NCBI RefSeq assembly: GCF_009711415.1
Contig: NZ_SMLZ01000112.1
Location: 62,001 to 126,000, forward strand
Direction: 5' to 3'
Source: Roseibium denhamense
Lineage (GTDB): Bacteria; Pseudomonadota; Alphaproteobacteria; Rhizobiales; Stappiaceae
Length of the DNA: 64,000 nt
The notes beneath the pieces were generated by a model, which was not told where the DNA came from, made no database searches, and saw nothing but the letters and a program-made list of their open reading frames with translations. Below are positions 1 through 64,000 of this stretch, one piece after another; the first letter of the stretch is position 1, and the number at the start of each line of letters is the position of its first letter. The position numbers and the translations under genes are program-made.

Positions 1-266
1 ATACGGCCAAGCTCGGAATACACTTTTTCCGCAGCCTTCTCCCGAATATGGCAGGTGTTCAAGATCACCAGATCAGCGTCTTCCAGATCTCCCGTCGCCT
101 CAAAGCCTTCAGGCGCCAAAACATCCGTCATGCGTTCACTGTCATAGACGTTCATCTGGCAGCCGTAAGTGCGCACAAAAACCTTGCGCTTATTGCTGTT
201 TGCAACGACCTCGGGTGTCGCGGCATTCGTGACCGCGTCTTGTTCTGTTTCCGGGCGGCTTGTCAT
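1..266 (-). CDS. miaB: tRNA-2-methylthio-N6-dimethylallyladenosine synthase MiaB, N-terminal part
   Basis: This is the first 88 codons of a gene cut by the left edge of the window; it has no complete ORF inside the window. After a variable acidic leader of about 28 residues the translation reads [19 protein letters not shown], then [20 protein letters not shown], which is the start of the UPF0004 domain of methylthiotransferases with two of the conserved cluster cysteines. MiaB is a radical-SAM enzyme that adds a methylthio group to i6A37 of tRNAs. The ATG at 266 is the only sensible start. RimO and MtaB are related, but the [10 protein letters not shown] sequence is typical of MiaB. It lies downstream of plsC and fur on the same strand. 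Confidence 0.93.
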
Positions 267-389
267 TCGCTCCTCGTAGCCTTTCCAGGCTGCCGGCTTT
301 TATGTGTGTTGTGCGCAGACCGGACGAATTATCGTCTCTGATCACCACCTGATCCCGAATTTGGATCTTGAGCGCGGCACGGCCTTAAA

Positions 390-1259
390 TCAGCGGCCAG
401 CTTTAGCCGGTTTTTCCTCGTTTTGGAAGAACTTCACAGGTTCATTCGCAAGAGAGATATCTTGCGGTTCCTGCTTCTGGCGCAAAGATGCCAGTGTCAT
501 GGAGCGCACTTCCTGCTCCAAGTGCCGGGTGAGCGCTTTCCGGTCCGTTGCGGCGTTGATCAGAATTGGGTCGCCCCAGGAAACAATCACATCCAGCGCC
601 CCCCGTCTGAAGATGCCCCAAAGGTGGCCAGCAAGCTCCATCTCACCATACCAGGCAACATGTGGCCGGTGCGCACGGCCCATCGGAATGCCGTAAAAGC
701 CCTGATATGCAATCGAAACCGGTTGAACCCAAACCTGTGTGCCGGCCCTTCCATTGCCGGCAGCCCGGGTTGCAGCCCCAATGAGGGCTGAGCGGAACGG
801 CAGGACAGAATTACCATCGTTGGAAGTTCCTTCCGCAAACAGCACCATCGCGTCGCCGGCAGCCATACGTTCGGCAATCTCGTTGGCCACATTGCCCGTT
901 TCCGATCGCTTTTCACGATTTACAAAAACGGTGCGCTGCAACTTGGCAAGAAGGCCAAATACCGGCCAGCCAGATACTTCCGACTTCGCAATGAAAGACA
1001 AAGGCATGAGCGAGCCAAAAACTGCAATGTCCAGCCAGGATGCATGATTGGATGTCAAAAGGAGCGGCCTGTCCCGGCACGGTTCTCCCATCTGCTGGAT
1101 CTTGATACCCACCATCCGCGCAGCAATTTTATGCCACACGCACGGCAAGACCTTCTGGATGGGAAGTCTCAGCTTGATGGCAAGCCACTGAAGGGGAATA
1201 AAAACGAGAGAAACAAGGGCCAAAACGATGACAATCGATACGGCCTTGATGTCAGCCAT
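390..1259 (-). CDS. plsC: 1-acyl-sn-glycerol-3-phosphate acyltransferase (PlsC family)
   Basis: A 289-residue membrane-associated acyltransferase that would transfer an acyl chain to lysophosphatidic acid or a similar lysophospholipid. The N-terminus is a hydrophobic segment (about residues 5-30). The family catalytic motif appears as NHASWLD (NHxxxxD), followed by FVNREKRSE and FAEGTSNDG, the acceptor-binding block. The start overlaps the end of the upstream fur gene by 8 bp, so the two are probably co-transcribed. It could instead be an OlsA-type acyltransferase for ornithine lipids, which shares all of these motifs, so the precise acceptor is not settled by sequence. Confidence 0.88.
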   Translation of the reverse strand: MADIKAVSIVIVLALVSLVFIPLQWLAIKLRLPIQKVLPCVWHKIAARMVGIKIQQMGEPCRDRPLLLTSNHASWLDIAVFGSLMPLSFIAKSEVSGWPVFGLLAKLQRTVFVNREKRSETGNVANEIAERMAAGDAMVLFAEGTSNDGNSVLPFRSALIGAATRAAGNGRAGTQVWVQPVSIAYQGFYGIPMGRAHRPHVAWYGEMELAGHLWGIFRRGALDVIVSWGDPILINAATDRKALTRHLEQEVRSMTLASLRQKQEPQDISLANEPVKFFQNEEKPAKAGR

Positions 1260-1701
1260 CGTTTTTGGATTCCTTGGCCTTGTCCAACGGCACTCCGTAG
1301 AGCTCCAGTCTGTGATCGACCAGTTTATAGCCCAGTTTCTTGGCTATGAACTCCTGCAGGGCTTCAATTTCCTCATTTCGGAACTCGATCACCTGCCCGC
1401 TCCGCAGGTCAATGAGATGATCGTGGTGCTCATCGGGAACGGTTTCATACCGGGACCGGCCGTCGCGGAAGTCGTGCCGTTCGATCATACCTGCATCTTC
1501 GAACAGCTTTACGGTCCGGTAGACGGTAGAAATTGAGATTTTCGGATCAATCGAAACAGAACGGCGATAGAGCTCTTCGACATCCGGATGTTCATCTGAA
1601 GCCTCTTCTAGAACCGAAGCAATCACGCGCCGCTGCTCGGTCATGCGCATGCCCTTTTCGATGCACATGTCCGCCAGCGTGGATTGACGCTCGTCTGTCA
1701 T
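1252..1701 (-). CDS. fur: Fur/Mur family metal-responsive transcriptional regulator
   Basis: A 149-residue Fur-superfamily repressor. The winged helix covers residues 1-85 (RMTEQRRVIASVLEE, then ISISTVYRTVKLFEDAGMI) and the dimerisation domain follows with DEHHDHLIDLRSGQVIEF. The structural zinc cysteine pair of classical Fur is missing: the usual CxxC position reads DLRS. This is typical of alphaproteobacterial Fur proteins, several of which respond to manganese and are called Mur. It lacks the heme motif of Irr. It lies between rimI and plsC on the same strand, 39 bp after rimI, and overlaps plsC. Whether the ligand is Fe or Mn cannot be read from sequence. Confidence 0.92.
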   Translation of the reverse strand: MTDERQSTLADMCIEKGMRMTEQRRVIASVLEEASDEHPDVEELYRRSVSIDPKISISTVYRTVKLFEDAGMIERHDFRDGRSRYETVPDEHHDHLIDLRSGQVIEFRNEEIEALQEFIAKKLGYKLVDHRLELYGVPLDKAKESKNDG

Positions 1702-1740
1702 GAGACCCTTTTCCGCTTCCTGTTTTCAGTGCAACAGCGC

Positions 1741-2229
1741 TTAACCAAGATCGACGCGCATGACAAGCGCCGTTCCATTTCCCCGGCTGCTTGAATAATA
1801 ACCTTTGCGTTGCCCTACTTCCCGGAAACCCAGGCTGCGATACAACAGCACGGCGGAGCGATTGGCGGCGTCGACTTCCAGAAACAGGCTTTTGCAGCGG
1901 TCGCCATACAGACGGAAAAGGCCGGATTGCATCAACTGTTTTCCAATTCCCCGGCCCCGCTGACGCGGATGAACGGCAATCGTTATGACTTCTGCCTCGT
2001 CCGCGGCGGTTCGCAGGATCAAGAATCCAAGCGGCGCGCGTGTGCCATAGGGGCTTGCGCGCCGTGCAACCAATATGCTTGTTCCGGTCTGGCCCTGCAT
2101 CCGCGCCAGGTCCTCCGCATCCCAAGCTTGAGGAAAGGAGGCAGCATGTATTTCGGCAAGTTTCGGCAGATCTTCGTCCAATGCGTCTTCAACGACGGGC
2201 GGCTGTGTCCAGAACCACCAGAAACTCAT
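1741..2229 (-). CDS. rimI: Ribosomal protein S18 alanine N-acetyltransferase-like GNAT (RimI)
   Basis: A 162-residue GNAT acetyltransferase. The acetyl-CoA binding loop reads HPRQRGRGIGKQLM, matching the R/Q-x-x-G-x-G/A signature. The segment FLEVDAANRSAVLLYRSLGFREVGQRKGYY is characteristic of RimI, which acetylates the N-terminal alanine of ribosomal protein S18. It is followed by fur, an order common in Hyphomicrobiales. In related genomes as I recall them, tsaB usually sits just upstream of rimI; here that space holds only a terminator and about 130 bp of non-coding sequence. Confidence 0.88.
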   Translation of the reverse strand: MSFWWFWTQPPVVEDALDEDLPKLAEIHAASFPQAWDAEDLARMQGQTGTSILVARRASPYGTRAPLGFLILRTAADEAEVITIAVHPRQRGRGIGKQLMQSGLFRLYGDRCKSLFLEVDAANRSAVLLYRSLGFREVGQRKGYYSSSRGNGTALVMRVDLG

Positions 2230-2357
2230 TGCCTTACGTTCCTTCTATTTGCTGGGATCCACGGCCCCGCAGTCCGGCGCATCCTATGCAAAGCTGTCTG
2301 CTGACCGCAAGTTTTGCCTCCTTCCTCTCCCCAAGAGTCGCTCCCATTGACCGTCCA

Positions 2358-2388
2358 TAAAAAAACCCGGCCAGGGCCGGGTTTTTCA
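2358..2388 (-). terminator. Rho-independent terminator after the NifU-like gene
   Basis: On the minus strand a GC-rich hairpin (AACCCGGCC, short loop CTG, GGCCGGGTT) is followed by a run of T. It lies 22-52 bp past the stop of the NifU-type gene and before rimI, so it separates the two transcription units. The rest of the 2230-2409 gap shows no gene I can support. Confidence 0.85.
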
Positions 2389-2409
2389 AAGACTATTCGT
2401 GGAACTCGA

Positions 2410-2967
2410 TCAGATCGGCCGCACTTCCTCAACTTCCGGCACAAAATGGCGCAGAAGGTTCTGGATCCCGTGCTGAAGCGTTGCGGTTGAAGATGGACAG
2501 CCCGCGCATGCACCGCGCATGGACAGATAAACGATACCTTCCTTGAAGCCCTTGAAGGTGATGTCCCCCCCATCCTGAGCAACGGCCGGACGCACGCGGG
2601 TTTCTAGCAGCTCTTTAATGGTCGCGACTGTTTCCTGGTCGCCTTCCTCAAAGAATTCACCCTCTTCAATGTCTTCGCTCTGGCCGGCATTCATGACCGG
2701 TTGTCCCGACATGAACTGCTCCATGATCACGCCCAGGATGGCCGGTTTCATATGCTGCCAATCCGTGTCATCCTTGGTGACAGTGACAAAGTCATGGCCG
2801 AAAAAGACCGCAACAACGCCAGGTACGTCAAAGAGCTTTTCGGCTAAAGGCGACGCGCCCGCGTCCGCCTTGGACCGGAAGTCGTAAGTCCCTTCGGACA
2901 AAACGATGCGGCCGGGCAGGAATTTAAGCGTTGCCGGATTCGGAGTGGCTTCGGTTTGTATGAACAT
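2410..2967 (-). CDS. NifU family Fe-S cluster carrier (Nfu type)
   Basis: A 185-residue protein with an N-terminal Nfu_N domain (FIQTEATPNPATLKFLPG) and a C-terminal NifU domain containing the CAGC cluster ligands in MRGACAGCPSSTATL. Proteins of this layout carry or hand over [4Fe-4S] clusters to target enzymes. The longer reading frame begins 33 bp upstream, but the ATG at 2967 has an AAGGAC ribosome-binding site, and MFIQTE is the conserved family start. It is followed by its own terminator. Confidence 0.93.
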   Translation of the reverse strand: MFIQTEATPNPATLKFLPGRIVLSEGTYDFRSKADAGASPLAEKLFDVPGVVAVFFGHDFVTVTKDDTDWQHMKPAILGVIMEQFMSGQPVMNAGQSEDIEEGEFFEEGDQETVATIKELLETRVRPAVAQDGGDITFKGFKEGIVYLSMRGACAGCPSSTATLQHGIQNLLRHFVPEVEEVRPI

Positions 2968-3117
2968 TGTTTCGTCCTTGCGCTGCGTTATCGCGCCCAT
3001 CTATCGGCGGGTGTCATGCGCCCTCTCTCCAACCGCAAAACACCCAAAAAAACTTGATACCTGATCCTCAGGCAGTTTGGAACCATTAAAAACTAGATAG
3101 GTTCGCCGTCTATGATA

Positions 3118-3612
3118 TCAAGCCAGTGCTGCGATGGAATCGTCATCCAGATTGCCGGGCACGATCGTTACCGGAATCGGAAAAGTCGCCGCTGACTTGC
3201 CTGCAATCGAAGACACCAGAGGACCCGGTCCATCCGACCCTGTGCTCGCGGCCAGAACCAGGATGGCAATATCAGCATCGGCCTCGATCAGTTCCATGAT
3301 CTCTTCGGCCTTGCTGCCTTCCCGGACAACTGTTTCCGGTTCTGTACGGGCGACAGAACGGACCCGTTCCGCTGCCTTTGCAAGTGTCGATTCTGCTTCT
3401 TCCCGGGCTTCCGCCCGCATGATCTCTTCCACACCGAGCCAGTGCTGGAAATCACCGGCGGCGATGATGAATAGCAGCGTCACCACACCACCTGTCCGCG
3501 CGGCCCGCTTTGCTGCATAAACGATGGCCCGGTCACATTCCGGCGTATCGTCGACCACCACCAGAAACTTCCGGCGGTGACCTTCTTCATTACTTTTTCG
3601 AATTGCTACCAT
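3118..3612 (-). CDS. Universal stress protein family protein
   Basis: A 164-residue single-domain Usp protein: a beta strand FLVVVDDTPECDRAIVYAAKRAA at the N-terminus, an alpha/beta fold, and a C-terminal block IAILVLAASTGSDGPGPLVSSIAGKSAATFPIPVTIVPG. The last block occupies the position of the ATP-binding GxxGx9GS/T loop but is not a perfect match, so nucleotide binding is uncertain. It is a single gene between the NifU-like gene and hslU. Its role is presumably general stress physiology; no specific partner is visible. Confidence 0.85.
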   Translation of the reverse strand: MVAIRKSNEEGHRRKFLVVVDDTPECDRAIVYAAKRAARTGGVVTLLFIIAAGDFQHWLGVEEIMRAEAREEAESTLAKAAERVRSVARTEPETVVREGSKAEEIMELIEADADIAILVLAASTGSDGPGPLVSSIAGKSAATFPIPVTIVPGNLDDDSIAALA

Positions 3613-3647
3613 AGGCGCATGCTGCCACCGGCCTTAAGATATCGCAA

Positions 3648-3663
3648 GCGGCAAGCTTGCCGC
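3648..3663. repeat. 16-bp perfect palindrome between hslU and the Usp gene
   Basis: GCGGCAAGCTTGCCGC is perfectly self-complementary and lies 18 bp past the end of hslU, in the gap before the stress-protein gene. It can form a short hairpin in RNA on either strand and may be a weak terminator or RNA 3' stabiliser for hslU. There is no T run. Confidence 0.5.
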
Positions 3664-3681
3664 CCGCGAAGCCGGATTTCC

Positions 3682-4986
3682 TCAAAGGATAAACTTTGAA
3701 AGATCAACGTTCTTGGCAAGGTCACCGATGTTGTCGCGAACAAACTCGGCTGAGATTTCAACCGTGTCGCCAGAGCGATCCGGTGCCGTGAACGAGATTT
3801 CGTCGAGGATCCTTTCCATCACGGTCTGGAGCCGGCGGGCACCAATGTTTTCAACGGATGCATTGAGATCAACCGCGACCGACGCGATTTCTTCGATTGC
3901 ATCTTCGGTAAAGGACAGGGTGACATTCTCCGTCTCCATAAGCGCGACGTACTGCTTGATCAAGCTCGCCTCAGGTTCGGTCAAAATGGCCCGGAAATCT
4001 TCTTTGGTTAGCGCCCGCAGTTCCACGCGGATGGGCAACCGTCCTTGAAGTTCAGGCAACAAGTCTGAAGGCTTGGCAACGTGGAAGGCCCCTGAGGCGA
4101 TGAACAGAATATGGTCGGTCTTAACCGGGCCGTGCTTTGTGGACACCACCGTGCCCTCGATCAGAGGGAGCAGGTCGCGTTGAACCCCTTCGCGGGAGAC
4201 GTCGCCGCCGGTACGGCCTTCGCGCGCGCAGATCTTGTCGATCTCATCCAAAAATACGATGCCGGAATTCTCGACCAGCGAAATCGCCTCTTCGGTGATT
4301 TTGTCTTCATCGAGGAGTTTGTCGGATTCCTCGTTGATGAGCAGCGAATAGGATTCACTCACCGTTGTCCGTTTGGTTTTGGTTTGCCCGCCGAACGCCT
4401 TGCCGAGAAGGTCCGATACATTCATGACGCCGACGCTTGCGCCCGGCATGCCAGGCAGATCAAAGCTCGGCATTTGCGCCTGTGCCCGGACTTCAACCTC
4501 GATTTCCTTATCATCCAACTCGCCGTTGCGGAGTTTTGTCCGGAAACTGTCACGGGTCGATGGGCTCGCATTCGCACCAACAAGCGAGTCCAGAACACGT
4601 TCTTCGGCCAGAACATGCGCTTTCGCTTTTACCGCTTCGCGTTTTTGTTCGCGGACCAGCGACAAACCGGCCTCAACGAGGTCCCGTACAATCTGCTCAA
4701 CGTCCCGGCCCACATATCCGACTTCCGTAAATTTGGTCGCCTCGACTTTTGTAAACGGCGCATTGGCAAGCTTTGCCAGACGCCGCGAGATCTCCGTCTT
4801 CCCGACACCGGTGGGCCCAATCATGAGGATGTTCTTCGGCAGAACTTCTTCGCGCATCTGGCCTTCGAGCTGCTGGCGGCGCCAGCGGTTGCGCAAGGCA
4901 ATGGCTACCGCCCGTTTGGCATCTTTCTGGCCAACGATGTAACGGTCGAGTTCGGATACAATTTCACGCGGAGAAAAGTCGGTCAT
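3682..4986 (-). CDS. hslU: ATP-dependent protease ATPase subunit HslU
   Basis: A full-length 434-residue AAA+ unfoldase that feeds substrates into the HslV peptidase. Walker A is GPTGVGKTE (residues 57-65), Walker B is [10 protein letters not shown], and the [14 protein letters not shown] pore region and the intermediate I-domain are present. The C-terminal tail ends DLSKFIL, the segment that inserts into HslV pockets. Unlike most bacteria, where hslV directly precedes hslU, here a membrane-protein gene separates them, although all three run in the same direction. Confidence 0.98.
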
Positions 4987-5027
4987 TCAGGAGTGTCACT
5001 CGCACAGAAGTAGATGATGATTGCCGG

Positions 5028-6149
5028 TTATGTGGTCGCAGGAAGGTAGCGCAGCAAGGGCTGCCCTGAAAAGGGCGCCAAAAGCACGCGCCTCAACAGG
5101 CCCCAACCGGAGCCAATCAATAAGATGAAACCGCCCAGCAACAAGAGCGTTACGGCAAATGCGGCCTCTTCGGAAACGTTGGCTTCCAGGATCAGGTACC
5201 CGATTGCAAAGCCAAGGTAACTCATCGCGGAGACCAGAAGGGCACGCCGGTCAACAACCAGCGCGACGATTGCCAGGATTACAAACAGCGCGATAACGGC
5301 GATTGAGTATCCGACCGAACCTTGGCCTGAGTAATTGGAGACCAAGGCGAGAATCGAATGCACAATAAACGGTGCTGCCATCAGATGGAGCCAGAACGCC
5401 TTGTCAGAATTTAGCGTGACCCGGGCCGGGTCCTTGACATCGTAGCTCATGGCCAAAGCAAAAGTGACCAGCCCAAGGGCCAGGAAAAAGACAACGTTGT
5501 ACTGGTCGATCAGGCCGGGCGCTGCCATTTCTATCAGCACAGCCACGATGAACAGGCACCCGCCTGTGATCCCGGCAATCCCGACCGGCACCTTGAAGCG
5601 CAGGTAAAACAAAACGGCACCGGCAAGGGCTACCAATGAGGTGGGGATTACCAGCCAGGTTTCATAGTTTTGCCGCCAGCCGCCAAGGCTCAAGCCCGTC
5701 AGGTCCTGATCAACAATCAGTCCGAAACAGGCCATGAAGAAAAAGGGGGTGAATGCCAAGCTCAGCAGGAAGGATGGCAGAGCCAGCCGCATGCGCTGGG
5801 AAAAAACCTCTGCCAGCCCCCAAATAGACACAGCGCCAACGGCGGAGATGGCCCAAGCAGGCAACAGATTCTGTAAACCATATATCAGCCCCACCATCAG
5901 GATTCCGATCCCCAGGCTGATGAATATGTCATGAAACCCGCGCACAAAGCGCACATCTTCGATGTCCGCATGCGGCAATGCTTCGGCCACTGGGCTGGTG
6001 ACGCCACGGCGGGTCCAGAAATCAGTGAGCCTCTCAGCCTGGTCTTCGGTCAAAATGCCTTCGGAAACGGCGGCAGCTAAACGCACTGAATCCAGCGGGC
6101 TCTCTTTGTCGTTCGATTGTTGGCTCGCCTCGCTCAAGGATCCCTCCAT
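5028..6149 (-). CDS. Predicted multi-pass membrane protein between hslV and hslU
   Basis: A 373-residue protein with a soluble N-terminal part of about 70 residues (SVRLAAAVSEGILTEDQAERLTDFWTRRG) and then roughly ten hydrophobic segments. The N-terminal short helical repeat and membrane body loosely recall DUF2157-type proteins, but I do not recognise a family firmly. The frame stays open 120 bp further upstream; I chose the ATG at 6149 because the additional 40 residues (rich in C, W, F) look untranslated. It lies between hslV and hslU on the same strand, 41 bp before hslU. No function can be assigned. Confidence 0.7.
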   Translation of the reverse strand: MEGSLSEASQQSNDKESPLDSVRLAAAVSEGILTEDQAERLTDFWTRRGVTSPVAEALPHADIEDVRFVRGFHDIFISLGIGILMVGLIYGLQNLLPAWAISAVGAVSIWGLAEVFSQRMRLALPSFLLSLAFTPFFFMACFGLIVDQDLTGLSLGGWRQNYETWLVIPTSLVALAGAVLFYLRFKVPVGIAGITGGCLFIVAVLIEMAAPGLIDQYNVVFFLALGLVTFALAMSYDVKDPARVTLNSDKAFWLHLMAAPFIVHSILALVSNYSGQGSVGYSIAVIALFVILAIVALVVDRRALLVSAMSYLGFAIGYLILEANVSEEAAFAVTLLLLGGFILLIGSGWGLLRRVLLAPFSGQPLLRYLPATT

Positions 6150-6344
6150 CCGGCATACAAGAAGTCTATTAAAGCATCGGGCGTTTTGTTCGAAACGGCC
6201 AAAGCTGATCTCGTCCGCTTTTTTAGGCTCCCACCAGCCGGTCGTGCAGGCAAAGCGGTAGCACAGCAATCGGTTTTTTCGATTTCGCCCGATTGCTTGT
6301 GCGTTGCATTGATCTGGATCGTTCGGGAGGCTTGGAAGGCCAGC

Positions 6345-6905
6345 TTATTCAGCAGTTTCGAGCGTTTCGACCGTGACGCTTTCGTTTGTGTAGACACAGA
6401 TTTCCGCAGCAACAGCCATGGCCTTGCGGGCTATGGTTTCTGCGTCAAAGTCGGTATCTACCAACGCCCGGCCAGCGGCCAAGGCATAATTTCCACCAGA
6501 CCCAATGCCCATGACACCGCCCTCCGGCTCCAGGACATCGCCGGTTCCAGTCAGCACCAGAGAAATATTCTTGTCCGCTACGAGCATCATGGCTTCCAGC
6601 TTGCGCAAGTAACGATCTGTCCGCCAATCCTTGGCCAGCTCCACACAGGCGCGCATCAATTGGCCAGGATACTGCTCAAGTTTGGCTTCCAGGCGCTCGA
6701 ACAAGGTGAAGGCGTCCGCTGTCGCGCCAGCAAATCCGGCGATGACATCACCCTTGGCAAGTGGACGGACCTTGCGGGCTGTGTGCTTGATCACTGTTTG
6801 CCCCAAGGACACCTGTCCGTCACCTGCAATCACGACCTTTCCGCCTTTGCGGACCATCATGATTGTGGTTCCATGCCAGGATGCCGGTTCATGCGTTTCG
6901 CTCAT
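6345..6905 (-). CDS. hslV: ATP-dependent protease peptidase subunit HslV
   Basis: A 186-residue proteasome-beta-like peptidase. The N-terminal sequence [12 protein letters not shown] places the catalytic threonine at residue 13, exposed after removal of a 12-residue propeptide. [12 protein letters not shown] and [19 protein letters not shown] are the conserved core motifs. It forms the double-ring chamber of the HslUV protease that degrades misfolded and regulatory proteins, notably after heat shock. It is the first gene of the hslV-membrane protein-hslU group. Confidence 0.98.
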
Positions 6906-7021
6906 AAATGCCTCACTCGTCTGTCGATCCGCCCTATTTAGGCCGAGCCAGCTTTCATTCCAAGCGTTAGGTTGATTTCATGCCTGACACCGACCGAACC
7001 GTCCCTTGCCCCAAAAAGGAC

Positions 7022-7597
7022 TCAGTGAGACAGCTCGATCCGTGTTGCCCGCAAGAGCGCATTGACCACGCCATCAAGCTGGGCGGCGGTCCGCTCGTCA
7101 ACCAGATCGCCTTTGTCGTCAAATGCGCTGGAGGCCCTGGCAACGGAAACCATCTGCGGCAGGACCAGTGCACCGAGCCCGACCTCCAGGATTGTCCGTG
7201 TGCCGATGAGGCCCCGCATTCCGCCAAAGCCTCCGGGGGATGCCGCACCAACAGCAAATACCTTGCCCTTGAAGGCCTCCCCGCTTCCGCTAACGCGGCT
7301 GATCCAATCGAGCGTGTTTTTCAACAAGGGTGTGATACCGGCATTGTATTCAGGGCACGCTATGAAAACGCCATCGTTCTCCGAAAACAGCCGGTGCAGC
7401 TTGACAGCATTGTCCGGCTGGCCGTTTTTGTCTTCGTAATCTCCATCGTAAATGGGCAGCGGATAGTCCTTTAAAGACAATCGCGTCGTGCTTGCGTCCA
7501 GCAATGCGAGTTTTTTGGCGGCCAACGCCGCAAGTTTTCCGTTAATCGAAGCTGCGCGGGATGATCCCGAGAGAACAAGTATTTTCGGATTACGCAT
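7022..7597 (-). CDS. NADPH-dependent FMN reductase family protein
   Basis: A 191-residue flavodoxin-like protein. The N-terminal FMN phosphate loop is LVLSGSSRAASINGKLA, matching the GSxRxxSxN pattern, and the middle motif CPEYNAGITPLLKNTLDWISR is typical of NADPH-dependent FMN reductases/chromate or azo reductases. It would reduce FMN or quinones using NAD(P)H in the cytoplasm. The physiological substrate cannot be told from sequence. It is monocistronic as far as can be seen, between pmtA and hslV. Confidence 0.9.
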   Translation of the reverse strand: MRNPKILVLSGSSRAASINGKLAALAAKKLALLDASTTRLSLKDYPLPIYDGDYEDKNGQPDNAVKLHRLFSENDGVFIACPEYNAGITPLLKNTLDWISRVSGSGEAFKGKVFAVGAASPGGFGGMRGLIGTRTILEVGLGALVLPQMVSVARASSAFDDKGDLVDERTAAQLDGVVNALLRATRIELSH

Positions 7598-7669
7598 GAA
7601 GGACGCCTTTCAGATGAGCAACGGATCAACCAAGATTTCTTTGGACGTCATAGCCCATGCCACCCATAC

Positions 7670-8332
7670 CTAATGTCCTTTGCGGAAAACCCAAACCCGG
7701 GCCGGCGGAAGATTTTTCCAGATCCACTCTGAACTGAAAATCGAGACACCGGCACCAACCGGTTTCACTGGGGTGGCAAATCCATAGGAGAACTGAATAA
7801 AGGGCGCGCCTGGCTTCAGAATATCCAGCGCTTCGGAGAGCAACTGTTGTCTTTCCGTTTCCGGGCGGGTCAGCAGCGGGAGCGAAGAAACGATACCGTC
7901 GAAAGCACCGAGGAGAGGCTTCTTAGGGCCGGTTTCATGATACGCCGCCGCCAATGTTGCTTGCAGGGAATAGGCGTCCCCTTGGATGACGTTCAGGCCA
8001 GGGTACCGTTTTGCCAAAAGAGTGCAAAATGCGGGACTGAACTCGACGGCGGTGATGTTTTTCTGAGCTATGCCCTGATCAAACAGGGCTTTGGTGACAA
8101 CACCTGTCCCAGGGCCCAACTCAATCACATTAGTATGCGGTCCTGGCACCAGGTAGGATGCCATCTTAGCCGCAAGCTCAGGCCTTGATGGGCTCACGGC
8201 CCCGGTACGCAAGGGGTTCTGCGCCCAGGACCGCAGGAACTTCACCTCGTCAAGCATCTTGGAACGGACCAGGTTTGCCTTCACAAGTTTGCTTTTAACA
8301 AAGTCCCGCTCGGCACCGAACCGCTTCAACAT
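7670..8332 (-). CDS. pmtA: Phosphatidylethanolamine N-methyltransferase, PmtA-like
   Basis: A 220-residue class I SAM-dependent methyltransferase. The SAM-binding motif I is VIELGPGTGVVTKAL, preceded by the characteristic FLRSWAQNPLRTGAVSPSRPELAAKM and followed by NVIQGDAYSL and FDGIVSSLPLL. This matches the rhizobial PmtA type that converts phosphatidylethanolamine to phosphatidylcholine by three methylations, and the location beside dnaJ-dnaK supports it. The short distal motif also resembles KsgA-type rRNA methylases, but there is no rRNA-binding C-terminal domain. Confidence 0.82.
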   Translation of the reverse strand: MLKRFGAERDFVKSKLVKANLVRSKMLDEVKFLRSWAQNPLRTGAVSPSRPELAAKMASYLVPGPHTNVIELGPGTGVVTKALFDQGIAQKNITAVEFSPAFCTLLAKRYPGLNVIQGDAYSLQATLAAAYHETGPKKPLLGAFDGIVSSLPLLTRPETERQQLLSEALDILKPGAPFIQFSYGFATPVKPVGAGVSIFSSEWIWKNLPPARVWVFRKGH

Positions 8333-8414
8333 CCACTGTCACTCCCAAATCCTTCTCACAGAATATAGGAGTGTTTATAGGAGGTTACCAGCACCACGCG
8401 CACATGTTGCACAT

Positions 8415-9551
8415 CTATGCGCCGAGATTGTCGATGAAGTCTTTCACCTTTGAAAAGAACCCGGCAGATTCGGGGTGATTTTCGCCCGACGATTCTTTTT
8501 CGAACTCAGCCAGCAATTCGCGCTGGCGTTTGGTCAGATTGCTTGGCGTTTCGACTGTCACCTGAATGTACATGTCGCCATGCTGACTGGACCGCATGAT
8601 CGGCATGCCCTTGCCGCGCAGCCGGAACTGCTTGCCCGCCTGGGTGCCTTCCGGAACCTTGACCCGGCTGGTTGCGCCATCGACCGTTGGAACATCGAAT
8701 TGCCCGCCCAGCGCAGCTGTTGTCATTGAAATCGGCACCCGGCAATAAAGATCGGCACCGTCGCGTTGAAACAGATCATGCGGCTTAATCGACAAGAAGA
8801 TGTACAAATCGCCGGTCGGACCACCCCGAACCCCGGCCTCACCCTCACCAGCAAGCCGAATGCGGGTTCCGTCTTCGATCCCAGCCGGAATGTTCACCGA
8901 CAGCGTTCGTTCCTGAGTCTTGCGCCCAGACCCGCCGCAGCTTGTGCACGGATCGGAAATCACCTGTCCGCGGCCCTGACAGCTTGGGCAGGTGCGCTCG
9001 AGTGTGAAGAAACCTTGTGCGGCCCGTACCCGTCCGGCACCGCCACATGTACGGCAAGTGGTCGGGCTTGTGCCAGGCTTTGCTCCGGACCCATCACAGG
9101 TGTCACAGGTAACGCTGGTTGGAACCTCAATCTCGACCGTCTTGCCGACAAACGCATCTTCAAGCGAGATGTCGAGGTTGTATCTGAGGTCCGCTCCGCG
9201 CTCGCGGCCACCCGAACGGCGGCCACCACCGCCACCCATTCCGAAAAACTCTTCGAAGATATCGGACATGGTGGAGGAGAAATCGTGTGCACTGGCTCCA
9301 CCGCCTCCGCCGCCAAAACCTCCGTTTTCGAAAGCTGCATGGCCGAAGCGATCATACGCGGCACGCTTCTGCCCGTCCTTCAAGGTGTCATAGGCTTCGT
9401 TGACTTCCTTGAACTTGGCTTCGGCTTCTGCGTCACCGGGATTGCGATCCGGGTGGAACTGCATGGCCATCTTGCGGTAGGCGCTCTTCAATGCCTTTTC
9501 GTCGGCATCACGGGCCACACCCAGAACATCGTAGAAATCACGTTTGGACAT
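8415..9551 (-). CDS. dnaJ: Co-chaperone DnaJ
   Basis: A 378-residue class I Hsp40. The J domain has HPD at residues 33-35, followed by a Gly-rich linker with GGGGG runs, then four zinc-centre repeats [24 protein letters not shown] and CTSCGGSG, and the C-terminal substrate-binding domains. It stimulates DnaK ATPase and presents unfolded substrates. The reading frame extends 24 bp further upstream; [12 protein letters not shown] is the family start. It is downstream of dnaK on the same strand, separated by a gap containing a strong hairpin. Confidence 0.98.
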
Positions 9552-9673
9552 CAAGATCTCTCGGTCTTGCTGCACCGCTGGCTGCCTGGATTCTCCGGCG
9601 CCAAATACGGCGAAAGCGCCGGGTCCCTGAGCCCGTGATGATCGAGCGGATGGAAACCGGCGCCGGGACGTTA

Positions 9674-9701
9674 ACAGCCAGCCGGTGGACCGGCTGGCTG
9701 T
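9674..9701. repeat. 13-bp perfect inverted repeat between dnaK and dnaJ
   Basis: ACAGCCAGCCGGT and its exact complement are separated by 2 bp, 12 bp past the dnaK stop codon. No T run follows on the minus strand, so it is better read as an attenuating or RNA-stabilising hairpin that would lower dnaJ expression relative to dnaK than as a full terminator. Confidence 0.7.
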
Positions 9702-9712
9702 CAGGTTTCAGT

Positions 9713-11629
9713 TTAAGCGGATTTCTTGTCGTCGTCGTCTTTGACTTCTTCAAAATCCGCATCAACGACATCATCCTTGGCTTCTTCGGCGGCCTCTTCA
9801 CCACCTTCTGCAGCCGCGTCGGCCTGTGCCGCCTGATACATGGCTTCACCAAGTTTCATGGACGCTTCAGCAAGGGCCTGGGTCTTGGCCTTGATGTCTT
9901 CAAGGTCGTCGCCTTCAAGTGACGTTTTCAGGGCAGCGAGTGCATCCTCGATTGCAGACTTGTCGTCACCCGATACCTTGTCGCCATAGTCGGCAAGAGA
10001 CTTTTCAGTCGAATGGACCAGGGATTCGCCCTGGTTCTTGGCTTCCACCAGTTCCTTGCGCTTCTTGTCCTCATCCGCATGGGACTCGGCATCCTTGATC
10101 ATCTGATCGATATCCGCATCGGACAATCCACCAGAGGCCTGGATGCGGATCTGCTGCTCCTTGCCGGTTCCCTTGTCTTTCGCCGATACGTTGACGATAC
10201 CGTTCGCATCGATGTCAAACGTCACTTCGATCTGCGGAACACCGCGCGGTGCGGGCGGAAGGCCGACCAGGTCAAACTGACCGAGGACCTTGTTGTCCGC
10301 GGCCATCTCACGCTCGCCCTGGAAAACCCGGATGGTCACAGCCGTCTGATTGTCCTCAGCCGTTGAGAAGACCTGGCTTTTCTTAGTCGGGATCGTCGTG
10401 TTCCGGTCGATCAAACGTGTGAACACGCCACCAAGTGTTTCGATGCCGAGGGACAACGGCGTGACATCAAGCAGAAGAACGTCCTTAACATCGCCCTGCA
10501 AAACACCTGCCTGAATGGCTGCACCCATGGCAACCACTTCATCCGGGTTCACGCCCTTGTGCGGCTCTTTGCCGAAGAAGTTTTTGACGGTCTCCTGAAC
10601 TTTCGGCATGCGTGTCATGCCGCCAACGAGCACCACTTCGTCGATTTCGCCAGCGGCCATGCCGGCGTCTTTCAAAGCAGCTTCCATCGGCTTGACGGTG
10701 CGCTTCACCAAGTCCTCGACCAGGGACTCGAATTTTGCCCGGGTCAGTTTCAAGGTCAGGTGTTTCGGACCAGACGCGTCCGCCGTAATGAACGGGAGGT
10801 TGATCTCGGTCTGCGAAGAAGACGACAGTTCAATCTTGGCCTTTTCGGCAGCTTCCTTCAGCCGCTGCAAGGCCAGCTTGTCGTTCTTCAGGTCGATGCC
10901 CTGCTCTTTTTTGAATTCAGAAGCAAGATAGTCGACCAAGACCATGTCAAAGTCTTCACCGCCGAGGAACGTATCACCGTTGGTCGACTTCACTTCGAAC
11001 ACGCCGTCGCCGATTTCCAGAACGGACACATCGAATGTACCGCCGCCAAGGTCATACACCGCGATGGTCTTGCCGTCGTTCTTGTCCAGACCATACGCAA
11101 GAGCAGCAGCTGTCGGCTCGTTGATAATCCGAAGGACTTCAAGTCCGGCAATCTTACCGGCGTCCTTGGTAGCCTGACGCTGCGCATCATTGAAGTAGGC
11201 CGGTACCGTGATCACTGCCTGGGTGACCTTCTCGCCCAAATAGCTCTCAGCGGTCTCTTTCATCTTCTGCAGGATGAAAGCAGACACTTGGGACGGTGAA
11301 TATTTTTCGCCATCAGCCTCAACCCAAGCATCGCCGTTGTCCGCCTTGACGATGTTGAACGGGACCAGCTTCTGATCCTTCGCAACGGTAGGGTCATCGA
11401 ACCGGCGGCCGATCAGTCGCTTTACTGCGAACAGGGTATTGGTTGGGTTGGTGACGGCCTGCCGTTTTGCCGGCTGACCTACGAGGCGCTCGCCATCGTC
11501 GGAGAATGCGACCATGGACGGAGTTGTCCGGGCGCCTTCTGCGTTTTCAATTACTTTAGAATCTTTACCGTCCATGACGGCTACGCACGAGTTGGTCGTG
11601 CCGAGGTCGATACCAATGACCTTTGCCAT
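9713..11629 (-). CDS. dnaK: Chaperone DnaK (Hsp70)
   Basis: A full-length 638-residue Hsp70. The nucleotide-binding domain starts [19 protein letters not shown] and contains [19 protein letters not shown] and [15 protein letters not shown]. The linker is [19 protein letters not shown], followed by the peptide-binding domain and a lid ending in an Asp/Glu/Lys-rich tail (DDDDKKSA). It folds and protects proteins with DnaJ and GrpE. A promoter matching alphaproteobacterial RpoH consensus lies about 130 bp upstream, and an AGAAAGAGAGGC ribosome-binding region precedes the ATG. Confidence 0.99.
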
Positions 11630-11763
11630 ATTAAGCCTCTCTTTCTAGCAAACCGGAAAAACCCAATCAGGCGTTTATCCGGCTCCTTTCACATGTATTC
11701 CGGGAAGACCCGGACATTGCGGCCGAGCAGCCTGCTCGAGATTGGGTGCAACGCTTGCCCGCT

Positions 11764-11792
11764 ATATAGGAGGATGAAACTTTGCCTGCAAG
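11764..11792 (-). promoter_or_regulatory. Candidate RpoH (sigma-32) promoter of dnaK
   Basis: On the minus strand CTTGCA (11787-11792) and CCTATAT (11764-11770) are separated by 16 bp. This fits the alphaproteobacterial heat-shock pattern CTTG-N17/18-CYTATNT closely. The predicted start of transcription is near 11756, giving a 5' leader of about 125 nt before dnaK. The 347-bp gap also holds the divergent promoter for the outer membrane protein gene, for which I see no clear motif. Confidence 0.65.
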
Positions 11793-11976
11793 ACATCTAT
11801 CCAAGAGCAAATGCCTGATCTTAACAGCTTGACGCTCCTTTAATGATACGCCAATCGCGTCGTAAGCCAGACAAATAGCGAAACAATTAAAGCGTGGGCT
11901 CTTCCAGACGCTTTCTTGCGCAAAATAACTACACGATGTTAATTTAATAACGAGCTTAATGGAACAGGTCCTCATA

Positions 11977-12612
11977 ATGTTGAAAACCTTTGGAACCGCC
12001 GCGGTTGCTGCACTGATACCCGTTGCGGCCGTTGCAGCTGACATCAACAGTATCAACACCCTTGATCTTGAGACCCAGACAACAAATTGGAGTGGTTTCA
12101 ACGCTGCCATTCTTGCAGGCGGTGGCTACCTGAGGGCGACCGACAGCCTGGGGCTTGATACTGACAATCACTCTGCGGTGTTCGGTGCGTCGGTCGGATA
12201 TGACTACCAGATCGACAGTTTTGTGTTCGGCGCTTCGTTCGAGGGATTTTACACCAACTTCCGTGAGACCACGAACTCCGGTTATGTCCATCAGCGCGCC
12301 CGCTGGCTCGGGTCGGCCACCGTTCGCGGCGGTGTCGATGTAGGCCGCTTCCTGCCCTACGTCTCGGTCGGTGCCGGCATTGGAACTTATGAAGTCGATA
12401 TCGATATTCTCGATACCACAGAGAAATACACCGACTATTGGTTCGTTGCCGGTGCAGGCGTTGAGATGAAGGTCACAGACAACCTGTTCGCCAGACTTGA
12501 TTACAAGCATTACCACTTCGCCGAGCGGGAGTTCGAAGTCTCGAACTTCACGAATTTTACCGCCCAAGGCGACACAGACGTAGTAACCGTCGGGCTTGGT
12601 TACCGGTTCTGA
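11977..12612 (+). CDS. Small outer-membrane beta-barrel protein (OmpA/Omp25-like fold)
   Basis: A 211-residue protein with a signal peptide (MLKTFGTAAVAALIPVAAVAADI, cleavage after AVAA). The mature part has alternating aromatic strands such as NWSGFNAAILAGGGYL, FGASVGYDYQIDSFVFGASFEGFY and LFARLDYKHYHF, and ends in GLGYRF with a terminal phenylalanine, the recognition signal for the BAM machinery. This is the pattern of 8-stranded barrels of the Omp25/Omp31 type in Hyphomicrobiales. The frame opens 18 bp upstream, but the ATG at 11977 begins the signal peptide. It is divergent from dnaK. Confidence 0.82.
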   Translation: MLKTFGTAAVAALIPVAAVAADINSINTLDLETQTTNWSGFNAAILAGGGYLRATDSLGLDTDNHSAVFGASVGYDYQIDSFVFGASFEGFYTNFRETTNSGYVHQRARWLGSATVRGGVDVGRFLPYVSVGAGIGTYEVDIDILDTTEKYTDYWFVAGAGVEMKVTDNLFARLDYKHYHFAEREFEVSNFTNFTAQGDTDVVTVGLGYRF

Positions 12613-12664
12613 GAAGCTGACGGCTCTTTTGATCAGCGCCACGAAGCACAGAACCGCCTAACTC

Positions 12665-13312
12665 ATGGTCAAAAAGCAATCGATGGAAATCAATGGCCTG
12701 ACGGGGCTCGATTATTATCCGGCGTATTTAGACCGGACCGATCAATCGCGGCTCGTCGATACATTCCGTTCCATCGTAGAAAGCGCTCCGCTTTTCCAGC
12801 CGGTGATGCCCAAAACGGCCAAGCCGTTCAGTGTCAGGATGAGCAATTGCGGACCACTTGGCTGGGTCTCGGATGTGAACGGATACCGGTACCAGCCAGC
12901 ACATCCGGTGACGGGCCTGCCGTGGCCGCCAATTCCCCAAAGCCTGATTGAACTGTGGAGCAGCTGCGCGCCCCAGGCTCCAGAGCCTGAAGCCTGCCTG
13001 ATCAACTTTTATACGCCGGGCGCAAAAATGGGGCTTCATCAGGACAAGGATGAACAAACATTTGAAGCTCCGGTGGTCTCTGTTTCGCTTGGCGACACGG
13101 CCACTTTCCGGGTGGGCGGTTTGTCCCGCAAGGATCCCACCCGGTCCTTCAAGCTGGCTTCAGGAGACGTTGTAGTCATGGGCGGTGAAGCCCGGCTTTG
13201 CTATCATGGAATTGACAAGGTTCTGGAGGGGACGTCCACACTGCTCAAGAACGGCGGACGCATCAACCTAACTCTCAGGCGCGTCACACCTCCCAGCTCA
13301 AACTCCGGCTAA
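12665..13312 (+). CDS. alkB: Alpha-ketoglutarate-dependent DNA/RNA demethylase AlkB
   Basis: A 215-residue Fe(II)/2-oxoglutarate dioxygenase that would remove alkyl groups from 1-methyladenine and 3-methylcytosine. The iron ligands are in MGLHQDKDE (HxD) and LCYHGIDKV (distal His). The 2-oxoglutarate-binding arginine lies in GGRINLTLRRV. NGYRYQPAHPVTGLPWPPIP is the substrate-lid region of bacterial AlkB. An in-frame second ATG at 12683 is an alternative start; neither has a strong ribosome-binding site. It is 52 bp after the barrel gene and may be read through from it. Confidence 0.93.
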   Translation: MVKKQSMEINGLTGLDYYPAYLDRTDQSRLVDTFRSIVESAPLFQPVMPKTAKPFSVRMSNCGPLGWVSDVNGYRYQPAHPVTGLPWPPIPQSLIELWSSCAPQAPEPEACLINFYTPGAKMGLHQDKDEQTFEAPVVSVSLGDTATFRVGGLSRKDPTRSFKLASGDVVVMGGEARLCYHGIDKVLEGTSTLLKNGGRINLTLRRVTPPSSNSG

Positions 13313-13351
13313 AGCATCTTTGGGCCGTCAATCGGGTCAGATTTTCGACCA

Positions 13352-14434
13352 TTAATCTAAAGAGACTTTAATTCCAATTTTGCCAACGTTGCGCTTGGAC
13401 AGGAAATCCTCCTGCGCAGCCCTCAGGTCTTTGAGATCGTAGGTGCGCGCAAGCGATGGCCGTATTTCACCGCGCTCGATATATCCAACCAGATCGGTGA
13501 ACACCGAAGCCTTTTGCCGGGTGCATCCGAAAAATGAGATGTCTTGCAAATACAAAGTCCGCAGATCCAGCTCGACGACCGGTCCGGCTATCGCACCGGA
13601 AACAGCATAGCGCCCACCGGACACGAGACCTTCAACCAAGCCCGGAAACCCAGGACCGCCGACAAGGTCAAGCACCACATCGAACACTCTTTTCGGTACA
13701 ACGTCATCCCGGTTGAGTGTAGCGTCAGCGCCAAGTGCGCGCAGGTCACCAGCTTTGCCGGGCGTTGTCATCGCGGTTACATGAGCCCCCCGGCGCTTCG
13801 CCAACTGGATCGCCGCAGAGCCGACACCGCCGGACGCCCCCGTAATCAAGACACTCTCTGCGCCAAGTCCGCTGCGCTGAATCATGCCTTCAGCAGTGGA
13901 ATAGGCACACGGAAACGAGGCAAGCTCCACGTCGGACAATTCCGAAGTCACCGTGATCGCATCTTCTGCGTAGGTGACTGCAAATTGCGCAAACCCTCCG
14001 TCGTATTCCGACCCGAAAGTCACAAGAGGGAGATCCCCATGCTCTGCTTTCGGTGCCTGCATGGGCCGCACCAGGACCCTTTCGCCAACCCGGCTCGGCG
14101 CGACACCCTCTCCAACCTGGACGATTTCCGCGCAACAATCGGCACCTTGAATACGCGGGAAAGTCAAAGCGCTACCGCTCCAGCTCCCGCCCCCAGCCGC
14201 ACGCGCCGCATAACCACCGCTAAGGCCTGATGCCGTATCACCCCGGACCGCCTTCGCGTACCAGCCAATGCGGGTGTTGACATCAGTGTTGTTCACCGCA
14301 GCGGCTTTCACCTTCAAAAGCACCTGACCAGGAGCCGGAGTTGGAACCGGCAAGTCCTCGCGCCATTCAAGGCATGACAAGTCTCCATGCCCGGTCAGGA
14401 CCATGCCGCTCATAACGCCCGGAATATCTTGCAT
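13352..14434 (-). CDS. Zinc-type alcohol dehydrogenase-like / quinone oxidoreductase family protein
   Basis: A 360-residue medium-chain dehydrogenase/reductase. The N-terminal GroES-like part contains GQVLLKVKAAAVNNTDVNTRIGWYAK and FPRIQGADCCAEIVQVGEGV. The Rossmann part has VLITGASGGVGSAAIQLAKRRGAHVTAM, the NAD(P)H-binding loop. Catalytic-zinc ligands of true alcohol dehydrogenases are not evident, so it is more like a quinone oxidoreductase or zeta-crystallin group member. The frame opens upstream at a TTG (14521); ATGs at 14434 and 14413 are both plausible and I chose the first. The substrate is unknown. Confidence 0.83.
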   Translation of the reverse strand: MQDIPGVMSGMVLTGHGDLSCLEWREDLPVPTPAPGQVLLKVKAAAVNNTDVNTRIGWYAKAVRGDTASGLSGGYAARAAGGGSWSGSALTFPRIQGADCCAEIVQVGEGVAPSRVGERVLVRPMQAPKAEHGDLPLVTFGSEYDGGFAQFAVTYAEDAITVTSELSDVELASFPCAYSTAEGMIQRSGLGAESVLITGASGGVGSAAIQLAKRRGAHVTAMTTPGKAGDLRALGADATLNRDDVVPKRVFDVVLDLVGGPGFPGLVEGLVSGGRYAVSGAIAGPVVELDLRTLYLQDISFFGCTRQKASVFTDLVGYIERGEIRPSLARTYDLKDLRAAQEDFLSKRNVGKIGIKVSLD

Positions 14435-14567
14435 AACGCCCCACAAGTAGAATGACCATTCTACCTTTCGATATAGAAGCGCCGGACCGGCGTCAAGCAA
14501 GTCAAAGCCGGAACACCACAATAGATTACCTGTCAGGCAAGCCCTTGCAGACTATCTGCTGGCATGA

Positions 14568-15530
14568 TCAGTTGGTCACCTCGGTAAACACTTCAACCGG
14601 CGTAAAGAAGAGATCCTGAGCGAGCGCCTCACCCAGACTCAAACGGCGCAGCGACCAGAACACCTGCTGCCCCATGGCATAGAAATTCTGCCCTACATTT
14701 CCTTGCGACAATCCCCACCGCAGGTATTCAAGCTGCACCTTCGATGCATCACCACTGATGATGACTTTCTTGCGGGAACGAAGGTCATATTTAAAAGGGT
14801 TGATTACCTCTGCATAGTGCCTCGATTTTTGTGGCCACCAACCCGCGGAAATCACAAGATCAACATGCGGGTTCAGCAAACCATACCTGAGCTGCTTCAG
14901 GGCAAGCTCATAGTCCCCTCCGGAATACAACGGTGACCGCCGGTCTTCAGACCATGGTGAGGGAGTACCGGCGCGCCCTTTACGATCGAGTATTTGCCGG
15001 ACGCCAGCAATCCGATCCGCGATACTTTGATGACCTTCAGCCCCTGCCAAAATCAAGTATCGCCCGCCTTCCGGCAGCAACTGGTTCGCAAGACGGCCAA
15101 GCGCACGGCCCATTTCGAGACCGTTGGTTCCAACAAAACCGTCCCGAAGATGCCGGTACTGGGCAGGAAAATCAGATTCGAACAATACAACTGGAATTTG
15201 CCGGCGGATCAACTCCTGAAAAGCATGGCTTTTGATAATGGGCTCCGGATTCAGTGGGGCCAAGCCAACACCGTCTACGCCAAGTTCCAACGCCTCTTGT
15301 ATCGCTTGAATCTGTCCGAGAGCATGAGCTGTTTCAGGCTTTCCGATAAATACAATATCGTATCCAGCCGCCTCGGCACCTTGCCGAGCGCCAGCAAAAG
15401 CTGCTTGGAAATTTTCATCGCTTGTACTGTGGGGAATAATTGCAAACCGCTTTGATTCAGCGGCGGCAAAACCATAAGAAAAAAGAGCAATAAAAAGAAT
15501 TGCAACCAGGCGCAGCAAATGCATCACCAT
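14568..15530 (-). CDS. Periplasmic sugar-binding-protein-like lipid-free solute receptor
   Basis: A 320-residue secreted protein with a signal peptide (LLRLVAILFIALFSYGFAAAES). The mature part matches the type I periplasmic binding fold of the LacI/ribose-binding group: FAIIPHSTSDENFQAAFAGARQGAEAAGYDIVF, then AIQEALELGVDGVGLAPLNPEPI and FVGTNGLEMGRALGRLANQLL. No permease or ATPase gene is adjacent, so it is either an orphan receptor for a distant transporter or a sensory protein. It is a lone gene between ubiB and the dehydrogenase. Confidence 0.8.
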   Translation of the reverse strand: MVMHLLRLVAILFIALFSYGFAAAESKRFAIIPHSTSDENFQAAFAGARQGAEAAGYDIVFIGKPETAHALGQIQAIQEALELGVDGVGLAPLNPEPIIKSHAFQELIRRQIPVVLFESDFPAQYRHLRDGFVGTNGLEMGRALGRLANQLLPEGGRYLILAGAEGHQSIADRIAGVRQILDRKGRAGTPSPWSEDRRSPLYSGGDYELALKQLRYGLLNPHVDLVISAGWWPQKSRHYAEVINPFKYDLRSRKKVIISGDASKVQLEYLRWGLSQGNVGQNFYAMGQQVFWSLRRLSLGEALAQDLFFTPVEVFTEVTN

Positions 15531-15684
15531 GACAATTCAACCCTTCTTTCCTATTCATTCAAAGGATATCCAACCATAGCAAATAAAACGAGTGGCTTCA
15601 AAACAACAGAACATTCGCTATTGGCTTTACCGCTGCCTGAACACCACGTGAAACCGTCCAGGAAGCCTGCCCGTGGCCAGTAGT

Positions 15685-17268
15685 CTAGCTCACTTGAACA
15701 TAAAGCAAGGCAACTGAAGAAAGCGCTATTATCCAGAGCGCGATACGCCCGGAACGTGTATGGCGGGCTTCGGCCTTGCCGATCGCTTCTGCAGTCTCGG
15801 AATCGAAACGTAGACCCCGGCTGGTCATTTTCTCCAGTTCTTCTGACATACGTCCAATCCGGTCCGCGAAAAGGGGCATATCATTCGCAATACGGGCCAA
15901 AGACGAAATCGCATCGCCAGCGTCGCGCAACTTCCCGGCAGGACCGAGATGCTCTTTTATCCATGACCCGACAACCGGCTCGGCCGTCTTCCACATATCG
16001 AGATTTGGGTTGAGGGTGCGCGCAACCCCTTCAACAACAACCATGGTTTTCTGCAACATGATCAGCTGGGTTTGTGTGCGCATCTCAAAGAGTTCAGTCA
16101 CTTCGAACAATTGCGTCAACAATCTCGCCATGGAAATCTCGCTGGCGTCGTGACCATGAATTGGTTCGCCAATCGCACGGATTGCCTGGGCGAACATGTC
16201 GACGTCCTGATGAGCGGGCACATAACCCGCCTCGAAATGCACTTCGGCTACTCGCCTGTAGTTGCGTGTGATAAAGCCGAAGAGGATCTCGGCCAGAAAG
16301 CGGCGCTCGCGCTTGCTCAGCCGGCCGGTGATCCCAAAATCGACCGCGACGAGCGTGCCACCCGGCTCAACGAACAAATTGCCCTGGTGCATGTCCGCGT
16401 GGAAGAACCCATCGCGCAGTGTATGCCGCAAAAAGCTCTGGATCACTGACGCCCCAAGCGCTTCCAGGTCCTGACCATCCGCGACCAGGCCAGGAACATC
16501 CGACATCTTGCGGCCGTCTATCCACTCCATTGTCAGAACGCCTTTGGCGGTCCGCAGCCAATCGACGTCCGGCACCCGGAAACCGGGATCCTGCGCGACA
16601 TTCTCGCTCATTTCAGACAGGCCGGCCGCCTCCAGACGAAAGTCCATTTCCATGGCGACGGACTGAGCAAGCGTATCGACGACGGCAACGGGCCTTAGAC
16701 GCCGGGACGGGGCATGGAACTTCTCGGCCAGCCGCGCAACGAGATAATAGCTTTCCAGATCCCGCTGAAACCGCCGCTGGACACCTGGCCGCAAGACCTT
16801 GACGGCCACACTGCGCTCCGACCCGTCTTTGTCCCGCACCGTGGCGGGATGCACCTGCGCAATCGAGGCCGCTGCAACCGCAGGCCCAAACTCAAGAAAC
16901 ACGTCTTCCACTGGTTGACCGAGTTGTTCGGCGACAACTCTTTTCGCTGTTTGCAGATCAAAGGGTGCCAACTGGTCTTGCAAAGCCGACAAGTCACGCG
17001 CCGCCTCCTTGCCGACCACATCCGCGCGCGTCGCCAGAAACTGGCCAAGCTTCACATAAGACGGACCAAGCCTGTTAAGCGCGTCGGACAGGCGAAGCTC
17101 AGCACTTTTGGTTTTTACGGACCGCCGCTCAAAGAGCCGTGCAAAACGAATGGCCAGTCTTGGGCCTGTCGGCAGATCCGGCAGATGGGCCAGGCCGAAC
17201 ACCCCTTCCCGCGCCATAACAAATCCCGCCCGTGCCAGACGGAAAAACGGCATGATCGCAAAGGCCAT
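15685..17268 (-). CDS. ubiB: Ubiquinone biosynthesis accessory ATPase/kinase-like protein UbiB
   Basis: A 527-residue ABC1/ADCK-family protein needed for ubiquinone production. Recognisable motifs are the KxGQ signature LGPSYVKLGQFLATRADV, the atypical Ala-rich loop AAASIAQVHPATV, catalytic region FFHADMHQGNLFV and VAVDFGITGRLSKRERRF. Two hydrophobic segments at the C-terminus (SGRIALWIIALSSVALLYV) anchor it in the membrane. It follows ubiE by 3 bp on the same strand, an arrangement conserved in alphaproteobacteria. Confidence 0.96.
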   Translation of the reverse strand: MAFAIMPFFRLARAGFVMAREGVFGLAHLPDLPTGPRLAIRFARLFERRSVKTKSAELRLSDALNRLGPSYVKLGQFLATRADVVGKEAARDLSALQDQLAPFDLQTAKRVVAEQLGQPVEDVFLEFGPAVAAASIAQVHPATVRDKDGSERSVAVKVLRPGVQRRFQRDLESYYLVARLAEKFHAPSRRLRPVAVVDTLAQSVAMEMDFRLEAAGLSEMSENVAQDPGFRVPDVDWLRTAKGVLTMEWIDGRKMSDVPGLVADGQDLEALGASVIQSFLRHTLRDGFFHADMHQGNLFVEPGGTLVAVDFGITGRLSKRERRFLAEILFGFITRNYRRVAEVHFEAGYVPAHQDVDMFAQAIRAIGEPIHGHDASEISMARLLTQLFEVTELFEMRTQTQLIMLQKTMVVVEGVARTLNPNLDMWKTAEPVVGSWIKEHLGPAGKLRDAGDAISSLARIANDMPLFADRIGRMSEELEKMTSRGLRFDSETAEAIGKAEARHTRSGRIALWIIALSSVALLYVQVS

Positions 17269-17271
17269 GAA

Positions 17272-18075
17272 CTAGAACTTCCAACCTGTGTGCATTGCGG
17301 CGATCCCGCCGGAGTAATTGCGGTAGCTCACGCGCTCGAAACCGGCTTCGCGGATCATTTCCGCAAACCGTTCCTGGCTCGGGAATTTGCGGATGGATTC
17401 CACCAGATATTGATAAGGATCACCGTCGCCAGTTACCCACTTTCCCATTGCCGGGATCGCGTTAAACGAAAAACCATCATAGATCCGGTCAAGTCCGGGA
17501 ACGTCGACCTCCGAAAACTCCAGGCACAGAAACCGCCCCCCACGCTTCAAGACCCGGCGCGCTTCGCGCAAGGCCTTGGGAATATCCGGAACATTGCGGA
17601 TGCCGAAAGCGATTGTATAAGCGTCAAAGTGCTTGTCTGGGAAAGGGAGCTCTTCCGCGTTTCCGAGCGAAAAGGTGATTGCATCGGATAAGCCAGCCTT
17701 TTCGGCCCGGTCGCGGCCAACACTCAGCATGCTTTCATTAATGTCGCAAACGATCGCGCGGGCTGTCCGGTTTGATTTTTCAATAACCCGTGTTGCAATG
17801 TCGCCGGTTCCGCCAGCGACATCCAAGAGCTGCCAAGAGGACGCAGGCGATTTCGGCGGCGCCAGGAACGATACCATTGCATCCTTCCAAACCCGGTGGA
17901 GGCCGCCGGACATCAAATCGTTCATCAGGTCATAACGGCTCGCAACCTTATGGAACACATCGTCGACGAGAGCCTGTTTTTGCCCTTCGGCAACCGTTGT
18001 GAACCCGAAGCTGGTCGGCATGTCTTCTGGAGCCCGGTCTGCCGGGGCCCCTTGCCGCGCTGCTTCGTCCGTCAT
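17272..18075 (-). CDS. ubiE: Demethylmenaquinone/2-methoxy-6-polyprenyl-1,4-benzoquinol C-methyltransferase UbiE
   Basis: A 267-residue SAM methyltransferase of the ubiquinone pathway. Motifs are [26 protein letters not shown], the SAM loop [15 protein letters not shown], and [35 protein letters not shown]. The open frame extends 72 bp upstream, but the ATG at 18075 has a clear AGGAG ribosome-binding site 8 bp before it. It is the first gene of ubiE-ubiB and is divergent from mutM over 144 bp. Confidence 0.97.
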
Positions 18076-18219
18076 GTCACGTCTCCTGACCGCTGTCACG
18101 ATTTCCATACTTGAACCGCCGACGGACCATAGTACATGCGTTGTCAAAGCGCTATCTATGGGCCACTGGCCATATGCCGCAGGCCTATAACGTGCCGCAA
18201 CTCAGGAAACCAGCCCGAA

Positions 18220-19113
18220 ATGCCAGAACTGCCGGAAGTGGAAACGGTCAAGCGCGGATTGGCGCCAACCTTCGAAAGCTCGATCATTACAAAGGTGGAT
18301 CAGAACCGTCCGGATTTGCGCTTTCCATTTCCCGGCGAATTTGCAAACCGGCTGACAAACCGAAAAGTTACGGCCCTCTCCCGCCGGTCAAAGTATCTGC
18401 TGGCAGACCTCGACAATGGTGATGTTCTGGTCATGCATCTCGGCATGTCCGGATCCTTCCGTGTTGAAGCTGATTTGGACAGCCTGACACCCGGCACGTT
18501 TGCGCATGAGCGCAGCAAAGACCCAAAACATGACCATGTGGTGTTTCATCTCCAGACACCGGGCAAAGAAAGAGCACGGATTGTCTACAATGACCCGCGC
18601 CGTTTCGGGTTCATGACACTTATTCCCCGCGAAACGCTCAGCGAGCATCCGCTGTTTCGGGAACTTGGAATGGAGCCGCTTGGCAACAGCCTGGATGGAT
18701 ACGCAATCGCCCGCCTGTTTGCCGGCCGGAAAACACCGCTCAAGGCTGCACTTCTTAATCAAAAACTGATTGCGGGCCTCGGCAACATTTACGTCTGCGA
18801 AGCGCTATGGCGGACTGGCCTTAATCCGGAGAGGGCGGCCGGGAGCCTTGTCACCAAGTCCGGCCGGCCTACCAAAAAAGCAACGGAACTGGCCAACAAC
18901 ATCCGTGCAACCCTTGAAGAGGCCATAAGGGCAGGCGGCTCGTCATTGAGGGATCACGCGCAAACGGATGGCAGCCTTGGCTACTTTCAGCATTCGTTCG
19001 CTGTATATGACCGGGAGAACCAGCCCTGTAGTTCCGAGGGGTGCAAGGGAACCGTGGTTCGTGCAGTGCATTCAAACCGGTCAACTTTCTACTGCCCGTC
19101 ATGCCAAAGGTGA
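18220..19113 (+). CDS. mutM: Formamidopyrimidine-DNA glycosylase (Fpg/MutM)
   Basis: A 297-residue base-excision glycosylase that removes 8-oxoguanine and formamidopyrimidines and then cuts the backbone. The mature N-terminus is [13 protein letters not shown], giving the catalytic Pro-2 and Glu-3. The helix-two-turn-helix contains [19 protein letters not shown], and the C-terminal zinc finger has CSSEGC and CPSC. The frame is open 84 bp further upstream; the ATG at 18220 is fixed by the catalytic proline. It is divergent from ubiE, as in many Hyphomicrobiales. Confidence 0.98.
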
Positions 19114-19215
19114 TTATTCAAGCACAAGTTGGATGCGCTGCCTTGCCAGACCGGCACGGGGTCGGCTACCCATGACCCGTTAGTCAAACATGTCCTGGCA
19201 CTGGGAGCGGGCAAA

Positions 19216-19989
19216 ATGGGATATGAAAACATTCGTGTCGAAAAACGCGGCAAGGTCGGCTGGATAACTCTTGACCGGCCGAAGGCACTGAACGCCCTCA
19301 ATGCCGCACTCATCAATGAGCTCGGCACGGCGCTTGATGGATTTGATGCGGATGAGCGGATCGGCTGCATCGTCATCACGGGGTCGGAAAAGGCATTTGC
19401 CGCCGGCGCCGACATCAAGGAAATGCAACCGCATAATTTTTCTTCAGCTTACCAAAAAGACCTGATTACGCCATTTGATCGCGTTTCCCAAAACCGGAAG
19501 CCAATCATTGCGGCTGTTGCAGGTTATGCTTTGGGGGGCGGGTGCGAATTGGCCATGCTGTGCGACTTCATTATCGCAGCGGACACGGCCAAGTTCGGAC
19601 AGCCGGAAATTACGCTGGGTGTCATTCCCGGAGCAGGCGGCACCCAGCGGCTGACACGCTTTGTTGGAAAGTCGAAAGCTATGGAGATGGTGCTCACCGG
19701 CCGCATGATGGATGCGGAAGAAGCTGAGCGCAGCGGCCTTGTGAGCCGGATCGTAGCGGCGGATGACCTTTTGGAAGAGGCCTTGAAGGCGGCAGAAAAG
19801 ATCGCCGAATTCTCATTGCCGGTGGTCATGATGGCCAAGGAGAGTGTGGACCGGGCCTACGAGACAACCTTGTCTGAAGGGGTCCGGTTCGAACGCCGTG
19901 TTTTCCAGGCCATGTTTGCCCTGGAGGACCAGAAGGAAGGCATGACAGCGTTTATCGAAAAACGGTCACCGCAGTTCGACAACAAATAA
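19216..19989 (+). CDS. Enoyl-CoA hydratase
   Basis: A 257-residue crotonase-fold enzyme that hydrates trans-2-enoyl-CoA in fatty acid oxidation. The oxyanion hole is formed by [11 protein letters not shown] and by [14 protein letters not shown], and the catalytic region is [21 protein letters not shown], which carries the two acidic residues of a true hydratase. The longer frame from 19129 adds 29 residues without homology-like features; [19 protein letters not shown] is the usual family start and has GGAGCGGG before it. It sits between mutM and rpsT. Confidence 0.93.
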
Positions 19990-20163
19990 ATGTCGGACAT
20001 TCCGGCACAAAGCCGTTGACGTCCCGGCCCTGCACGCTTATAAGCAGCGCCCAATCGGTGGCGGTTTTCCGCCGCCGTTATTGTTTGATCGGGCCGAGCA
20101 GATTATGTGTTCATCCCGATCGCCAACGGACACATGTCCCCCTTACCGATCAGGATTGAGCCC

Positions 20164-20430
20164 ATGGCCAACACACCATCGGCCAAGAAGGCGGCCCGCA
20201 AGATTGCCCGCCGGACGGCCACGAACAAAGCTCGCCGGAGCCGCGTGCGCACCTTCCTCCGTACTGTCGAGGAAGCGATTGCGTCAGGCGACAAGAGCGC
20301 TGCAACAGAAGCCTTCAAGGCAGCGCAGCCGGAAATCATGCGCGCAGCCTCCAAAGGCGTGATGCACGCGAACACTGCATCGCGGAAGGTTTCCCGTCTC
20401 AATGCCCGCATTAAGGCAATCAGCGCTTAA
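20164..20430 (+). CDS. rpsT: 30S ribosomal protein S20
   Basis: An 88-residue basic protein: [39 protein letters not shown], then [33 protein letters not shown]. This is S20, which binds 16S rRNA in the small subunit body. The frame is open 57 bp upstream, but [10 protein letters not shown] is the conserved start. It is followed at once by a strong terminator. In alphaproteobacteria rpsT is commonly just upstream of dnaA, as here. Confidence 0.98.
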
Positions 20431-20455
20431 CCATTCCGCCATCGAAACGTTAATT

Positions 20456-20485
20456 AAACCCGGCCTCAGTGCCGGGTTTTTTTTA
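20456..20485 (+). terminator. Rho-independent terminator of rpsT
   Basis: AAACCCGGC, six-base loop, GCCGGG and then eight T residues, 26 bp past the rpsT stop codon. A textbook intrinsic terminator on the plus strand. Confidence 0.92.
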
Positions 20486-21071
20486 GCCGCGCAATTTTGT
20501 GGATGACCGGAAACATCCATCAGGCGCCGTGCAATTGGTAAAATTGCCACCCTGAGCAATGGCAAAAATTTTCTATATTTTTCAACATCTTATAAGCATG
20601 TAGCTTCCATCCAATTGCTTCAAACCGGATTCGATACGAGTCAAGATATCCCTTTCAAATTTTTTTTTAAAAGCTGCGTTTTTGCGGTGCTGCAGCGCTT
20701 CGAATGGCAAAAAGTTATTGCAGGAAAAAGCATTTGCTCGCTCACCCACAGCTGGCAAAAAGTTAATGACGCTAGGGCAGAAACCGCCATTTTGGATGCA
20801 CCGCCAAATGACCCTGTTGAACCCAGCAGCTGGTCTGTATATGTTCAAACAGCTGGCGACGGAAAGACTAGCGAAACAACAAAAAATGGTGCTTGGATCA
20901 ACAATGTATAAGTTAAAAGATAACATAGCTGGGCACACTCACCCCTGTCACCGCGACGAATACAGAAACGTATTCGATTTAAGACGCTCTTAGCGGCGTC
21001 AAAGTCTTTATAACCTTCCTATTTTCTAAGAATCTAATCAACAGCGGCTCGTCCGCTGCCGGGGGATTATT
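20486..21071. other. 586-bp intergenic region upstream of the rhodanese and dnaA genes
   Basis: No gene can be supported here. The sequence is AT-richer than its surroundings. TGGCAAAAAGTTA occurs twice, near 20705 and 20753, in the same orientation. Three short inverted repeats lie closer to the rhodanese gene: CGAATAC/GTATTCG (20957-20976), GACGC/GCGTC (20983-21000) and CAGCGG/CCGCTG (about 21042-21058). One near-consensus DnaA box (reverse TGTGGATGA, about 20498) is present, which is too little to call an origin. It may be the regulatory leader of the following genes. Confidence 0.45.
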
Positions 21072-21512
21072 GTGCAAACGAACATTGGATACGCTAGTGA
21101 CTTGACCGCTTTGGAAACGTACACGCGTCTTCAAGACAATAACCCGGCCGCTCTTGTTGATGTTCGCACTCAGGCCGAATGGACATTTGTTGGTGTGCCA
21201 GATCTTCGTTCGATCGCGGGCGAGCCGATTTTGGTGGAATGGCAGGGATTTCCGTCTTCTGGCCCCAATCCGTACTTCGTGCGGGATCTTTCTGAGCTTC
21301 TTGCGCAGAAAGGACTTGACCAAGACGCGTCAATCTATTTTCTGTGCCGCTCCGGCGCGCGCAGCCAAGCAGCGGCAATCGCGCTCACTCAAGCCGGTTA
21401 TTCCCGTTGCTTCAATATATCAGATGGTTTCGAAGGTCCGCTTGACGGAGATGGCCACCGCGGAACCAATTCAGGCTGGAAGGCCGCCGGGTTACCCTGG
21501 ATCCAAAGTTAA
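21072..21512 (+). CDS. Rhodanese-like domain protein
   Basis: A 146-residue single rhodanese domain. AALVDVRTQAEWTFVGVPDL is the CH2A-like motif and IYFLCRSGARSQAAAIAL is the active-site loop with the sulfur-accepting cysteine (CRSGARS, six residues long). The C-terminus has GFEGPLDGDGHRGTNSGWKAAGLPWIQS, a form common in alphaproteobacteria. It would transfer sulfane sulfur in the cytoplasm. The start is a GTG at 21072 preceded by GGGGGA. It precedes dnaA by 154 bp. Confidence 0.88.
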   Translation: MQTNIGYASDLTALETYTRLQDNNPAALVDVRTQAEWTFVGVPDLRSIAGEPILVEWQGFPSSGPNPYFVRDLSELLAQKGLDQDASIYFLCRSGARSQAAAIALTQAGYSRCFNISDGFEGPLDGDGHRGTNSGWKAAGLPWIQS

Positions 21513-21666
21513 AAGTGCACCGGTAAAACCGGGCTTCGGCGAGAGAGTATTTCTGTCGTCAATCTAATAACCGTCCCAAAAGGGACATCATAAGCTGCAA
21601 AAGCAGCAAGGCGTAGAAGAGTGGCTGTGGCGGACCGTTCTTCTTATTGTACAGGAGGCAGATGAT

Positions 21667-23145
21667 ATGCAGGTTCAGGAGGCAGGCGGCTCCGAACAAT
21701 GGAAGCGGGTCAAGAAGCAGCTCCGCGCAGAGCTGGGGGACGATGTGTTCACCAGCTGGTTTGCACGGGTTGACCTTGAAGAACATCAAGATGGAACCGT
21801 AAGGCTGTCCGTCCCAACCCGCTTTCTCAAGCAATGGATCCAGAACAACTACAACGATCAGCTCATGGGCTTGTGGCAACGCGAGTGTGATGATGTGCAT
21901 CGCATCGAGTTGACAGTGCGCGGCGCCATCCGGCCGCGTCAGGCCCCGGTGGTTAAGCCAAGCCTTGCCGCTCCGGCAAATGTTGCGGCCGTTCAGCCGG
22001 ATGCACGCGGGGACACCCTGGCCGATGTATCTCCAGTAGCACGTGCGCAAGCAGCAACGGCTGCTCTGGGGCGCGGTGACAGCAACACCGGCGACAGCGC
22101 GCGCGATGTCCTACAAGGCGCTGCGCTGGATCCCAAATATACGTTCGACACATTTGTTGAAGGCGAGTCTAACAACCTTGCGCTTGCCGCAGCACGCCAA
22201 GTTGCCTCCGGCGGTGCGGTGACATTCAATCCGCTTTATCTGCATGCCTCCGTCGGCTTGGGCAAAACCCACCTGATGCAAGCCGTGGCCGCAAAGGCGC
22301 GGGCGAGCGGCCGGAAAGTCCTGTACCTGACGGCCGAGCACTTCATGTATAAGTTTGTTGCGGCGCTAAAATCTCAATCGGCCCTTGCGTTTAAGGATAC
22401 GCTTCGCACAATCGACCTGCTCCTGATCGATGACATGCAATTCCTGCATGGGAAGCAGGTCCAACAAGAATTCTGCCATACGCTGAACGCATTGATTGAC
22501 GGTGCACGTCAAGTAATCGTTGCGGCAGACCGGGCTCCGTCTGAACTGGACACACTCGATGACCGGGTCCGCTCGCGTCTGTCCGGCGGTCTTGTGGTTG
22601 GCATACAGGAACCGGATTTTGTTCTGCGCCGGAATATCCTCACCTCCCGCGTGGAACAGGCCCGAAAATCCTACCCGCAATTCGATGTGCCTGATGGGGT
22701 GCTGGACTATATCGCCCGTCACGTTGCGTCTTCCGGCCGGGATCTTGAAGGTGCCTTGAACCGCCTGATTGCGCACAATCAGCTGACGAACCAGCCGATC
22801 ACCCAGGAAATGGCCGAGATGACCTTACGGGATCTCGTCCGGTCCAGCGAACCGCGGCGGGTCAAGATCGAGGACATCCAGCGGGTGGTTAGCAAGCATT
22901 ACAATGTGACCAAGGCTGATCTGCTGTCTGCCCGCAGGACCCGCACGATTGTTCGGCCCCGCCAGATAGCAATGTATCTGGCAAAGGTTATGACCCCGCG
23001 GTCTCTGCCGGAAATCGGACGGCGATTTGGCAACCGGGACCACACCACAGTCCTTCATGCAGTGCGGAAAATCGAGGAAATGGCCCGTGCAGACTACGCA
23101 CTTGCGCAAGAGCTTGAGCTGCTGAAGCGTATGCTCGACGCCTAA
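21667..23145 (+). CDS. dnaA: Chromosomal replication initiator protein DnaA
   Basis: A 492-residue initiator. Domain I is [23 protein letters not shown], domain II is a variable Ala-rich linker, domain III has Walker [17 protein letters not shown] and Walker [20 protein letters not shown], and domain IV is the DNA-binding helix-turn-helix [41 protein letters not shown] strong AGGAGG ribosome-binding site precedes the ATG. It heads dnaA-dnaN-recF-gyrB. Confidence 0.98.
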
Positions 23146-23176
23146 AGGATACAATACCCGATTTTCTACGGTTTTT

Positions 23177-23208
23177 GGGGGCGTTCTGAATGGACGCCCC
23201 CTTGCTTT
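23177..23208 (+). terminator. Rho-independent terminator after dnaA
   Basis: GGGGGCGT, loop, ACGCCCCC followed by TTGCTTTT, 31 bp after dnaA. It separates dnaA from dnaN-recF-gyrB. Confidence 0.82.
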
Positions 23209-23267
23209 TGACAGCTGTTAAGGGCAGTGTCGGTGCCCCGCTTACGAGCGGAAAAACAGCATTATTT

Positions 23268-23287
23268 GCCGGACAGTTCTGTCCGGC
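23268..23287. repeat. 20-bp inverted repeat in the dnaN leader
   Basis: GCCGGACA-GTTC-TGTCCGGC is a perfect stem of 8 bp with a 4-base loop, 24 bp upstream of the dnaN start. Its position suggests an mRNA leader hairpin or a regulator binding site for dnaN. Confidence 0.55.
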
Positions 23288-23311
23288 CTTTCATCAGTAC
23301 GGAACGAGTGT

Positions 23312-24430
23312 ATGAAAGCGACCCTCGAGCGGACCGACCTCCTCAAGTCCTTGACCCACGTTCACAGGGTGGTCGAGCGCCGAAATACAATACCCATTCT
23401 GTCAAACGTTCTGCTAAGGGCTGACGGCGGAGCACTGAACCTCAAGGCCACGGACTTGGATCTCGAAATCATCGAGACGGTGCCGGCCTTGGTTGAAATG
23501 CCAGGAGCCACTACGGTTCCCGCCCATATGTTTTACGATATCGTCCGGAAACTGCCCGAGGGTTCACAGGTGGTTCTGGAAACAACCGGTGATGAAAGCA
23601 CGCTGGAAATCCGCGCCGGCAGATCCCGGTTTACGCTGCAGATGTTGCCAGAAGCCGATTTCCCGGACCTCACAGCCGGTGAGTTCAGCCATGGCTTTTC
23701 ATTGACAGCTGCAGATATCCGCAAGCTGATCGATACCACGCAGTTTGCGATTTCGACCGAAGAGACGCGCTATTATCTGAACGGTATCTACCTGCACACT
23801 GTTGACGGGACAAACGAACAGCAGTTCCGCGCTGTGGCAACAGATGGCCACCGCCTGGCCCAGGCTGAGGTGCCCGCACCTTCCGGATCCTCTGGAATGC
23901 CGGGCATAATTGTGCCCCGGAAAACAGTCGGCGAGATCCAGAAGCTTCTGGAAACGCCGGACGCCGACGTTCAGATCGAGCTGTCGGACACAAAGATCCG
24001 GCTGACGACAGGTCCGATTATCCTGACCTCGAAACTCATCGACGGCACATTTCCCGACTATGGCCGCGTTATCCCGCAAGGCAATGACAAGGAAATGCGG
24101 GTCGACCGGGACGAGTTCAAGGAGGCTGTTGATCGAGTTTCGACGATTTCCTCCGAACGTGGCCGCGCGGTGAAGATTTCGTTGTCCGATGGCCGCATGG
24201 TCTTGACGGTGAACAATCCGGATTCCGGCAGTGCGACCGAAGAATTGGCGGTTGAGTATGGGTCTGACTCACTCGATATCGGGTTTAACTCCAAGTACCT
24301 TCTGGATATCGCCAATCAGCTCAGCAGCGATACAGCTCTGTTCCGTTTGGCAGATTCAGGATCGCCCACGCTCATACAGGACAATACGGTCGATGATTGC
24401 CTGTTCGTCCTGATGCCAATGCGCGTGTGA
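23312..24430 (+). CDS. dnaN: DNA polymerase III beta subunit (sliding clamp)
   Basis: A 372-residue clamp protein with the three-domain repeat of DnaN. It starts MKATLERTDLLKSLTHVHRVVERRNTIPILSNVLL, contains FAISTEETRYYLNGIYLH and AVATDGHRLAQAEV at the expected places, and ends DDCLFVLMPMRV, the conserved C-terminal strand by the partner-binding pocket. It encircles DNA and tethers the polymerase. It follows dnaA and precedes recF by 37 bp. Confidence 0.98.
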   Translation: MKATLERTDLLKSLTHVHRVVERRNTIPILSNVLLRADGGALNLKATDLDLEIIETVPALVEMPGATTVPAHMFYDIVRKLPEGSQVVLETTGDESTLEIRAGRSRFTLQMLPEADFPDLTAGEFSHGFSLTAADIRKLIDTTQFAISTEETRYYLNGIYLHTVDGTNEQQFRAVATDGHRLAQAEVPAPSGSSGMPGIIVPRKTVGEIQKLLETPDADVQIELSDTKIRLTTGPIILTSKLIDGTFPDYGRVIPQGNDKEMRVDRDEFKEAVDRVSTISSERGRAVKISLSDGRMVLTVNNPDSGSATEELAVEYGSDSLDIGFNSKYLLDIANQLSSDTALFRLADSGSPTLIQDNTVDDCLFVLMPMRV

Positions 24431-24467
24431 TCTGCGCGAACGCTCAAACTGTTCTGGAAACAGGCTC

Positions 24468-25601
24468 ATGACGGACTTCCGGTCGGCGCAGCTGAGCCGT
24501 TTGACACTGACCGGCTTCCGAAACTACGAGACGCTCACGCTTTCAATGGCGGCAAAACTGATCGCCTTTGTTGGTCCCAACGGCGCAGGTAAAACCAATA
24601 TTCTGGAGGCGGTGTCATTTCTGACCGCCGGCCGGGGCCTGCGCCGGGCGGCCCTGGCCGATATCGCAAGAAGTGGCGGCGACGGGGGCTGGAGTGTTGC
24701 CGCGACCGTTCTCCTGGACGGTCTCGAGACAAAGATCGGCACCGGGCTGATTTCCGGCACCTCGGGCCGGAAAGTCCGCATCGACGGACAAGATGTCAAA
24801 GGCTCCGAAAGCCTGCTGGATTACATGCGGGTTCTCTGGCTGGTCCCATCCATGGATGGCCTGTTCACCGGCGGGGCCTCTGACCGGCGGCGTTTTCTCG
24901 ACCGCCTGACGCTCGCACTCGACCCCGGCCATGGCCGCCGTGTTGGCGACTTTGAAACGTCCCTGCGCCAAAGAAACCGGCTTTTGGAAAACGGCGGAGA
25001 CGATGCCTACCTAACGGCACTTGAACAGCAGGTGGCCGAACTGGGCGCAGCAGTCTCTCTGGCCCGGCTTGAGACCGTCGATTTGCTTGGCAAAATGCTC
25101 AAAGCCCAAGCAGAAGAGGCCTGCACGCCGTTTCCCACAGCAGCAGTCACTCTCGAAGGGGCCTACGAAACCGAAATGGCCGGCCTTCCCGCCTCTGACC
25201 AGGAAGACCACTACAGACACCTCCTGCGCTCTGGCCGGTACCGGGACCGCGCTGCCGGACGGACATTGACTGGCCCGCACCTGAGCGACCTGAAAGTGGT
25301 CCACTTGGCCAAGAACATGCCGGCGGCTCAATCCTCGACCGGGGAACAAAAGGCTCTCTTGATAGGGCTGATCCTTGCCCATGCGGAACTAACGGCAAAG
25401 GTATCGGGCATGACGCCGGTGCTGCTGCTGGACGAAGTTGCCGCCCACCTCGATCCGGACCGGCGGGCGGCGCTTTTTGACAAGCTTGATGTATTGGGTG
25501 GTCAGGTCTTCATGACCGGGACAGACACCGCTCTTTTTGAAGCCCTGCCGGGCGGGTCGGAGCTGTTTGAAATACGCGATCATTCCGCCCAGCGCTTGTG
25601 A
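24468..25601 (+). CDS. recF: DNA replication/repair protein RecF
   Basis: A 377-residue SMC-like ATPase that helps load RecA at gaps. Walker A is FVGPNGAGKTNILEAVSFL, preceded by LSRLTLTGFRNYETLTL. The signature is QSSTGEQKALLIGLILAHAEL and Walker B is PVLLLDEVAAHLDPDRRAALFDKL. It lies between dnaN and gyrB on the same strand, the conserved order of the bacterial replication cluster. Confidence 0.97.
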   Translation: MTDFRSAQLSRLTLTGFRNYETLTLSMAAKLIAFVGPNGAGKTNILEAVSFLTAGRGLRRAALADIARSGGDGGWSVAATVLLDGLETKIGTGLISGTSGRKVRIDGQDVKGSESLLDYMRVLWLVPSMDGLFTGGASDRRRFLDRLTLALDPGHGRRVGDFETSLRQRNRLLENGGDDAYLTALEQQVAELGAAVSLARLETVDLLGKMLKAQAEEACTPFPTAAVTLEGAYETEMAGLPASDQEDHYRHLLRSGRYRDRAAGRTLTGPHLSDLKVVHLAKNMPAAQSSTGEQKALLIGLILAHAELTAKVSGMTPVLLLDEVAAHLDPDRRAALFDKLDVLGGQVFMTGTDTALFEALPGGSELFEIRDHSAQRL

Positions 25602-25741
25602 ACCGCCAGCACCCCTTAAATCCGCCAGAATCTTGTGGTTTTCCACCATATTCCCTTCGCCGGCTTGGCGTTGGCACGCCGGTGGTTGAACCCCCGCTGG
25701 AACCCCGTATAACGGGGAGAAACAGATAAACCGATTGGTGA

Positions 25742-28204
<2,463 letters not shown>

Positions 28205-28225
28205 CACACATGTAATCAAGCGATC

Positions 28226-28258
28226 AAAAAAAGCGGCGAGATTTTCGCCGCTTTTTTA
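28226..28258. terminator. Bidirectional terminator between gyrB and the GGDEF/EAL gene
   Basis: AAAAAAGCGGCGA, short loop, TCGCCGCTTTTTT. The stem is flanked by A runs on the left and T runs on the right, so it can stop transcription arriving from gyrB on the plus strand and from the convergent GGDEF/EAL gene on the minus strand. Confidence 0.92.
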
Positions 28259-28275
28259 TTACCAGAACCGCTTCG

Positions 28276-30363
28276 CTACGACGCCTCTGGCCAAGGCTCG
28301 GGACGTCCGAAATAGAAACCCTGCGCGGCTTCCACATTCAGCTCTTTCAACAAGGATGCTTCTGCTGCTGTCTCAACATGCTTGGCAATCACCTTGATCC
28401 CAAGCTCATGGGCTGCGCGCACCAAACCACTCAAGATTGCGGTTTTCGCTGGCGCTTCTACCACTTGCTGCGTGAGACTGGCTTCAAGTTTCAACCAATC
28501 CACCCGCAATGCGGTCAGGCGGGACAAGACGGGCCAATGTCCTGCAAAATCGTCGATGGCTGTTTGACACCCGAGATCCGAAACAAACTGGAAGAAGTTC
28601 TCAACAGTCACAGGTTCACGCAGGAAATCCTTCTCAGCGATTTCCAGGCATAGTTTCGAGGCAAGCAGAGGATTGGGGCTCAGCCGGTTAAACAAACAAT
28701 CCCTGAAATTCGGATCCCGCGCTGATTCAGCTGAAACATTCATGGTCAACAAAGACCGCACTGGACTGCGTTCAGCGACATCAAGTACCTTGTCCAGGGT
28801 CCACGCGTCCACTTGGGCGATGAAGCCCGAGCGTTCCGCAGCAGAGATCCACGCACGTGACGACAATCCCTCTGCCCGCTCGCCCTGCAGGCGAAGCAAT
28901 ATTTCCGATCCGCAAAATTGCTGCCGCCGCAAACAGACGATCGGCATTGAGTAAAGTGCCAACTCATTTGCCCGGAAACTCCCCGGTTCCGGCAAATCCC
29001 GCAGGGCCATTTCATTTGCGGCGCAGTCGCCGGAAACGACGGAATGGACCTGCACAGACCGGCCGCCGAATCGTTTTCCGCGTAGGCAGGCTCTGTCCGC
29101 TATCGCCAGCAAGGATGCCGGGTCGGTATCATCCAAGGAAATGCCGGGGGCCAAGTACGCGACACCGATCGATCCACCAATCGTAAAGACACGATCGGCG
29201 ATCTCCAGCCGGATCCTATCAAAGCCGTCGAGGATCCGTTCAGCGATCTCGTGCGCCGCCTCCTTGCTGGCAACGGGCAGCATACCCGCGAACTCATCAC
29301 CACCGATCCGGGCTGCCGTTCCAAACTCACCAAGTGTCAGTGTCAGGCATGCGGCAACCCGCAAAAGCATGTCATCGCCTGCATCGTGACCCCCGAGATC
29401 ATTGACCTTCTTGAACTCATCCAGATCGATATAGATGATCGCAAGCCCGGACTCAGGTTCAAGGCGCAGGCGCTGCAGCTCCTGGTCAAGTGCCCGGGTT
29501 AAAGACCGGCGGTTGGCAAGACCGGTCAGGGGATCCTGATAAGCAAGGCGCCGGTTTTCCGCCACTTCATAAGGGCAGTCCACATTTCTCCTCAAGATCG
29601 CCATCATGGGCGCATCCTGATCACGGCCCGATCCGGTTTGGGGCAGGGGAGCAAGACGGATTTCACACATCCTGCGATCAACAGGGAAGGCTGAACTGTC
29701 CTTGCCCTGCCGCTCGGGCAAGTAAAGTGTTTGAGTGGACCCGGCAGGCAGATCCCGGAGCGCTTCTGTCACCAAGCTGACATCGTAGGCACTCCGGGCA
29801 GCGGTTACCAGCTTTGCGGCCCGTTGCTCGAGTGTATCGTCCGGCTCCAGGATGACCACTTCATCGGGAAAGCCCGCGAGAAGTTGATTCAAGTCCCGCA
29901 GTCCAAAATCCCTTCTGGAATCTTGCGGTTGTTCATCGACAGCTTTTGGTTCTACCGCGTCCGTCTCGAACTGGATCAGAACTGCGCGATGACCATTGCT
30001 GAACGAAACAAAAGACGTGCACAAAAGATGAGTACACAACAACTGACCGGATTTTAAGTAAATTGCGCCGGTGATCTGGGAGGGGACCCCGTTGAATGAG
30101 GCCGACAGTGCCTTTCCGCACCGTTTCCAGCTTGCGTCATCCATTAGGGATTGCAAGGAAACCGGAACCGGACTCATATCATTCGAACGGCACATAGACT
30201 TCAGAAGTTTGTTATGTACCAATATGTTACCATCGCGGCCGACATAGGCCGCAGCATGGGGCAACACCTCCAGCAAGGAGGAATGGAACGCCGTCAGCGT
30301 AATACTGTCTTCATAGCCGGAAGCTTCCCGCCGGCTGCTGTCTAACCGTTGGCTGACTTGCAC
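28276..30363 (-). CDS. GGDEF-EAL protein: probable diguanylate cyclase with a degenerate EAL domain
   Basis: A 695-residue cytosolic protein. Residues about 20-135 look like a PAS-type sensor (LEVLPHAAAYVGRDGNILVHNKLL). A GGDEF domain follows from about 275, with QDPLTGLANRRSL, IDLDEFKKVNDLGGHDAGD and an intact GGDEF at 354-358. The usual inhibitory site RxxD is missing: the equivalent positions read GEFG. The EAL domain is damaged at catalytic positions: EAL is EIL, the late AEGVE-type block reads AKHVE, and the DDFGTGYSSL loop reads DDFAGHWPVL. It is thus likely to make cyclic di-GMP and not to degrade it; the EAL part may bind nucleotide or partner. Confidence 0.88.
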   Translation of the reverse strand: MQVSQRLDSSRREASGYEDSITLTAFHSSLLEVLPHAAAYVGRDGNILVHNKLLKSMCRSNDMSPVPVSLQSLMDDASWKRCGKALSASFNGVPSQITGAIYLKSGQLLCTHLLCTSFVSFSNGHRAVLIQFETDAVEPKAVDEQPQDSRRDFGLRDLNQLLAGFPDEVVILEPDDTLEQRAAKLVTAARSAYDVSLVTEALRDLPAGSTQTLYLPERQGKDSSAFPVDRRMCEIRLAPLPQTGSGRDQDAPMMAILRRNVDCPYEVAENRRLAYQDPLTGLANRRSLTRALDQELQRLRLEPESGLAIIYIDLDEFKKVNDLGGHDAGDDMLLRVAACLTLTLGEFGTAARIGGDEFAGMLPVASKEAAHEIAERILDGFDRIRLEIADRVFTIGGSIGVAYLAPGISLDDTDPASLLAIADRACLRGKRFGGRSVQVHSVVSGDCAANEMALRDLPEPGSFRANELALYSMPIVCLRRQQFCGSEILLRLQGERAEGLSSRAWISAAERSGFIAQVDAWTLDKVLDVAERSPVRSLLTMNVSAESARDPNFRDCLFNRLSPNPLLASKLCLEIAEKDFLREPVTVENFFQFVSDLGCQTAIDDFAGHWPVLSRLTALRVDWLKLEASLTQQVVEAPAKTAILSGLVRAAHELGIKVIAKHVETAAEASLLKELNVEAAQGFYFGRPEPWPEAS

Positions 30364-30710
30364 CAGACCGCCCTTTCAATATCCGCTTGAATGACGCTCA
30401 ACTCAAAACAGATACGCGCGCCTCACTATTTGGAGATTATTAGCATATAAAAATTGCCAATCTTGGCGATTGAGAACTACCCACAAGAGTTCGAATTTTT
30501 ATCCTTAATGAAATGTTAATTTTTACTTCTGTTTTTTGCTTAAATTTTTAATTAACTCCCCTAGGTAAGGTCTGTGTTTTGCCTTTCCAGCCATATTTTC
30601 ATCACGCACCGTGAGTATGAAGGGCGCAAGCAGCAAACGAATCTGGCGGGTGTGCCCAAAGCCAGACCTATGACCTCGCCAACTGTTCCAACGATGACCG
30701 GGTAGAGACT
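30364..30710. other. 347-bp AT-rich intergenic region
   Basis: The divergent regulatory region between the GGDEF/EAL gene and the RlpA-like gene. No coding sequence is supported. It holds AT-rich tracts around 30430-30560, which probably contain the promoters. A 23-codon Lys-rich frame on the minus strand (30523-30594) was considered and not accepted. Confidence 0.5.
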
Positions 30711-31109
30711 TTGAAACCGAAAACGCCATTTCTAGTCATGATCGCATTCGCCTTCGGTGCTTTCATAACCACGCCAGCCATCGCAGAGCCCTTTCAACAA
30801 TGCGGGAAGGCCTCCTGGTACAATTTGACGAGTATGACCGCCAGCGGCGAGCGCGCTAATCCCGAAGCGATGACGGCCGCGCACCGGACCCTTCCATTTG
30901 GAACAAAAGTCAAAGTTGTAAACCTGTCGAATGGCCGGTCAGTGACAGTAAGGATCAACGACCGCGGACCATTTGCCAAAGGAAGGGTTATTGACGTAAC
31001 GCAAGCGGCTGCGGAAGAGCTTGGTTTCAAAAGAAAAGGGATAACGCGCGTGCGGGTCGTAACCCTTGGCAGTCATTCAGCCGAATTACCTAGTAATAAA
31101 TGCCAATAA
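30711..31109 (+). CDS. RlpA-like double-psi beta-barrel protein (septal ring lytic transglycosylase family)
   Basis: A 132-residue exported protein. The N-terminus [27 protein letters not shown] is a signal peptide starting at a TTG; an in-frame ATG lies 27 bp downstream but would remove the basic N-region. The mature part is the RlpA DPBB domain: [41 protein letters not shown] and [10 protein letters not shown]-type block [29 protein letters not shown]. RlpA cleaves naked glycan strands during cell division. There is no SPOR domain, so it lacks the usual septal peptidoglycan targeting domain. Confidence 0.82.
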
Positions 31110-31264
31110 ATACTCAAAACAACCCTTATTATTCTGAAATTTGTGACGTTCCATTCATATTTTCTTTGCGCTTACGCGCTTGAAAAAAAATGACTTTCCC
31201 GCCCGAACACTGAAGGGCCGATTTTATTCAGCATGAATAACGATCAGTCGCATTACGGTGAATC

Positions 31265-31389
31265 AAAAAATAAAATATTTTACGGTAATGACTTTCCCAG
31301 GAGATATCGCTAGAGTTGCCGCCGTGGTCGATGGGGCCACGTGCACAGTAACTTTATTCGCGCAGTCTTCGTGGCTGCGCGTTTTTTTT
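31265..31389 (+). ncRNA. Candidate small RNA or structured 3' region with intrinsic terminator
   Basis: The 340-bp gap between the RlpA-like gene and the convergent photolyase gene contains a 7-bp hairpin (CGTGGTC/GGCCACG, 31323-31341) and 18 bp later a strong terminator on the plus strand (CGCGCAG/CTGCGCG, 31359-31381, followed by eight T). The terminator is 250 bp after the RlpA stop codon, further than expected for a simple terminator. The 5' end is a guess; an AATAAAAT stretch near 31268 may be a -10 region. The 12-mer AATGACTTTCCC occurs at 31189 and again at 31287. Confidence 0.4.
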
Positions 31390-31450
31390 GGATACTGAAA
31401 TAACCCCAGAAATCTGCCACGCAGCGCAAGCCAAGGATGCACCCGGGGCG

Positions 31451-33007
31451 CTAGACGTCTTGGCCAGTATCCAATAGGTTGAGAAACTCCGCTGCGCTTT
31501 TCCGGTAAGCATCCTGTTTATCTCCGCCCATACGCTGCCATGTGGCATAAGCCTGGTTCAGACGCAGATTTCCTTTCAAGGTGCTCGCGTTTCGCGCAAG
31601 GAAATCCCAGTAGAGGGCATTGAACGGACAAGCACCGTCACCGGTCTTTGCTTTGACATCGAAATGGCAATTGCCGCAATAGTCGGACATCTTGTTGATG
31701 TAGTTACCGCCCGACATGTAAGGTTTTGAGGCGAGCAGCCCTCCATCGGCAAACTGGCTCATTCCAAGCACATTTGGGAGCTCAACCCATTCATATGCAT
31801 CGGCGTAGACCATTAAATACCATTCATGGACCTGCTGAGGCTCTACACCGGCCAGCAAAGCGAAGTTGCCGGTCACCATCAAACGCTGGATATGGTGGGC
31901 GTAGGCTTCCTCGATTGTCTGGTTGACCGCCTCAGACAGGCAGCGCATGCGCGTTTTTCCCGTCCAATAAAACTCAGGCAAATCCCGTGACGCGCCCAAG
32001 GCATTTTCTTCGACGTAGTCCGGCATCTTGAGCCAATAAATACCCCGGACATATTCGCGCCATCCTAGGACCTGACGAATGTACCCCTCGACAGCGTTCA
32101 ACGGCGCCCGTCCATCCTGATAAGCCTGCTCGACTTTTCTGCACAGGGTCCGGGCATCCAGAAGACCCGCATTCAGATATGCCGATATGACCGAATGATA
32201 GAGGAACCGCTCCCCGGCCAGCATGGCATCCTGATAGGTTCCGAAATCAGCCAAGGCGTCGTTAAGAAAGCTGTCAAACGCTTCCTCGGCCTGAGATCGC
32301 GTGACTGCAAACCAGAAAGGCTCCAGCGTGCCGAAATGTTCCGGGAACCGCTCTTCGACAAGCTTCAGCACTTCTTTTGTAATCGCATCAGGCGCAAACC
32401 GCTTCGGCTCAGGCATGAAAAGGTCTTGAGCTGCCGGCTTCCTGTTCTCAGCATCATAATTCCACTTACCGCCTTCGGGCTTCCCGCCATCCATCAAAAG
32501 TCCGGTCTTCTTGCGCATTTCCCGATAAAACATCTCCATGCGCAGCTGCTTGCGCCCGTCCGCCCACGCGCGGAAGCGATCGGTTGAACAGAAAAAGCGT
32601 GTGTCGGTGAGAAGATCGAGCCGGATCGCCAGGTCGTTTTCCCAGGCCCGCATATCCTCCAGCACCCGCCATTCGCCCGGCTCCGTTACGACCAGCCGCT
32701 CCGGGGTCAAGCGCTCGCACGCACGGGACACTTCTTCCCGGAAGCTACCGCGATTGCCCTCATCATCAATTTTGACGTAGTCGACCGTCCAGCCATTGCC
32801 GCGCAGCTCGTCGGCAAAGTGGCGCATGGCGGAAAAAAGAAACGCGATCTTCTTTTTGTGATGGCGTACATATGTTGCCTCTTCCATCACCTCGACCATG
32901 AGGACACGATCCTTGTCCGGCGCCCCCTGGCGCAAGCTCGAAAGCGCGGGTGTCAATTGATCCCCCAGAACCAGGATGAGGTTGCGCGTATTGGATGTCC
33001 CAGACAT
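31451..33007 (-). CDS. phrB: Fe-S bacterial cryptochrome/photolyase (PhrB-type, (6-4) photolyase family)
   Basis: A 518-residue DPRP/FeS-BCP family protein. The N-terminal alpha/beta domain begins NLILVLGDQLTPALSSLRQG, and the FAD-binding helical domain contains GYIRQVLGWREYVRGIYWLKMPDY. The C-terminal [4Fe-4S] cysteines are seen in MSDYCGNCHFDVKAKTGDGACPFNALYWDFL with one more cysteine earlier in the domain. Members repair (6-4) photoproducts or act as blue-light receptors (CryB). The frame stays open 141 bp upstream, but MSGTSNTRNLILVLGDQL is the natural start. It is convergent with the RlpA/sRNA unit. Confidence 0.9.
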   Translation of the reverse strand: MSGTSNTRNLILVLGDQLTPALSSLRQGAPDKDRVLMVEVMEEATYVRHHKKKIAFLFSAMRHFADELRGNGWTVDYVKIDDEGNRGSFREEVSRACERLTPERLVVTEPGEWRVLEDMRAWENDLAIRLDLLTDTRFFCSTDRFRAWADGRKQLRMEMFYREMRKKTGLLMDGGKPEGGKWNYDAENRKPAAQDLFMPEPKRFAPDAITKEVLKLVEERFPEHFGTLEPFWFAVTRSQAEEAFDSFLNDALADFGTYQDAMLAGERFLYHSVISAYLNAGLLDARTLCRKVEQAYQDGRAPLNAVEGYIRQVLGWREYVRGIYWLKMPDYVEENALGASRDLPEFYWTGKTRMRCLSEAVNQTIEEAYAHHIQRLMVTGNFALLAGVEPQQVHEWYLMVYADAYEWVELPNVLGMSQFADGGLLASKPYMSGGNYINKMSDYCGNCHFDVKAKTGDGACPFNALYWDFLARNASTLKGNLRLNQAYATWQRMGGDKQDAYRKSAAEFLNLLDTGQDV

Positions 33008-33489
33008 GACGGCTTTTTGTTTGTTGATGACAGCTCTGGTACGCAAACCGGGCGACGCCCTATCACTTTTTGTGGGATTTTCTGCCGCCACCCCCGGTTT
33101 TCTAAACGGGCTCCTTACAGCTTTTACGCAGCGAAGACCGTCGGGCACTAGGCGGATCGGCTTTTTGCCGACTCCGGCCCGGATCGGCGCTCAGGCAGGC
33201 CTAACTGCGTGGAACTGAGTGGGAACCTGCACAATCAGCGGCGTGGCCGTCGTTCGCGCCAGGCAAGGCAATCCTGTTTTTTCGCGCGTGCGGCGGCTTT
33301 CCTGTGGTGCAGATCCAGCGAATTTAGGTGCGCCGGACCATGCAGCTGCGCTTCTGCGCCAGAAGCACACAGACCCCTTTCGCGGCCTCAAAGACTTACT
33401 TGTCCAAATCTGCAGAAAGCGATTGCCGACAGCCGCGGGATCTTGTATCAGACGCATCTATCGAACGCAGGCTCCTCGCCCGCGCGTCT
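33008..33489. other. 482-bp region between the photolyase gene and tRNA-Arg
   Basis: I see no convincing gene or conserved motif here. Several open frames exist on both strands, but their translations have no recognisable features and they overlap one another. It presumably holds the photolyase promoter and the tRNA promoter. Confidence 0.4.
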
Positions 33490-33567
<78 letters not shown>

Positions 33568-33724
33568 AAATCCGCAGAAAACTCAAGAACTTATAAAAGT
33601 CCGCAAGATGCTCAAAACGAGCATTGTTCGCAGTATGTACGAGAAACGACCTTTGTTCGCGTTTTCTCCCTAGCCACGACCGCCGCGCGTCTGCGGGTAG
33701 CGAGGCTATTCCAGGGAGGCGCAC

Positions 33725-34483
33725 ATGGCTGAGCGTCGTCCGTTTCGGGAAGTGAAACTTCAGTGGCTGCGTCTGCTGAGCTGTGATGCCAATATCAACG
33801 ACAATGCCAAGTGCGTTGCGCTCTACATCGTGACAGCACATGTAAACGGCCACACCGGAAAGGCGTGGCCGTCCTACAAGACCATTGCCGAAGCAACCGG
33901 CAAGAGTGTCAAATCCATCCAGCGTGCCATCCGAGATCTCGAAATCGGTGGATGGCTCGGCGTTCAACGCGGGAATGGTGTCGGGCACAATACGGAGTAT
34001 CGCCCTACCGACGCTTCGATCATAAAGGCCTCGCAGCTTCGGGAAAAGACGGACAAATCTGTCCCCCTTAACCACGCTGAAGGCGGACAGATCTGTCCCG
34101 AAAGGCGGTCAGATGTGTCCGGCAAAGGCGGTCAAATCTGTCCACCAAACTTAGAGAAAGAAATAAATAAAAAACCTAACGGGCGTGAGGCGCGCGCGAA
34201 GGCCGTCGCTGGCCGTGCTGTTCCCGTCGTCAACGTCCCCGTCAGCCACGGTCACATGATCCGGGAATGGAATGCTTGGCTTGCCAGGAAGTCTCTACCC
34301 GACCTGGTTCGTTTCAATCTCAACTCAGCGTCGCCTGGAACTGGTTGGTATCGACTTCCTGGCCGTTGGCCGCCGGAAGATGGCTCGGAAAAAGAGCAGG
34401 ACTGCCTGTCGTATTTCCTGAGCAGACTGCCAGCAATCGCGCACCAAACCGCCTCCCAGACAGCCTACAGGCAAGCGGCATGA
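33725..34483 (+). CDS. Winged-helix replication-initiator-like protein with internal iterons
   Basis: A 252-residue protein. The N-terminal winged helix (residues 15-90) reads NDNAKCVALYIVTAHVN, AWPSYKTIAEATGKSVKSIQRAIRDLEIGGWLGVQRG, the HTH_36 form found in phage and plasmid replication proteins. The middle is a repeated GGQICP-type linker whose DNA carries four near-palindromes. The C-terminal part has VSHGHMIREWNAWLARK and FNLNSASPGTGWYRLPGRWP and is unrecognised. The stop codon overlaps the start of mobC (ATGA). A function in element replication or in transcription control are both possible; the internal repeats favour replication. No replicative helicase gene is next to it. Confidence 0.72.
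   Translation: MAERRPFREVKLQWLRLLSCDANINDNAKCVALYIVTAHVNGHTGKAWPSYKTIAEATGKSVKSIQRAIRDLEIGGWLGVQRGNGVGHNTEYRPTDASIIKASQLREKTDKSVPLNHAEGGQICPERRSDVSGKGGQICPPNLEKEINKKPNGREARAKAVAGRAVPVVNVPVSHGHMIREWNAWLARKSLPDLVRFNLNSASPGTGWYRLPGRWPPEDGSEKEQDCLSYFLSRLPAIAHQTASQTAYRQAA
34051..34143. repeat. Four iteron-like near-palindromes within the Rep-like gene, next to an AT-rich stretch
   Basis: Copies at 34051-34064, 34085-34098, 34107-34120 and 34130-34143 fit GG(A/T)CA(A/G)AT(C/G)TGTCC; the second, GGACAGATCTGTCC, is a perfect palindrome. Start-to-start spacing is 34, 22 and 23 bp, roughly whole helical turns. A 29-bp AT-rich run (34150-34178) follows. The layout is like the lambda origin inside gene O. 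The repeats also encode similar peptides, so a coding origin alone is possible. Confidence 0.6.
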
Positions 34484-34941
34484 CTGCGGCGGATCTAACA
34501 AGAGCAAGGCGACCCGTGTCATACGACACAGGACCTTGCGAGGGGCGGCACGCCTCCCCTTCGAACCCCTCAGGACCGCAAACGGCCCGTCTCGATGAGA
34601 CAGTTGTTATGCGCTGTACGACGGAGGAAAAGAGACATCTCAAGCGCCGCGCCGCCGCGGACAAAATCTCCGTCTCAGAGCTGTTGCGCGGAGCCTTGGG
34701 GCAGATCAAGGCTCCTCGCCGCCGTGCCACGCCGCAGGCCGATCCGCAGCTTGTGACAGCGCTCAGCCGCATCGGCACCAACCTGAACCAGATCGCCCGT
34801 GCCGTGAACGCCGACCAGGCCGCTGGCGACATGCGCCAGATCGAAGGCCTGCAGCTGCTCGCCGAGCTGATCGGCATCGAGCGCCAAATGTCGGTCCTCC
34901 TCGCCAGCCACACACGGCGGGACGCGGATCATGCTGATTAA
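34480..34941 (+). CDS. mobC: Mobilization accessory protein MobC/MbeC-like (ribbon-helix-helix)
   Basis: A 153-residue protein with a central ribbon-helix-helix segment DETVVMRCTTEEKRHLKRRAAADKISVSELLRGAL and a C-terminal helical part ALSRIGTNLNQIARAVNADQAAG, typical of relaxosome nicking-accessory proteins (MobC/MbeC family). These bind oriT and assist the relaxase. The start ATG shares the ATGA of the Rep-like gene stop, and it overlaps mobA by 11 bp. A longer frame from 34267 exists but lies inside the previous gene. Confidence 0.85.
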   Translation: MTAADLTRARRPVSYDTGPCEGRHASPSNPSGPQTARLDETVVMRCTTEEKRHLKRRAAADKISVSELLRGALGQIKAPRRRATPQADPQLVTALSRIGTNLNQIARAVNADQAAGDMRQIEGLQLLAELIGIERQMSVLLASHTRRDADHAD

Positions 34942-36556
34942 ACTCTTCCGAAGCGGCAAGGGCGGTGGTGCGGCGCCGGTTGATTACCTAATCGCGTCAC
35001 AGGTGCTCGCCTACGACGGCAATCGCGATCACGTGCGCGACGACGAAGGCGTTCCCCTGATGAAGGCGCGTGATCCGCTGCCGGAAGTGCTGGCGGGCGA
35101 TCCGGACCACACCCGGGCGCTGATTGATGCTTGCCCGCACGCCTGGACGTACCGGGCGGGTGTGATCAGCTTCGATAAGGACGATCATCCGACCGAACAT
35201 CAGCAACAGGCCGTCATGGATGCCTTTGACGAGCTCGCTTTTGCCGGTCTGGACCGCGACCAGGTCGACATGCTCTGGGTCCGGCACAGCCATGAAGGCC
35301 GCGTGGAATTGCATTTCTGCACACCGCGCATGGAACTCACGTCGGGCAAGAGCCTGAACATTGCTCCTCCCGGCTACCAGAAGGCCATGGATGCTCTGCG
35401 CGACATGCTCAACAAAGAGCATGGCTGGGCCGATCCGCAAGATCCGGCCAGGTCACAGGACACCAAGCAGCTTCCGGAAAAGAAGCTTCGGGCCCAGGAC
35501 CGCGAGGACATCCGAAACTGGCTCGAAGACCTGATCGTGGCCGGTTGCATCTCATCCCGGCCGGACATGGTCGCCGCGCTCGAAGGTGCCGGCTTCGAAC
35601 TGCCCCGCCAGGGCAAAACCTATCTCACAGTCAAGGACCCGGACAGCGAAACACGCTGGCGGCTCAAGGGAGACATTTTCCATGCAGATTGGACCAGAGA
35701 GAAGACCGCTCAGAGAGCGGCTGAGCGAGAATATCGAGCAGATGCACCAGGAGGATCAGAACGCCTCGCTGCTCGAAGCCATTCAGACCTCCGAGACGAA
35801 TATCGAGCGCATGTTGAAAGGCGCAAGCTCTACAATGAGCAACGATATCCGCTCATCCCAAGAGAAACTGAACGCGACCTTAGAAGGACACTTGAGGTCG
35901 AGCGAGGAACAGCTCTTTCAACTGAAAACGAGCTTGGAGCAAAACGCGAAACTAGCCACGAAGAACCGCATGTTGAAGCTGTCGACGGCAGTCCTGATCT
36001 CGGCCGTCCTGACCCTCGGCAGTGTCCTTTTCCTGGAGAGCCACTTGAGAGGGGCGCTGATCGCCTCGGCATTCAATCACGCGACATTCTCAGAGTTTCC
36101 GGTCCTGATCTTCAACACAAAGACCGGCACCTATCAGCGCTGCCAGCGCACACCAGAGCGGTTCATCTGCCAGGAAACGAAGTAAAGCCCCATGACAGAA
36201 ACCAATCCCCCCTCACCGAACTTGCCTTCCCGGCAAACCCTGACGCCGCTCGAGCGCGGGTTGCTGAGCTTGGTCGAACAATTGACCAACGCCTTCGAAC
36301 ATTCGACCGCTCAGCTGGAGCACTTGGAAAGACGCTCGACCGGCTCACTGGAAGAGCGGCTGACCGAGCTCGAGACGTTGCTCGACAGGTCCATCAGCTC
36401 ACAACGAGCCTTCAACGAGGCCTTGCTCGACTTGCTCAGTGCGCCGGAGTCCTCCGGCAGATCGGTGGACGCGCTTTGCAGGATCATAGACAATCCCAGC
36501 AGTGTTTACGGAAAAGAGCCATAGCGCCGGATCTGCGCCGCAACATGGAGCGTTAA
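34931..36556 (+). CDS. mobA: Relaxase (MobA/MbeA-like, HEN-related motif)
   Basis: A 541-residue relaxase that would cut at oriT and pilot the single strand. The N-terminal domain begins MLIKLFRSGKGGGAAPVDYL. The motif region is MLWVRHSHEGRVELHFCTPRMELTSGKSLN: H119, E126 and H128 have the same spacing (+7, +9) as the H-E-N signature described for ColE1 MbeA, with His replacing Asn. Residues after about 250 are charged and low-complexity and are read in the same DNA as two more genes in another frame. No oriT could be located with confidence. It follows mobC with an 11-bp overlap. Confidence 0.85.
   Translation: MLIKLFRSGKGGGAAPVDYLIASQVLAYDGNRDHVRDDEGVPLMKARDPLPEVLAGDPDHTRALIDACPHAWTYRAGVISFDKDDHPTEHQQQAVMDAFDELAFAGLDRDQVDMLWVRHSHEGRVELHFCTPRMELTSGKSLNIAPPGYQKAMDALRDMLNKEHGWADPQDPARSQDTKQLPEKKLRAQDREDIRNWLEDLIVAGCISSRPDMVAALEGAGFELPRQGKTYLTVKDPDSETRWRLKGDIFHADWTREKTAQRAAEREYRADAPGGSERLAARSHSDLRDEYRAHVERRKLYNEQRYPLIPRETERDLRRTLEVERGTALSTENELGAKRETSHEEPHVEAVDGSPDLGRPDPRQCPFPGEPLERGADRLGIQSRDILRVSGPDLQHKDRHLSALPAHTRAVHLPGNEVKPHDRNQSPLTELAFPANPDAARARVAELGRTIDQRLRTFDRSAGALGKTLDRLTGRAADRARDVARQVHQLTTSLQRGLARLAQCAGVLRQIGGRALQDHRQSQQCLRKRAIAPDLRRNMER
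35682..36185 (+). CDS. MobB-like coiled-coil membrane protein nested in mobA
   Basis: A 167-residue frame inside mobA, in a different reading frame. It begins MQIGPERRPLRERLSENIEQMHQEDQNASLLEAI after a GGGAGA ribosome-binding site. About residues 30-95 are a predicted coiled coil, about 100-122 form one transmembrane segment (STAVLISAVLTLGSVLFLE), and a short Cys-containing tail (RCQRTPERFICQETK) would be on the far side. The amino-acid composition looks like a real protein and the frame stays open over 500 bp. In ColE1 mbeB is nested in mbeA at the same place, which supports the call; sequence similarity to MbeB is not visible to me. Confidence 0.7.
   Translation: MQIGPERRPLRERLSENIEQMHQEDQNASLLEAIQTSETNIERMLKGASSTMSNDIRSSQEKLNATLEGHLRSSEEQLFQLKTSLEQNAKLATKNRMLKLSTAVLISAVLTLGSVLFLESHLRGALIASAFNHATFSEFPVLIFNTKTGTYQRCQRTPERFICQETK
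36192..36524 (+). CDS. MobD/MbeD-like coiled-coil protein nested in mobA
   Basis: A 110-residue hydrophilic protein starting MTETNPPSPNLPSRQTLTPLERGLLSLVEQL, with a coiled-coil stretch (FEHSTAQLEHLERRSTGSLEERLTELETLL). It starts 6 bp after the nested MobB-like gene and also lies in the mobA sequence but in a different frame. MbeD in ColE1 occupies the same position and is an entry-exclusion or mobilization factor. Assigned by layout and coiled-coil character, not by a clear motif. Confidence 0.62.
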   Translation: MTETNPPSPNLPSRQTLTPLERGLLSLVEQLTNAFEHSTAQLEHLERRSTGSLEERLTELETLLDRSISSQRAFNEALLDLLSAPESSGRSVDALCRIIDNPSSVYGKEP

Positions 36557-37200
36557 ACCGATAGGCGAGATTTCTCTGACCAGTGCACCTTTGCAAAGAC
36601 AACAAAAAGCCTGGGAGCGGAATGTCGGGTTAATATATGGGTTGGCAAGCTGACGCTGATCTTTCTGATACCGTTGGTGAATTTCGGCTCACACCGGACT
36701 TTCATTCTGAGCGCAACAGTTTTCCGGTACGAGCCCAGAGTGACCGATGCTGCGATGTCTACCAAGGGCCGCTTTGACGTCTGAGGTTTTTCAGATGATG
36801 ATGGCACTTACTGATCAAAGAACTGGAAAAAACGACGGTGCGATGTTTGAAAAAGCAAAAATCCTGATACCAGCGCCAATGGACAAAATAGTGGCTGACA
36901 TAGGACTCAGCTCCCCTACGAACCTCATCAACGAATATGTAGACATCAGCGTAACGGCCAACCTTAGGCGCAACTCTGTCAGGATTCCCCTTAACGAGGG
37001 TGGCTACATCGAATAGGATTTCGCACTCAAACGAGCCCTAATACAGTTTGCTTGGGCAAACTGTGAGCTGATGCCGACGAGTTCAACGGAGGGGGCCTTA
37101 ACCGGGCAATTTGAGAACATGGACACCTCCGGATATCGGGCTGGCGCCGTTGAGGCGATCGTAATTCCGTCGGATTGAGGCGAGAACGGGTGAGGTAAGC
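36557..37200. other. About 640 bp between mobA and the IS5 remnant, no clear gene
   Basis: A plus frame without a start codon (about 36547-36781) and a minus frame (36553-36807) both stay open, and an 89-codon plus frame runs 36747-37016 (it includes KAKILIPAPMDKIVADIGLSSPTNLINEYVDISV). None matches a family I recognise. The overlapping open frames and the transposase debris next door suggest decayed mobile-element sequence. The left end of the IS remnant must lie in 37020-37200, but a terminal inverted repeat could not be fixed. Confidence 0.35.
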
Positions 37201-37592
37201 ATGGCGGGACGACAGGCTGGGGTCTTCGATGTCGAGCATCGGCTGCAGGAACTCTCCGAACATGGCGATCCGCTGGAGAAGCTCAGCGGGACGGTGGATT
37301 TCGAGATCTTCCGGCCGGACCTGGTCAGGGCCTTCGGATCGCGGGGTACCTCGAGGGGTGGCCGCCCGGCGTTCGATCCGGTTCTGAGTTTCGGATGCTC
37401 GTGCTCCAGGCGATGCACGGTCTTTCGTTGGCACAGACCGAGTACCTGGTCGCGGAGCGGCTGAGCTGGATGCGGTTCTGCGGGGTCGGACCGGGCGACG
37501 CGGTGCCGGACGCGAACACGCTCTGGGACTTCCGCAAGGCGCTGATCGCGGCCGGCGCGATCGACGCCCTGTTCGCGAGGCTCGGGCGGGCG
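37201..37592 (+). pseudogene. IS5-family transposase remnant, frameshifted and truncated
   Basis: The N-terminal third of a DDE transposase: MAGRQAGVFDVEHRLQELSEHGDPLEKLSGTVDFEIFRPDL in one frame up to about 37385, then LVLQAMHGLSLAQTEYLVAERLSWMRFCGVGPGDAVPDANTLWDFRKAL in another from about 37395. The two halves belong together but are out of frame, apparently because of a single-base loss near 37390. The catalytic core is absent; the sequence breaks off after ALFARLGRA and joins unrelated sequence. It cannot make transposase. Confidence 0.85.
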
Positions 37593-37712
37593 GCGACAAT
37601 GGAGGGTGCTACGACAGCGTTCCGTAACGAGGAAAAGCTGACATCCCAGGACCGAGAGTTCGTTCAGCAACTGATCGATCAGATGGCGGACAAGCGAGGT
37701 GGAAAGTCATGA
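37593..37712 (+). pseudogene. C-terminal remnant of an XRE-type antitoxin, fused to the IS remnant
   Basis: In the same frame as the IS remnant, the last 36 or so codons read FRNEEKLTSQDREFVQQLIDQMADKRGGKS, which resembles the C-terminus of small helix-turn-helix regulators that precede ImmA/IrrE genes. The stop overlaps the next start (ATGA), the coupling seen between such pairs. The DNA-binding part is missing, apparently replaced by the insertion. The junction at about 37592 is estimated. Confidence 0.5.
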
Positions 37713-38584
37713 GCGCGCCTCGCCTGATACTCGCCGCGAATGCAGCGCAGAAAGTCGTTCAAGAGTCCGCGCAGACTGACCTGCCGATCTGCCCATTCGC
37801 GATTGCGGAGAAGGAATGTATCGAAGTCGTCGCGAAACCGGCCGACGTCGAGGGCGTCAGCGGAGGAATGGTCTTCCAGGACCCACCGATCATCTTTTAC
37901 TCGACCACCATCCGAAGCCGAGCATTCCAGCGCTTCACCGTCGCGCATGAGCTTGGCCACTACTTCGTGGACGGGCACTGGGACCGGATGGGGACGGCTG
38001 GCATGCACGTATCCCGCGCTGGCTTCGGCAGGTCGAGAGATCCGTTTGAGACTGAGGCCGATCACTTCGCGGCATCCTTGCTGATGCCTCGCGCTCACGT
38101 GCGGCGCCTACTGAACCGGGCGCCGAACGGCCTCGCAGCTGTTCGAGCCTTGGCGCGGGACGCGGAGACGTCGCTGACGTCGTCCGCAATCCGCATCGCA
38201 GAGTGCAGCGACGAGCCATTTGCCATGGTCATGAGCCAGCAGGGGAAGATCGGCCACGTGTTCATGTCCGCAGCATTCAAGCGCCTGAAGCCTCGTTCGT
38301 GGCTAAGGAAGGGCGATGCCGTTCCGGAGAGCGCGACGCGCCGGTTCAGCGCCGATCCGGGCCGCGTCACCCGCTCTGACGAGCTCTGTGTGCAGACGCG
38401 GATGGAGCATTGGTTCGGCAGCGGCGATAGGGGTCTTGACGAGGAAATCATCGGCCTCGGTAGCTATGGCAGGACGCTCACAATCCTGTCGTGTAATGGC
38501 GATCCCGAAACAAATGTAGAGGAAGAGAACGAGGAGGAACGGCTACTAGATAGTTGGACGCCGCGGCACGCATACGGACGCTGA
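37709..38584 (+). CDS. ImmA/IrrE-type metallo-endopeptidase
   Basis: A 291-residue zinc protease. The active-site helix is FTVAHELGHYFVDGH (HExxH) and the third ligand is in DPFETEADHFAASLLMPRAHV. ImmA proteases cut a partner repressor to release gene expression in integrative elements such as ICEBs1. The usual partner, an XRE regulator, is directly upstream but reduced to its C-terminus. The protein has a long C-terminal extension (RFSADPGRVTRSDELCVQTRMEHWFGSGDRGLDEE) beyond the minimal domain. Its start overlaps the upstream stop by 4 bp. Confidence 0.85.
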   Translation: MSAPRLILAANAAQKVVQESAQTDLPICPFAIAEKECIEVVAKPADVEGVSGGMVFQDPPIIFYSTTIRSRAFQRFTVAHELGHYFVDGHWDRMGTAGMHVSRAGFGRSRDPFETEADHFAASLLMPRAHVRRLLNRAPNGLAAVRALARDAETSLTSSAIRIAECSDEPFAMVMSQQGKIGHVFMSAAFKRLKPRSWLRKGDAVPESATRRFSADPGRVTRSDELCVQTRMEHWFGSGDRGLDEEIIGLGSYGRTLTILSCNGDPETNVEEENEEERLLDSWTPRHAYGR

Positions 38585-38890
38585 AGAGTCTTTTTGGAGA
38601 GAACCACGGTCTTCTCGTGTTCGTCTGTCCAGAACTGGATAATCGCGCTATTCTTAGGGCGTGATCTTTAACGACGCAGTTCACGGCGAGCCTTTGGCTA
38701 GTCAGTTAAACAAACGCCGACGCCCAGCGGCGAACGCCTTTTCTTCGAAAGCTGAATTGTAACGCATCTCTAACGGCAGCTATGGACCGTCTGCTCATGC
38801 CCCATGTTTGGGCGTAGGCTCAATCCTCAGCGAGCAGCCGGAACGCGCCACTTCCTGCCGTTGGTTGAACGTGCAGCGAGTGACCGCATG

Positions 38891-38969
38891 GATGAAGGTT
38901 TTTCAACGCGGGCCACAGGCAGCCCAAACCGAAACGTTGCACTATGGCCCGCGTCGAAAAACCTTCATC
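38891..38969. repeat. 25-bp inverted repeat (24 of 25 match) with a 29-bp loop
   Basis: GATGAAGGTTTTTCAACGCGG(GCCA) and its near-exact complement TGGCCCGCGTCGAAAAACCTT(CATC) flank a 29-bp spacer. It lies in the 500-bp space (38585-39083) between the ImmA-like gene and the TPR regulator, which otherwise holds no supported gene. It could be a long RNA hairpin or the ends of a lost mobile element. Confidence 0.85.
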
Positions 38970-39083
38970 GAAACAGCCAGGGAGCGTGGATCTGCCAATG
39001 GCTTCCGGTGCGGCGCTGTCGCGAACTGCACCAGACATTGGGTGGTCGCAGCTATGCGTCTTGGATGGATCTGATATCAGGCG

Positions 39084-40697
39084 TCAAGCCGTTCGCCGTC
39101 CCGACGGTATCGCTTCAAGCGCCGTGAGGATGCGCTCTTGGAGATAGGCGGGCTTACCGAATATCTCGAATGTGCCTTCCAGAAAGACCATGGGATCGCC
39201 GTACGCCTCAATGTACTGCTTTAGGCATTCATCGGCTTCGTCGAGGCGTCCGAGCAGGGAGAGGCAAATGGCCTCATAGAGCTCGGGCCCTGTCCAAAGG
39301 GCGTCCCCAATCTTCCGCGTCGCCTCCAGCGCCAGATCATACCGCTCCTCGATGAACTCGACGAGCAAGGTCGCTGCGTGGAACCAGCCGGGCGGGTTCG
39401 GGCAAAGATCAAACGCTCGAGTGATCGCGGCACGCGCCGCGGCGACGTCGCCCGCGAACCCATGACAGATCGAGAGGTCCGCCAGCATATCGGGATAATT
39501 GGGGTTCGCCTCCACGGCGCGTCGGGCGGCCTCTTCGAAGGCTGAAAGGTTACCCCGGATGTGGTGGATCAGAAAGAGGGCGTGCAGACCCGTTGCGTTG
39601 GACGCATCAAGGTCGACCGCGCGTTGGGCTGCTGCGAGGGCGCGGTCCAAGGTCGGACTTTCTTCCTTGGTGTACCCATGACGTAGTGTGTCGAGATAGA
39701 TGATGGCGAGGGTACCCCAAGCGCCAGCGTAGTCTGGATCGAGTTCCAATGCGCGTTCAAGCATCGACTGGATACGGGCGTGCGCTTCGGGCGATGGCGC
39801 CCGCCAATACTCGGTGGCCAGGAGCCGTGCTTCATAGGCATCCAGATTGTCTGTCTCGGTGCAACACCAGCTGCCTACGCGATGGATCATCCCGTGGGGC
39901 GCTGCGATCTTCGCCGCCGTCCGCCCGGCCACATCGTCCTGGATCTCGAAATGGCTCTGGGCCGACAGATCCCGATCGAAGCTTTCCGACAGGACCGCGT
40001 CGCCGGTCCTGGTGCAGACCAGATGCACGGTGACGCGAACGGCGGTCTCTGTCCGTCGGTAGGTGCCTTCGACGAGGTACCCAACACCGAGGTCTGCCCT
40101 GAGTGCCTTGGGCTCTGGCCTCGCATCGATGTAGCGCCAGGTGACGTGGCGCGAGAGCACCCGCAGTTCGCGAAACCGGGACAGAGCCGTCAGGATATCG
40201 ACGCTAAACGCAAGGGCAAGATTCTGCAGGGATGGATCTTCGCTCAGGTTTTCGAAGGGCATAACCGCCACGGACACACGGGCATCGCCTCTCTGGGCAA
40301 GGGACGCCGGGCCTAACTCGCGCTCTGCGATCTCGAAGATCGGCACATACTGGCCCTTGGGCAGCTTGATACGCACCGGGTCACGGCTGCCCTCCTGCGC
40401 ATAGTAGGCCTCGAGCCGCGCGCGCAGCTTGCTTGCCTGGACCCGAACGATGGTATCGGTGCCGGGATCGAAGTCCGATGGCTTGTCGAAGACATCGACG
40501 CCGAGCGCATAGCCCTTGAGGCTTTCGGACCGCCCCTCGAGCGCCTCGGTCACGATATGTTTGAGAAAGCGCTTCAGGCGGGTCGTGTCTGCGAACTTTG
40601 AGCTTTGCACGATACGCGCGAGATGGGACTCGATCATTTTACGATCGGGCGCTTCGTCGGACCCTCTCAGCTGCTCCAACGGTAACGTATCGTTCAC
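39084..40697 (-). CDS. Putative regulator: N-terminal DNA-binding-like domain, TolB/FlgO-like domain and TPR repeats
   Basis: A 537-residue protein without signal peptide or membrane segment. The N-terminal block LKRFLKHIVTEALEGRSESLKGYALGVDVFDKPSDFDPGTDTIVRVQASKLRARLEAYY is a widespread but poorly characterised alphaproteobacterial domain that resembles a winged-helix effector. The next part (VAVMPFENLSEDPS) is like the FlgO/TolB-N repeats, and then about seven TPR-like helices follow (for example LELDPDYAGAWGTLAIIYLD). Such proteins occur beside cyclase-type regulators. It is divergent from the cytochrome gene across 90 bp, so it may control the cargo. Role inferred by layout. Confidence 0.7.
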   Translation of the reverse strand: MNDTLPLEQLRGSDEAPDRKMIESHLARIVQSSKFADTTRLKRFLKHIVTEALEGRSESLKGYALGVDVFDKPSDFDPGTDTIVRVQASKLRARLEAYYAQEGSRDPVRIKLPKGQYVPIFEIAERELGPASLAQRGDARVSVAVMPFENLSEDPSLQNLALAFSVDILTALSRFRELRVLSRHVTWRYIDARPEPKALRADLGVGYLVEGTYRRTETAVRVTVHLVCTRTGDAVLSESFDRDLSAQSHFEIQDDVAGRTAAKIAAPHGMIHRVGSWCCTETDNLDAYEARLLATEYWRAPSPEAHARIQSMLERALELDPDYAGAWGTLAIIYLDTLRHGYTKEESPTLDRALAAAQRAVDLDASNATGLHALFLIHHIRGNLSAFEEAARRAVEANPNYPDMLADLSICHGFAGDVAAARAAITRAFDLCPNPPGWFHAATLLVEFIEERYDLALEATRKIGDALWTGPELYEAICLSLLGRLDEADECLKQYIEAYGDPMVFLEGTFEIFGKPAYLQERILTALEAIPSGRRTA

Positions 40698-40785
40698 AGT
40701 GACTCACTCCTTGCGCCGTCTCTGATGTGCCCAGGTTGTCGCACTCGACACCTGGCACGCGACTATGGAACACGAAGGGCGCAAA

Positions 40786-42393
40786 ATGACAACTGTAGGC
40801 TGGACGTCCATATACGGGCGCAACATTCGCACAGGCGCGATATCGACAACTGCGCTTGCCCTCGTTCTTCTCATGGGGCTGACGTCAGAGGAAGTGCACG
40901 CGGACACCCGAATTGTGATCGACAGCGGGCTCTCTCCTGAAGAATTGGAGATCTATGGGCACAGCGTCGAAATGGATGCGGCGGCCGATACGGGGCTGAT
41001 CCGCGAAGCGTGGTTTCGCGCGCTCGAGGGTTATGATGGGGGTCTCCTGCTCGAGAACCTCGAACGCGAAGGTCTGACGCCAAACTTCACGGATCCGACT
41101 GGGATGCCCATCGGCTTTGGCACGCAGAACGGCTGGGTTGGCCGGAACTGCGCGGGCTGCCATTCGGCGGAGATCCACTACCAGGGCAAGGTTATGCTCG
41201 TACCCGGCGCGCCCAACATGCTGTCCAGCGGTTTTGTGCGTGAGCGGCTGACGCGCGCGCTGGCGGCAACCGCAGCGGATGGCGAGCGGTTGGCGGCGTT
41301 CCAGAACAGAGTGCTCGGCGCGGATGCGAGCGAGGCCGAACACAAGGCGCTAGCGGATGAGATCAGGGCCTGGCTCGACGCCTATTGGGGCGACACACCC
41401 GAGAATATGATGAAGGACTTCGCAGCCCAGGATCGTGCCTATGAGACAACGGGTACTCGCCCCGTTGTCGGTGATCACCCGTTCGAGGCGGTGCGCAACG
41501 CCTGGATGGGGCCACAGAATTATTTCGTGGGCGGAAGCGTCGTCGACATTCCTCAGATCTGGGACGTCGAAAAGCAGGCGAGCATCCATCACAACGGGAA
41601 CACGAACTCCGTTCTCGGGCGCAACGTGATCTCGGCAATCGCGACCTTCTACGCGCCCTCGGTCGAGGCGGTGCTGGACGCCGATCCGCGCCAGTTGGAT
41701 AAAATCGGGAAGGTCTCTGAAAAAATCGACGCGCCGCTTTATCCTGAGGATGTGTTCGGCCCGATCGATCGCGAGAAAGCGGCGCGTGGAGCCGACCTCT
41801 ACGCCCAGTATTGCGCCGCGTGCCACGCGACGACCTTGCCTGAGGGCGAGGTGACCGACCTGCCGCGCTTTACGGCCGAGGAGAGCGGAACGGATGAGGC
41901 CTATTTCGACGTGTTCGAGAAGCCCGTTCTTGGCATCGCAGGTGTTGAGTCACAGTCCTACGGTGATGCGGTCTTGGCCGTGATGGCCGACTTCACCAAG
42001 AAATGGTTCGAGCGCTACGAAATTACGCCCGAAGAGGCAGCGCAGCTCGAAGTTCCCAATCCTTACTGGAAGTTCGATCGGGTCTGGATCAGCCGGCCCA
42101 TGAGCGGGATCTGGGCGGCGGCACCGTATCTGCACAACGGCTCGGTACCGACGATGTATCACCTCTTGCTGCCCGTTTCCGAACGGCCCAAGAAGTTCAC
42201 CTATTTCAGCAAGGAGTATGACCCGGTGAATATGGGCTTTCGGTCGGATCAGCCGCTCGATGCCGCCCCTCTTCTCGCGACCTACGACACGGCAGTTCGG
42301 GGCCAGGGGAACCAAGGGCACGAATACGGCACGTCGATGACCGACGACCAGCGTTACGCCCTGATCGAGTATCTCAAGACCATCGGAGAGTAG
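40786..42393 (+). CDS. RoxA-like diheme cytochrome c / peroxidase-family oxygenase
   Basis: A 535-residue secreted cytochrome. It has a signal peptide (ISTTALALVLLMGLTSEEVHADT) and two heme attachment sites, CAGCH (residues 122-126) and CAACH (343-347). The segment ASIHHNGNTNSVLGRNVISAI and the C-terminal PYLHNGSVPTMYHLLLPVSERPKKFTYFSKEYDPVNMGF and GQGNQGHEYGTSM are hallmarks of the RoxA/RoxB rubber-oxygenase and bacterial fatty-acid dioxygenase group of diheme peroxidases. It should act in the periplasm with c-type hemes. The upstream ATG at 40765 is possible, but 40786 gives a cleaner signal peptide. The substrate is unknown. Confidence 0.85.
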   Translation: MTTVGWTSIYGRNIRTGAISTTALALVLLMGLTSEEVHADTRIVIDSGLSPEELEIYGHSVEMDAAADTGLIREAWFRALEGYDGGLLLENLEREGLTPNFTDPTGMPIGFGTQNGWVGRNCAGCHSAEIHYQGKVMLVPGAPNMLSSGFVRERLTRALAATAADGERLAAFQNRVLGADASEAEHKALADEIRAWLDAYWGDTPENMMKDFAAQDRAYETTGTRPVVGDHPFEAVRNAWMGPQNYFVGGSVVDIPQIWDVEKQASIHHNGNTNSVLGRNVISAIATFYAPSVEAVLDADPRQLDKIGKVSEKIDAPLYPEDVFGPIDREKAARGADLYAQYCAACHATTLPEGEVTDLPRFTAEESGTDEAYFDVFEKPVLGIAGVESQSYGDAVLAVMADFTKKWFERYEITPEEAAQLEVPNPYWKFDRVWISRPMSGIWAAAPYLHNGSVPTMYHLLLPVSERPKKFTYFSKEYDPVNMGFRSDQPLDAAPLLATYDTAVRGQGNQGHEYGTSMTDDQRYALIEYLKTIGE

Positions 42394-42479
42394 GGTCTTC
42401 AGATGCCCCCACCAGGTTCTGTCGAGGGCCTGGTGGGGATGATCGCCCCATGTCTCTCAGACCAAGAAGGACCGCGCCA

Positions 42480-43736
42480 ATGCTGATCCGTCTTCTATCC
42501 GTGACCCTCATCGCCCTCGCTATTCCGACAAACCCGCAGGCGAGCGACCACATCGACCAAGTGGGAAAACTCGGCTCGCATGGGCAGGTCGATATCTCTG
42601 ATCTCTACGCCTATTTCGGCGAGCGCGATTGCACGAACGCCTCCGATCTGGCGGCGTGCCTCCGCGACCGGCCGCTGACACTTGTGGTCAACACCTATCC
42701 GGGCGCTGTGGTGGGCAGCCATTTCTCGCACCACGTTGCCTATGAGATCGTCCTGTTGCCGGGACAGATCGTCGACGGGGAGATTTTACAGTACTCGGAG
42801 GCCCGTGCGGTCGTCATCCGCTGTACCTTTGACGATGACGTGACCCCGGTCGTGACCACTTGCGCCGTGGTCCGCGATGGCGAGACAAGCATGCGCGTCT
42901 CCGCCCCTGCAAGCGCTGTGGTCGAGGGCGATGGTATGCGCCTCTTCAGCGGACTGCGCGCTGATCCATTCTTTTACTCCCTCGGTCACTTCTTGGAGGT
43001 GACCGGCCGCCCCGATACCTTCCCCCCACCGGTTGCCCCGTACTCGGCCGAAAATCCCTTTGGTGGCAACTCGTTCGAGGGGATCAATGTCATTTCGATC
43101 GTGCTCGAGATTGACTGGGATGTGCTTGGTATCGAGGCGGACCTGGTTGGCATCGCCGCCCGCAGCGTCTATGGCCATGGCACCGCGCCGGAGCAGTTCG
43201 ACTACTTCGGGCGGCCCGAGATCACCAATCTCACCTTGCACGACCACAGTGGATCGGCGCCGCTGCGATTGGCGTATAACACGGGCGTTCCGGACGCAGA
43301 GGCCTACCGGGCCCGCCTGCGAGAGAACATCGCCGCCTATGACATGATTGACGGCAAGCAGGACTGGCCACCCGCCCTTCTTGAACGCTTCGTCGATATA
43401 CTGGCAGAGGATTTCACAGTGCTGAACCGTGCTGAACCCTGCGAAGGAGGCGGCGCCTACCTCTCCATCGAACGCGCTCTTCTAAGCGGCGGCGCCGCGC
43501 TCGGTTGTGGGGCGCGCGCCCTCGAAGAAGACATCTTCCGTACGATGTACACGCTGTTCATCGCCGGCGTTGATGGTGACGAGGCCGATTTCGGGATGGG
43601 AGTGGATGGCCCCTATAGCTCCAGCGAGAAGGCGCTCTCAGCCGTCTTCCCTTACCTCGCTGAGCCCTGGGAGGAGCAATGGCCGCATTGGCTGGAATTC
43701 TACCGAGGGGGGAAACGCCGGCAGACCATCGACTGA
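42480..43736 (+). CDS. Secreted DUF4331 family protein
   Basis: A 418-residue exported protein with a signal peptide (MLIRLLSVTLIALAIPTNPQAS). The mature N-terminus reads DHIDQVGKLGSHGQVDISDLYAYFGERDC, the DUF4331 start (usually SSHREAP...DITDLYAF). Later segments include GNSFEGINVISIVLEIDWDVLG and YFGRPEITNLTLHDHSG, both typical of the family. Function is not established in the family. It is 86 bp after the cytochrome gene and probably in the same transcript; several cysteines (C-E-G-G-G, LGCGARAL) could form disulfides. The upstream ATG at 42450 only adds ten residues. Confidence 0.8.
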   Translation: MLIRLLSVTLIALAIPTNPQASDHIDQVGKLGSHGQVDISDLYAYFGERDCTNASDLAACLRDRPLTLVVNTYPGAVVGSHFSHHVAYEIVLLPGQIVDGEILQYSEARAVVIRCTFDDDVTPVVTTCAVVRDGETSMRVSAPASAVVEGDGMRLFSGLRADPFFYSLGHFLEVTGRPDTFPPPVAPYSAENPFGGNSFEGINVISIVLEIDWDVLGIEADLVGIAARSVYGHGTAPEQFDYFGRPEITNLTLHDHSGSAPLRLAYNTGVPDAEAYRARLRENIAAYDMIDGKQDWPPALLERFVDILAEDFTVLNRAEPCEGGGAYLSIERALLSGGAALGCGARALEEDIFRTMYTLFIAGVDGDEADFGMGVDGPYSSSEKALSAVFPYLAEPWEEQWPHWLEFYRGGKRRQTID

Positions 43737-43808
43737 GCCGATCGCGGTCAAAGCTGCCTACTCAGGAAACCGTCATCCCGGACCGTCGAATTGCGAAGGA
43801 GACGTGGC

Positions 43809-44045
43809 GTGCCGATGTGCCGCAGGACGTCAAACACGTCGAAGCGGGAGCCCGGCCCGAGTTCCACAAGGCTTCAGCTTCTCATCATCTCCAGTACAGC
43901 TGGCGTCGCGCTGATCGGGGCAGGCGTGACGGCCTACTTCATGCGCGTCCTCCTCAACAACCAACAAGCTAAAACCAAACGTTGGCGCAAGCAATTGCGC
44001 GCGGCCATCGCCCACAAAACCAGCGAAAAGGGTGAACCGACATGA
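43809..44045 (+). CDS. Small single-pass membrane protein coupled to the FAD oxidoreductase
   Basis: A 78-residue frame. An AAGGAG ribosome-binding site stands 7 bp before a GTG at 43809; an ATG lies 6 bp later. One membrane helix (LQLLIISSTAGVALIGAGVTAYFM) is followed by a basic C-terminal tail (NNQQAKTKRWRKQLRAAIAHKTSEK). The stop codon shares ATGA with the start of the oxidoreductase. Not a member of a family I know. It may anchor or assist the downstream enzyme. Confidence 0.6.
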   Translation: MPMCRRTSNTSKREPGPSSTRLQLLIISSTAGVALIGAGVTAYFMRVLLNNQQAKTKRWRKQLRAAIAHKTSEKGEPT

Positions 44046-45379
44046 CGGCGGAAGCGAAACCCGATTTTCCTTACGTGCAATCCTATTGGAGCCTTGACCA
44101 AGAACTAGAGGTTTCCCCGCCCCTGAATGAGGATCACAGGACAGAGGTCGTGGTCATGGGTGCCGGCTTTGCGGGGCTGGCATCAGCGTTGGGGCTGATC
44201 GAGGCACGACCAGATCTAAAGGTAACGGTGATAGAGGCGCATCACGCAGGATATGGCGCGAGCGGACGCAACTCGGGCCAGATTTTCAATTTGCCGCCTT
44301 TTGCGTGGTTCCTGCAAAATCTCTCCAACTACACGCATCGGACGAATGCGCGGCGGGCCGTGCGCTTGATCGACGATCAAATTGCCAAAACCTTCGCGCT
44401 CCTTGCAGAAGCTGGCCACGACTTTGAGTGCGAGAAGAGCGTTCTGCAGGTTGTTGCCCGCAATGCGGTCACGGCGGCAGGGGCGGCCTGGGTGTGCAAA
44501 CGCTTGCAGAAGGCCGGCGTTGAGACATCGTTCTTTGACGGAAAGGCCGCGCAAGGTCGCGTCGGATCAGCGACCCGTGCAATCCTTGATGTGCCCGCAT
44601 ACAGGGTCCACCCCTTCAAACTTGCCCAAAGCTTGCGCAAAGTCCTGCTGTCTCGGGGTGTCAGCTTCTATGAGGATACCCCGGTTGATCATATCCATAG
44701 CCACACCGGCGGCGTGACCCTGCGCGGACCCGGCTATACCGTCGAGGCCGAAAAAGCCGTCATGACGACGAACGCCTATACCGCAGCGCACAATATCGAT
44801 CTAGACTTCGCCTATCCGAAAGTGACAAACTCGCATACCTACATGATCGCCACCGAGGTGCTGTCCCAAGACGTACTCGACAAGATAACGGCAACCGGCG
44901 ATGGTTTTGGTGACGCCGCGCTCAGGTTCTATTACGGGCGGTTGCATAATGGGCGGCTCCTCTTTGGGGGCGAGGACAGAAAATCGTCTGTCTTGCCGGA
45001 AGAGGATCGACACAAGGCCTCTTTTGCGTCGCTGCATGCGGAGATGCTCAGACGATTTCCATTCCTGGACCACGCAGAAATCTACGCGGCCTGGGGCGGG
45101 GCCTTCCAAAGCAATGTTCTGGAGATCCCACAAATCCGCCGGGCCGGTGTGGGGGGCAACGTGATTTTGAACGTCGCCTACGGTGGCAACGGTGTTTCTG
45201 GCACGCTTATGTCCGGGCGTCTCATGCGGCATCTCGTTCTTCACGTTCAGGACGACCCAGATACTCTGGCTCACCTCCAGCTGCTGGCCGACACCGGCGT
45301 ACCGTGGGCGGGGCTTGTACCATCCGGTATCGGCCTCGCCGCAACGTTTCTTCGCCGATCTCTGGGCTTTCGGTATTAA
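44042..45379 (+). CDS. FAD-dependent oxidoreductase (DAO family, gamma-glutamylputrescine oxidase-like)
   Basis: A 445-residue flavoprotein. The FAD dinucleotide loop is EVVVMGAGFAGLASALGL, followed by YGASGRNSGQIFNLPP, the pattern of the DAO/PuuB group that oxidises amines or amino acids. Later blocks are NTYTAAH-type NAYTAAHNI and AYGGNGVSGTLMSGRLMRHLVLH near the C-terminus. It would oxidise a C-N bond and pass electrons to oxygen or a quinone; the substrate is unknown. It is translationally coupled to the small membrane protein and ends the cytochrome/DUF4331 cargo. Confidence 0.85.
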   Translation: MTAEAKPDFPYVQSYWSLDQELEVSPPLNEDHRTEVVVMGAGFAGLASALGLIEARPDLKVTVIEAHHAGYGASGRNSGQIFNLPPFAWFLQNLSNYTHRTNARRAVRLIDDQIAKTFALLAEAGHDFECEKSVLQVVARNAVTAAGAAWVCKRLQKAGVETSFFDGKAAQGRVGSATRAILDVPAYRVHPFKLAQSLRKVLLSRGVSFYEDTPVDHIHSHTGGVTLRGPGYTVEAEKAVMTTNAYTAAHNIDLDFAYPKVTNSHTYMIATEVLSQDVLDKITATGDGFGDAALRFYYGRLHNGRLLFGGEDRKSSVLPEEDRHKASFASLHAEMLRRFPFLDHAEIYAAWGGAFQSNVLEIPQIRRAGVGGNVILNVAYGGNGVSGTLMSGRLMRHLVLHVQDDPDTLAHLQLLADTGVPWAGLVPSGIGLAATFLRRSLGFRY

Positions 45380-45383
45380 CCCG

Positions 45384-45710
45384 GAACGTAAACCGCGCGG
45401 TGAAAGCAATAGCGAGGGGTCAAACGCACGGTCCGGCAGCCTCGACGTTTCGGATGTCCTGGATGTCATCCAGATCGACCATACGACCGCCGATGTGATT
45501 GTCGTGGACCACGCCAACCCCAAGCCGCTGCAGCAGTCTCATCTGACCTTGGCGATCGATGTCGCCAGTCGGGTGCTTCTTGGCTTCTGCGTGAGCCTTG
45601 ATCCCCGTTCGGTAATGTCGATTGCGGCGTGCCTAGACCACTGTGTCCAGTACAAGACCGCCCATATGGCTGAAGATCACGACGACCTATTCGGTGCAAG
45701 TTCCCAATAG
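45384..45710 (+). pseudogene. TniA/Mu-type transposase fragment
   Basis: From about 45384 the frame reads PERKPRGESNSEGSNARSGSLDVSDVLDVIQIDHTTADVIVVDHANPKPLQQSHLTLAIDVASRVLLGFCVSLDPRSVMSIAACLDHCV. This is the start of the DDE catalytic core of TniA-type transposases (QIDHT and the D of IDVASR). The N-terminal DNA-binding part and the rest of the catalytic core are gone. It follows the FAD oxidoreductase gene directly, and its reading frame begins inside that gene, so the join is a deletion scar. Confidence 0.75.
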
Positions 45711-45925
45711 ACCGAACGGCAGGTTTCGGGAACATTCTCAATCAGCGATTTTTCGGCAGATGGCCGGTTTGTCTACCCTTCGGACGCTCATTCAATCTGC
45801 AACGAAAGCCTGCAATCCGCCCTTCCTGGACGTTCAATAACTCTGCAGCTTAAAGCTGAAAAGGTGCACTTAGCAGTCGAAAAGATACTTTCTCAGGAGC
45901 TATTGTGAAATTGGTACAGCCGTTG

Positions 45926-47095
45926 TTAATGTCCGGCCCCTTCGCTCAAGATGTCTAAGTACGCTCGATAGGCGAACACTCGACCGCGTTTCCGGCCGGT
46001 AACTTCCTCAATTAGGCCGAGGGTTTGCAGCTGCGCCAAAGCCGCATTGACCGTAGGCATAGTGAGCCCGCTTTGTTCCACTGCAGCACTCGCTGTCAGG
46101 AACGGTCGCGTACGCATTAGGTCATGGACCTGAAGGACAGAGCCTGTCCGATCCGCTTCTGCAATAATCCGCTCGCGATCTTCTGCCATTAGAGATGCAA
46201 TCCGGTTCGCGGTTTCAAAGGCCTGATTAGCGGTGTCCGCCACACCATCAAGGAAGAATTCGAGCCAAGCTTCCCAGGCACCGCGCTCACGCACTTCCTG
46301 CAAGAGGCGGTAATAGTCTGCACGATTTGTCTTCAGATACAGCGAGAGATAGAGAAGCGGTTGACGCAGAACGCCCTCGGCACACAGAAACAGCGTGATC
46401 AACAAACGGCCAAGTCTTCCGTTTCCGTCCAGGAAAGGGTGGATCGTCTCGAACTGCACGTGAAGCAAACCCGCCTTGATGAGCGGCGGAATGTCTTGAG
46501 TATCAGCATGCAGAAACTGCTCCCAGTCACCGAGGCAATTCATGACCTCGTTTGGTGGTGGGGGCACGAACATTGCGTTGCCTGGACGGGTACCACCGAT
46601 CCAGTTTTGGGAGCTGCGAAATTCACCAGGGTTTTGCGTGGCGCCGCGTCCGCTGTCGAGCAGCCTGCTGTGCATCTCACGAATTAAGCGAAGGGAAATC
46701 GGCAACGAGGCCATCCGGTCAAGCCCGTACATCATAGCGTCGACGTAGTTGGAAACTTCTCGAATGTCATCAAGCGGCGCACCCGCGACTGCTTCCGTTT
46801 CAAACCTTAAGAGATCGGACAGTGTCGATTGTGTGCCTTCGATCTGCGAGGACAAAACCGCTTCCTTGCGGACGTACATGTAGAGAAAGAGTTCCTTGTT
46901 CGGCAGAAGCACGGAAACTCCATCGAGCCGCCCCAAGGCCCGTTCTGCCGCGCTCAAGCGTGTCAGCAAGTTTGAGAGGTCAATAGAAGGCTTCGGTGGC
47001 AGTGGTGGGGGTACAAAGGCGCGCGCACGTTCACCGGCTACAGACGTCTCAACAAACTTTCCTAAACGTCCATCAAGTTCGCTGGTTTCGGACAC
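45926..47095 (-). CDS. Fic family protein with winged-helix C-terminus
   Basis: A 389-residue Fic AMP-transferase. The active-site motif is HPFLDGNGRLGR (H219). The N-terminal inhibitory helix has SSQIEG (82-87), the class II self-inhibition motif. The C-terminus (TVNAALAQLQTLGLIEEVTGRKRGRVFAY) is a winged helix that may bind DNA, so the protein could repress its own gene. Such proteins occur on mobile elements as toxins or regulators. It runs against the cargo, and its AT-rich promoter region has repeats that look like operators. Confidence 0.9.
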   Translation of the reverse strand: MSETSELDGRLGKFVETSVAGERARAFVPPPLPPKPSIDLSNLLTRLSAAERALGRLDGVSVLLPNKELFLYMYVRKEAVLSSQIEGTQSTLSDLLRFETEAVAGAPLDDIREVSNYVDAMMYGLDRMASLPISLRLIREMHSRLLDSGRGATQNPGEFRSSQNWIGGTRPGNAMFVPPPPNEVMNCLGDWEQFLHADTQDIPPLIKAGLLHVQFETIHPFLDGNGRLGRLLITLFLCAEGVLRQPLLYLSLYLKTNRADYYRLLQEVRERGAWEAWLEFFLDGVADTANQAFETANRIASLMAEDRERIIAEADRTGSVLQVHDLMRTRPFLTASAAVEQSGLTMPTVNAALAQLQTLGLIEEVTGRKRGRVFAYRAYLDILSEGAGH

Positions 47096-47132
47096 GACAA
47101 TGGCTCCAGAGCGTTGAGTACGGAGATTTAAA

Positions 47133-47194
47133 TAACGAAGTTCGTTAATTAAGGAAACATCGATTTCGTTAATTAAGCGCCATCGCTAATTAAA
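47133..47194. promoter_or_regulatory. Operator-like repeats upstream of the Fic gene
   Basis: TTCGTTAATTAAG occurs at 47141-47153 and 47165-47177, with a related GCTAATTAAA at 47185-47194. The first copy overlaps a palindrome TAACGAA-G-TTCGTTA (47133-47147). Copies lie 24 bp apart (start to start), two or more turns. They are 40 to 100 bp upstream of the Fic start and probably bind a dimeric repressor, perhaps the Fic winged-helix itself. Confidence 0.6.
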
Positions 47195-47294
47195 TTGGTG
47201 AAAGTAACGCTCTGTGTAACGGAGAGCCTCTAGCTGGCTGACGCGGATGGCAGTCGAGGAGTTTGCTTGACGGCAGAACTGAATTCCGCGGCAG

Positions 47295-48179
47295 CTATTC
47301 ACTCAAAATTTCGTCACGCTCTATTCGCAAGGCCTCGATGAGTTCGAGATTGCGATACACTCTTCTGCATAGCTCTTGATAGCCGGCCCAATAGCCATAG
47401 TCATTTGCCTGCTTTTCAAAGCTGGACGGTTGCCACCAATCTAAAAACCAGGACGAAGAACGGGCCTGCTTGATTGCAAGAAGGGGATTAAGGTCTCCAT
47501 GTATGAGCTGAACAAATGGCTCCGGCTCCAAGAGATACCCTGAAGAGTCAAACTTCCTATAGTCCGCACTCAGCTTTCTGCAGGTGTTAGAAAAACTGGC
47601 TTGATCATATTCGCCCGAGCCCCCCACCACTTCGCTGAGATTCAACGTAGTTTTAAAAATTTGGCAGTTGAACCCATCATGCATCGTAACAATCGCCACG
47701 TTGCCTTCCCTGGCCGTACTTCTGATAAATGCTATTTTCTTAGGGCTGAGTTTCGCCAGTTTTTCCGCCAATTTCACACCATAAGAGCCCAAGGCATCCA
47801 CTTCGAAAGGGTGACCTTCGCCGTGCTTGAGCCAATCCGGACGAACATTCAGATATTTGGCAACTCGGTCGGAAAGCTCAAAAGGTGGATATGCGCTCCC
47901 ACCAAAGACGCGTTCTAATTGCTCCGCCGTCTCTTCCGAAACAGCCTCAGCGACTTTCGAAACAGAAATTTTCGCATCGGCCGCGTCATTGATCTGCGCA
48001 AGTGACCATTTGTACCTGGCAGAAACGCTGGACAAAAAAGTCTCTTCTAGCCGGGCAACAATTTCAGCATTCATGGAACGATTGCTGAGTTTTGCTGCCT
48101 CGGCGATTTGATCGCGCATGCCGTTCGGAAGGCGAACGACAAATTGATCTTTATCTTTGGCTTTGGTCTGGCTCGTCAT
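47295..48179 (-). CDS. Arc-family DNA-binding domain protein with uncharacterised C-terminal part
   Basis: A 294-residue protein. Residues 11-52 (DQFVVRLPNGMRDQIAEAAKLSNRSMNAEIVARLEETF) are an Arc-type ribbon-helix-helix. The remaining 240 residues are not recognised, though AYPPFELSDRVAKYLNVRPDWLKHGEGHPF resembles the helix-turn-helix end of a phage CI-like repressor (DWLxxGEG), and the tail is rich in aromatics (WFLDWWQPSS). It is divergent from the small RHH, excisionase and integrase genes across 110 bp with inverted repeats, so it likely represses them. Confidence 0.72.
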   Translation of the reverse strand: MTSQTKAKDKDQFVVRLPNGMRDQIAEAAKLSNRSMNAEIVARLEETFLSSVSARYKWSLAQINDAADAKISVSKVAEAVSEETAEQLERVFGGSAYPPFELSDRVAKYLNVRPDWLKHGEGHPFEVDALGSYGVKLAEKLAKLSPKKIAFIRSTAREGNVAIVTMHDGFNCQIFKTTLNLSEVVGGSGEYDQASFSNTCRKLSADYRKFDSSGYLLEPEPFVQLIHGDLNPLLAIKQARSSSWFLDWWQPSSFEKQANDYGYWAGYQELCRRVYRNLELIEALRIERDEILSE

Positions 48180-48199
48180 GGCCTGTTGATACTCGCGAA

Positions 48200-48270
48200 G
48201 TGCTATACAGAAAATACTAGCATAATGCGATCTTTATGGCATATGGTGCGCCGATAGATAGCACAATGCT
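48200..48270. promoter_or_regulatory. Divergent control region with repeated TAGCAxAATGC motifs
   Basis: TAGCATAATGC (48218-48228) and TAGCACAATGC (48259-48269) are direct near-repeats, and GTGCTAT (about 48200) is the reverse complement of ATAGCAC (48258-48264). The region lies between the Arc-type repressor gene and the small RHH/excisionase/integrase genes and is the expected place for element maintenance control. Confidence 0.55.
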
Positions 48271-48290
48271 ACTAACTCGGAGCATGTCAA

Positions 48291-48467
48291 ATGAATAAAC
48301 AAAACTGGCCGCGGATTCTCGTGCGCCTGCCTGTTGAGACCAAGCGATTCTTGGAGTTGGAAACCCAGAAGAACGCGTCCTCGTTGAACAGCGAAATCGT
48401 GCGATGTATCCGGCATCGAATGGAGGAGCTCGGTAGATCCACACACTCTGTTCAAGGGAAAGGCTGA
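48291..48467 (+). CDS. Small Arc-type ribbon-helix-helix protein
   Basis: A 58-residue protein too short for routine calling: MNKQNWPRILVRLPVETKRFLELETQKNASSLNSEIVRCIRHRMEELG and a short tail. RILVRLP is the DNA-contacting strand and NSEIVRCIRHRM the second helix, like Arc repressors (the 294-residue neighbour has the same domain: FVVRLPNGMRDQI...NAEIVARLE). It ends 1 bp before the excisionase-like gene, so the two are translated together. Confidence 0.8.
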   Translation: MNKQNWPRILVRLPVETKRFLELETQKNASSLNSEIVRCIRHRMEELGRSTHSVQGKG

Positions 48468-48468
48468 A

Positions 48469-48792
48469 ATGAACCTAGAAACCCCGAAACAAGCCGCTGA
48501 ACGCACAATCTTCACCGAGAAACGCATCCGTGCCTGGATCAGCCTGGGCAAGATCCGACACGTGAGGATCGATGGAAGCCTGTTCCTTCCAGAAGGAGCA
48601 ATTGAAGAGTTGATTGAACGAAACACGATTGAGCCATGCCAAGACCCGCAGACCCACCAAAACTCAAAAAGCGCAAGAACCGGCCGTTCTTCTTCATTGT
48701 ATTCCACGATGCCGAGACTGGAAAAAGACGTGAGTGTTCAACAGGTACTTCGAACCGTGACGAAGCTGAGGAAAAGCTCGAAGACTTCCTGA
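48469..48792 (+). CDS. Excisionase-like helix-turn-helix protein
   Basis: A 107-residue protein. Its N-terminal 45 residues (ETPKQAAERTIFTEKRIRAWISLGKIRHVRIDGSLFLPEGAIEELIE) form a MerR-like winged helix of the HTH_17/excisionase type, which directs the integrase towards excision. The second half overlaps the integrase gene by 157 bp in another frame and is low-complexity. The gene follows the small RHH gene by 1 bp. Confidence 0.72.
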   Translation: MNLETPKQAAERTIFTEKRIRAWISLGKIRHVRIDGSLFLPEGAIEELIERNTIEPCQDPQTHQNSKSARTGRSSSLYSTMPRLEKDVSVQQVLRTVTKLRKSSKTS

Positions 48793-49793
48793 GGGATAGG
48801 CGTACCCAACGAACAGGGCGCCCCGTTCCGCCGCACAAAATGAAGATTGCTCAAACGTTGGACGACTATGCAAACTTCAAAATGGGAAAGAAAGCGGCAG
48901 AACGCTTGAGCTACTCGTTGTCCAATCTCCTTACCTTCTGGCAGGATAAAACCGTTGATCAGATCAACCCGGAGACGGTCGAGCAGTATTGGAGGTCGAG
49001 TTCTCGCAAGCGGTCGACCTGCCGCCGCGAACTTACGGACCTTAGATCCGCAGTCAATCATTCAATCAAAATGAACCGCTTGCAGGAGTTTCGTTTTCCA
49101 GAACTTCCAAAGGACAGCAAACCCAGGAAGCGATGGCTGACACAATCCGAGTATGTCCGCCTGTTTTGGGCTGCTGGCGACGAATACCGGAGCAAATTCA
49201 CTTTGCGGCTGTTTTTGATGATTGCATTCTACACGGGAGCCCGCAAGAGCGCGATCATGGAGCTGGAATGGACGCAAATCGATTTCAAAGCGGGAAAACT
49301 GAACTTCAACAAAGACGGCGCGGAGTTCGATGAGGAAGTTGATTCCGAGGGCGGCAAACCTCGGTCTCACATCCCGATGCCACCGGAGCTATTACGGCAT
49401 CTGAAACGTCGGTTCGACCTATATGGCAAAAAGACCGACTTCGTCTTTCATCAAAAACACAATCCGGCCAGACGCGTCAAAAGCATCGATAGAGGCTTTC
49501 GGCAAGCTGCCAAAAAAGCAGGCTTGAAACAGGTCACCCCGCACACTCTTCGCCATACCCGCGTGAGTCTTCTGGTTCAGGCGGGCGAAAAAATCTCTGA
49601 CGTCTCAGAGTACATGGCGATGAGCTTCCAGACCTTGGAGAAGGTCTATTCCCATTTCAACAACGACCATATTCGTGAAATGGCACAGCGCTTGGGACGT
49701 TCGCGAAATGCTCGCAGAACCAATTCCACGGAAAGAGAAATCCGGGAAAAATCGGAAATTTTCGAGAACACGAAAAATCGAGAAATCTCATGA
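48636..49793 (+). CDS. int: Tyrosine recombinase (integrase) of the element
   Basis: A 385-residue phage-type integrase. The N-terminal arm- and core-binding domains occupy residues 15-165 (KKRKNRPFFFIVFHDAETGKRRECSTGTSNRDEAE). In the catalytic domain the conserved residues are R in YTGARKSAIMEL, H-x-x-R in HTLRHTRVSLLV, the later His/Trp-like position, and the nucleophile Tyr in FQTLEKVYSHFN. The stop codon is 27 bp before attR. The start overlaps the excisionase-like gene, implying coupled control. It should recombine the 47-bp att core. Confidence 0.94.
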   Translation: MPRPADPPKLKKRKNRPFFFIVFHDAETGKRRECSTGTSNRDEAEEKLEDFLRDRRTQRTGRPVPPHKMKIAQTLDDYANFKMGKKAAERLSYSLSNLLTFWQDKTVDQINPETVEQYWRSSSRKRSTCRRELTDLRSAVNHSIKMNRLQEFRFPELPKDSKPRKRWLTQSEYVRLFWAAGDEYRSKFTLRLFLMIAFYTGARKSAIMELEWTQIDFKAGKLNFNKDGAEFDEEVDSEGGKPRSHIPMPPELLRHLKRRFDLYGKKTDFVFHQKHNPARRVKSIDRGFRQAAKKAGLKQVTPHTLRHTRVSLLVQAGEKISDVSEYMAMSFQTLEKVYSHFNNDHIREMAQRLGRSRNARRTNSTEREIREKSEIFENTKNREIS

Positions 49794-49820
49794 ATTCAAT
49801 ATCTTATAGATTTATACAAT

Positions 49821-49867
49821 CCTCCGAAGGCAGAGGTCAGAGGTTCGAATCCTCTCGGGTGCGCCAA
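49821..49867. repeat. attR: 47-bp direct repeat copy of the tRNA-Arg 3' half
   Basis: Identical to 33521-33567. It has only the anticodon arm to the CCA end, with no D arm and no 5' acceptor strand, so it is not a second tRNA gene. It marks the right end of the element, 27 bp after the integrase. Confidence 0.95.
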
Positions 49868-50302
49868 TTTTTCCAATCTAAATTACAGTAAATCAAGCGT
49901 CAGTTAGCCTTTGCTTTGACGGTCTTGAAACTGGCTGAGCCGCTTCTGGGCACAGTCACGAGGTAGGATGCCCACAGCAGTCTTGCGGAGAGAAGACGCA
50001 TGATAGCGAGCGCGTCGGCGTGCTGGATCTCAACCAGGCGCAAAGCCCATAAACCCGGCGCGGACCCTATGCTTTCGCTAGCTCGTGATACCATAGGAGC
50101 GGCTGGAGTCTGCCTCGCTGCCAATTGCCGGTTCCAGCCATGTGATCGTAAAGCAGATACCGTGGAAGTCACGGCTCTCAATCACTGGGGCTCCGGTCAT
50201 GGTCGATCAGTCGACTACGGCTTAAAGGAATGACGGCCGCAAGAGCTGACAGGAAAGGCAACAGCTGCCCAAAGTGATGGCGCTACTCAACACGAAACGC
50301 CT
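49868..50302. other. 435-bp region between attR and the DUF3750 gene
   Basis: Chromosomal sequence that was directly downstream of tRNA-Arg before insertion. A 93-codon minus frame (49900-50181) and a plus frame (50000-50233) overlap antiparallel and show no family features, so no gene is called. Confidence 0.4.
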
Positions 50303-51067
50303 TCAAGCCCCAGGCGCAGAAGATGAGAAAAGCTCCAGTCGGCCGACCATCGGCAATTTGAGAGAAATGTCTTTCACATCAATCCCGTAGGTCAAGCCGA
50401 GAATGTTCAGCTCAAGCCCCTCTTCCAGGGCGAGCATGAGGCCGAACACCCCAAGCACTGAGATCTGATACCCTGTGCCGCTGGGGGCTCTTGCCCAAAA
50501 CCCTTCTTCGAGGAAGTCCTTGCCGATGGCCGTAGGCGGCAAATCGAGCCTCAGCTCGGGAACGGTACGGCCGAGATGGGCAATAAATGTATTGGAGTTC
50601 GGCCCCGGCCAAACCGTATACCGCCCATCGAACCGGTAATTCTGGATCGCATTCTGAAGTCGTGGGATCGCAGCGGCAGCAGTTTCTCCCCGAAGCTCTG
50701 CCAGCAATTGGGGCTCGGAGCCAAACCAGCGGCTGTCGGGAGCCCGGCGGGACGACGAGACGGCCCGCCCGCCATGACGGACGCGCCAGCCGGTCACTTC
50801 ATAGGTGGTAAAGTGGGCTGCATCGGCTGGCTTGATCGAAATCCAGCTGTGAACGCCAAAATATCCGCGCCAGCTAAAAGCCTTGGCCGCATAGATCTGC
50901 ACTATGGCCTGGCGGTCCCTGAGCGGATCAGGTGCGATGCCAAGAGGCTCCCTGCTCGCGGTGCTCCAATGGACCGCTCCGTTCTGCCCGCCCGTTACAA
51001 AGGCGAACAGGCCGAGCGCCCCGTTGAAAATCAAAAAGACGATTGTCCAGATAATGATCCGGCGCAT
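50303..51067 (-). CDS. DUF3750 domain protein
   Basis: A 254-residue protein with an N-terminal membrane anchor (MRRIIIWTIVFLIFNGALGLFAFV). The family core is visible: RQAIVQIYAAKAFSWRGYFGVHSWISIKPAD, then QNAIQNYRFDGRYTVWPGPNSNTFIAHLGRTVPEL. The function of DUF3750 is unknown. It lies 144 bp after the RND pump on the same strand and might be transcribed with it, but nothing in the sequence ties the two. Confidence 0.85.
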   Translation of the reverse strand: MRRIIIWTIVFLIFNGALGLFAFVTGGQNGAVHWSTASREPLGIAPDPLRDRQAIVQIYAAKAFSWRGYFGVHSWISIKPADAAHFTTYEVTGWRVRHGGRAVSSSRRAPDSRWFGSEPQLLAELRGETAAAAIPRLQNAIQNYRFDGRYTVWPGPNSNTFIAHLGRTVPELRLDLPPTAIGKDFLEEGFWARAPSGTGYQISVLGVFGLMLALEEGLELNILGLTYGIDVKDISLKLPMVGRLELFSSSAPGA

Positions 51068-51211
51068 GCACCACCTTGGCTAATAATCTGCCCACCTTGT
51101 ACATGAATTGGGGCCGAATTCGGACTAACTCAGCGGGCATTGATCCGGATCGACAAACGCCCGAGGCGCTAAAACCCTTGCCCCATTGCTTGCAGGAGAC
51201 CGGTGGTCCTT

Positions 51212-54200
51212 TCATTCTGCCGGTGCGGGTGCCGTAGCTGGCCCAGCCTTGGTGGTCTGCGTTACATCCACGGACAAGATGACCCGAAGCAAGGGCGGCA
51301 CAGTCAAAAGGGTCAGGAAGGCGGACATGGATAGCCCTCCAACGACAACCGCACCCAAACCGCGATAAAGTTCCGACCCTGCGCCCGGGAAAAGCACCAG
51401 CGGCAACATCCCGCAGACCGATGTCAGCGTCGACATGAATATAGGCCGGATACGATTTCGCGTCGCTTCTTCAATCGCGTCGATTGGCGCCATTCCATCC
51501 TGCCGCAAATGATACAGCGTCTGATGGACGATGAGGATGGCATTGTTGACCACAATCCCGACCAGAATGACGAAGCCGAGCAGGGTCAGCATATCGAGTG
51601 GCTGGGTTTGAAACCGGTTTAACAGGGCAAGACCGCCAACGCCGCCGGCAGCCGCAACCGGGACCGATATCATCACGACAAGCGGCAGCAGGAACGACTC
51701 GAACAAGATCACCATAACAAGGAATACAATGATCATCGCGACCGCAAGGTTGATCTGGATGGCGTTCCACGTTTGCGAAAGCTGGTCCGCAGTTCCGGAC
51801 ACCGACAATTGGACCCCGGACGGCAACCCCTGGCTTTGAAGAACATCAACGACCTCCGACTGCAGTAATTCCACAGCCGCTTCCAGCGGCAGAGTGTCGG
51901 ACGGCCGGACTTCCAAAGTGACGGTGCGCAACCGTTCGCGGTGAAGTATTTCGGTTGGGCCCGCGGTCAAACGGACCTCAGACAGTTCGGACACCGGGAT
52001 AATCTGGCCGTCCGAGGTTACAACCGGGAATGCCCCAACATCCTGGGTCCGCAGACCTTCCAACGCGTCTTCATCGCCCAGCAGTTTCAGATCCAGCCTG
52101 CGGTTGCCAACGCTGATTTCAGCGATCCGGATCCCGTCATTATAGGCGTCTACGGTGCTTGCAAGTGCTTCCGTTGTCAGTCCCGCATCGGCCAGACGGA
52201 CGCGGTCCGGAACCAAACGCAGCTCGGGTGCCCCAAGTTCAAGACCTGGAATCGGACGGAATTGATGGCCTTCCGTGCGTGGGAGGACGCCTGCGATTAT
52301 TCCGGCAGCACGGCCCGCAACGCCAAGGATCTCCTCCAGTTCATCCCCGGACACGTTCAGCTCAATCGTTCGCCCGCCGCCGATCCCACGGCCAAACAGA
52401 GATGGCTGGGTCATAAATCCGAATGTTCCAGGCTCGGCGAATATCGGCCGGGACAGGACCGGGATCAGTTCAGCGACACGGGTTTCATCCACCGCCGAGG
52501 CGCCAACAAAGCTGCTCCCAGGTCTTGCAACAAAGAAAAAGCTATCAACTGCCGGAGTACCGTCATTTGTGGCGGTTTCGGGCCGTGCCTCCCAAAGAGG
52601 CTGAGCAACATTCTCAATACGCTCTGCGATGGTTTCTGTGGTGTCGAGATTGTATCCAGGGGGCGGTATCAAGAGCCCGAACACCAGGTTGCGGTTGCCC
52701 TCCGGCAAGTATTCAAGCTTGGGCAGGTAGGCCCAGGCGAGGGTTAGGGCGCCACCAGCAATGACGGCCACCATAACAAGCCCCACAGCCCGGAAACGAA
52801 CTGTCAGCCGGACATAGGCCATCACGAGCCAACTGAAGCCGGCGGCTATATGGTCGATGCCGGGCAAACGGCGCTTGCCCACCTCAGCCCCGGACAATAG
52901 GCGCGACGACAGCGCGGGAATCACCGTGATGGCAACAACGAGCGACAAGAGGACCGACACGGAAATGGCAACGGCGATGTCGCGGAACAGCTGCCCGGCC
53001 TCAAGTTCCATGAGCAGGATCGGGATGAACACCATGACCGTGGTCAATGCCGACACAAGGATCGCCCCCCAGACCTGGCGGGTTCCCTCATAGGCAGCTT
53101 CCCGTTTGGACATGCCTTTTTCACGCAGCCGGTAGATGTTTTCGAGAACAACAATGGCAGCGTCCACGATCATGCCAACGGCAAATGCGATACCAGCGAG
53201 GGAAATCACATTCAAAGTCCGGCCGGTGGCTGCCATGGCTACAAATGTGGCAACGATAGACACTGGAATGGCGAGCGAGATCACCAGCGTTGCGCGGGGA
53301 CTGCGCAGGAACAGCAGCAGGACGCCAGCCGCAAGCAAGCCACCGATCCAGATGTTTTGTACCACCAGATCAATGGCGCCCTGAATGTAAATGGTTTCAT
53401 CATAAACCTGCTCCATGACGAGGCCTGCTTCGGAAACAGGTCCCGCTTCCAGCTCGTCGAGGACGGTTTTGACCTCTTCCATGGTGGCTATGACATTGGC
53501 GCCTTGCTCCCGCACAATATTGAATGCAAGACCCGGTTCCCCCCGGAAGCGCAAGCGTGCTGTGGCTTCTTCATATCCAAAAGACACATCGGCAACATCG
53601 CCAACCAGAACCCGTCCGCGCGCGCCGACCTCGCCCGGCCGCTCTGACCTGAGCACGACACTCCTGACCGCTTCCACTGTGTCCAGGCTGCCTTCTGCGC
53701 GAACAACGTAGCGCCGCTTGCCCTCGTCCACGTTTCCTGCGGACAAGGACACGTTTTCCGCCCTGAGCTGCCGCACAACATCAGGAATCGTCAGCCCGTA
53801 CCGGGCAAGCTCTTGCGGGCGGATGATGATCTGAAGTTCCCGCGAAACACCGCCGAAGACATTTACGGTTGAAACGCCATCGACCCGCTCGAGGCGTTCC
53901 TTGACAACGTCTTCTACAAAATCCCCATACTCGGGCAGAGCGCTGGTGTTTCCAGGCTGCGCCCGCAATGTTACCCAGGCGATCGGGCTGTCGTCGGATC
54001 CGGAGGTGTTGAGGGTTGGTTCGCTTGCTTCTGCCGGATAACCGTCCACCCGATCAAGCCGGTTCGATACAAGCAGCAGAATGTCGCCCATGCTGGACCC
54101 GACGGAAAACTCAAGAGTGACCTCCGCCTGCCCGGTCCGCGACCGGCTGGTCATTTCCTCAAGGCCTTCAAGACCGCGAAACGCGTCTTCCTGAAGATTC

Positions 54201-54391
54201 ACAATCTCGCGTTCGATTTCCGCAGGCGCGGCCCCTGGCCAATTTGTCTCGATCACAACGACAGGCTTGCGCACATCGGGTGCCAATTGAACCGGGATGC
54301 GGGTCAGGGCGAGTGCACCAAATAGAACAGCCATGACCACAACGGCCAGAACGGCAACCGGGCGGTCAATGGCGATGCGAATAAGATTCAT
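51212..54391 (-). CDS. RND efflux pump inner-membrane subunit
   Basis: A 1059-residue RND transporter with the twelve-helix, two-large-loop plan. It starts MNLIRIAIDRPVAVLAVVVMAVLFGALALTRIPVQLAPDV. In the fourth helix the proton-relay aspartate is in AVGMIVDAAIVVLENIYRLREKG, where the second aspartate of AcrB is Ala, as in metal-type and some other RND groups. GFVILVGIVVNNAILIVHQTLYHLRQDG is the late helix pair. It follows the adaptor gene by 41 bp. No outer-membrane channel gene is adjacent, so a shared TolC-like protein probably completes the pump. The substrate is unclear. Confidence 0.93.
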   Translation of the reverse strand: MNLIRIAIDRPVAVLAVVVMAVLFGALALTRIPVQLAPDVRKPVVVIETNWPGAAPAEIEREIVNLQEDAFRGLEGLEEMTSRSRTGQAEVTLEFSVGSSMGDILLLVSNRLDRVDGYPAEASEPTLNTSGSDDSPIAWVTLRAQPGNTSALPEYGDFVEDVVKERLERVDGVSTVNVFGGVSRELQIIIRPQELARYGLTIPDVVRQLRAENVSLSAGNVDEGKRRYVVRAEGSLDTVEAVRSVVLRSERPGEVGARGRVLVGDVADVSFGYEEATARLRFRGEPGLAFNIVREQGANVIATMEEVKTVLDELEAGPVSEAGLVMEQVYDETIYIQGAIDLVVQNIWIGGLLAAGVLLLFLRSPRATLVISLAIPVSIVATFVAMAATGRTLNVISLAGIAFAVGMIVDAAIVVLENIYRLREKGMSKREAAYEGTRQVWGAILVSALTTVMVFIPILLMELEAGQLFRDIAVAISVSVLLSLVVAITVIPALSSRLLSGAEVGKRRLPGIDHIAAGFSWLVMAYVRLTVRFRAVGLVMVAVIAGGALTLAWAYLPKLEYLPEGNRNLVFGLLIPPPGYNLDTTETIAERIENVAQPLWEARPETATNDGTPAVDSFFFVARPGSSFVGASAVDETRVAELIPVLSRPIFAEPGTFGFMTQPSLFGRGIGGGRTIELNVSGDELEEILGVAGRAAGIIAGVLPRTEGHQFRPIPGLELGAPELRLVPDRVRLADAGLTTEALASTVDAYNDGIRIAEISVGNRRLDLKLLGDEDALEGLRTQDVGAFPVVTSDGQIIPVSELSEVRLTAGPTEILHRERLRTVTLEVRPSDTLPLEAAVELLQSEVVDVLQSQGLPSGVQLSVSGTADQLSQTWNAIQINLAVAMIIVFLVMVILFESFLLPLVVMISVPVAAAGGVGGLALLNRFQTQPLDMLTLLGFVILVGIVVNNAILIVHQTLYHLRQDGMAPIDAIEEATRNRIRPIFMSTLTSVCGMLPLVLFPGAGSELYRGLGAVVVGGLSMSAFLTLLTVPPLLRVILSVDVTQTTKAGPATAPAPAE

Positions 54392-54432
54392 GAGCTGTCG
54401 CCCTTACATGTTTCCCTGACTGTCCGGCGCAC

Positions 54433-55602
54433 TCAATTCGCAGTGCGGGCGGCGGCCTGTTTTTGCGGCCCTGCAGCCCCGCCATCACCAATCTGGTTGC
54501 CCTGTTTGGCCCCATTTACCGGAGTCGGCGCAATCTGCTGACCGGGCCGAAGACGTTCATTTCCGCGAACAACGACGATGTCCCCGACGGAAAGCCCGGA
54601 GGTCACTTCGTAACGGTCGCCAAGGGCAATGCCGATCTGGACCGAACGTGGCTCTGCGATGCCATCCTTGGCCACAAAAACCTGCCATCCATCACGGCTT
54701 TGAATAAGTGCGTCCTTGGGTACCGCTGGAACACTTCGCGGTGCGCTGACCGGCAGATCCAAAGTCAGTGATTGGCCTGCTGCGGCGATCCCCTCCTTTG
54801 AGACGACATCAAACACCACAGGCCGGGTGCGGGTTGCGGAAGATTCTGTCGGCAGTGCCGCCCTGAGCTTCAAAACGATGGCACCGCCCGATCCGGTCGT
54901 GCCATAAACAGTCTGGTCCGGTTGCAACGCCTCGATAAACCGAGCCGGTACATTGGCCTCCACGCGGATGTCATCCGTGTCGATCAGCCGGGCAACCTCG
55001 CTGCCAAGCGCGACAAACTGGCCAACCTCCGTGCCAACTTCAATCACGATGCCGTTGAACGGCGCGCGTACCATCGCATTGTCGAGATCGTATTTTGCCC
55101 GGCGGAGCGCCATTTCTGCGACATTCACCCGCGCAGCGGCTTCCGCCTGGCGGCCTTTGGCAACCGACAGAACGTTCAGGCGTTCATCATATACTGCCTC
55201 TGAAATGATGGACCGCTGCTGCAGGCGTTCAGCGCGGGAATAGACCGTCTGGGCCGTTTCCACTTGAAGACGGGCCGTATCGGCAGCAGCTTTCGCTACC
55301 GAGAGGTCTGCTTCAGCCCGGGCCAGCTCAATGCTGAGCAAATCACTGTCGATGGTCGCCAGAATATCGCCATCTTGCACGGTATCGCCGACTTCGACCG
55401 GCACCGTATCAGCTACTCCAGCAATCCGGGCAGCTACCCGGCTTTGCCGTTCTGCCACAAGCTCGCCAAAAATGGAAATTGTCTCGCTGGTTTGTTCCTG
55501 CGTCACCGTGTCAGTCAACACACCCGCAGGCCTCTGCTGCGCCGGCGCAGCCGCTGGTACGAGCAGGCAAAAACAGACTAACAAAACCGCAAGTTTCATC
55601 AT
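54433..55602 (-). CDS. RND efflux periplasmic adaptor (membrane fusion protein)
   Basis: A 389-residue adaptor with a signal peptide (KLAVLLVCFCLLVPAAAPAQQ). The lipoyl half-motifs RVAARIAGVADTVPVEVGDTVQDGDILATIDSDLL and VRAPFNGIVIEVGTEVGQFVALG flank a coiled-coil hairpin (LSVAKAAADTARLQVETAQTVY). A beta-barrel domain and a membrane-proximal domain (VSAPRSVPAVPKDALIQSRDGWQVFV) follow. It links the inner-membrane pump to an outer-membrane channel. It is the first gene of the pair and probably carries the promoter. Confidence 0.93.
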   Translation of the reverse strand: MMKLAVLLVCFCLLVPAAAPAQQRPAGVLTDTVTQEQTSETISIFGELVAERQSRVAARIAGVADTVPVEVGDTVQDGDILATIDSDLLSIELARAEADLSVAKAAADTARLQVETAQTVYSRAERLQQRSIISEAVYDERLNVLSVAKGRQAEAAARVNVAEMALRRAKYDLDNAMVRAPFNGIVIEVGTEVGQFVALGSEVARLIDTDDIRVEANVPARFIEALQPDQTVYGTTGSGGAIVLKLRAALPTESSATRTRPVVFDVVSKEGIAAAGQSLTLDLPVSAPRSVPAVPKDALIQSRDGWQVFVAKDGIAEPRSVQIGIALGDRYEVTSGLSVGDIVVVRGNERLRPGQQIAPTPVNGAKQGNQIGDGGAAGPQKQAAARTAN

Positions 55603-56073
55603 TTGGAGATCTCCTGCTAGTTTTACGTCGGTATGCGGCCATCAGATCAAAATGGTCGCATTGTCATTTTTGCCGATTTTACAGGGATCTTAGGTGTGCC
55701 GGAGTCGGCCGACGCTGCGTTGGACCAGAAGCCTTTGTAGCATGACGCACAGAATTTGGCACCGGCAAGCAGAAGGTGCATTTGTGGGCCTGTTCTTTGA
55801 ATGATTATAAGCAAGCGGCGTTGGCATCATTCGATTGCGCGCAAGGCAAGAACCCCGCCGGTTGTTGACGAACCGATTTACAGTTCGACGAAGTCGGCCG
55901 AACTACAAAAAAGCGGGGCATTTGTGCCCCGTTTCCTCTAATTTCGATGCGCTTTGGCAGGCTCGATGTTACGCACGAACCGCCGCAGTGTGTGTAAGCC
56001 CATGGCGGTTCCCGCGGAACAGCAGGAACAAAGAAAAAAACGAACCGGTGAGTGGAATATTGTCTCCCGATAA
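55603..56073. other. 471-bp intergenic region upstream of the RND pair
   Basis: It holds the adaptor promoter and the terminator of the catabolic operon. A 90-codon minus frame at 55805-56077 overlaps the end of the oxidoreductase gene and shows no family features. No gene is called. Confidence 0.45.
55909..55934 (-). terminator. Rho-independent terminator at the end of the catabolic operon
   Basis: On the minus strand CGGGGCA-loop-TGCCCCG (stem 55914-55931) is followed by CTTTTTTG, about 140 bp past the stop of the Gfo/Idh gene. It is the natural end of the sugar operon. Confidence 0.8.
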
Positions 56074-57231
56074 TCACTCCAGCTCGATCCAGGCTGCTTT
56101 TTTGGCAGAGGAACGTACGCAGGCGTCCACAAACCGGACGCCATCGAGACCTTCACGTATACCCGGCAGCAGGCCCATGCTTGTTTTACCGGCCTGATGT
56201 GACCTGATGGCGTCAGCAGCTTCCTTGTAGAGATTGGCAAAGCCCTCAAGGTAGCCTTCCGGATGGCCAGGTGGAATGCGCGTTGCCGGGGCAACCGTCC
56301 CGGACATGCCAGCACCCCCCCGCGTAATCACATGAGGAGGTTCCCCAAAGGGCGAGACATGCAGGTAGTTGGGATTTTCCTGATGCCACTCCAAACCGCC
56401 TTTGTCGCCGTAAACACGCAGTTTCAGATTGTTTTCATTTCCAGGTGCCACTTGAGAGCACCACAGCATTCCTTTCGCCCCGCCGGCAAACCGCAGCATT
56501 ACGTGGCCATTGTCATCCACCTGCCTGCCGGGGACGAAAGACTGCAAATCTGCGGCAAGCCTCTCCACGCGCAATCCCGAGACAAAGCAGGCCAGATTAT
56601 GGGCATGTGTGCCGATATCCCCGGTCGCCCCTCCCGCTCCAGACCGCGCGGGATCCGTCCGCCAATCCGCCTGTTTGTTGGTTTGCTCAACGGTGAGCCA
56701 GTCCTGTGCGTATTCGACCTGCACGACCCGGATGGTTCCGAGCGCGCCCTTTTCCACCATTTCCCGCGCCTGTCTGACCATAGGGTAACCGGTGTAATTG
56801 TGGGTCAGGACAAAGAGACCACTCGACGCTTCCGCAGCCTTTGCAAGCCTTTTGGCATCGGCCAGGGTAGAGGTCATCGGCTTGTCGCAGATGACATGGA
56901 TGCCGCGCTTTAGGAATGCCTTTGCCGCCGGATAGTGAACATGGTTGGGGGTCACGATCGCGACGGCTTCAATTCCGTCCTTCAATCGCGCTTCGCGCTT
57001 GGCCATATCCTCGAAAGAACCGTAGATACGGTCAGGCTTCAGACCAAGCGCCCGGCCGGACTCTTGCGCCTTTTCGGGCGTTGAAGACAAAGCCCCGGCA
57101 ACCAGTTCGAAACATCCATCAAGCCGCGCGGCGATCCGGTGAACCGCGCCAATGAAGGCATCTTTGCCGCCGCCCACCATACCAAGCCGGACGGGCCGCA
57201 CGAAATCCGTGTCCTGACCTTCGATTGTCAT
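56074..57231 (-). CDS. Gfo/Idh/MocA family NAD(P)-dependent dehydrogenase
   Basis: A 385-residue oxidoreductase. The Rossmann loop is RLGMVGGGKDAFIGAVHRIAARL, and AVAIVTPNHVHYPAAKAFLKRGIHVICDKPM contains the conserved EKP-like motif (here CDKP) with the nicotinamide-contacting lysine. The C-terminal beta-sheet domain has GATGDIGTHAHNLACFVSG, with the catalytic His. It would oxidise a sugar or polyol derivative. It is the last gene of the operon, 12 bp after the isomerase gene. Confidence 0.9.
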   Translation of the reverse strand: MTIEGQDTDFVRPVRLGMVGGGKDAFIGAVHRIAARLDGCFELVAGALSSTPEKAQESGRALGLKPDRIYGSFEDMAKREARLKDGIEAVAIVTPNHVHYPAAKAFLKRGIHVICDKPMTSTLADAKRLAKAAEASSGLFVLTHNYTGYPMVRQAREMVEKGALGTIRVVQVEYAQDWLTVEQTNKQADWRTDPARSGAGGATGDIGTHAHNLACFVSGLRVERLAADLQSFVPGRQVDDNGHVMLRFAGGAKGMLWCSQVAPGNENNLKLRVYGDKGGLEWHQENPNYLHVSPFGEPPHVITRGGAGMSGTVAPATRIPPGHPEGYLEGFANLYKEAADAIRSHQAGKTSMGLLPGIREGLDGVRFVDACVRSSAKKAAWIELE

Positions 57232-57243
57232 CGTCTTCTCCTA

Positions 57244-58296
57244 TCAGATCCCGAGCATGCGCCGGTTGGCCGCTTCATCAGTACCGCTGCCGGCGAACTC
57301 GTCAAAGGCCCTTTCAGTCACACGAATAATGTGATCTTTCACAAATGCAGCTCCTTCCCGAGCGCCGTCTTCCGGGTGCTTGAGGCAGCATTCCCACTCC
57401 ACAACAGCCCATCCGTCAAAGTCATTTGCCGCCATCTTGGAGAAAACCGCGCCGAAATCCACCTGACCATCGCCCAGGGAGCGGAACCGTCCGGCCCGGC
57501 TGACCCACGGCTGATAGCCGCCGTAAACCCCTTGGCGCCCGGTTGGATTGAACTCCGCATCCTTGACGTGAAACATCCCGATACGGTCCTTGTAGATGTC
57601 GATGTTGTCGAGATAGTCGAGACACTGCAAAACGTAGTGAGACGGGTCATAAAGCATCTGCGCCCGGGAATGCTGATCAACCCTGTCCAAAAACATCTCG
57701 AAGGTCATGCCATCATGCAGATCTTCGCCGGGATGTATCTCGTAGCAAACATCAACTCCCATGTCCTCGGCATGATCCAGGATCGGCCGCCAACGCCGGG
57801 CCAATTCGTCAAAAGCAGTTTCAACCAAGCCTGCGGGCCGTTGCGGCCAGGGATAGACATAGGGCCAGGCTAGCGCTCCGGAGAACGTGGCATGCGCCGT
57901 GATCCCTAGGTTCCGGCTCGCGGACAAGGCCATTTTGACCTGATCCACGGCCCACGCCTGGCGCGCAGCCGGATTACCGCGCACGTCTTCGGCGGCGAAA
58001 CCGTCAAAGGCAGTGTCATAAGCGGGATGAACCGCGACGAGCTGTCCCTGCAAATGGGTGGAGAGTTCCGTAACCTCCACGCCATTTGCCCGGGCAACCC
58101 CGATAAACTCGTCGCAATAGGTCTTCGAGCTTGCAGCCTTTTGAAGATCAATCAACCGTCCGTCCCAGCTTGGAACCTGGACGCCAATGTATCCGCACTC
58201 CGCTGCCCACTTTGTGATCCCGTCCCAAGAATTGAACGGCGCTTCATCTCCGGCGAACTGGGCCAGAAACAGTGCGGGCCCCTTAATCGTTTTCAT
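57244..58296 (-). CDS. Sugar phosphate isomerase/epimerase (TIM barrel)
   Basis: A 350-residue AP endonuclease 2-like TIM barrel. Typical segments are MVCYEIHPGEDLHDG (acid ligand after a strand), LYDPSHYVLQCLDYLDNIDIYKDRIGMFHVKDAEF with metal-binding His and Asp/Glu, and WAVVEWECCLKHPEDGAREGAAFVKDHI. These enzymes rearrange ketose phosphates or inosose derivatives. Its place next to a DhaK-type kinase and a Gfo/Idh dehydrogenase matches operons for tetritol or related polyol breakdown. The exact reaction is not set by sequence. Confidence 0.87.
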   Translation of the reverse strand: MKTIKGPALFLAQFAGDEAPFNSWDGITKWAAECGYIGVQVPSWDGRLIDLQKAASSKTYCDEFIGVARANGVEVTELSTHLQGQLVAVHPAYDTAFDGFAAEDVRGNPAARQAWAVDQVKMALSASRNLGITAHATFSGALAWPYVYPWPQRPAGLVETAFDELARRWRPILDHAEDMGVDVCYEIHPGEDLHDGMTFEMFLDRVDQHSRAQMLYDPSHYVLQCLDYLDNIDIYKDRIGMFHVKDAEFNPTGRQGVYGGYQPWVSRAGRFRSLGDGQVDFGAVFSKMAANDFDGWAVVEWECCLKHPEDGAREGAAFVKDHIIRVTERAFDEFAGSGTDEAANRRMLGI

Positions 58297-58346
58297 GAGT
58301 TCCTCCCTCAGGCGCTTTAGTGAACGGCGGGCCTTTCAAATCCAGA

Positions 58347-59984
58347 TTAGCTTGTGGGAACGGCCTCCCGGACCAGATTTTCCAGAAGCCGGGCAACAGC
58401 CTCGGCACCTGGATCATTATGTCCTGAAAGGTTCGCCTCCGAGACGTAACTGGCTCTGCCGGCTCGCGCGCGCGTGATCCGTGCGGTTGCATCTGCCCCT
58501 TGCCGAGCCTCACGGGCCGCAGCCTCCATACCCTGATCCAGTGCGTTCAGAGCGGGCATCAAGGCGTCGATCATCGTCCGGTCACCGGGTTTTGCGCCGC
58601 CAACCTCCATGATGCGGTCCAGCCCTGCCTTTAGGGCATCAACGGCGTCCCGCCCGGAGGAGGATGCATCTCCGGCGGCGGCAAAAAAGATGGCCAGCAG
58701 AACACCGGAGGAGCCGCCCATCGTCTGGCTGAGTTCCAGACCGATCGCGCGGTACAGCTGGGTCAGATCCGCCAGGGGCATACGGTCAAGGGCCTTGATG
58801 AGCGCCCGCGCGGCCGTCGCAAGCGTGCTTCCGGTATCCCCGTCACCTGATTTTGCATCGAGCGCGTTGAGATCATCTTCAGCCTCAATCAGGATTTTGC
58901 AGCACTTTTCGAGGAACTTGCGGGTTTCCTCATTCTTTGACGCAAGTGGCTGGATCGGGGTCAGTCCGTCCGGCAGCGGCAAAATGGAAACAGATGCTAG
59001 CGCGAGGCAGCCTGGCCAGACCCAAGGAGCAACAGGGGCTTGCAGCAATCCTTCTTCGGCCTTGCTGACGGGCAAAAGAGACACCGAGAACCCGTGCATA
59101 TCAAGGGACGTCATCATCGCGGCTGGTCCGACCAGCCAACGGATTTGACCGCCGATCCGGGAATGTGTGAGCTCTTCGGCCAGAACGGACATTTCCAGCG
59201 GGGTAGTGCCGCCGAGATTGTTTAAAAGGGCCACATGCGGCCCCGGGGCAAGCGCCGGTTCCAAACGGTCAACCACCATAGCCATGGCGGACTTGGCATT
59301 TGAGAACACCACCTGCTCGACCCCGGCTTCTCCGTGGATGCCAAGACCCAGTTCCGCCATTCCGGGACCAATCCGGTCTTCCTTCGGTGACCCCGGAAGC
59401 GTGCAAGTGTCCAGGGACATGCCGATGGAGACGGCACCTGCAATCACCTTTTCAGCAGCGTCGGTGACGGTTGCAAGATCTGCGCCCTGGTCCGCCAGTG
59501 CTCCAGCAATCTTGTGAACGAACAAGGTACCGGCAACACCGCGCGCCTGCGGCAAGTCTGGTAGGGCAACATCATCATCGACTATGACCATGTTGACCTT
59601 CAGCCCAAATGCACGTGCCCGCTCCACCGCAAGCCCGAAATTCAGCCGGTCACCCGTGTAGTTCTTCACGATCACCAGACACCCGGCCTTGCCCGTTACA
59701 GCCAGTATTCCAGCCAGGACCGCATCTACCGAAGGCGATGCAAAAACCTCTCCGCACACGGCTGCCGTCAACATGCCCTGCCCGACAAAGCCAGCATGGC
59801 TCGGCTCATGGCCGGAACCGCCGCCGGACACCAGTGCGACCTTGGACTTATCCCAGTCCGTGCGGACGACGACTTTGATATGCGGGTACCCGTCCAGCCT
59901 AGCCAAGCGCCCGCCCGCTGTTCGAAGGGCACCGTCAATTGCTTCTGTGACGAGTGTTTCCTTTGAGTTGATGAACTGCTTCAT
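58347..59984 (-). CDS. Dihydroxyacetone kinase-family protein (DhaK-DhaL fusion, ATP-type)
   Basis: A 545-residue kinase with the DhaK domain first (LVSGGGSGHEPSHAGFVGQGML) and substrate-binding His at 217 in LGLGIHGEAGVEQVV. The DhaL domain follows from about 340, with NALDAKSGDGDTGSTLATAARAL (Mg-binding aspartates) and GGSSGVLLAIFF. As a single-chain ATP-dependent kinase it needs no PTS partner (no DhaM gene is present). Related kinases phosphorylate L-erythrulose and other keto-sugars. It lies between the ABC ATPases and the isomerase, 50 bp before the isomerase gene. Confidence 0.9.
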   Translation of the reverse strand: MKQFINSKETLVTEAIDGALRTAGGRLARLDGYPHIKVVVRTDWDKSKVALVSGGGSGHEPSHAGFVGQGMLTAAVCGEVFASPSVDAVLAGILAVTGKAGCLVIVKNYTGDRLNFGLAVERARAFGLKVNMVIVDDDVALPDLPQARGVAGTLFVHKIAGALADQGADLATVTDAAEKVIAGAVSIGMSLDTCTLPGSPKEDRIGPGMAELGLGIHGEAGVEQVVFSNAKSAMAMVVDRLEPALAPGPHVALLNNLGGTTPLEMSVLAEELTHSRIGGQIRWLVGPAAMMTSLDMHGFSVSLLPVSKAEEGLLQAPVAPWVWPGCLALASVSILPLPDGLTPIQPLASKNEETRKFLEKCCKILIEAEDDLNALDAKSGDGDTGSTLATAARALIKALDRMPLADLTQLYRAIGLELSQTMGGSSGVLLAIFFAAAGDASSSGRDAVDALKAGLDRIMEVGGAKPGDRTMIDALMPALNALDQGMEAAAREARQGADATARITRARAGRASYVSEANLSGHNDPGAEAVARLLENLVREAVPTS

Positions 59985-59995
59985 GTTCCCTCTCC

Positions 59996-60991
59996 TCAGA
60001 TGATGCGGGCGCCGCTGGCGTCGAAGTAAAGCGGATTGCGTGGTTGGATCGCCACGGTGTCACCGGCTTCCAGCTCGCTGTTCGGATGGGTCAGGGTCAC
60101 CACGTCATGCCCCTCCAGTTTCAAATGAAGGCGGATCTGGTCGCCCAGATGTTCAACCCTCTTGACGGTTGTGGGTTTGCCTTCGCCTTGCTGGATGTGT
60201 TCCGGCCGTAGGCCCATCTGCCGTGCGCCATCTGGCGACCCCGCAAACATATCGGCCGGCAAGATGTTGATCCGGGGCTGACCTAGGCGTCCGGCCACAT
60301 AAAGATTGATGGGGTCCTCGTAAATCTCCCGCGGGGACCCAAACTGCACCATCCGGCCATTGTCCAGAACGCCGACATGGGTGGACATGGTCATGGCCTC
60401 GATCTGGTCGTGGGTCACATACAGCAGCGTTGCCCCAAGGCTCTCCTGAATGCGCTTTAATTCGATCCGCAAGTCCGACCGCAACTTGGCATCAAGTGAG
60501 CTCAGCGGCTCGTCCATCAGATAAATGTTCGGATTGCGGACCAGAGCGCGCCCAATCGAGACGCGTTGCATTTCACCACCGGAGAGCTCGGTCGCCTTGT
60601 TGTTGAGCTTGTGCGAAATGCGCAGAACATCCGCCACCTCTGCGACTTTGCGCTGGATCTGATCCTCCGGCGTTTTGAGCAGCGGCGAGCGTAGCGGAAA
60701 CGCCAGATTGTCCTTCACACTCATATGCGGGTAGAGCGAATATTGCTGAAAGACCATGGCAACGTTGCGCTGCGCCGGCGTTTCATCCGCTACCGACCGC
60801 CCACCAATGACGATGTCGCCTGAATCCGCGCTTTCAAGACCCGAAATTAGACGCAGGATCGTGGTTTTCCCTGCTCCTGTCGGCCCCAGAAGCGTGACGA
60901 ATGCGCCATCGGGAACCGTCATGGTGACATCTTCAACTGCGATAGTGTCCCCGAAAGCCTTGGAAAGATTTTGCAGACGCACCTCAGACAT
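59996..60991 (-). CDS. ABC transporter ATP-binding protein (carbohydrate type, second of two)
   Basis: A 331-residue MalK/UgpC-like ATPase. Walker A is LLGPTGAGKTTILRLISGL, the signature is LSGGEMQRVSIGRALV, Walker B is IYLMDEPLSSLDAKL, and the switch His is in YVTHDQIEAM. The C-terminal regulatory domain ends LYFDASGARII. The frame opens 102 bp upstream, within the neighbouring gene; MSEVRLQNLSKAFGDTIAV is the family start. It overlaps the other ATPase by 8 bp. Two unlike ATPases in one operon suggest a hetero-dimer, as in glycerol-type (GlpST) importers. Confidence 0.92.
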   Translation of the reverse strand: MSEVRLQNLSKAFGDTIAVEDVTMTVPDGAFVTLLGPTGAGKTTILRLISGLESADSGDIVIGGRSVADETPAQRNVAMVFQQYSLYPHMSVKDNLAFPLRSPLLKTPEDQIQRKVAEVADVLRISHKLNNKATELSGGEMQRVSIGRALVRNPNIYLMDEPLSSLDAKLRSDLRIELKRIQESLGATLLYVTHDQIEAMTMSTHVGVLDNGRMVQFGSPREIYEDPINLYVAGRLGQPRINILPADMFAGSPDGARQMGLRPEHIQQGEGKPTTVKRVEHLGDQIRLHLKLEGHDVVTLTHPNSELEAGDTVAIQPRNPLYFDASGARII

Positions 60992-62081
60992 GGGCAAGCA
61001 CTCCCTCGTTGAGATCCGACCGCAAGGCCTTGCCTGACTGATTGTCAAAAAGCGTCGCCGTTGCCCCATTGAAGGCAAGGCCAACCTGCTCACCGGACCG
61101 CACTGGCTGATCAGACGATATCCGGGCCTTCAAATTCCCGCTTGCCGTTTTGACCGTAACGATTTGCGTGGTCCCGAGATACTCAGCTGCAACCACTTCA
61201 CCGCGGCTCTCGCTTGAATCGCTCAAGGCAATATGCTCCGGGCGGATGCCATAAACCATGTCGCCTTCAAACGGTTCGCGAACCGCCGGGACAGACAAGT
61301 CAACATGATGCATGCGGATGCTCGTGGCCCCTGTGTGCACCTGACCATGGAAACGCAGAAAGTTCATGGAAGGAGAGCCGATAAAATCGGCGACGAACAT
61401 GGTTGCGGGCTTATCGTAGATGTCTTGCGGCGTCCCGAACTGTTCAATGACACCATGGTTCATGACAACGATCTTGTCTCCCATCTGCATGGCCTCCAGC
61501 TGGTCATGCGTGACGTAAATCGTCGTCGCGCCCATGCGGTCGTGTAGGGCCCGCAGTTCTTCGGCCATGCGCTCACGGAACTCGGCATCCAGCGCCCCAA
61601 GCGGTTCGTCCATCATGAAGGCCTTGGGTTCCCGGACAATTGCCCGGCCAAGGGCAACCCGTTGCCGGTCGCCGCCTGACAACCCGCCGACCGGCCTGTC
61701 CAGAATGTCCTCAATGCCCAGGATACGAGACACTTCGGCGACTTTTTCTTTTATTTGCGCCTTTGCCATCCCCTGGCTGACCAAAGGGTAGCTGATGTTC
61801 TTGCGCACATTCATGTGCGGGTAGAGCGCGAACATCTGAAATACGAAGGCTATGTCGCGTTGGCGTGCAGGCTTCTGGCTGACTTCCTCACCGTCGATGT
61901 AGATTTCACCGGCTGTCGGCAGCTCAAGGCCGGCAATCATGCGCAACGTCGTGGTTTTACCGCAGCCCGACGGCCCCAAAAGCATAAAGAACTCGCCGTC
62001 TTCGATCTTGAAAGACGAGGACTGGACGGCAGTGAAATCGCCGAAATTCTTCCGCAGGTTTTTGATGATGATCTCGGCCAT
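60984..62081 (-). CDS. ABC transporter ATP-binding protein (carbohydrate type, first of two)
   Basis: A 365-residue ATPase. Walker A is LLGPSGCGKTTTLRMIAGL, Walker B is AFMMDEPLGALDAEF, and the signature reads GGLSGGDRQRVALGRAIV, where Asp replaces the usual Gln. The switch motif is YVTHDQLEAMQMGD. The C-terminal domain is extended (GIRPEHIALSDSSESRGEV). MAEIIIKNLRKNFGDFTAV is the chosen start; the frame opens 27 bp earlier. It begins 4 bp after the small membrane-protein gene and overlaps the second ATPase by 8 bp. Confidence 0.92.
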   Translation of the reverse strand: MAEIIIKNLRKNFGDFTAVQSSSFKIEDGEFFMLLGPSGCGKTTTLRMIAGLELPTAGEIYIDGEEVSQKPARQRDIAFVFQMFALYPHMNVRKNISYPLVSQGMAKAQIKEKVAEVSRILGIEDILDRPVGGLSGGDRQRVALGRAIVREPKAFMMDEPLGALDAEFRERMAEELRALHDRMGATTIYVTHDQLEAMQMGDKIVVMNHGVIEQFGTPQDIYDKPATMFVADFIGSPSMNFLRFHGQVHTGATSIRMHHVDLSVPAVREPFEGDMVYGIRPEHIALSDSSESRGEVVAAEYLGTTQIVTVKTASGNLKARISSDQPVRSGEQVGLAFNGATATLFDNQSGKALRSDLNEGVLAHV

Positions 62082-62085
62082 GCAC

Positions 62086-62274
62086 TTAGTCCGGAAAATG
62101 GCTAACAACGATGAACATCACCGTTCCGGTCAGCGTAACAATGAAGGAATAGGTGTAGGCCCACATGACGAGCGGCTGCATCAGCATCACCACGCCCAGT
62201 GCGATCAAAATGGAGGCGAGCATCTCCCAGGGGCCACGTCGGAAGCGCATCAGTCCTTGAAAAAATCCGGTCAT
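62086..62274 (-). CDS. Small two-helix membrane protein of the sugar-transport operon
   Basis: A 62-residue protein with two hydrophobic helices (WEMLASILIALGVVMLMQPLVM and SFIVTLTGTVMFIVVSHF). It overlaps the end of the upstream permease gene by 4 bp (ATGA) and is 4 bp before the ATPase gene, so it is a genuine operon member. Small membrane proteins occur at the equivalent place in polyol importers of the glp type. It may assist permease assembly. No family is claimed. Confidence 0.75.
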   Translation of the reverse strand: MTGFFQGLMRFRRGPWEMLASILIALGVVMLMQPLVMWAYTYSFIVTLTGTVMFIVVSHFPD

Positions 62275-63212
62275 TTGCGCACCGCTCCAAATGTGATCCC
62301 ACGCAGCAAATGCTTTCGAAGCAGGATGGTGAAAACCATGACAGGCACCAGGAACAGCGTTGCTCCAGCAGCCACCGCCGGCCAGTCCTGACCGCCAACG
62401 CCAATAATCGTCGGAATGAACGGGGGGGCGGTCTGCGCGGTTCCCGAGGTGAGCAGGACCGCGAAGGCATATTCATTCCAGGAAAAAATCAGGCAGAAAA
62501 TCGCCGTCGATGCGATGCCAGTCGCTGCTTGCGGCAGGACAACTTTGTAGAAAGCCTGGAACCGCGTGTAGCCGTCAATCAGTGCGGCTTCTTCGTATTC
62601 TCGTGGAATCTCGTCGATGAACCCTTTGAGAAGCCAAACGGCCAGAGAGATGTTGACCGCCGTGTAAAGCAGAATCATGCCAAGATGAGTATCCGACAGG
62701 CCCAGTGTCCGGAACATCAGGAAAATCGGGATCGCAACCGCAATCGGCGGCATCATGCGGGTCGACAGAATGAAAAACAGGAGGTCATCCTTCAAAGGCA
62801 CCTTGAACCGCGAGAAGGCATAGGCGGCAAGCGTTCCAAGAAACACCGACAGGAATGTTGATCCAAAGCCGATGATGACCGAATTCAAGAAGCGCTCGCC
62901 ATAGCGGGAGGGCCCGGCGATGACCATATCGCGGTTGCGCACGATCTCTTCGTACCAGCTTTCTGGCGGCGGCAGGGCCTCCAGCGTTTCTGGACTGACC
63001 CGTGTGCGGGTCGTGAAGAGGTTCACATATCCTTCAAGCGAGGGCTCAAAGAGCACTTTTGGCGGATAGGCGATGGCATCAACCGGGGACTTGAACCCTG
63101 TAGTAATGATCCACACAAGCGGCAACAGCGTGATGATGGCGTAGGCCACAACGAGTGTGCCTGCGAACCATTTCTGCGGCGTGGACGGTTCGGTGATGGA
63201 ATAACTGCTCAT
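62271..63212 (-). CDS. Carbohydrate ABC transporter permease (MalG/UgpE type)
   Basis: A 313-residue inner-membrane permease with about six helices. The cytoplasmic coupling loop is EYEEAALIDGYTRFQAFYKVVLPQAATGIASTAIF, the EAA motif of carbohydrate permeases. A periplasmic loop (VSPETLEALPPPESWYEEIVRNRDMVIAG) lies after the first helix. MSSYSITEPSTPQKWF is the start; its ATGA overlaps the upstream permease stop. It is followed by the small membrane protein. Confidence 0.93.
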   Translation of the reverse strand: MSSYSITEPSTPQKWFAGTLVVAYAIITLLPLVWIITTGFKSPVDAIAYPPKVLFEPSLEGYVNLFTTRTRVSPETLEALPPPESWYEEIVRNRDMVIAGPSRYGERFLNSVIIGFGSTFLSVFLGTLAAYAFSRFKVPLKDDLLFFILSTRMMPPIAVAIPIFLMFRTLGLSDTHLGMILLYTAVNISLAVWLLKGFIDEIPREYEEAALIDGYTRFQAFYKVVLPQAATGIASTAIFCLIFSWNEYAFAVLLTSGTAQTAPPFIPTIIGVGGQDWPAVAAGATLFLVPVMVFTILLRKHLLRGITFGAVRK

Positions 63213-64000
63213 CGTTCTTTCACCTTGTTCAGCGCCTTGACGTAGATTGACGCCAACCCGAAGACCGTGACGAAAAGGATGATCGCGTAGGCGGAGGCGT
63301 ATCCGGTCCGCCACTTCTCAAAAGCTTCGCGTTTCAGGTTGATCGAGGTCAGCTCGGTAATGGAGCCGGGCCCGCCTCCGGTCAGCTGCACCACAAGGTC
63401 GAACATCTTGAAATTCTCGATGCCCCGGAAAAGGACGGCCAGCATGAGAAACGGCAGCACCATGGGAATGGTGATGGTCCAGAACTGCCGCCACTGACTG
63501 GCTCGGTCGATTTCCGCGGCCTCGTAGATGTAATCAGGAATGGATCGAAGCCCGGCAAGACAGATCAGCATCACGAAGGGGGTCCACATCCACGTATCGA
63601 CGATCACAATGGACCAGGGCGCAAGCGTAACGTCGCCGATCATCTGGAAAGACGATGGATCAACGCCCGTCAAAAAGGAAATCCCGTAGTTAAATAGCCC
63701 GATCTGGGGCTGATAGAGAAAGGTCCAGAAGTTGCCCACTACCGCCGGTGACAACATCATCGGCAGAACAATCAAGGTGGTCCAAAGATCATTGCCCCTG
63801 AATTTCCGGTTGATCAGCCAGGCAAGGGTGAAGCCGATAAGCACCTGGAAGAAGATCGTCCAGAAGAGGAAATGCGCGGTTGCCTGCATCGTCAGCCAGA
63901 TGTCGCTGTCGGTGAGGATCCGCTCGTAGTTTCGGAACCCGATATACTCGACCTCCCGGTTCGGGCGGTTCGCGCGGAAATTGGTAAAACTCAGATTGAT
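63209..64000 (-). CDS. Carbohydrate ABC transporter permease (MalF/UgpA type), 5' end outside window
   Basis: 263 residues of the permease are visible and the frame is open to the last base, so the gene begins beyond the right edge. The first visible residues (INLSFTNFRANRPNREVEYIGFRNYERILTD) match the periplasmic loop between the first two helices. The EAA loop reads YIYEAAEIDRASQWRQFWTITIPMVLPFLMLAVLFRGIENFKMFD. It pairs with the following permease, which overlaps it by 4 bp. The solute-binding protein gene is probably further upstream. Confidence 0.94.
   Translation of the reverse strand: MNLSFTNFRANRPNREVEYIGFRNYERILTDSDIWLTMQATAHFLFWTIFFQVLIGFTLAWLINRKFRGNDLWTTLIVLPMMLSPAVVGNFWTFLYQPQIGLFNYGISFLTGVDPSSFQMIGDVTLAPWSIVIVDTWMWTPFVMLICLAGLRSIPDYIYEAAEIDRASQWRQFWTITIPMVLPFLMLAVLFRGIENFKMFDLVVQLTGGGPGSITELTSINLKREAFEKWRTGYASAYAIILFVTVFGLASIYVKALNKVKER

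Follow-up and report, generated by a model that had tools for sequence, protein, structure and literature searches.

A five-gene segment of Roseibium denhamense, at positions 39084–45379 of the 64,000-nucleotide stretch analysed here (the window), is interchangeable cargo of a mobilizable element seated in a tRNA-Arg gene. Our preferred reading, to which we give a probability of about 40%, is that this mobile cargo is built around a secreted di-heme cytochrome and a dedicated, probably metal-binding secreted partner of the DUF4331 family, on which the heme enzyme would act. Relatives of the DUF4331 protein stand repeatedly beside one or other of two unrelated heme peroxidases, seemingly with a metal-binding-like tip in common, which suggests an oxidation system that has so far gone undescribed.

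A mobilizable element and its variable cargo slot

The element measures 16.3 kb and is bounded by perfect 47-bp direct repeats, attL (33521–33567, + strand) comprising the 3′ part of tRNA-Arg(CCG) (33490–33566), which it overlaps, and its pair attR (49821–49867, +) lying downstream of that gene. Together with these repeats at a tRNA gene, the presence of an integrase and a relaxase identifies it as an integrative mobilizable element, and no conjugation machinery was found among the ten window proteins run against Pfam. The left part encodes a MobA/MbpA-like mobilization protein (34267–34941, +; NF041264 and NF041418 with E-values of 3e-6 and 4e-6, both matches below cut-off) and the relaxase (34931–36556, +; PF03432, 25.4 bits for a cut-off of 24.6), and the right part a Fic protein (45926–47095, −; PF02661 and PF13784) and a tyrosine integrase (48636–49793, +; PF00589, 69.3 bits). 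Two related elements, L147 and L146, occupy the tRNA-Arg site in two further genomes from this family; they are like the window element in integrase and att repeat, the integrase being 94% identical in G054, the genome of L146, and 76–77% in G019. L146 additionally shares the relaxase (77% identical), the MobA/MbpA-like protein (80%) and the Fic protein (94%), whereas the L147 element has no window-like relaxase inside. The blastn blocks joining the window to L146 (33401–36480, 45923–47203 and 48439–49870) end on both sides of a variable cargo slot (36480–45923), and where the window has its oxidation module both relatives (Gabija- and MzaBC-bearing) have defence genes.

Inside the slot, the five genes follow a DUF772 transposase fragment (37395–37712, +; PF05598, 57.6 bits) and a cargo gene for an ImmA/IrrE-like (Peptidase_M78) protein (37709–38584, +; PF06114, 44.3 bits), and are succeeded by a Mu-type transposase remnant (about 45454–45646) that is 68–75% identical in DNA sequence to genes carrying a Mu transposase annotation, in a region whose open reading frame (45183–45710) gave no Pfam domain. 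The first-pass annotation, which had described five closely spaced genes carried as mobile cargo between transposase remnants, is thus borne out as to the reality, position and spacing of the frames, their flanks and the att-bounded element. Both related elements carry anti-phage genes, Gabija in one and MzaB/MzaC-like, C5-methylase, Vsr and PRTase-CE genes in the other, and this company would fit an anti-phage or stress-defence cargo that acts by oxidative damage; yet the cytochrome, the DUF4331 protein and the FAD protein, the three window proteins scanned, matched 0 PADLOC-DB families, and the Pfam-read neighbours of the cytochrome–DUF4331 loci L078 (TPR, GMC, MFS) and L066 (recombinase) include no defence gene. 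We consider a defence role improbable.

Three of the five genes appear to be local additions to the pair. The divergent gene at the head (39084–40697, −) encodes a possible regulator in which family searches found TPR repeats only, and not the TolB-like part previously assigned to it; its HilA/EilA-like NCBIfam match is weak (27.9 bits against a cut-off of 589), and the gene of a 51% identical protein on a Ruegeria plasmid has neither a cytochrome nor a DUF4331 gene annotated within 8 kb of it. An 84-residue protein with one hydrophobic stretch by hydropathy (43791–44045, +), for which neither Pfam nor NCBIfam returned a family, overlaps by 4 bp (ATGA) the start of a DAO-type FAD oxidoreductase (44042–45379, +; PF01266 DAO, 141 bits), which may serve as a source of H2O2. 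The regulator, one-helix and FAD genes are same-strand neighbours in 0/80 DUF4331 loci, and the earlier view of five genes forming one conserved system does not survive this comparison: co-occurrence is upheld for the cytochrome and DUF4331 genes and fails for the rest.

DUF4331 relatives, their peroxidase neighbours and a conserved N-terminus

The window DUF4331 protein (42450–43736, +; PF14224, 35.6 bits, gathering cut-off 27) has no NCBIfam match, and no paper naming its family was found in the literature searched. Counting genes on the same strand and within 500 bp upstream of DUF4331 as directly linked, a RoxA-like di-heme cytochrome is so placed in 17 of the 80 loci (18 anywhere) and a DyP-type peroxidase in 12 (15 anywhere), with the two together in none of the 80. 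The first 34 loci listed (L062–L095, a cut chosen after seeing the data) comprise 18 with the cytochrome, 15 with DyP, this count including a borderline gene in L076, and one, L068, with neither. On the DUF4331 tree, L062–L094 and the window make up one side of a branch with 100/99 support (L095 having been left out), on which DUF4331 would work with a heme peroxidase of either the di-heme, RoxA-like type or the DyP type. Each of the two labels, cytochrome and DyP, requires three changes on this tree (with L076 labelled ‘other’), and a single cytochrome-linked clade is rejected (p-AU 0.0002). Viewed from the cytochrome, the pairing is one-way, since DUF4331 occurred in the fetched DNA of 0/18 cytochrome loci (18 of 42 matching genomes, a phylum sample). 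Both proteins of the pair have signal-like N-termini in the window and in L066, and in both cases the pair lies on, or adjoins, mobile genes. DUF4331 proteins of the main branch linked to the cytochrome start with MSDH and have no signal peptide, an SRPBCC-type domain is present in 4/4 members scanned and the cytochromes look exported by eye, which makes direct contact between the two proteins doubtful in that branch. Trp306 is enriched among peroxidase-linked DUF4331 members, an enrichment confounded with ancestry, as L068, which lacks a peroxidase, has this residue and L066 does not.

A signal-like segment at the N-terminus of the window DUF4331 protein is followed by Ser-Asp-His-Ile-Asp, and the four residues that are invariant in 45 aligned family members (Asp33, His34, Asp48 and Asp51) are all present. 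When mature N-termini were predicted from start codons and signal-peptidase patterns, cleavage being judged by pattern only, Asp-His fell at residues 2–3 in 78 of 80 relatives; the predicted site in the window protein has Pro at −3. In a control on 43 rows of exported type, cleavage at X-Asp-His agreed with a loose signal-peptidase pattern in all 43, compared with 20 for a site shifted by one residue towards the C-terminus and no more than 26 for any other position tested; a stricter pattern gave 29, 8 and at most 14, respectively. The invariant position of Asp-His resembles the copper- and nickel-binding ATCUN tip, and from this resemblance in sequence we infer that the free N-terminus, Ser/Ala/Thr-Asp-His in the mature protein, is a probable binding site for Cu(II) or Ni(II); the structure model is of low confidence over residues 11–44. 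The neighbourhoods fit such a metal link, with HupE/UreJ-like genes in 12/80 loci and TonB-receptor-like genes in 7/80 (6 on the same strand).

A di-heme cytochrome with His-His at the RoxA Phe301 and Trp302 positions

The cytochrome gene (40765–42393, +) matches the large RoxA-like subfamily NF040606 with 281.9 bits over residues 77–539, and the predicted N-termini and families agree with the first annotation of a secreted di-heme enzyme accompanied by a DUF4331 protein that is likewise secreted. Like RoxA, the window protein has a signal-like N-terminus, two CXXCH hemes (CAGCH with His133 and CAACH with His354), an equivalent (His519) of the axial ligand His641 and the PY-HNGSVP motif. It differs from RoxA in an alignment with that reference (which scores 1274 bits) and 33 relatives, where His275-His276 occupy the positions of Phe301 and Trp302, position 301 being Gln in 29/33 relatives and position 302 aromatic in 33/33. 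The Phe317 position is filled by Thr294 in the MAFFT alignment, but Phe295 may be its displaced equivalent, standing 19 residues behind position 302 where the corresponding distance is 15 in RoxA and 18 in PA2077 from the published positions Trp251 and Phe269 (available text of PMC4496055). Membership of the rubber oxygenases, which the first-pass annotation had entertained, is not supported, given scores of 58.6, 57.3 and 57.7 bits against the RoxA, RoxB and RoxC models (curated cut-offs of 1000, 900 and 900) and His at the Phe301 and Trp302 positions; the distal residues speak largely against RoxA-type chemistry, but the protein may have another oxygenase activity.

Such an activity underlies a possible, if somewhat unlikely, alternative that involves no protein maturation: in the periplasm, a lipophilic small molecule resembling a fatty acid or an isoprenoid would be oxygenated by the cytochrome, its product bound or processed by DUF4331, and a later step carried out by the FAD enzyme. 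The partial match to the rubber oxygenase models and the possible survival of Phe317 as Phe295 agree with it, as do the fatty-acid di-heme Ccps PA2077 and PA2078, enzymes of the same kind which have CAGCH and CAACH hemes and a MauG-type HNG motif as in the window cytochrome and act on fatty acids (excerpts of PMC4496055), their class being defined by oleate dioxygenase or diol-synthase activity. DUF4331 loci offer further hints in its favour, namely a Polyketide_cyc2/lipid-transport domain in 5/5 scanned members of one branch (L008, L070, L071, L078 and L086), acetoacetate decarboxylase neighbours in 7/80 loci and the GMC oxidoreductase and MFS genes of L078. However, the window DUF4331 protein carries no lipid-transport domain according to Pfam, and the His-His pair departs from the aromatic residue that all 33 relatives have at position 302. 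The window cytochrome also differs from PA2077 and PA2078, which have Gln at 301 and Trp or Ser at 302, in its His-His pair and its DUF4331 partner.

The exchange of the inter-heme Trp for His could also mean that coupling between the hemes is lost or that they have two His ligands each, in which case the cytochrome would carry electrons or be degenerating as an enzyme, and the pair would have lost catalysis. This would accord with the singular His at position 302 and with the long end branch (2.64) of the window protein, which is placed outside the linked groups on the cytochrome tree, where a single clade of the linked cytochromes and the window cytochrome is rejected (p-AU 0.0013). Yet both heme sites, His519 and PYLHNGSVP are intact in an uninterrupted 542-codon frame, and PA2078, likewise without this Trp, is an active enzyme even if its hemes are not responsible for the activity (partial text of PMC4496055). 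We hold a non-catalytic pair to be quite improbable. In favour of the preferred reading, the heme spacing, noticed afterwards, is 221 in the window cytochrome, 222 in 14/15 linked cytochromes and 221–222 in 0/18 unlinked ones.

A proposed cytochrome–partner pair with an unrelated partner

Taking the cytochrome to act on its probably metal-binding partner, we infer a redox relation in which the heme enzyme would oxidise DUF4331 or exchange electrons with it, by analogy with what has been proposed for SACCP and MopE. MbnH/MbnP, SACCP/MopE and CorB/CorA likewise consist of a di-heme cytochrome and a partner, MopE and CorA having a copper link, and methanobactin operons holding MbnP/MbnH often have mobile genes nearby (from the accessible part of PMC3621798). 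The window pair is nevertheless distinct from all three, as its cytochrome belongs to the large RoxA-like subfamily, its partner is unrelated to MbnP, MopE and CorA, and a DyP peroxidase replaces the cytochrome in DUF4331 relatives. TIGR04039 and TIGR04052 (MbnH/MbnP) were not among the NCBIfam matches at E 0.01, the inclusion of both models in the library being unconfirmed. A broader version, which we hold to be unlikely, would make DUF4331 a widespread family with an N-terminal ATCUN copper or nickel site, exported or cytosolic, of which one branch has repeatedly gained a heme peroxidase as redox partner; the window would then hold a mobile, fully secreted form whose distal and inter-heme residues were changed to His-His for action on this metalloprotein rather than on rubber or fatty acids.

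A di-heme cytochrome/partner pair is here seen among the cargo of an element related to others that bear anti-phage genes. For the DUF4331 family, the peroxidase partner and the possible N-terminal metal site provide a testable handle and, if our reading is true, the few di-heme cytochrome/partner pairs would be joined by one with an unrelated partner.

Organization of the cargo module and related elements

The first-pass annotation had placed five cargo genes between 39084 and 45379, and five uninterrupted frames do lie there: a divergent TPR protein gene (39084-40697, reverse strand), followed on the forward strand by genes for a di-heme cytochrome (40765-42393), a DUF4331 protein (42450-43736), a one-helix protein of 84 residues (43791-44045) and an FAD protein (44042-45379). 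The gaps of 56 bp (cytochrome to DUF4331) and 54 bp (DUF4331 to one-helix), with an ATGA overlap at the one-helix/FAD junction, form the pattern expected of a single transcription unit; in a consensus scan of the cargo gene region, neither promoter nor terminator matches were convincing. N-termini resembling signal peptides are seen in the cytochrome and DUF4331 proteins; the 84-residue protein has a single hydrophobic stretch, and the sole hydrophobic segment of the FAD protein is that of its nucleotide-binding domain. A 28-nt inverted repeat (38891-38969; 93% complementary, 23-nt loop) separates an ImmA-like gene from the TPR regulator, and four copies of an 18-nt palindrome-like repeat (GGACARATCTGTCC-like; 34045-34146), possibly an operator or transfer-origin element, lie within the coding region ahead of the mobilization genes.

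Two related elements carry other genes. At L146 (G054:C39:171000-190999), a tRNA-Arg element (4738-16434) has MzaB/MzaC-like, DUF4420, C5 methylase, Vsr and PRTase-CE genes in the slot corresponding to the oxidation module. At L147 (G019:C39:341500-361499), from another genus of the same family, the element (1298-14849) carries Gabija GajA/GajB, and a relaxase-like match (296-993) immediately beyond its att repeat may indicate a second element arranged in tandem.

DUF4331 neighbourhoods

DUF4331 relatives occur in 1/87 genomes of the family and 3/385 of the class, counts that include the window's own genome. Six aligned homologues were used to scan named genomes; of the 121 loci confirmed, the best 80 are counted here. 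Seventeen of the 80 have a RoxA-like di-heme cytochrome upstream in the same orientation, its match ending at most 85 bp from the DUF4331 start, and L088 has one downstream on the opposite strand; 12/80 have a DyP-type peroxidase no more than 500 bp upstream, and three more have one elsewhere in the locus. The two never co-occur (0/80), and no locus has the one-helix or the FAD gene within 500 bp in the same orientation (0/80); regulator matches appear in only two of the 80, 8-9 kb away. In the first 34 loci of the list (L062-L095, a cut chosen after the result was known), 18 have the cytochrome, 15 DyP and one (L068) neither, counting the DyP of L076, which falls marginally below cut-offs (Pfam 26.7 of 27.5; NCBIfam 90.7 of 100.5). 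Named genera among the cytochrome-linked titles are Bradyrhizobium (2), Variovorax (3) and Zwartia; MAG titles, which may be wrong, cite Alphaproteobacteria, Hyphomicrobiales, beta- and Gammaproteobacteria, Alcaligenaceae and Verrucomicrobiota. Eight linked loci (L078, L081, L083-L085, L089, L091, L092) are near copies, with cytochromes 84-100% identical. In the reverse direction, DUF4331 was absent from the fetched DNA of all 18 cytochrome loci (18 of 42 matching genomes, phylum sample), and this cytochrome family therefore serves many other uses.

At L078 (MAG titled Gammaproteobacteria), GMC-type FAD oxidoreductase and MFS transporter genes (5132-8098) diverge from the cytochrome-DUF4331-TPR genes. 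Six loci (L109, L126, L128, L130, L131, L134; four titled Flavobacterium, one Winogradskyella, one Cyclobacteriaceae) share the order short DUF4331, second gene, TPR gene, TonB-dependent receptor-like gene; relatives of the second gene match inside longer DUF4331 genes, and DUF4331 seems to be split in two there.

Active site and kinship of the cytochrome

Aligned with the reference, Steroidobacter RoxA (1274 bits, cut-off 1000), and 33 relatives, the window cytochrome retains both heme sites (H133, H354) and the ligand H519. Position 301, F in RoxA and Q 29, H 2, E 1, L 1 among the relatives, is H275; position 302, W in RoxA (where it links the hemes) and W 24, Y 9 in the relatives, is H276; position 317, in an unsure column, is F in RoxA, V 27, T 3, A 1 and gap 2 in the relatives and T294 in the window. 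F295 lies 19 residues behind H276, with an aromatic residue likewise placed in the linked loci L071 and L078, and RoxA F317 lies 15 behind position 302; the published F317 equivalent of PA2077 lies 18 behind its Trp (PMC4496055). RoxA holds bound O2 with F301 and F317 (PMC6797691). While PA2077 and PA2078 have Q-W and Q-S at 301/302 (PMC4496055), the window cytochrome has His-His. On the alignment, His at 302 is the firm and unusual change, which makes a RoxA pocket unlikely; that H275/H276 act as distal or ligand residues is a guess.

In the cytochrome tree, a single clade of linked cytochromes and the window's is rejected (p-AU 0.0013); p-AU was 0.034 for the main linked clade with the window, 0.04 for window plus L066 and 0.026 for the linked cytochromes without the window. 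On the DUF4331 tree, the cytochrome and DyP labels each require three changes, and window and L066 pair weakly (89/54). From these clade tests and changes, peroxidases were probably exchanged or gained more than once beside DUF4331, although the positions of the window and L066 are unsure owing to long branches. Contrary to the tree, heme spacing (221 in the window, a value in 0/18 unlinked cytochromes; 222 in 14/15 linked) favours kinship with the linked cytochromes.

The DUF4331 tip and a possible partnership

An alignment of 45 DUF4331 proteins shows no variation at D33, H34, D48 and D51. Among the best 80 loci, Asp-His is readable near the N-terminus in 78 and absent from two frames (L095, L123); 32 start M-S-D-H (L104 with GTG), and in 46 a small-residue signal-peptidase pattern predicts cleavage leaving one residue (Ser, Ala or Thr) before Asp-His. 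The loose pattern fits at X-Asp-His in 43/43, one residue later in 20/43 and elsewhere in at most 26/43, the stricter one in 29/43 and at most 14 elsewhere; where the preceding residue is Ala, cleavage could possibly fall one residue later. The ATCUN arrangement consists of a free N-terminal amine with His as the third residue. Its name and metals appear in PMC7701195. The AlphaFold model of the window protein is good in its body (mean pLDDT 81) and poor at residues 11-44, with no convincing fold match among solved structures, and DUF4331/PF14224 is named in no paper of the literature searched, which mostly leaves subscription papers and preprints outside its coverage.

The nearest working analogy comes from di-heme cytochromes encoded beside a partner protein (MbnH/MbnP, SACCP/MopE, CorB/CorA), and the window pair would stand in a relation of the same kind. 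PMC3621798 describes MopE as binding copper with help from a tryptophan converted to kynurenine, possibly by SACCP, and MbnP as lacking data linking it to copper at that time. The proposal is weakened because DUF4331 of the main cytochrome-linked branch has no signal peptide and has a lipid-transport-type domain (4/4 scanned), features that better suit the cytochrome oxygenating a lipophilic compound whose product DUF4331 binds or processes. Among the best 80, L066 is the only cytochrome-linked locus with an exported-type DUF4331; a serine recombinase gene directly 3' (L066:4179-5138) suggests that this version too is mobile. HupE/UreJ-like genes, of the nickel/cobalt permease family, occur in 12/80 loci and TonB-receptor-like genes in 7/80, Pfam having identified one of each (L101, L109) and the rest resting on similarity to it or to the annotated HupE/UreJ gene of L008; such neighbours agree with a metal role for DUF4331. 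In the partnership proposed here, a DyP-type peroxidase would be the alternative to the cytochrome.
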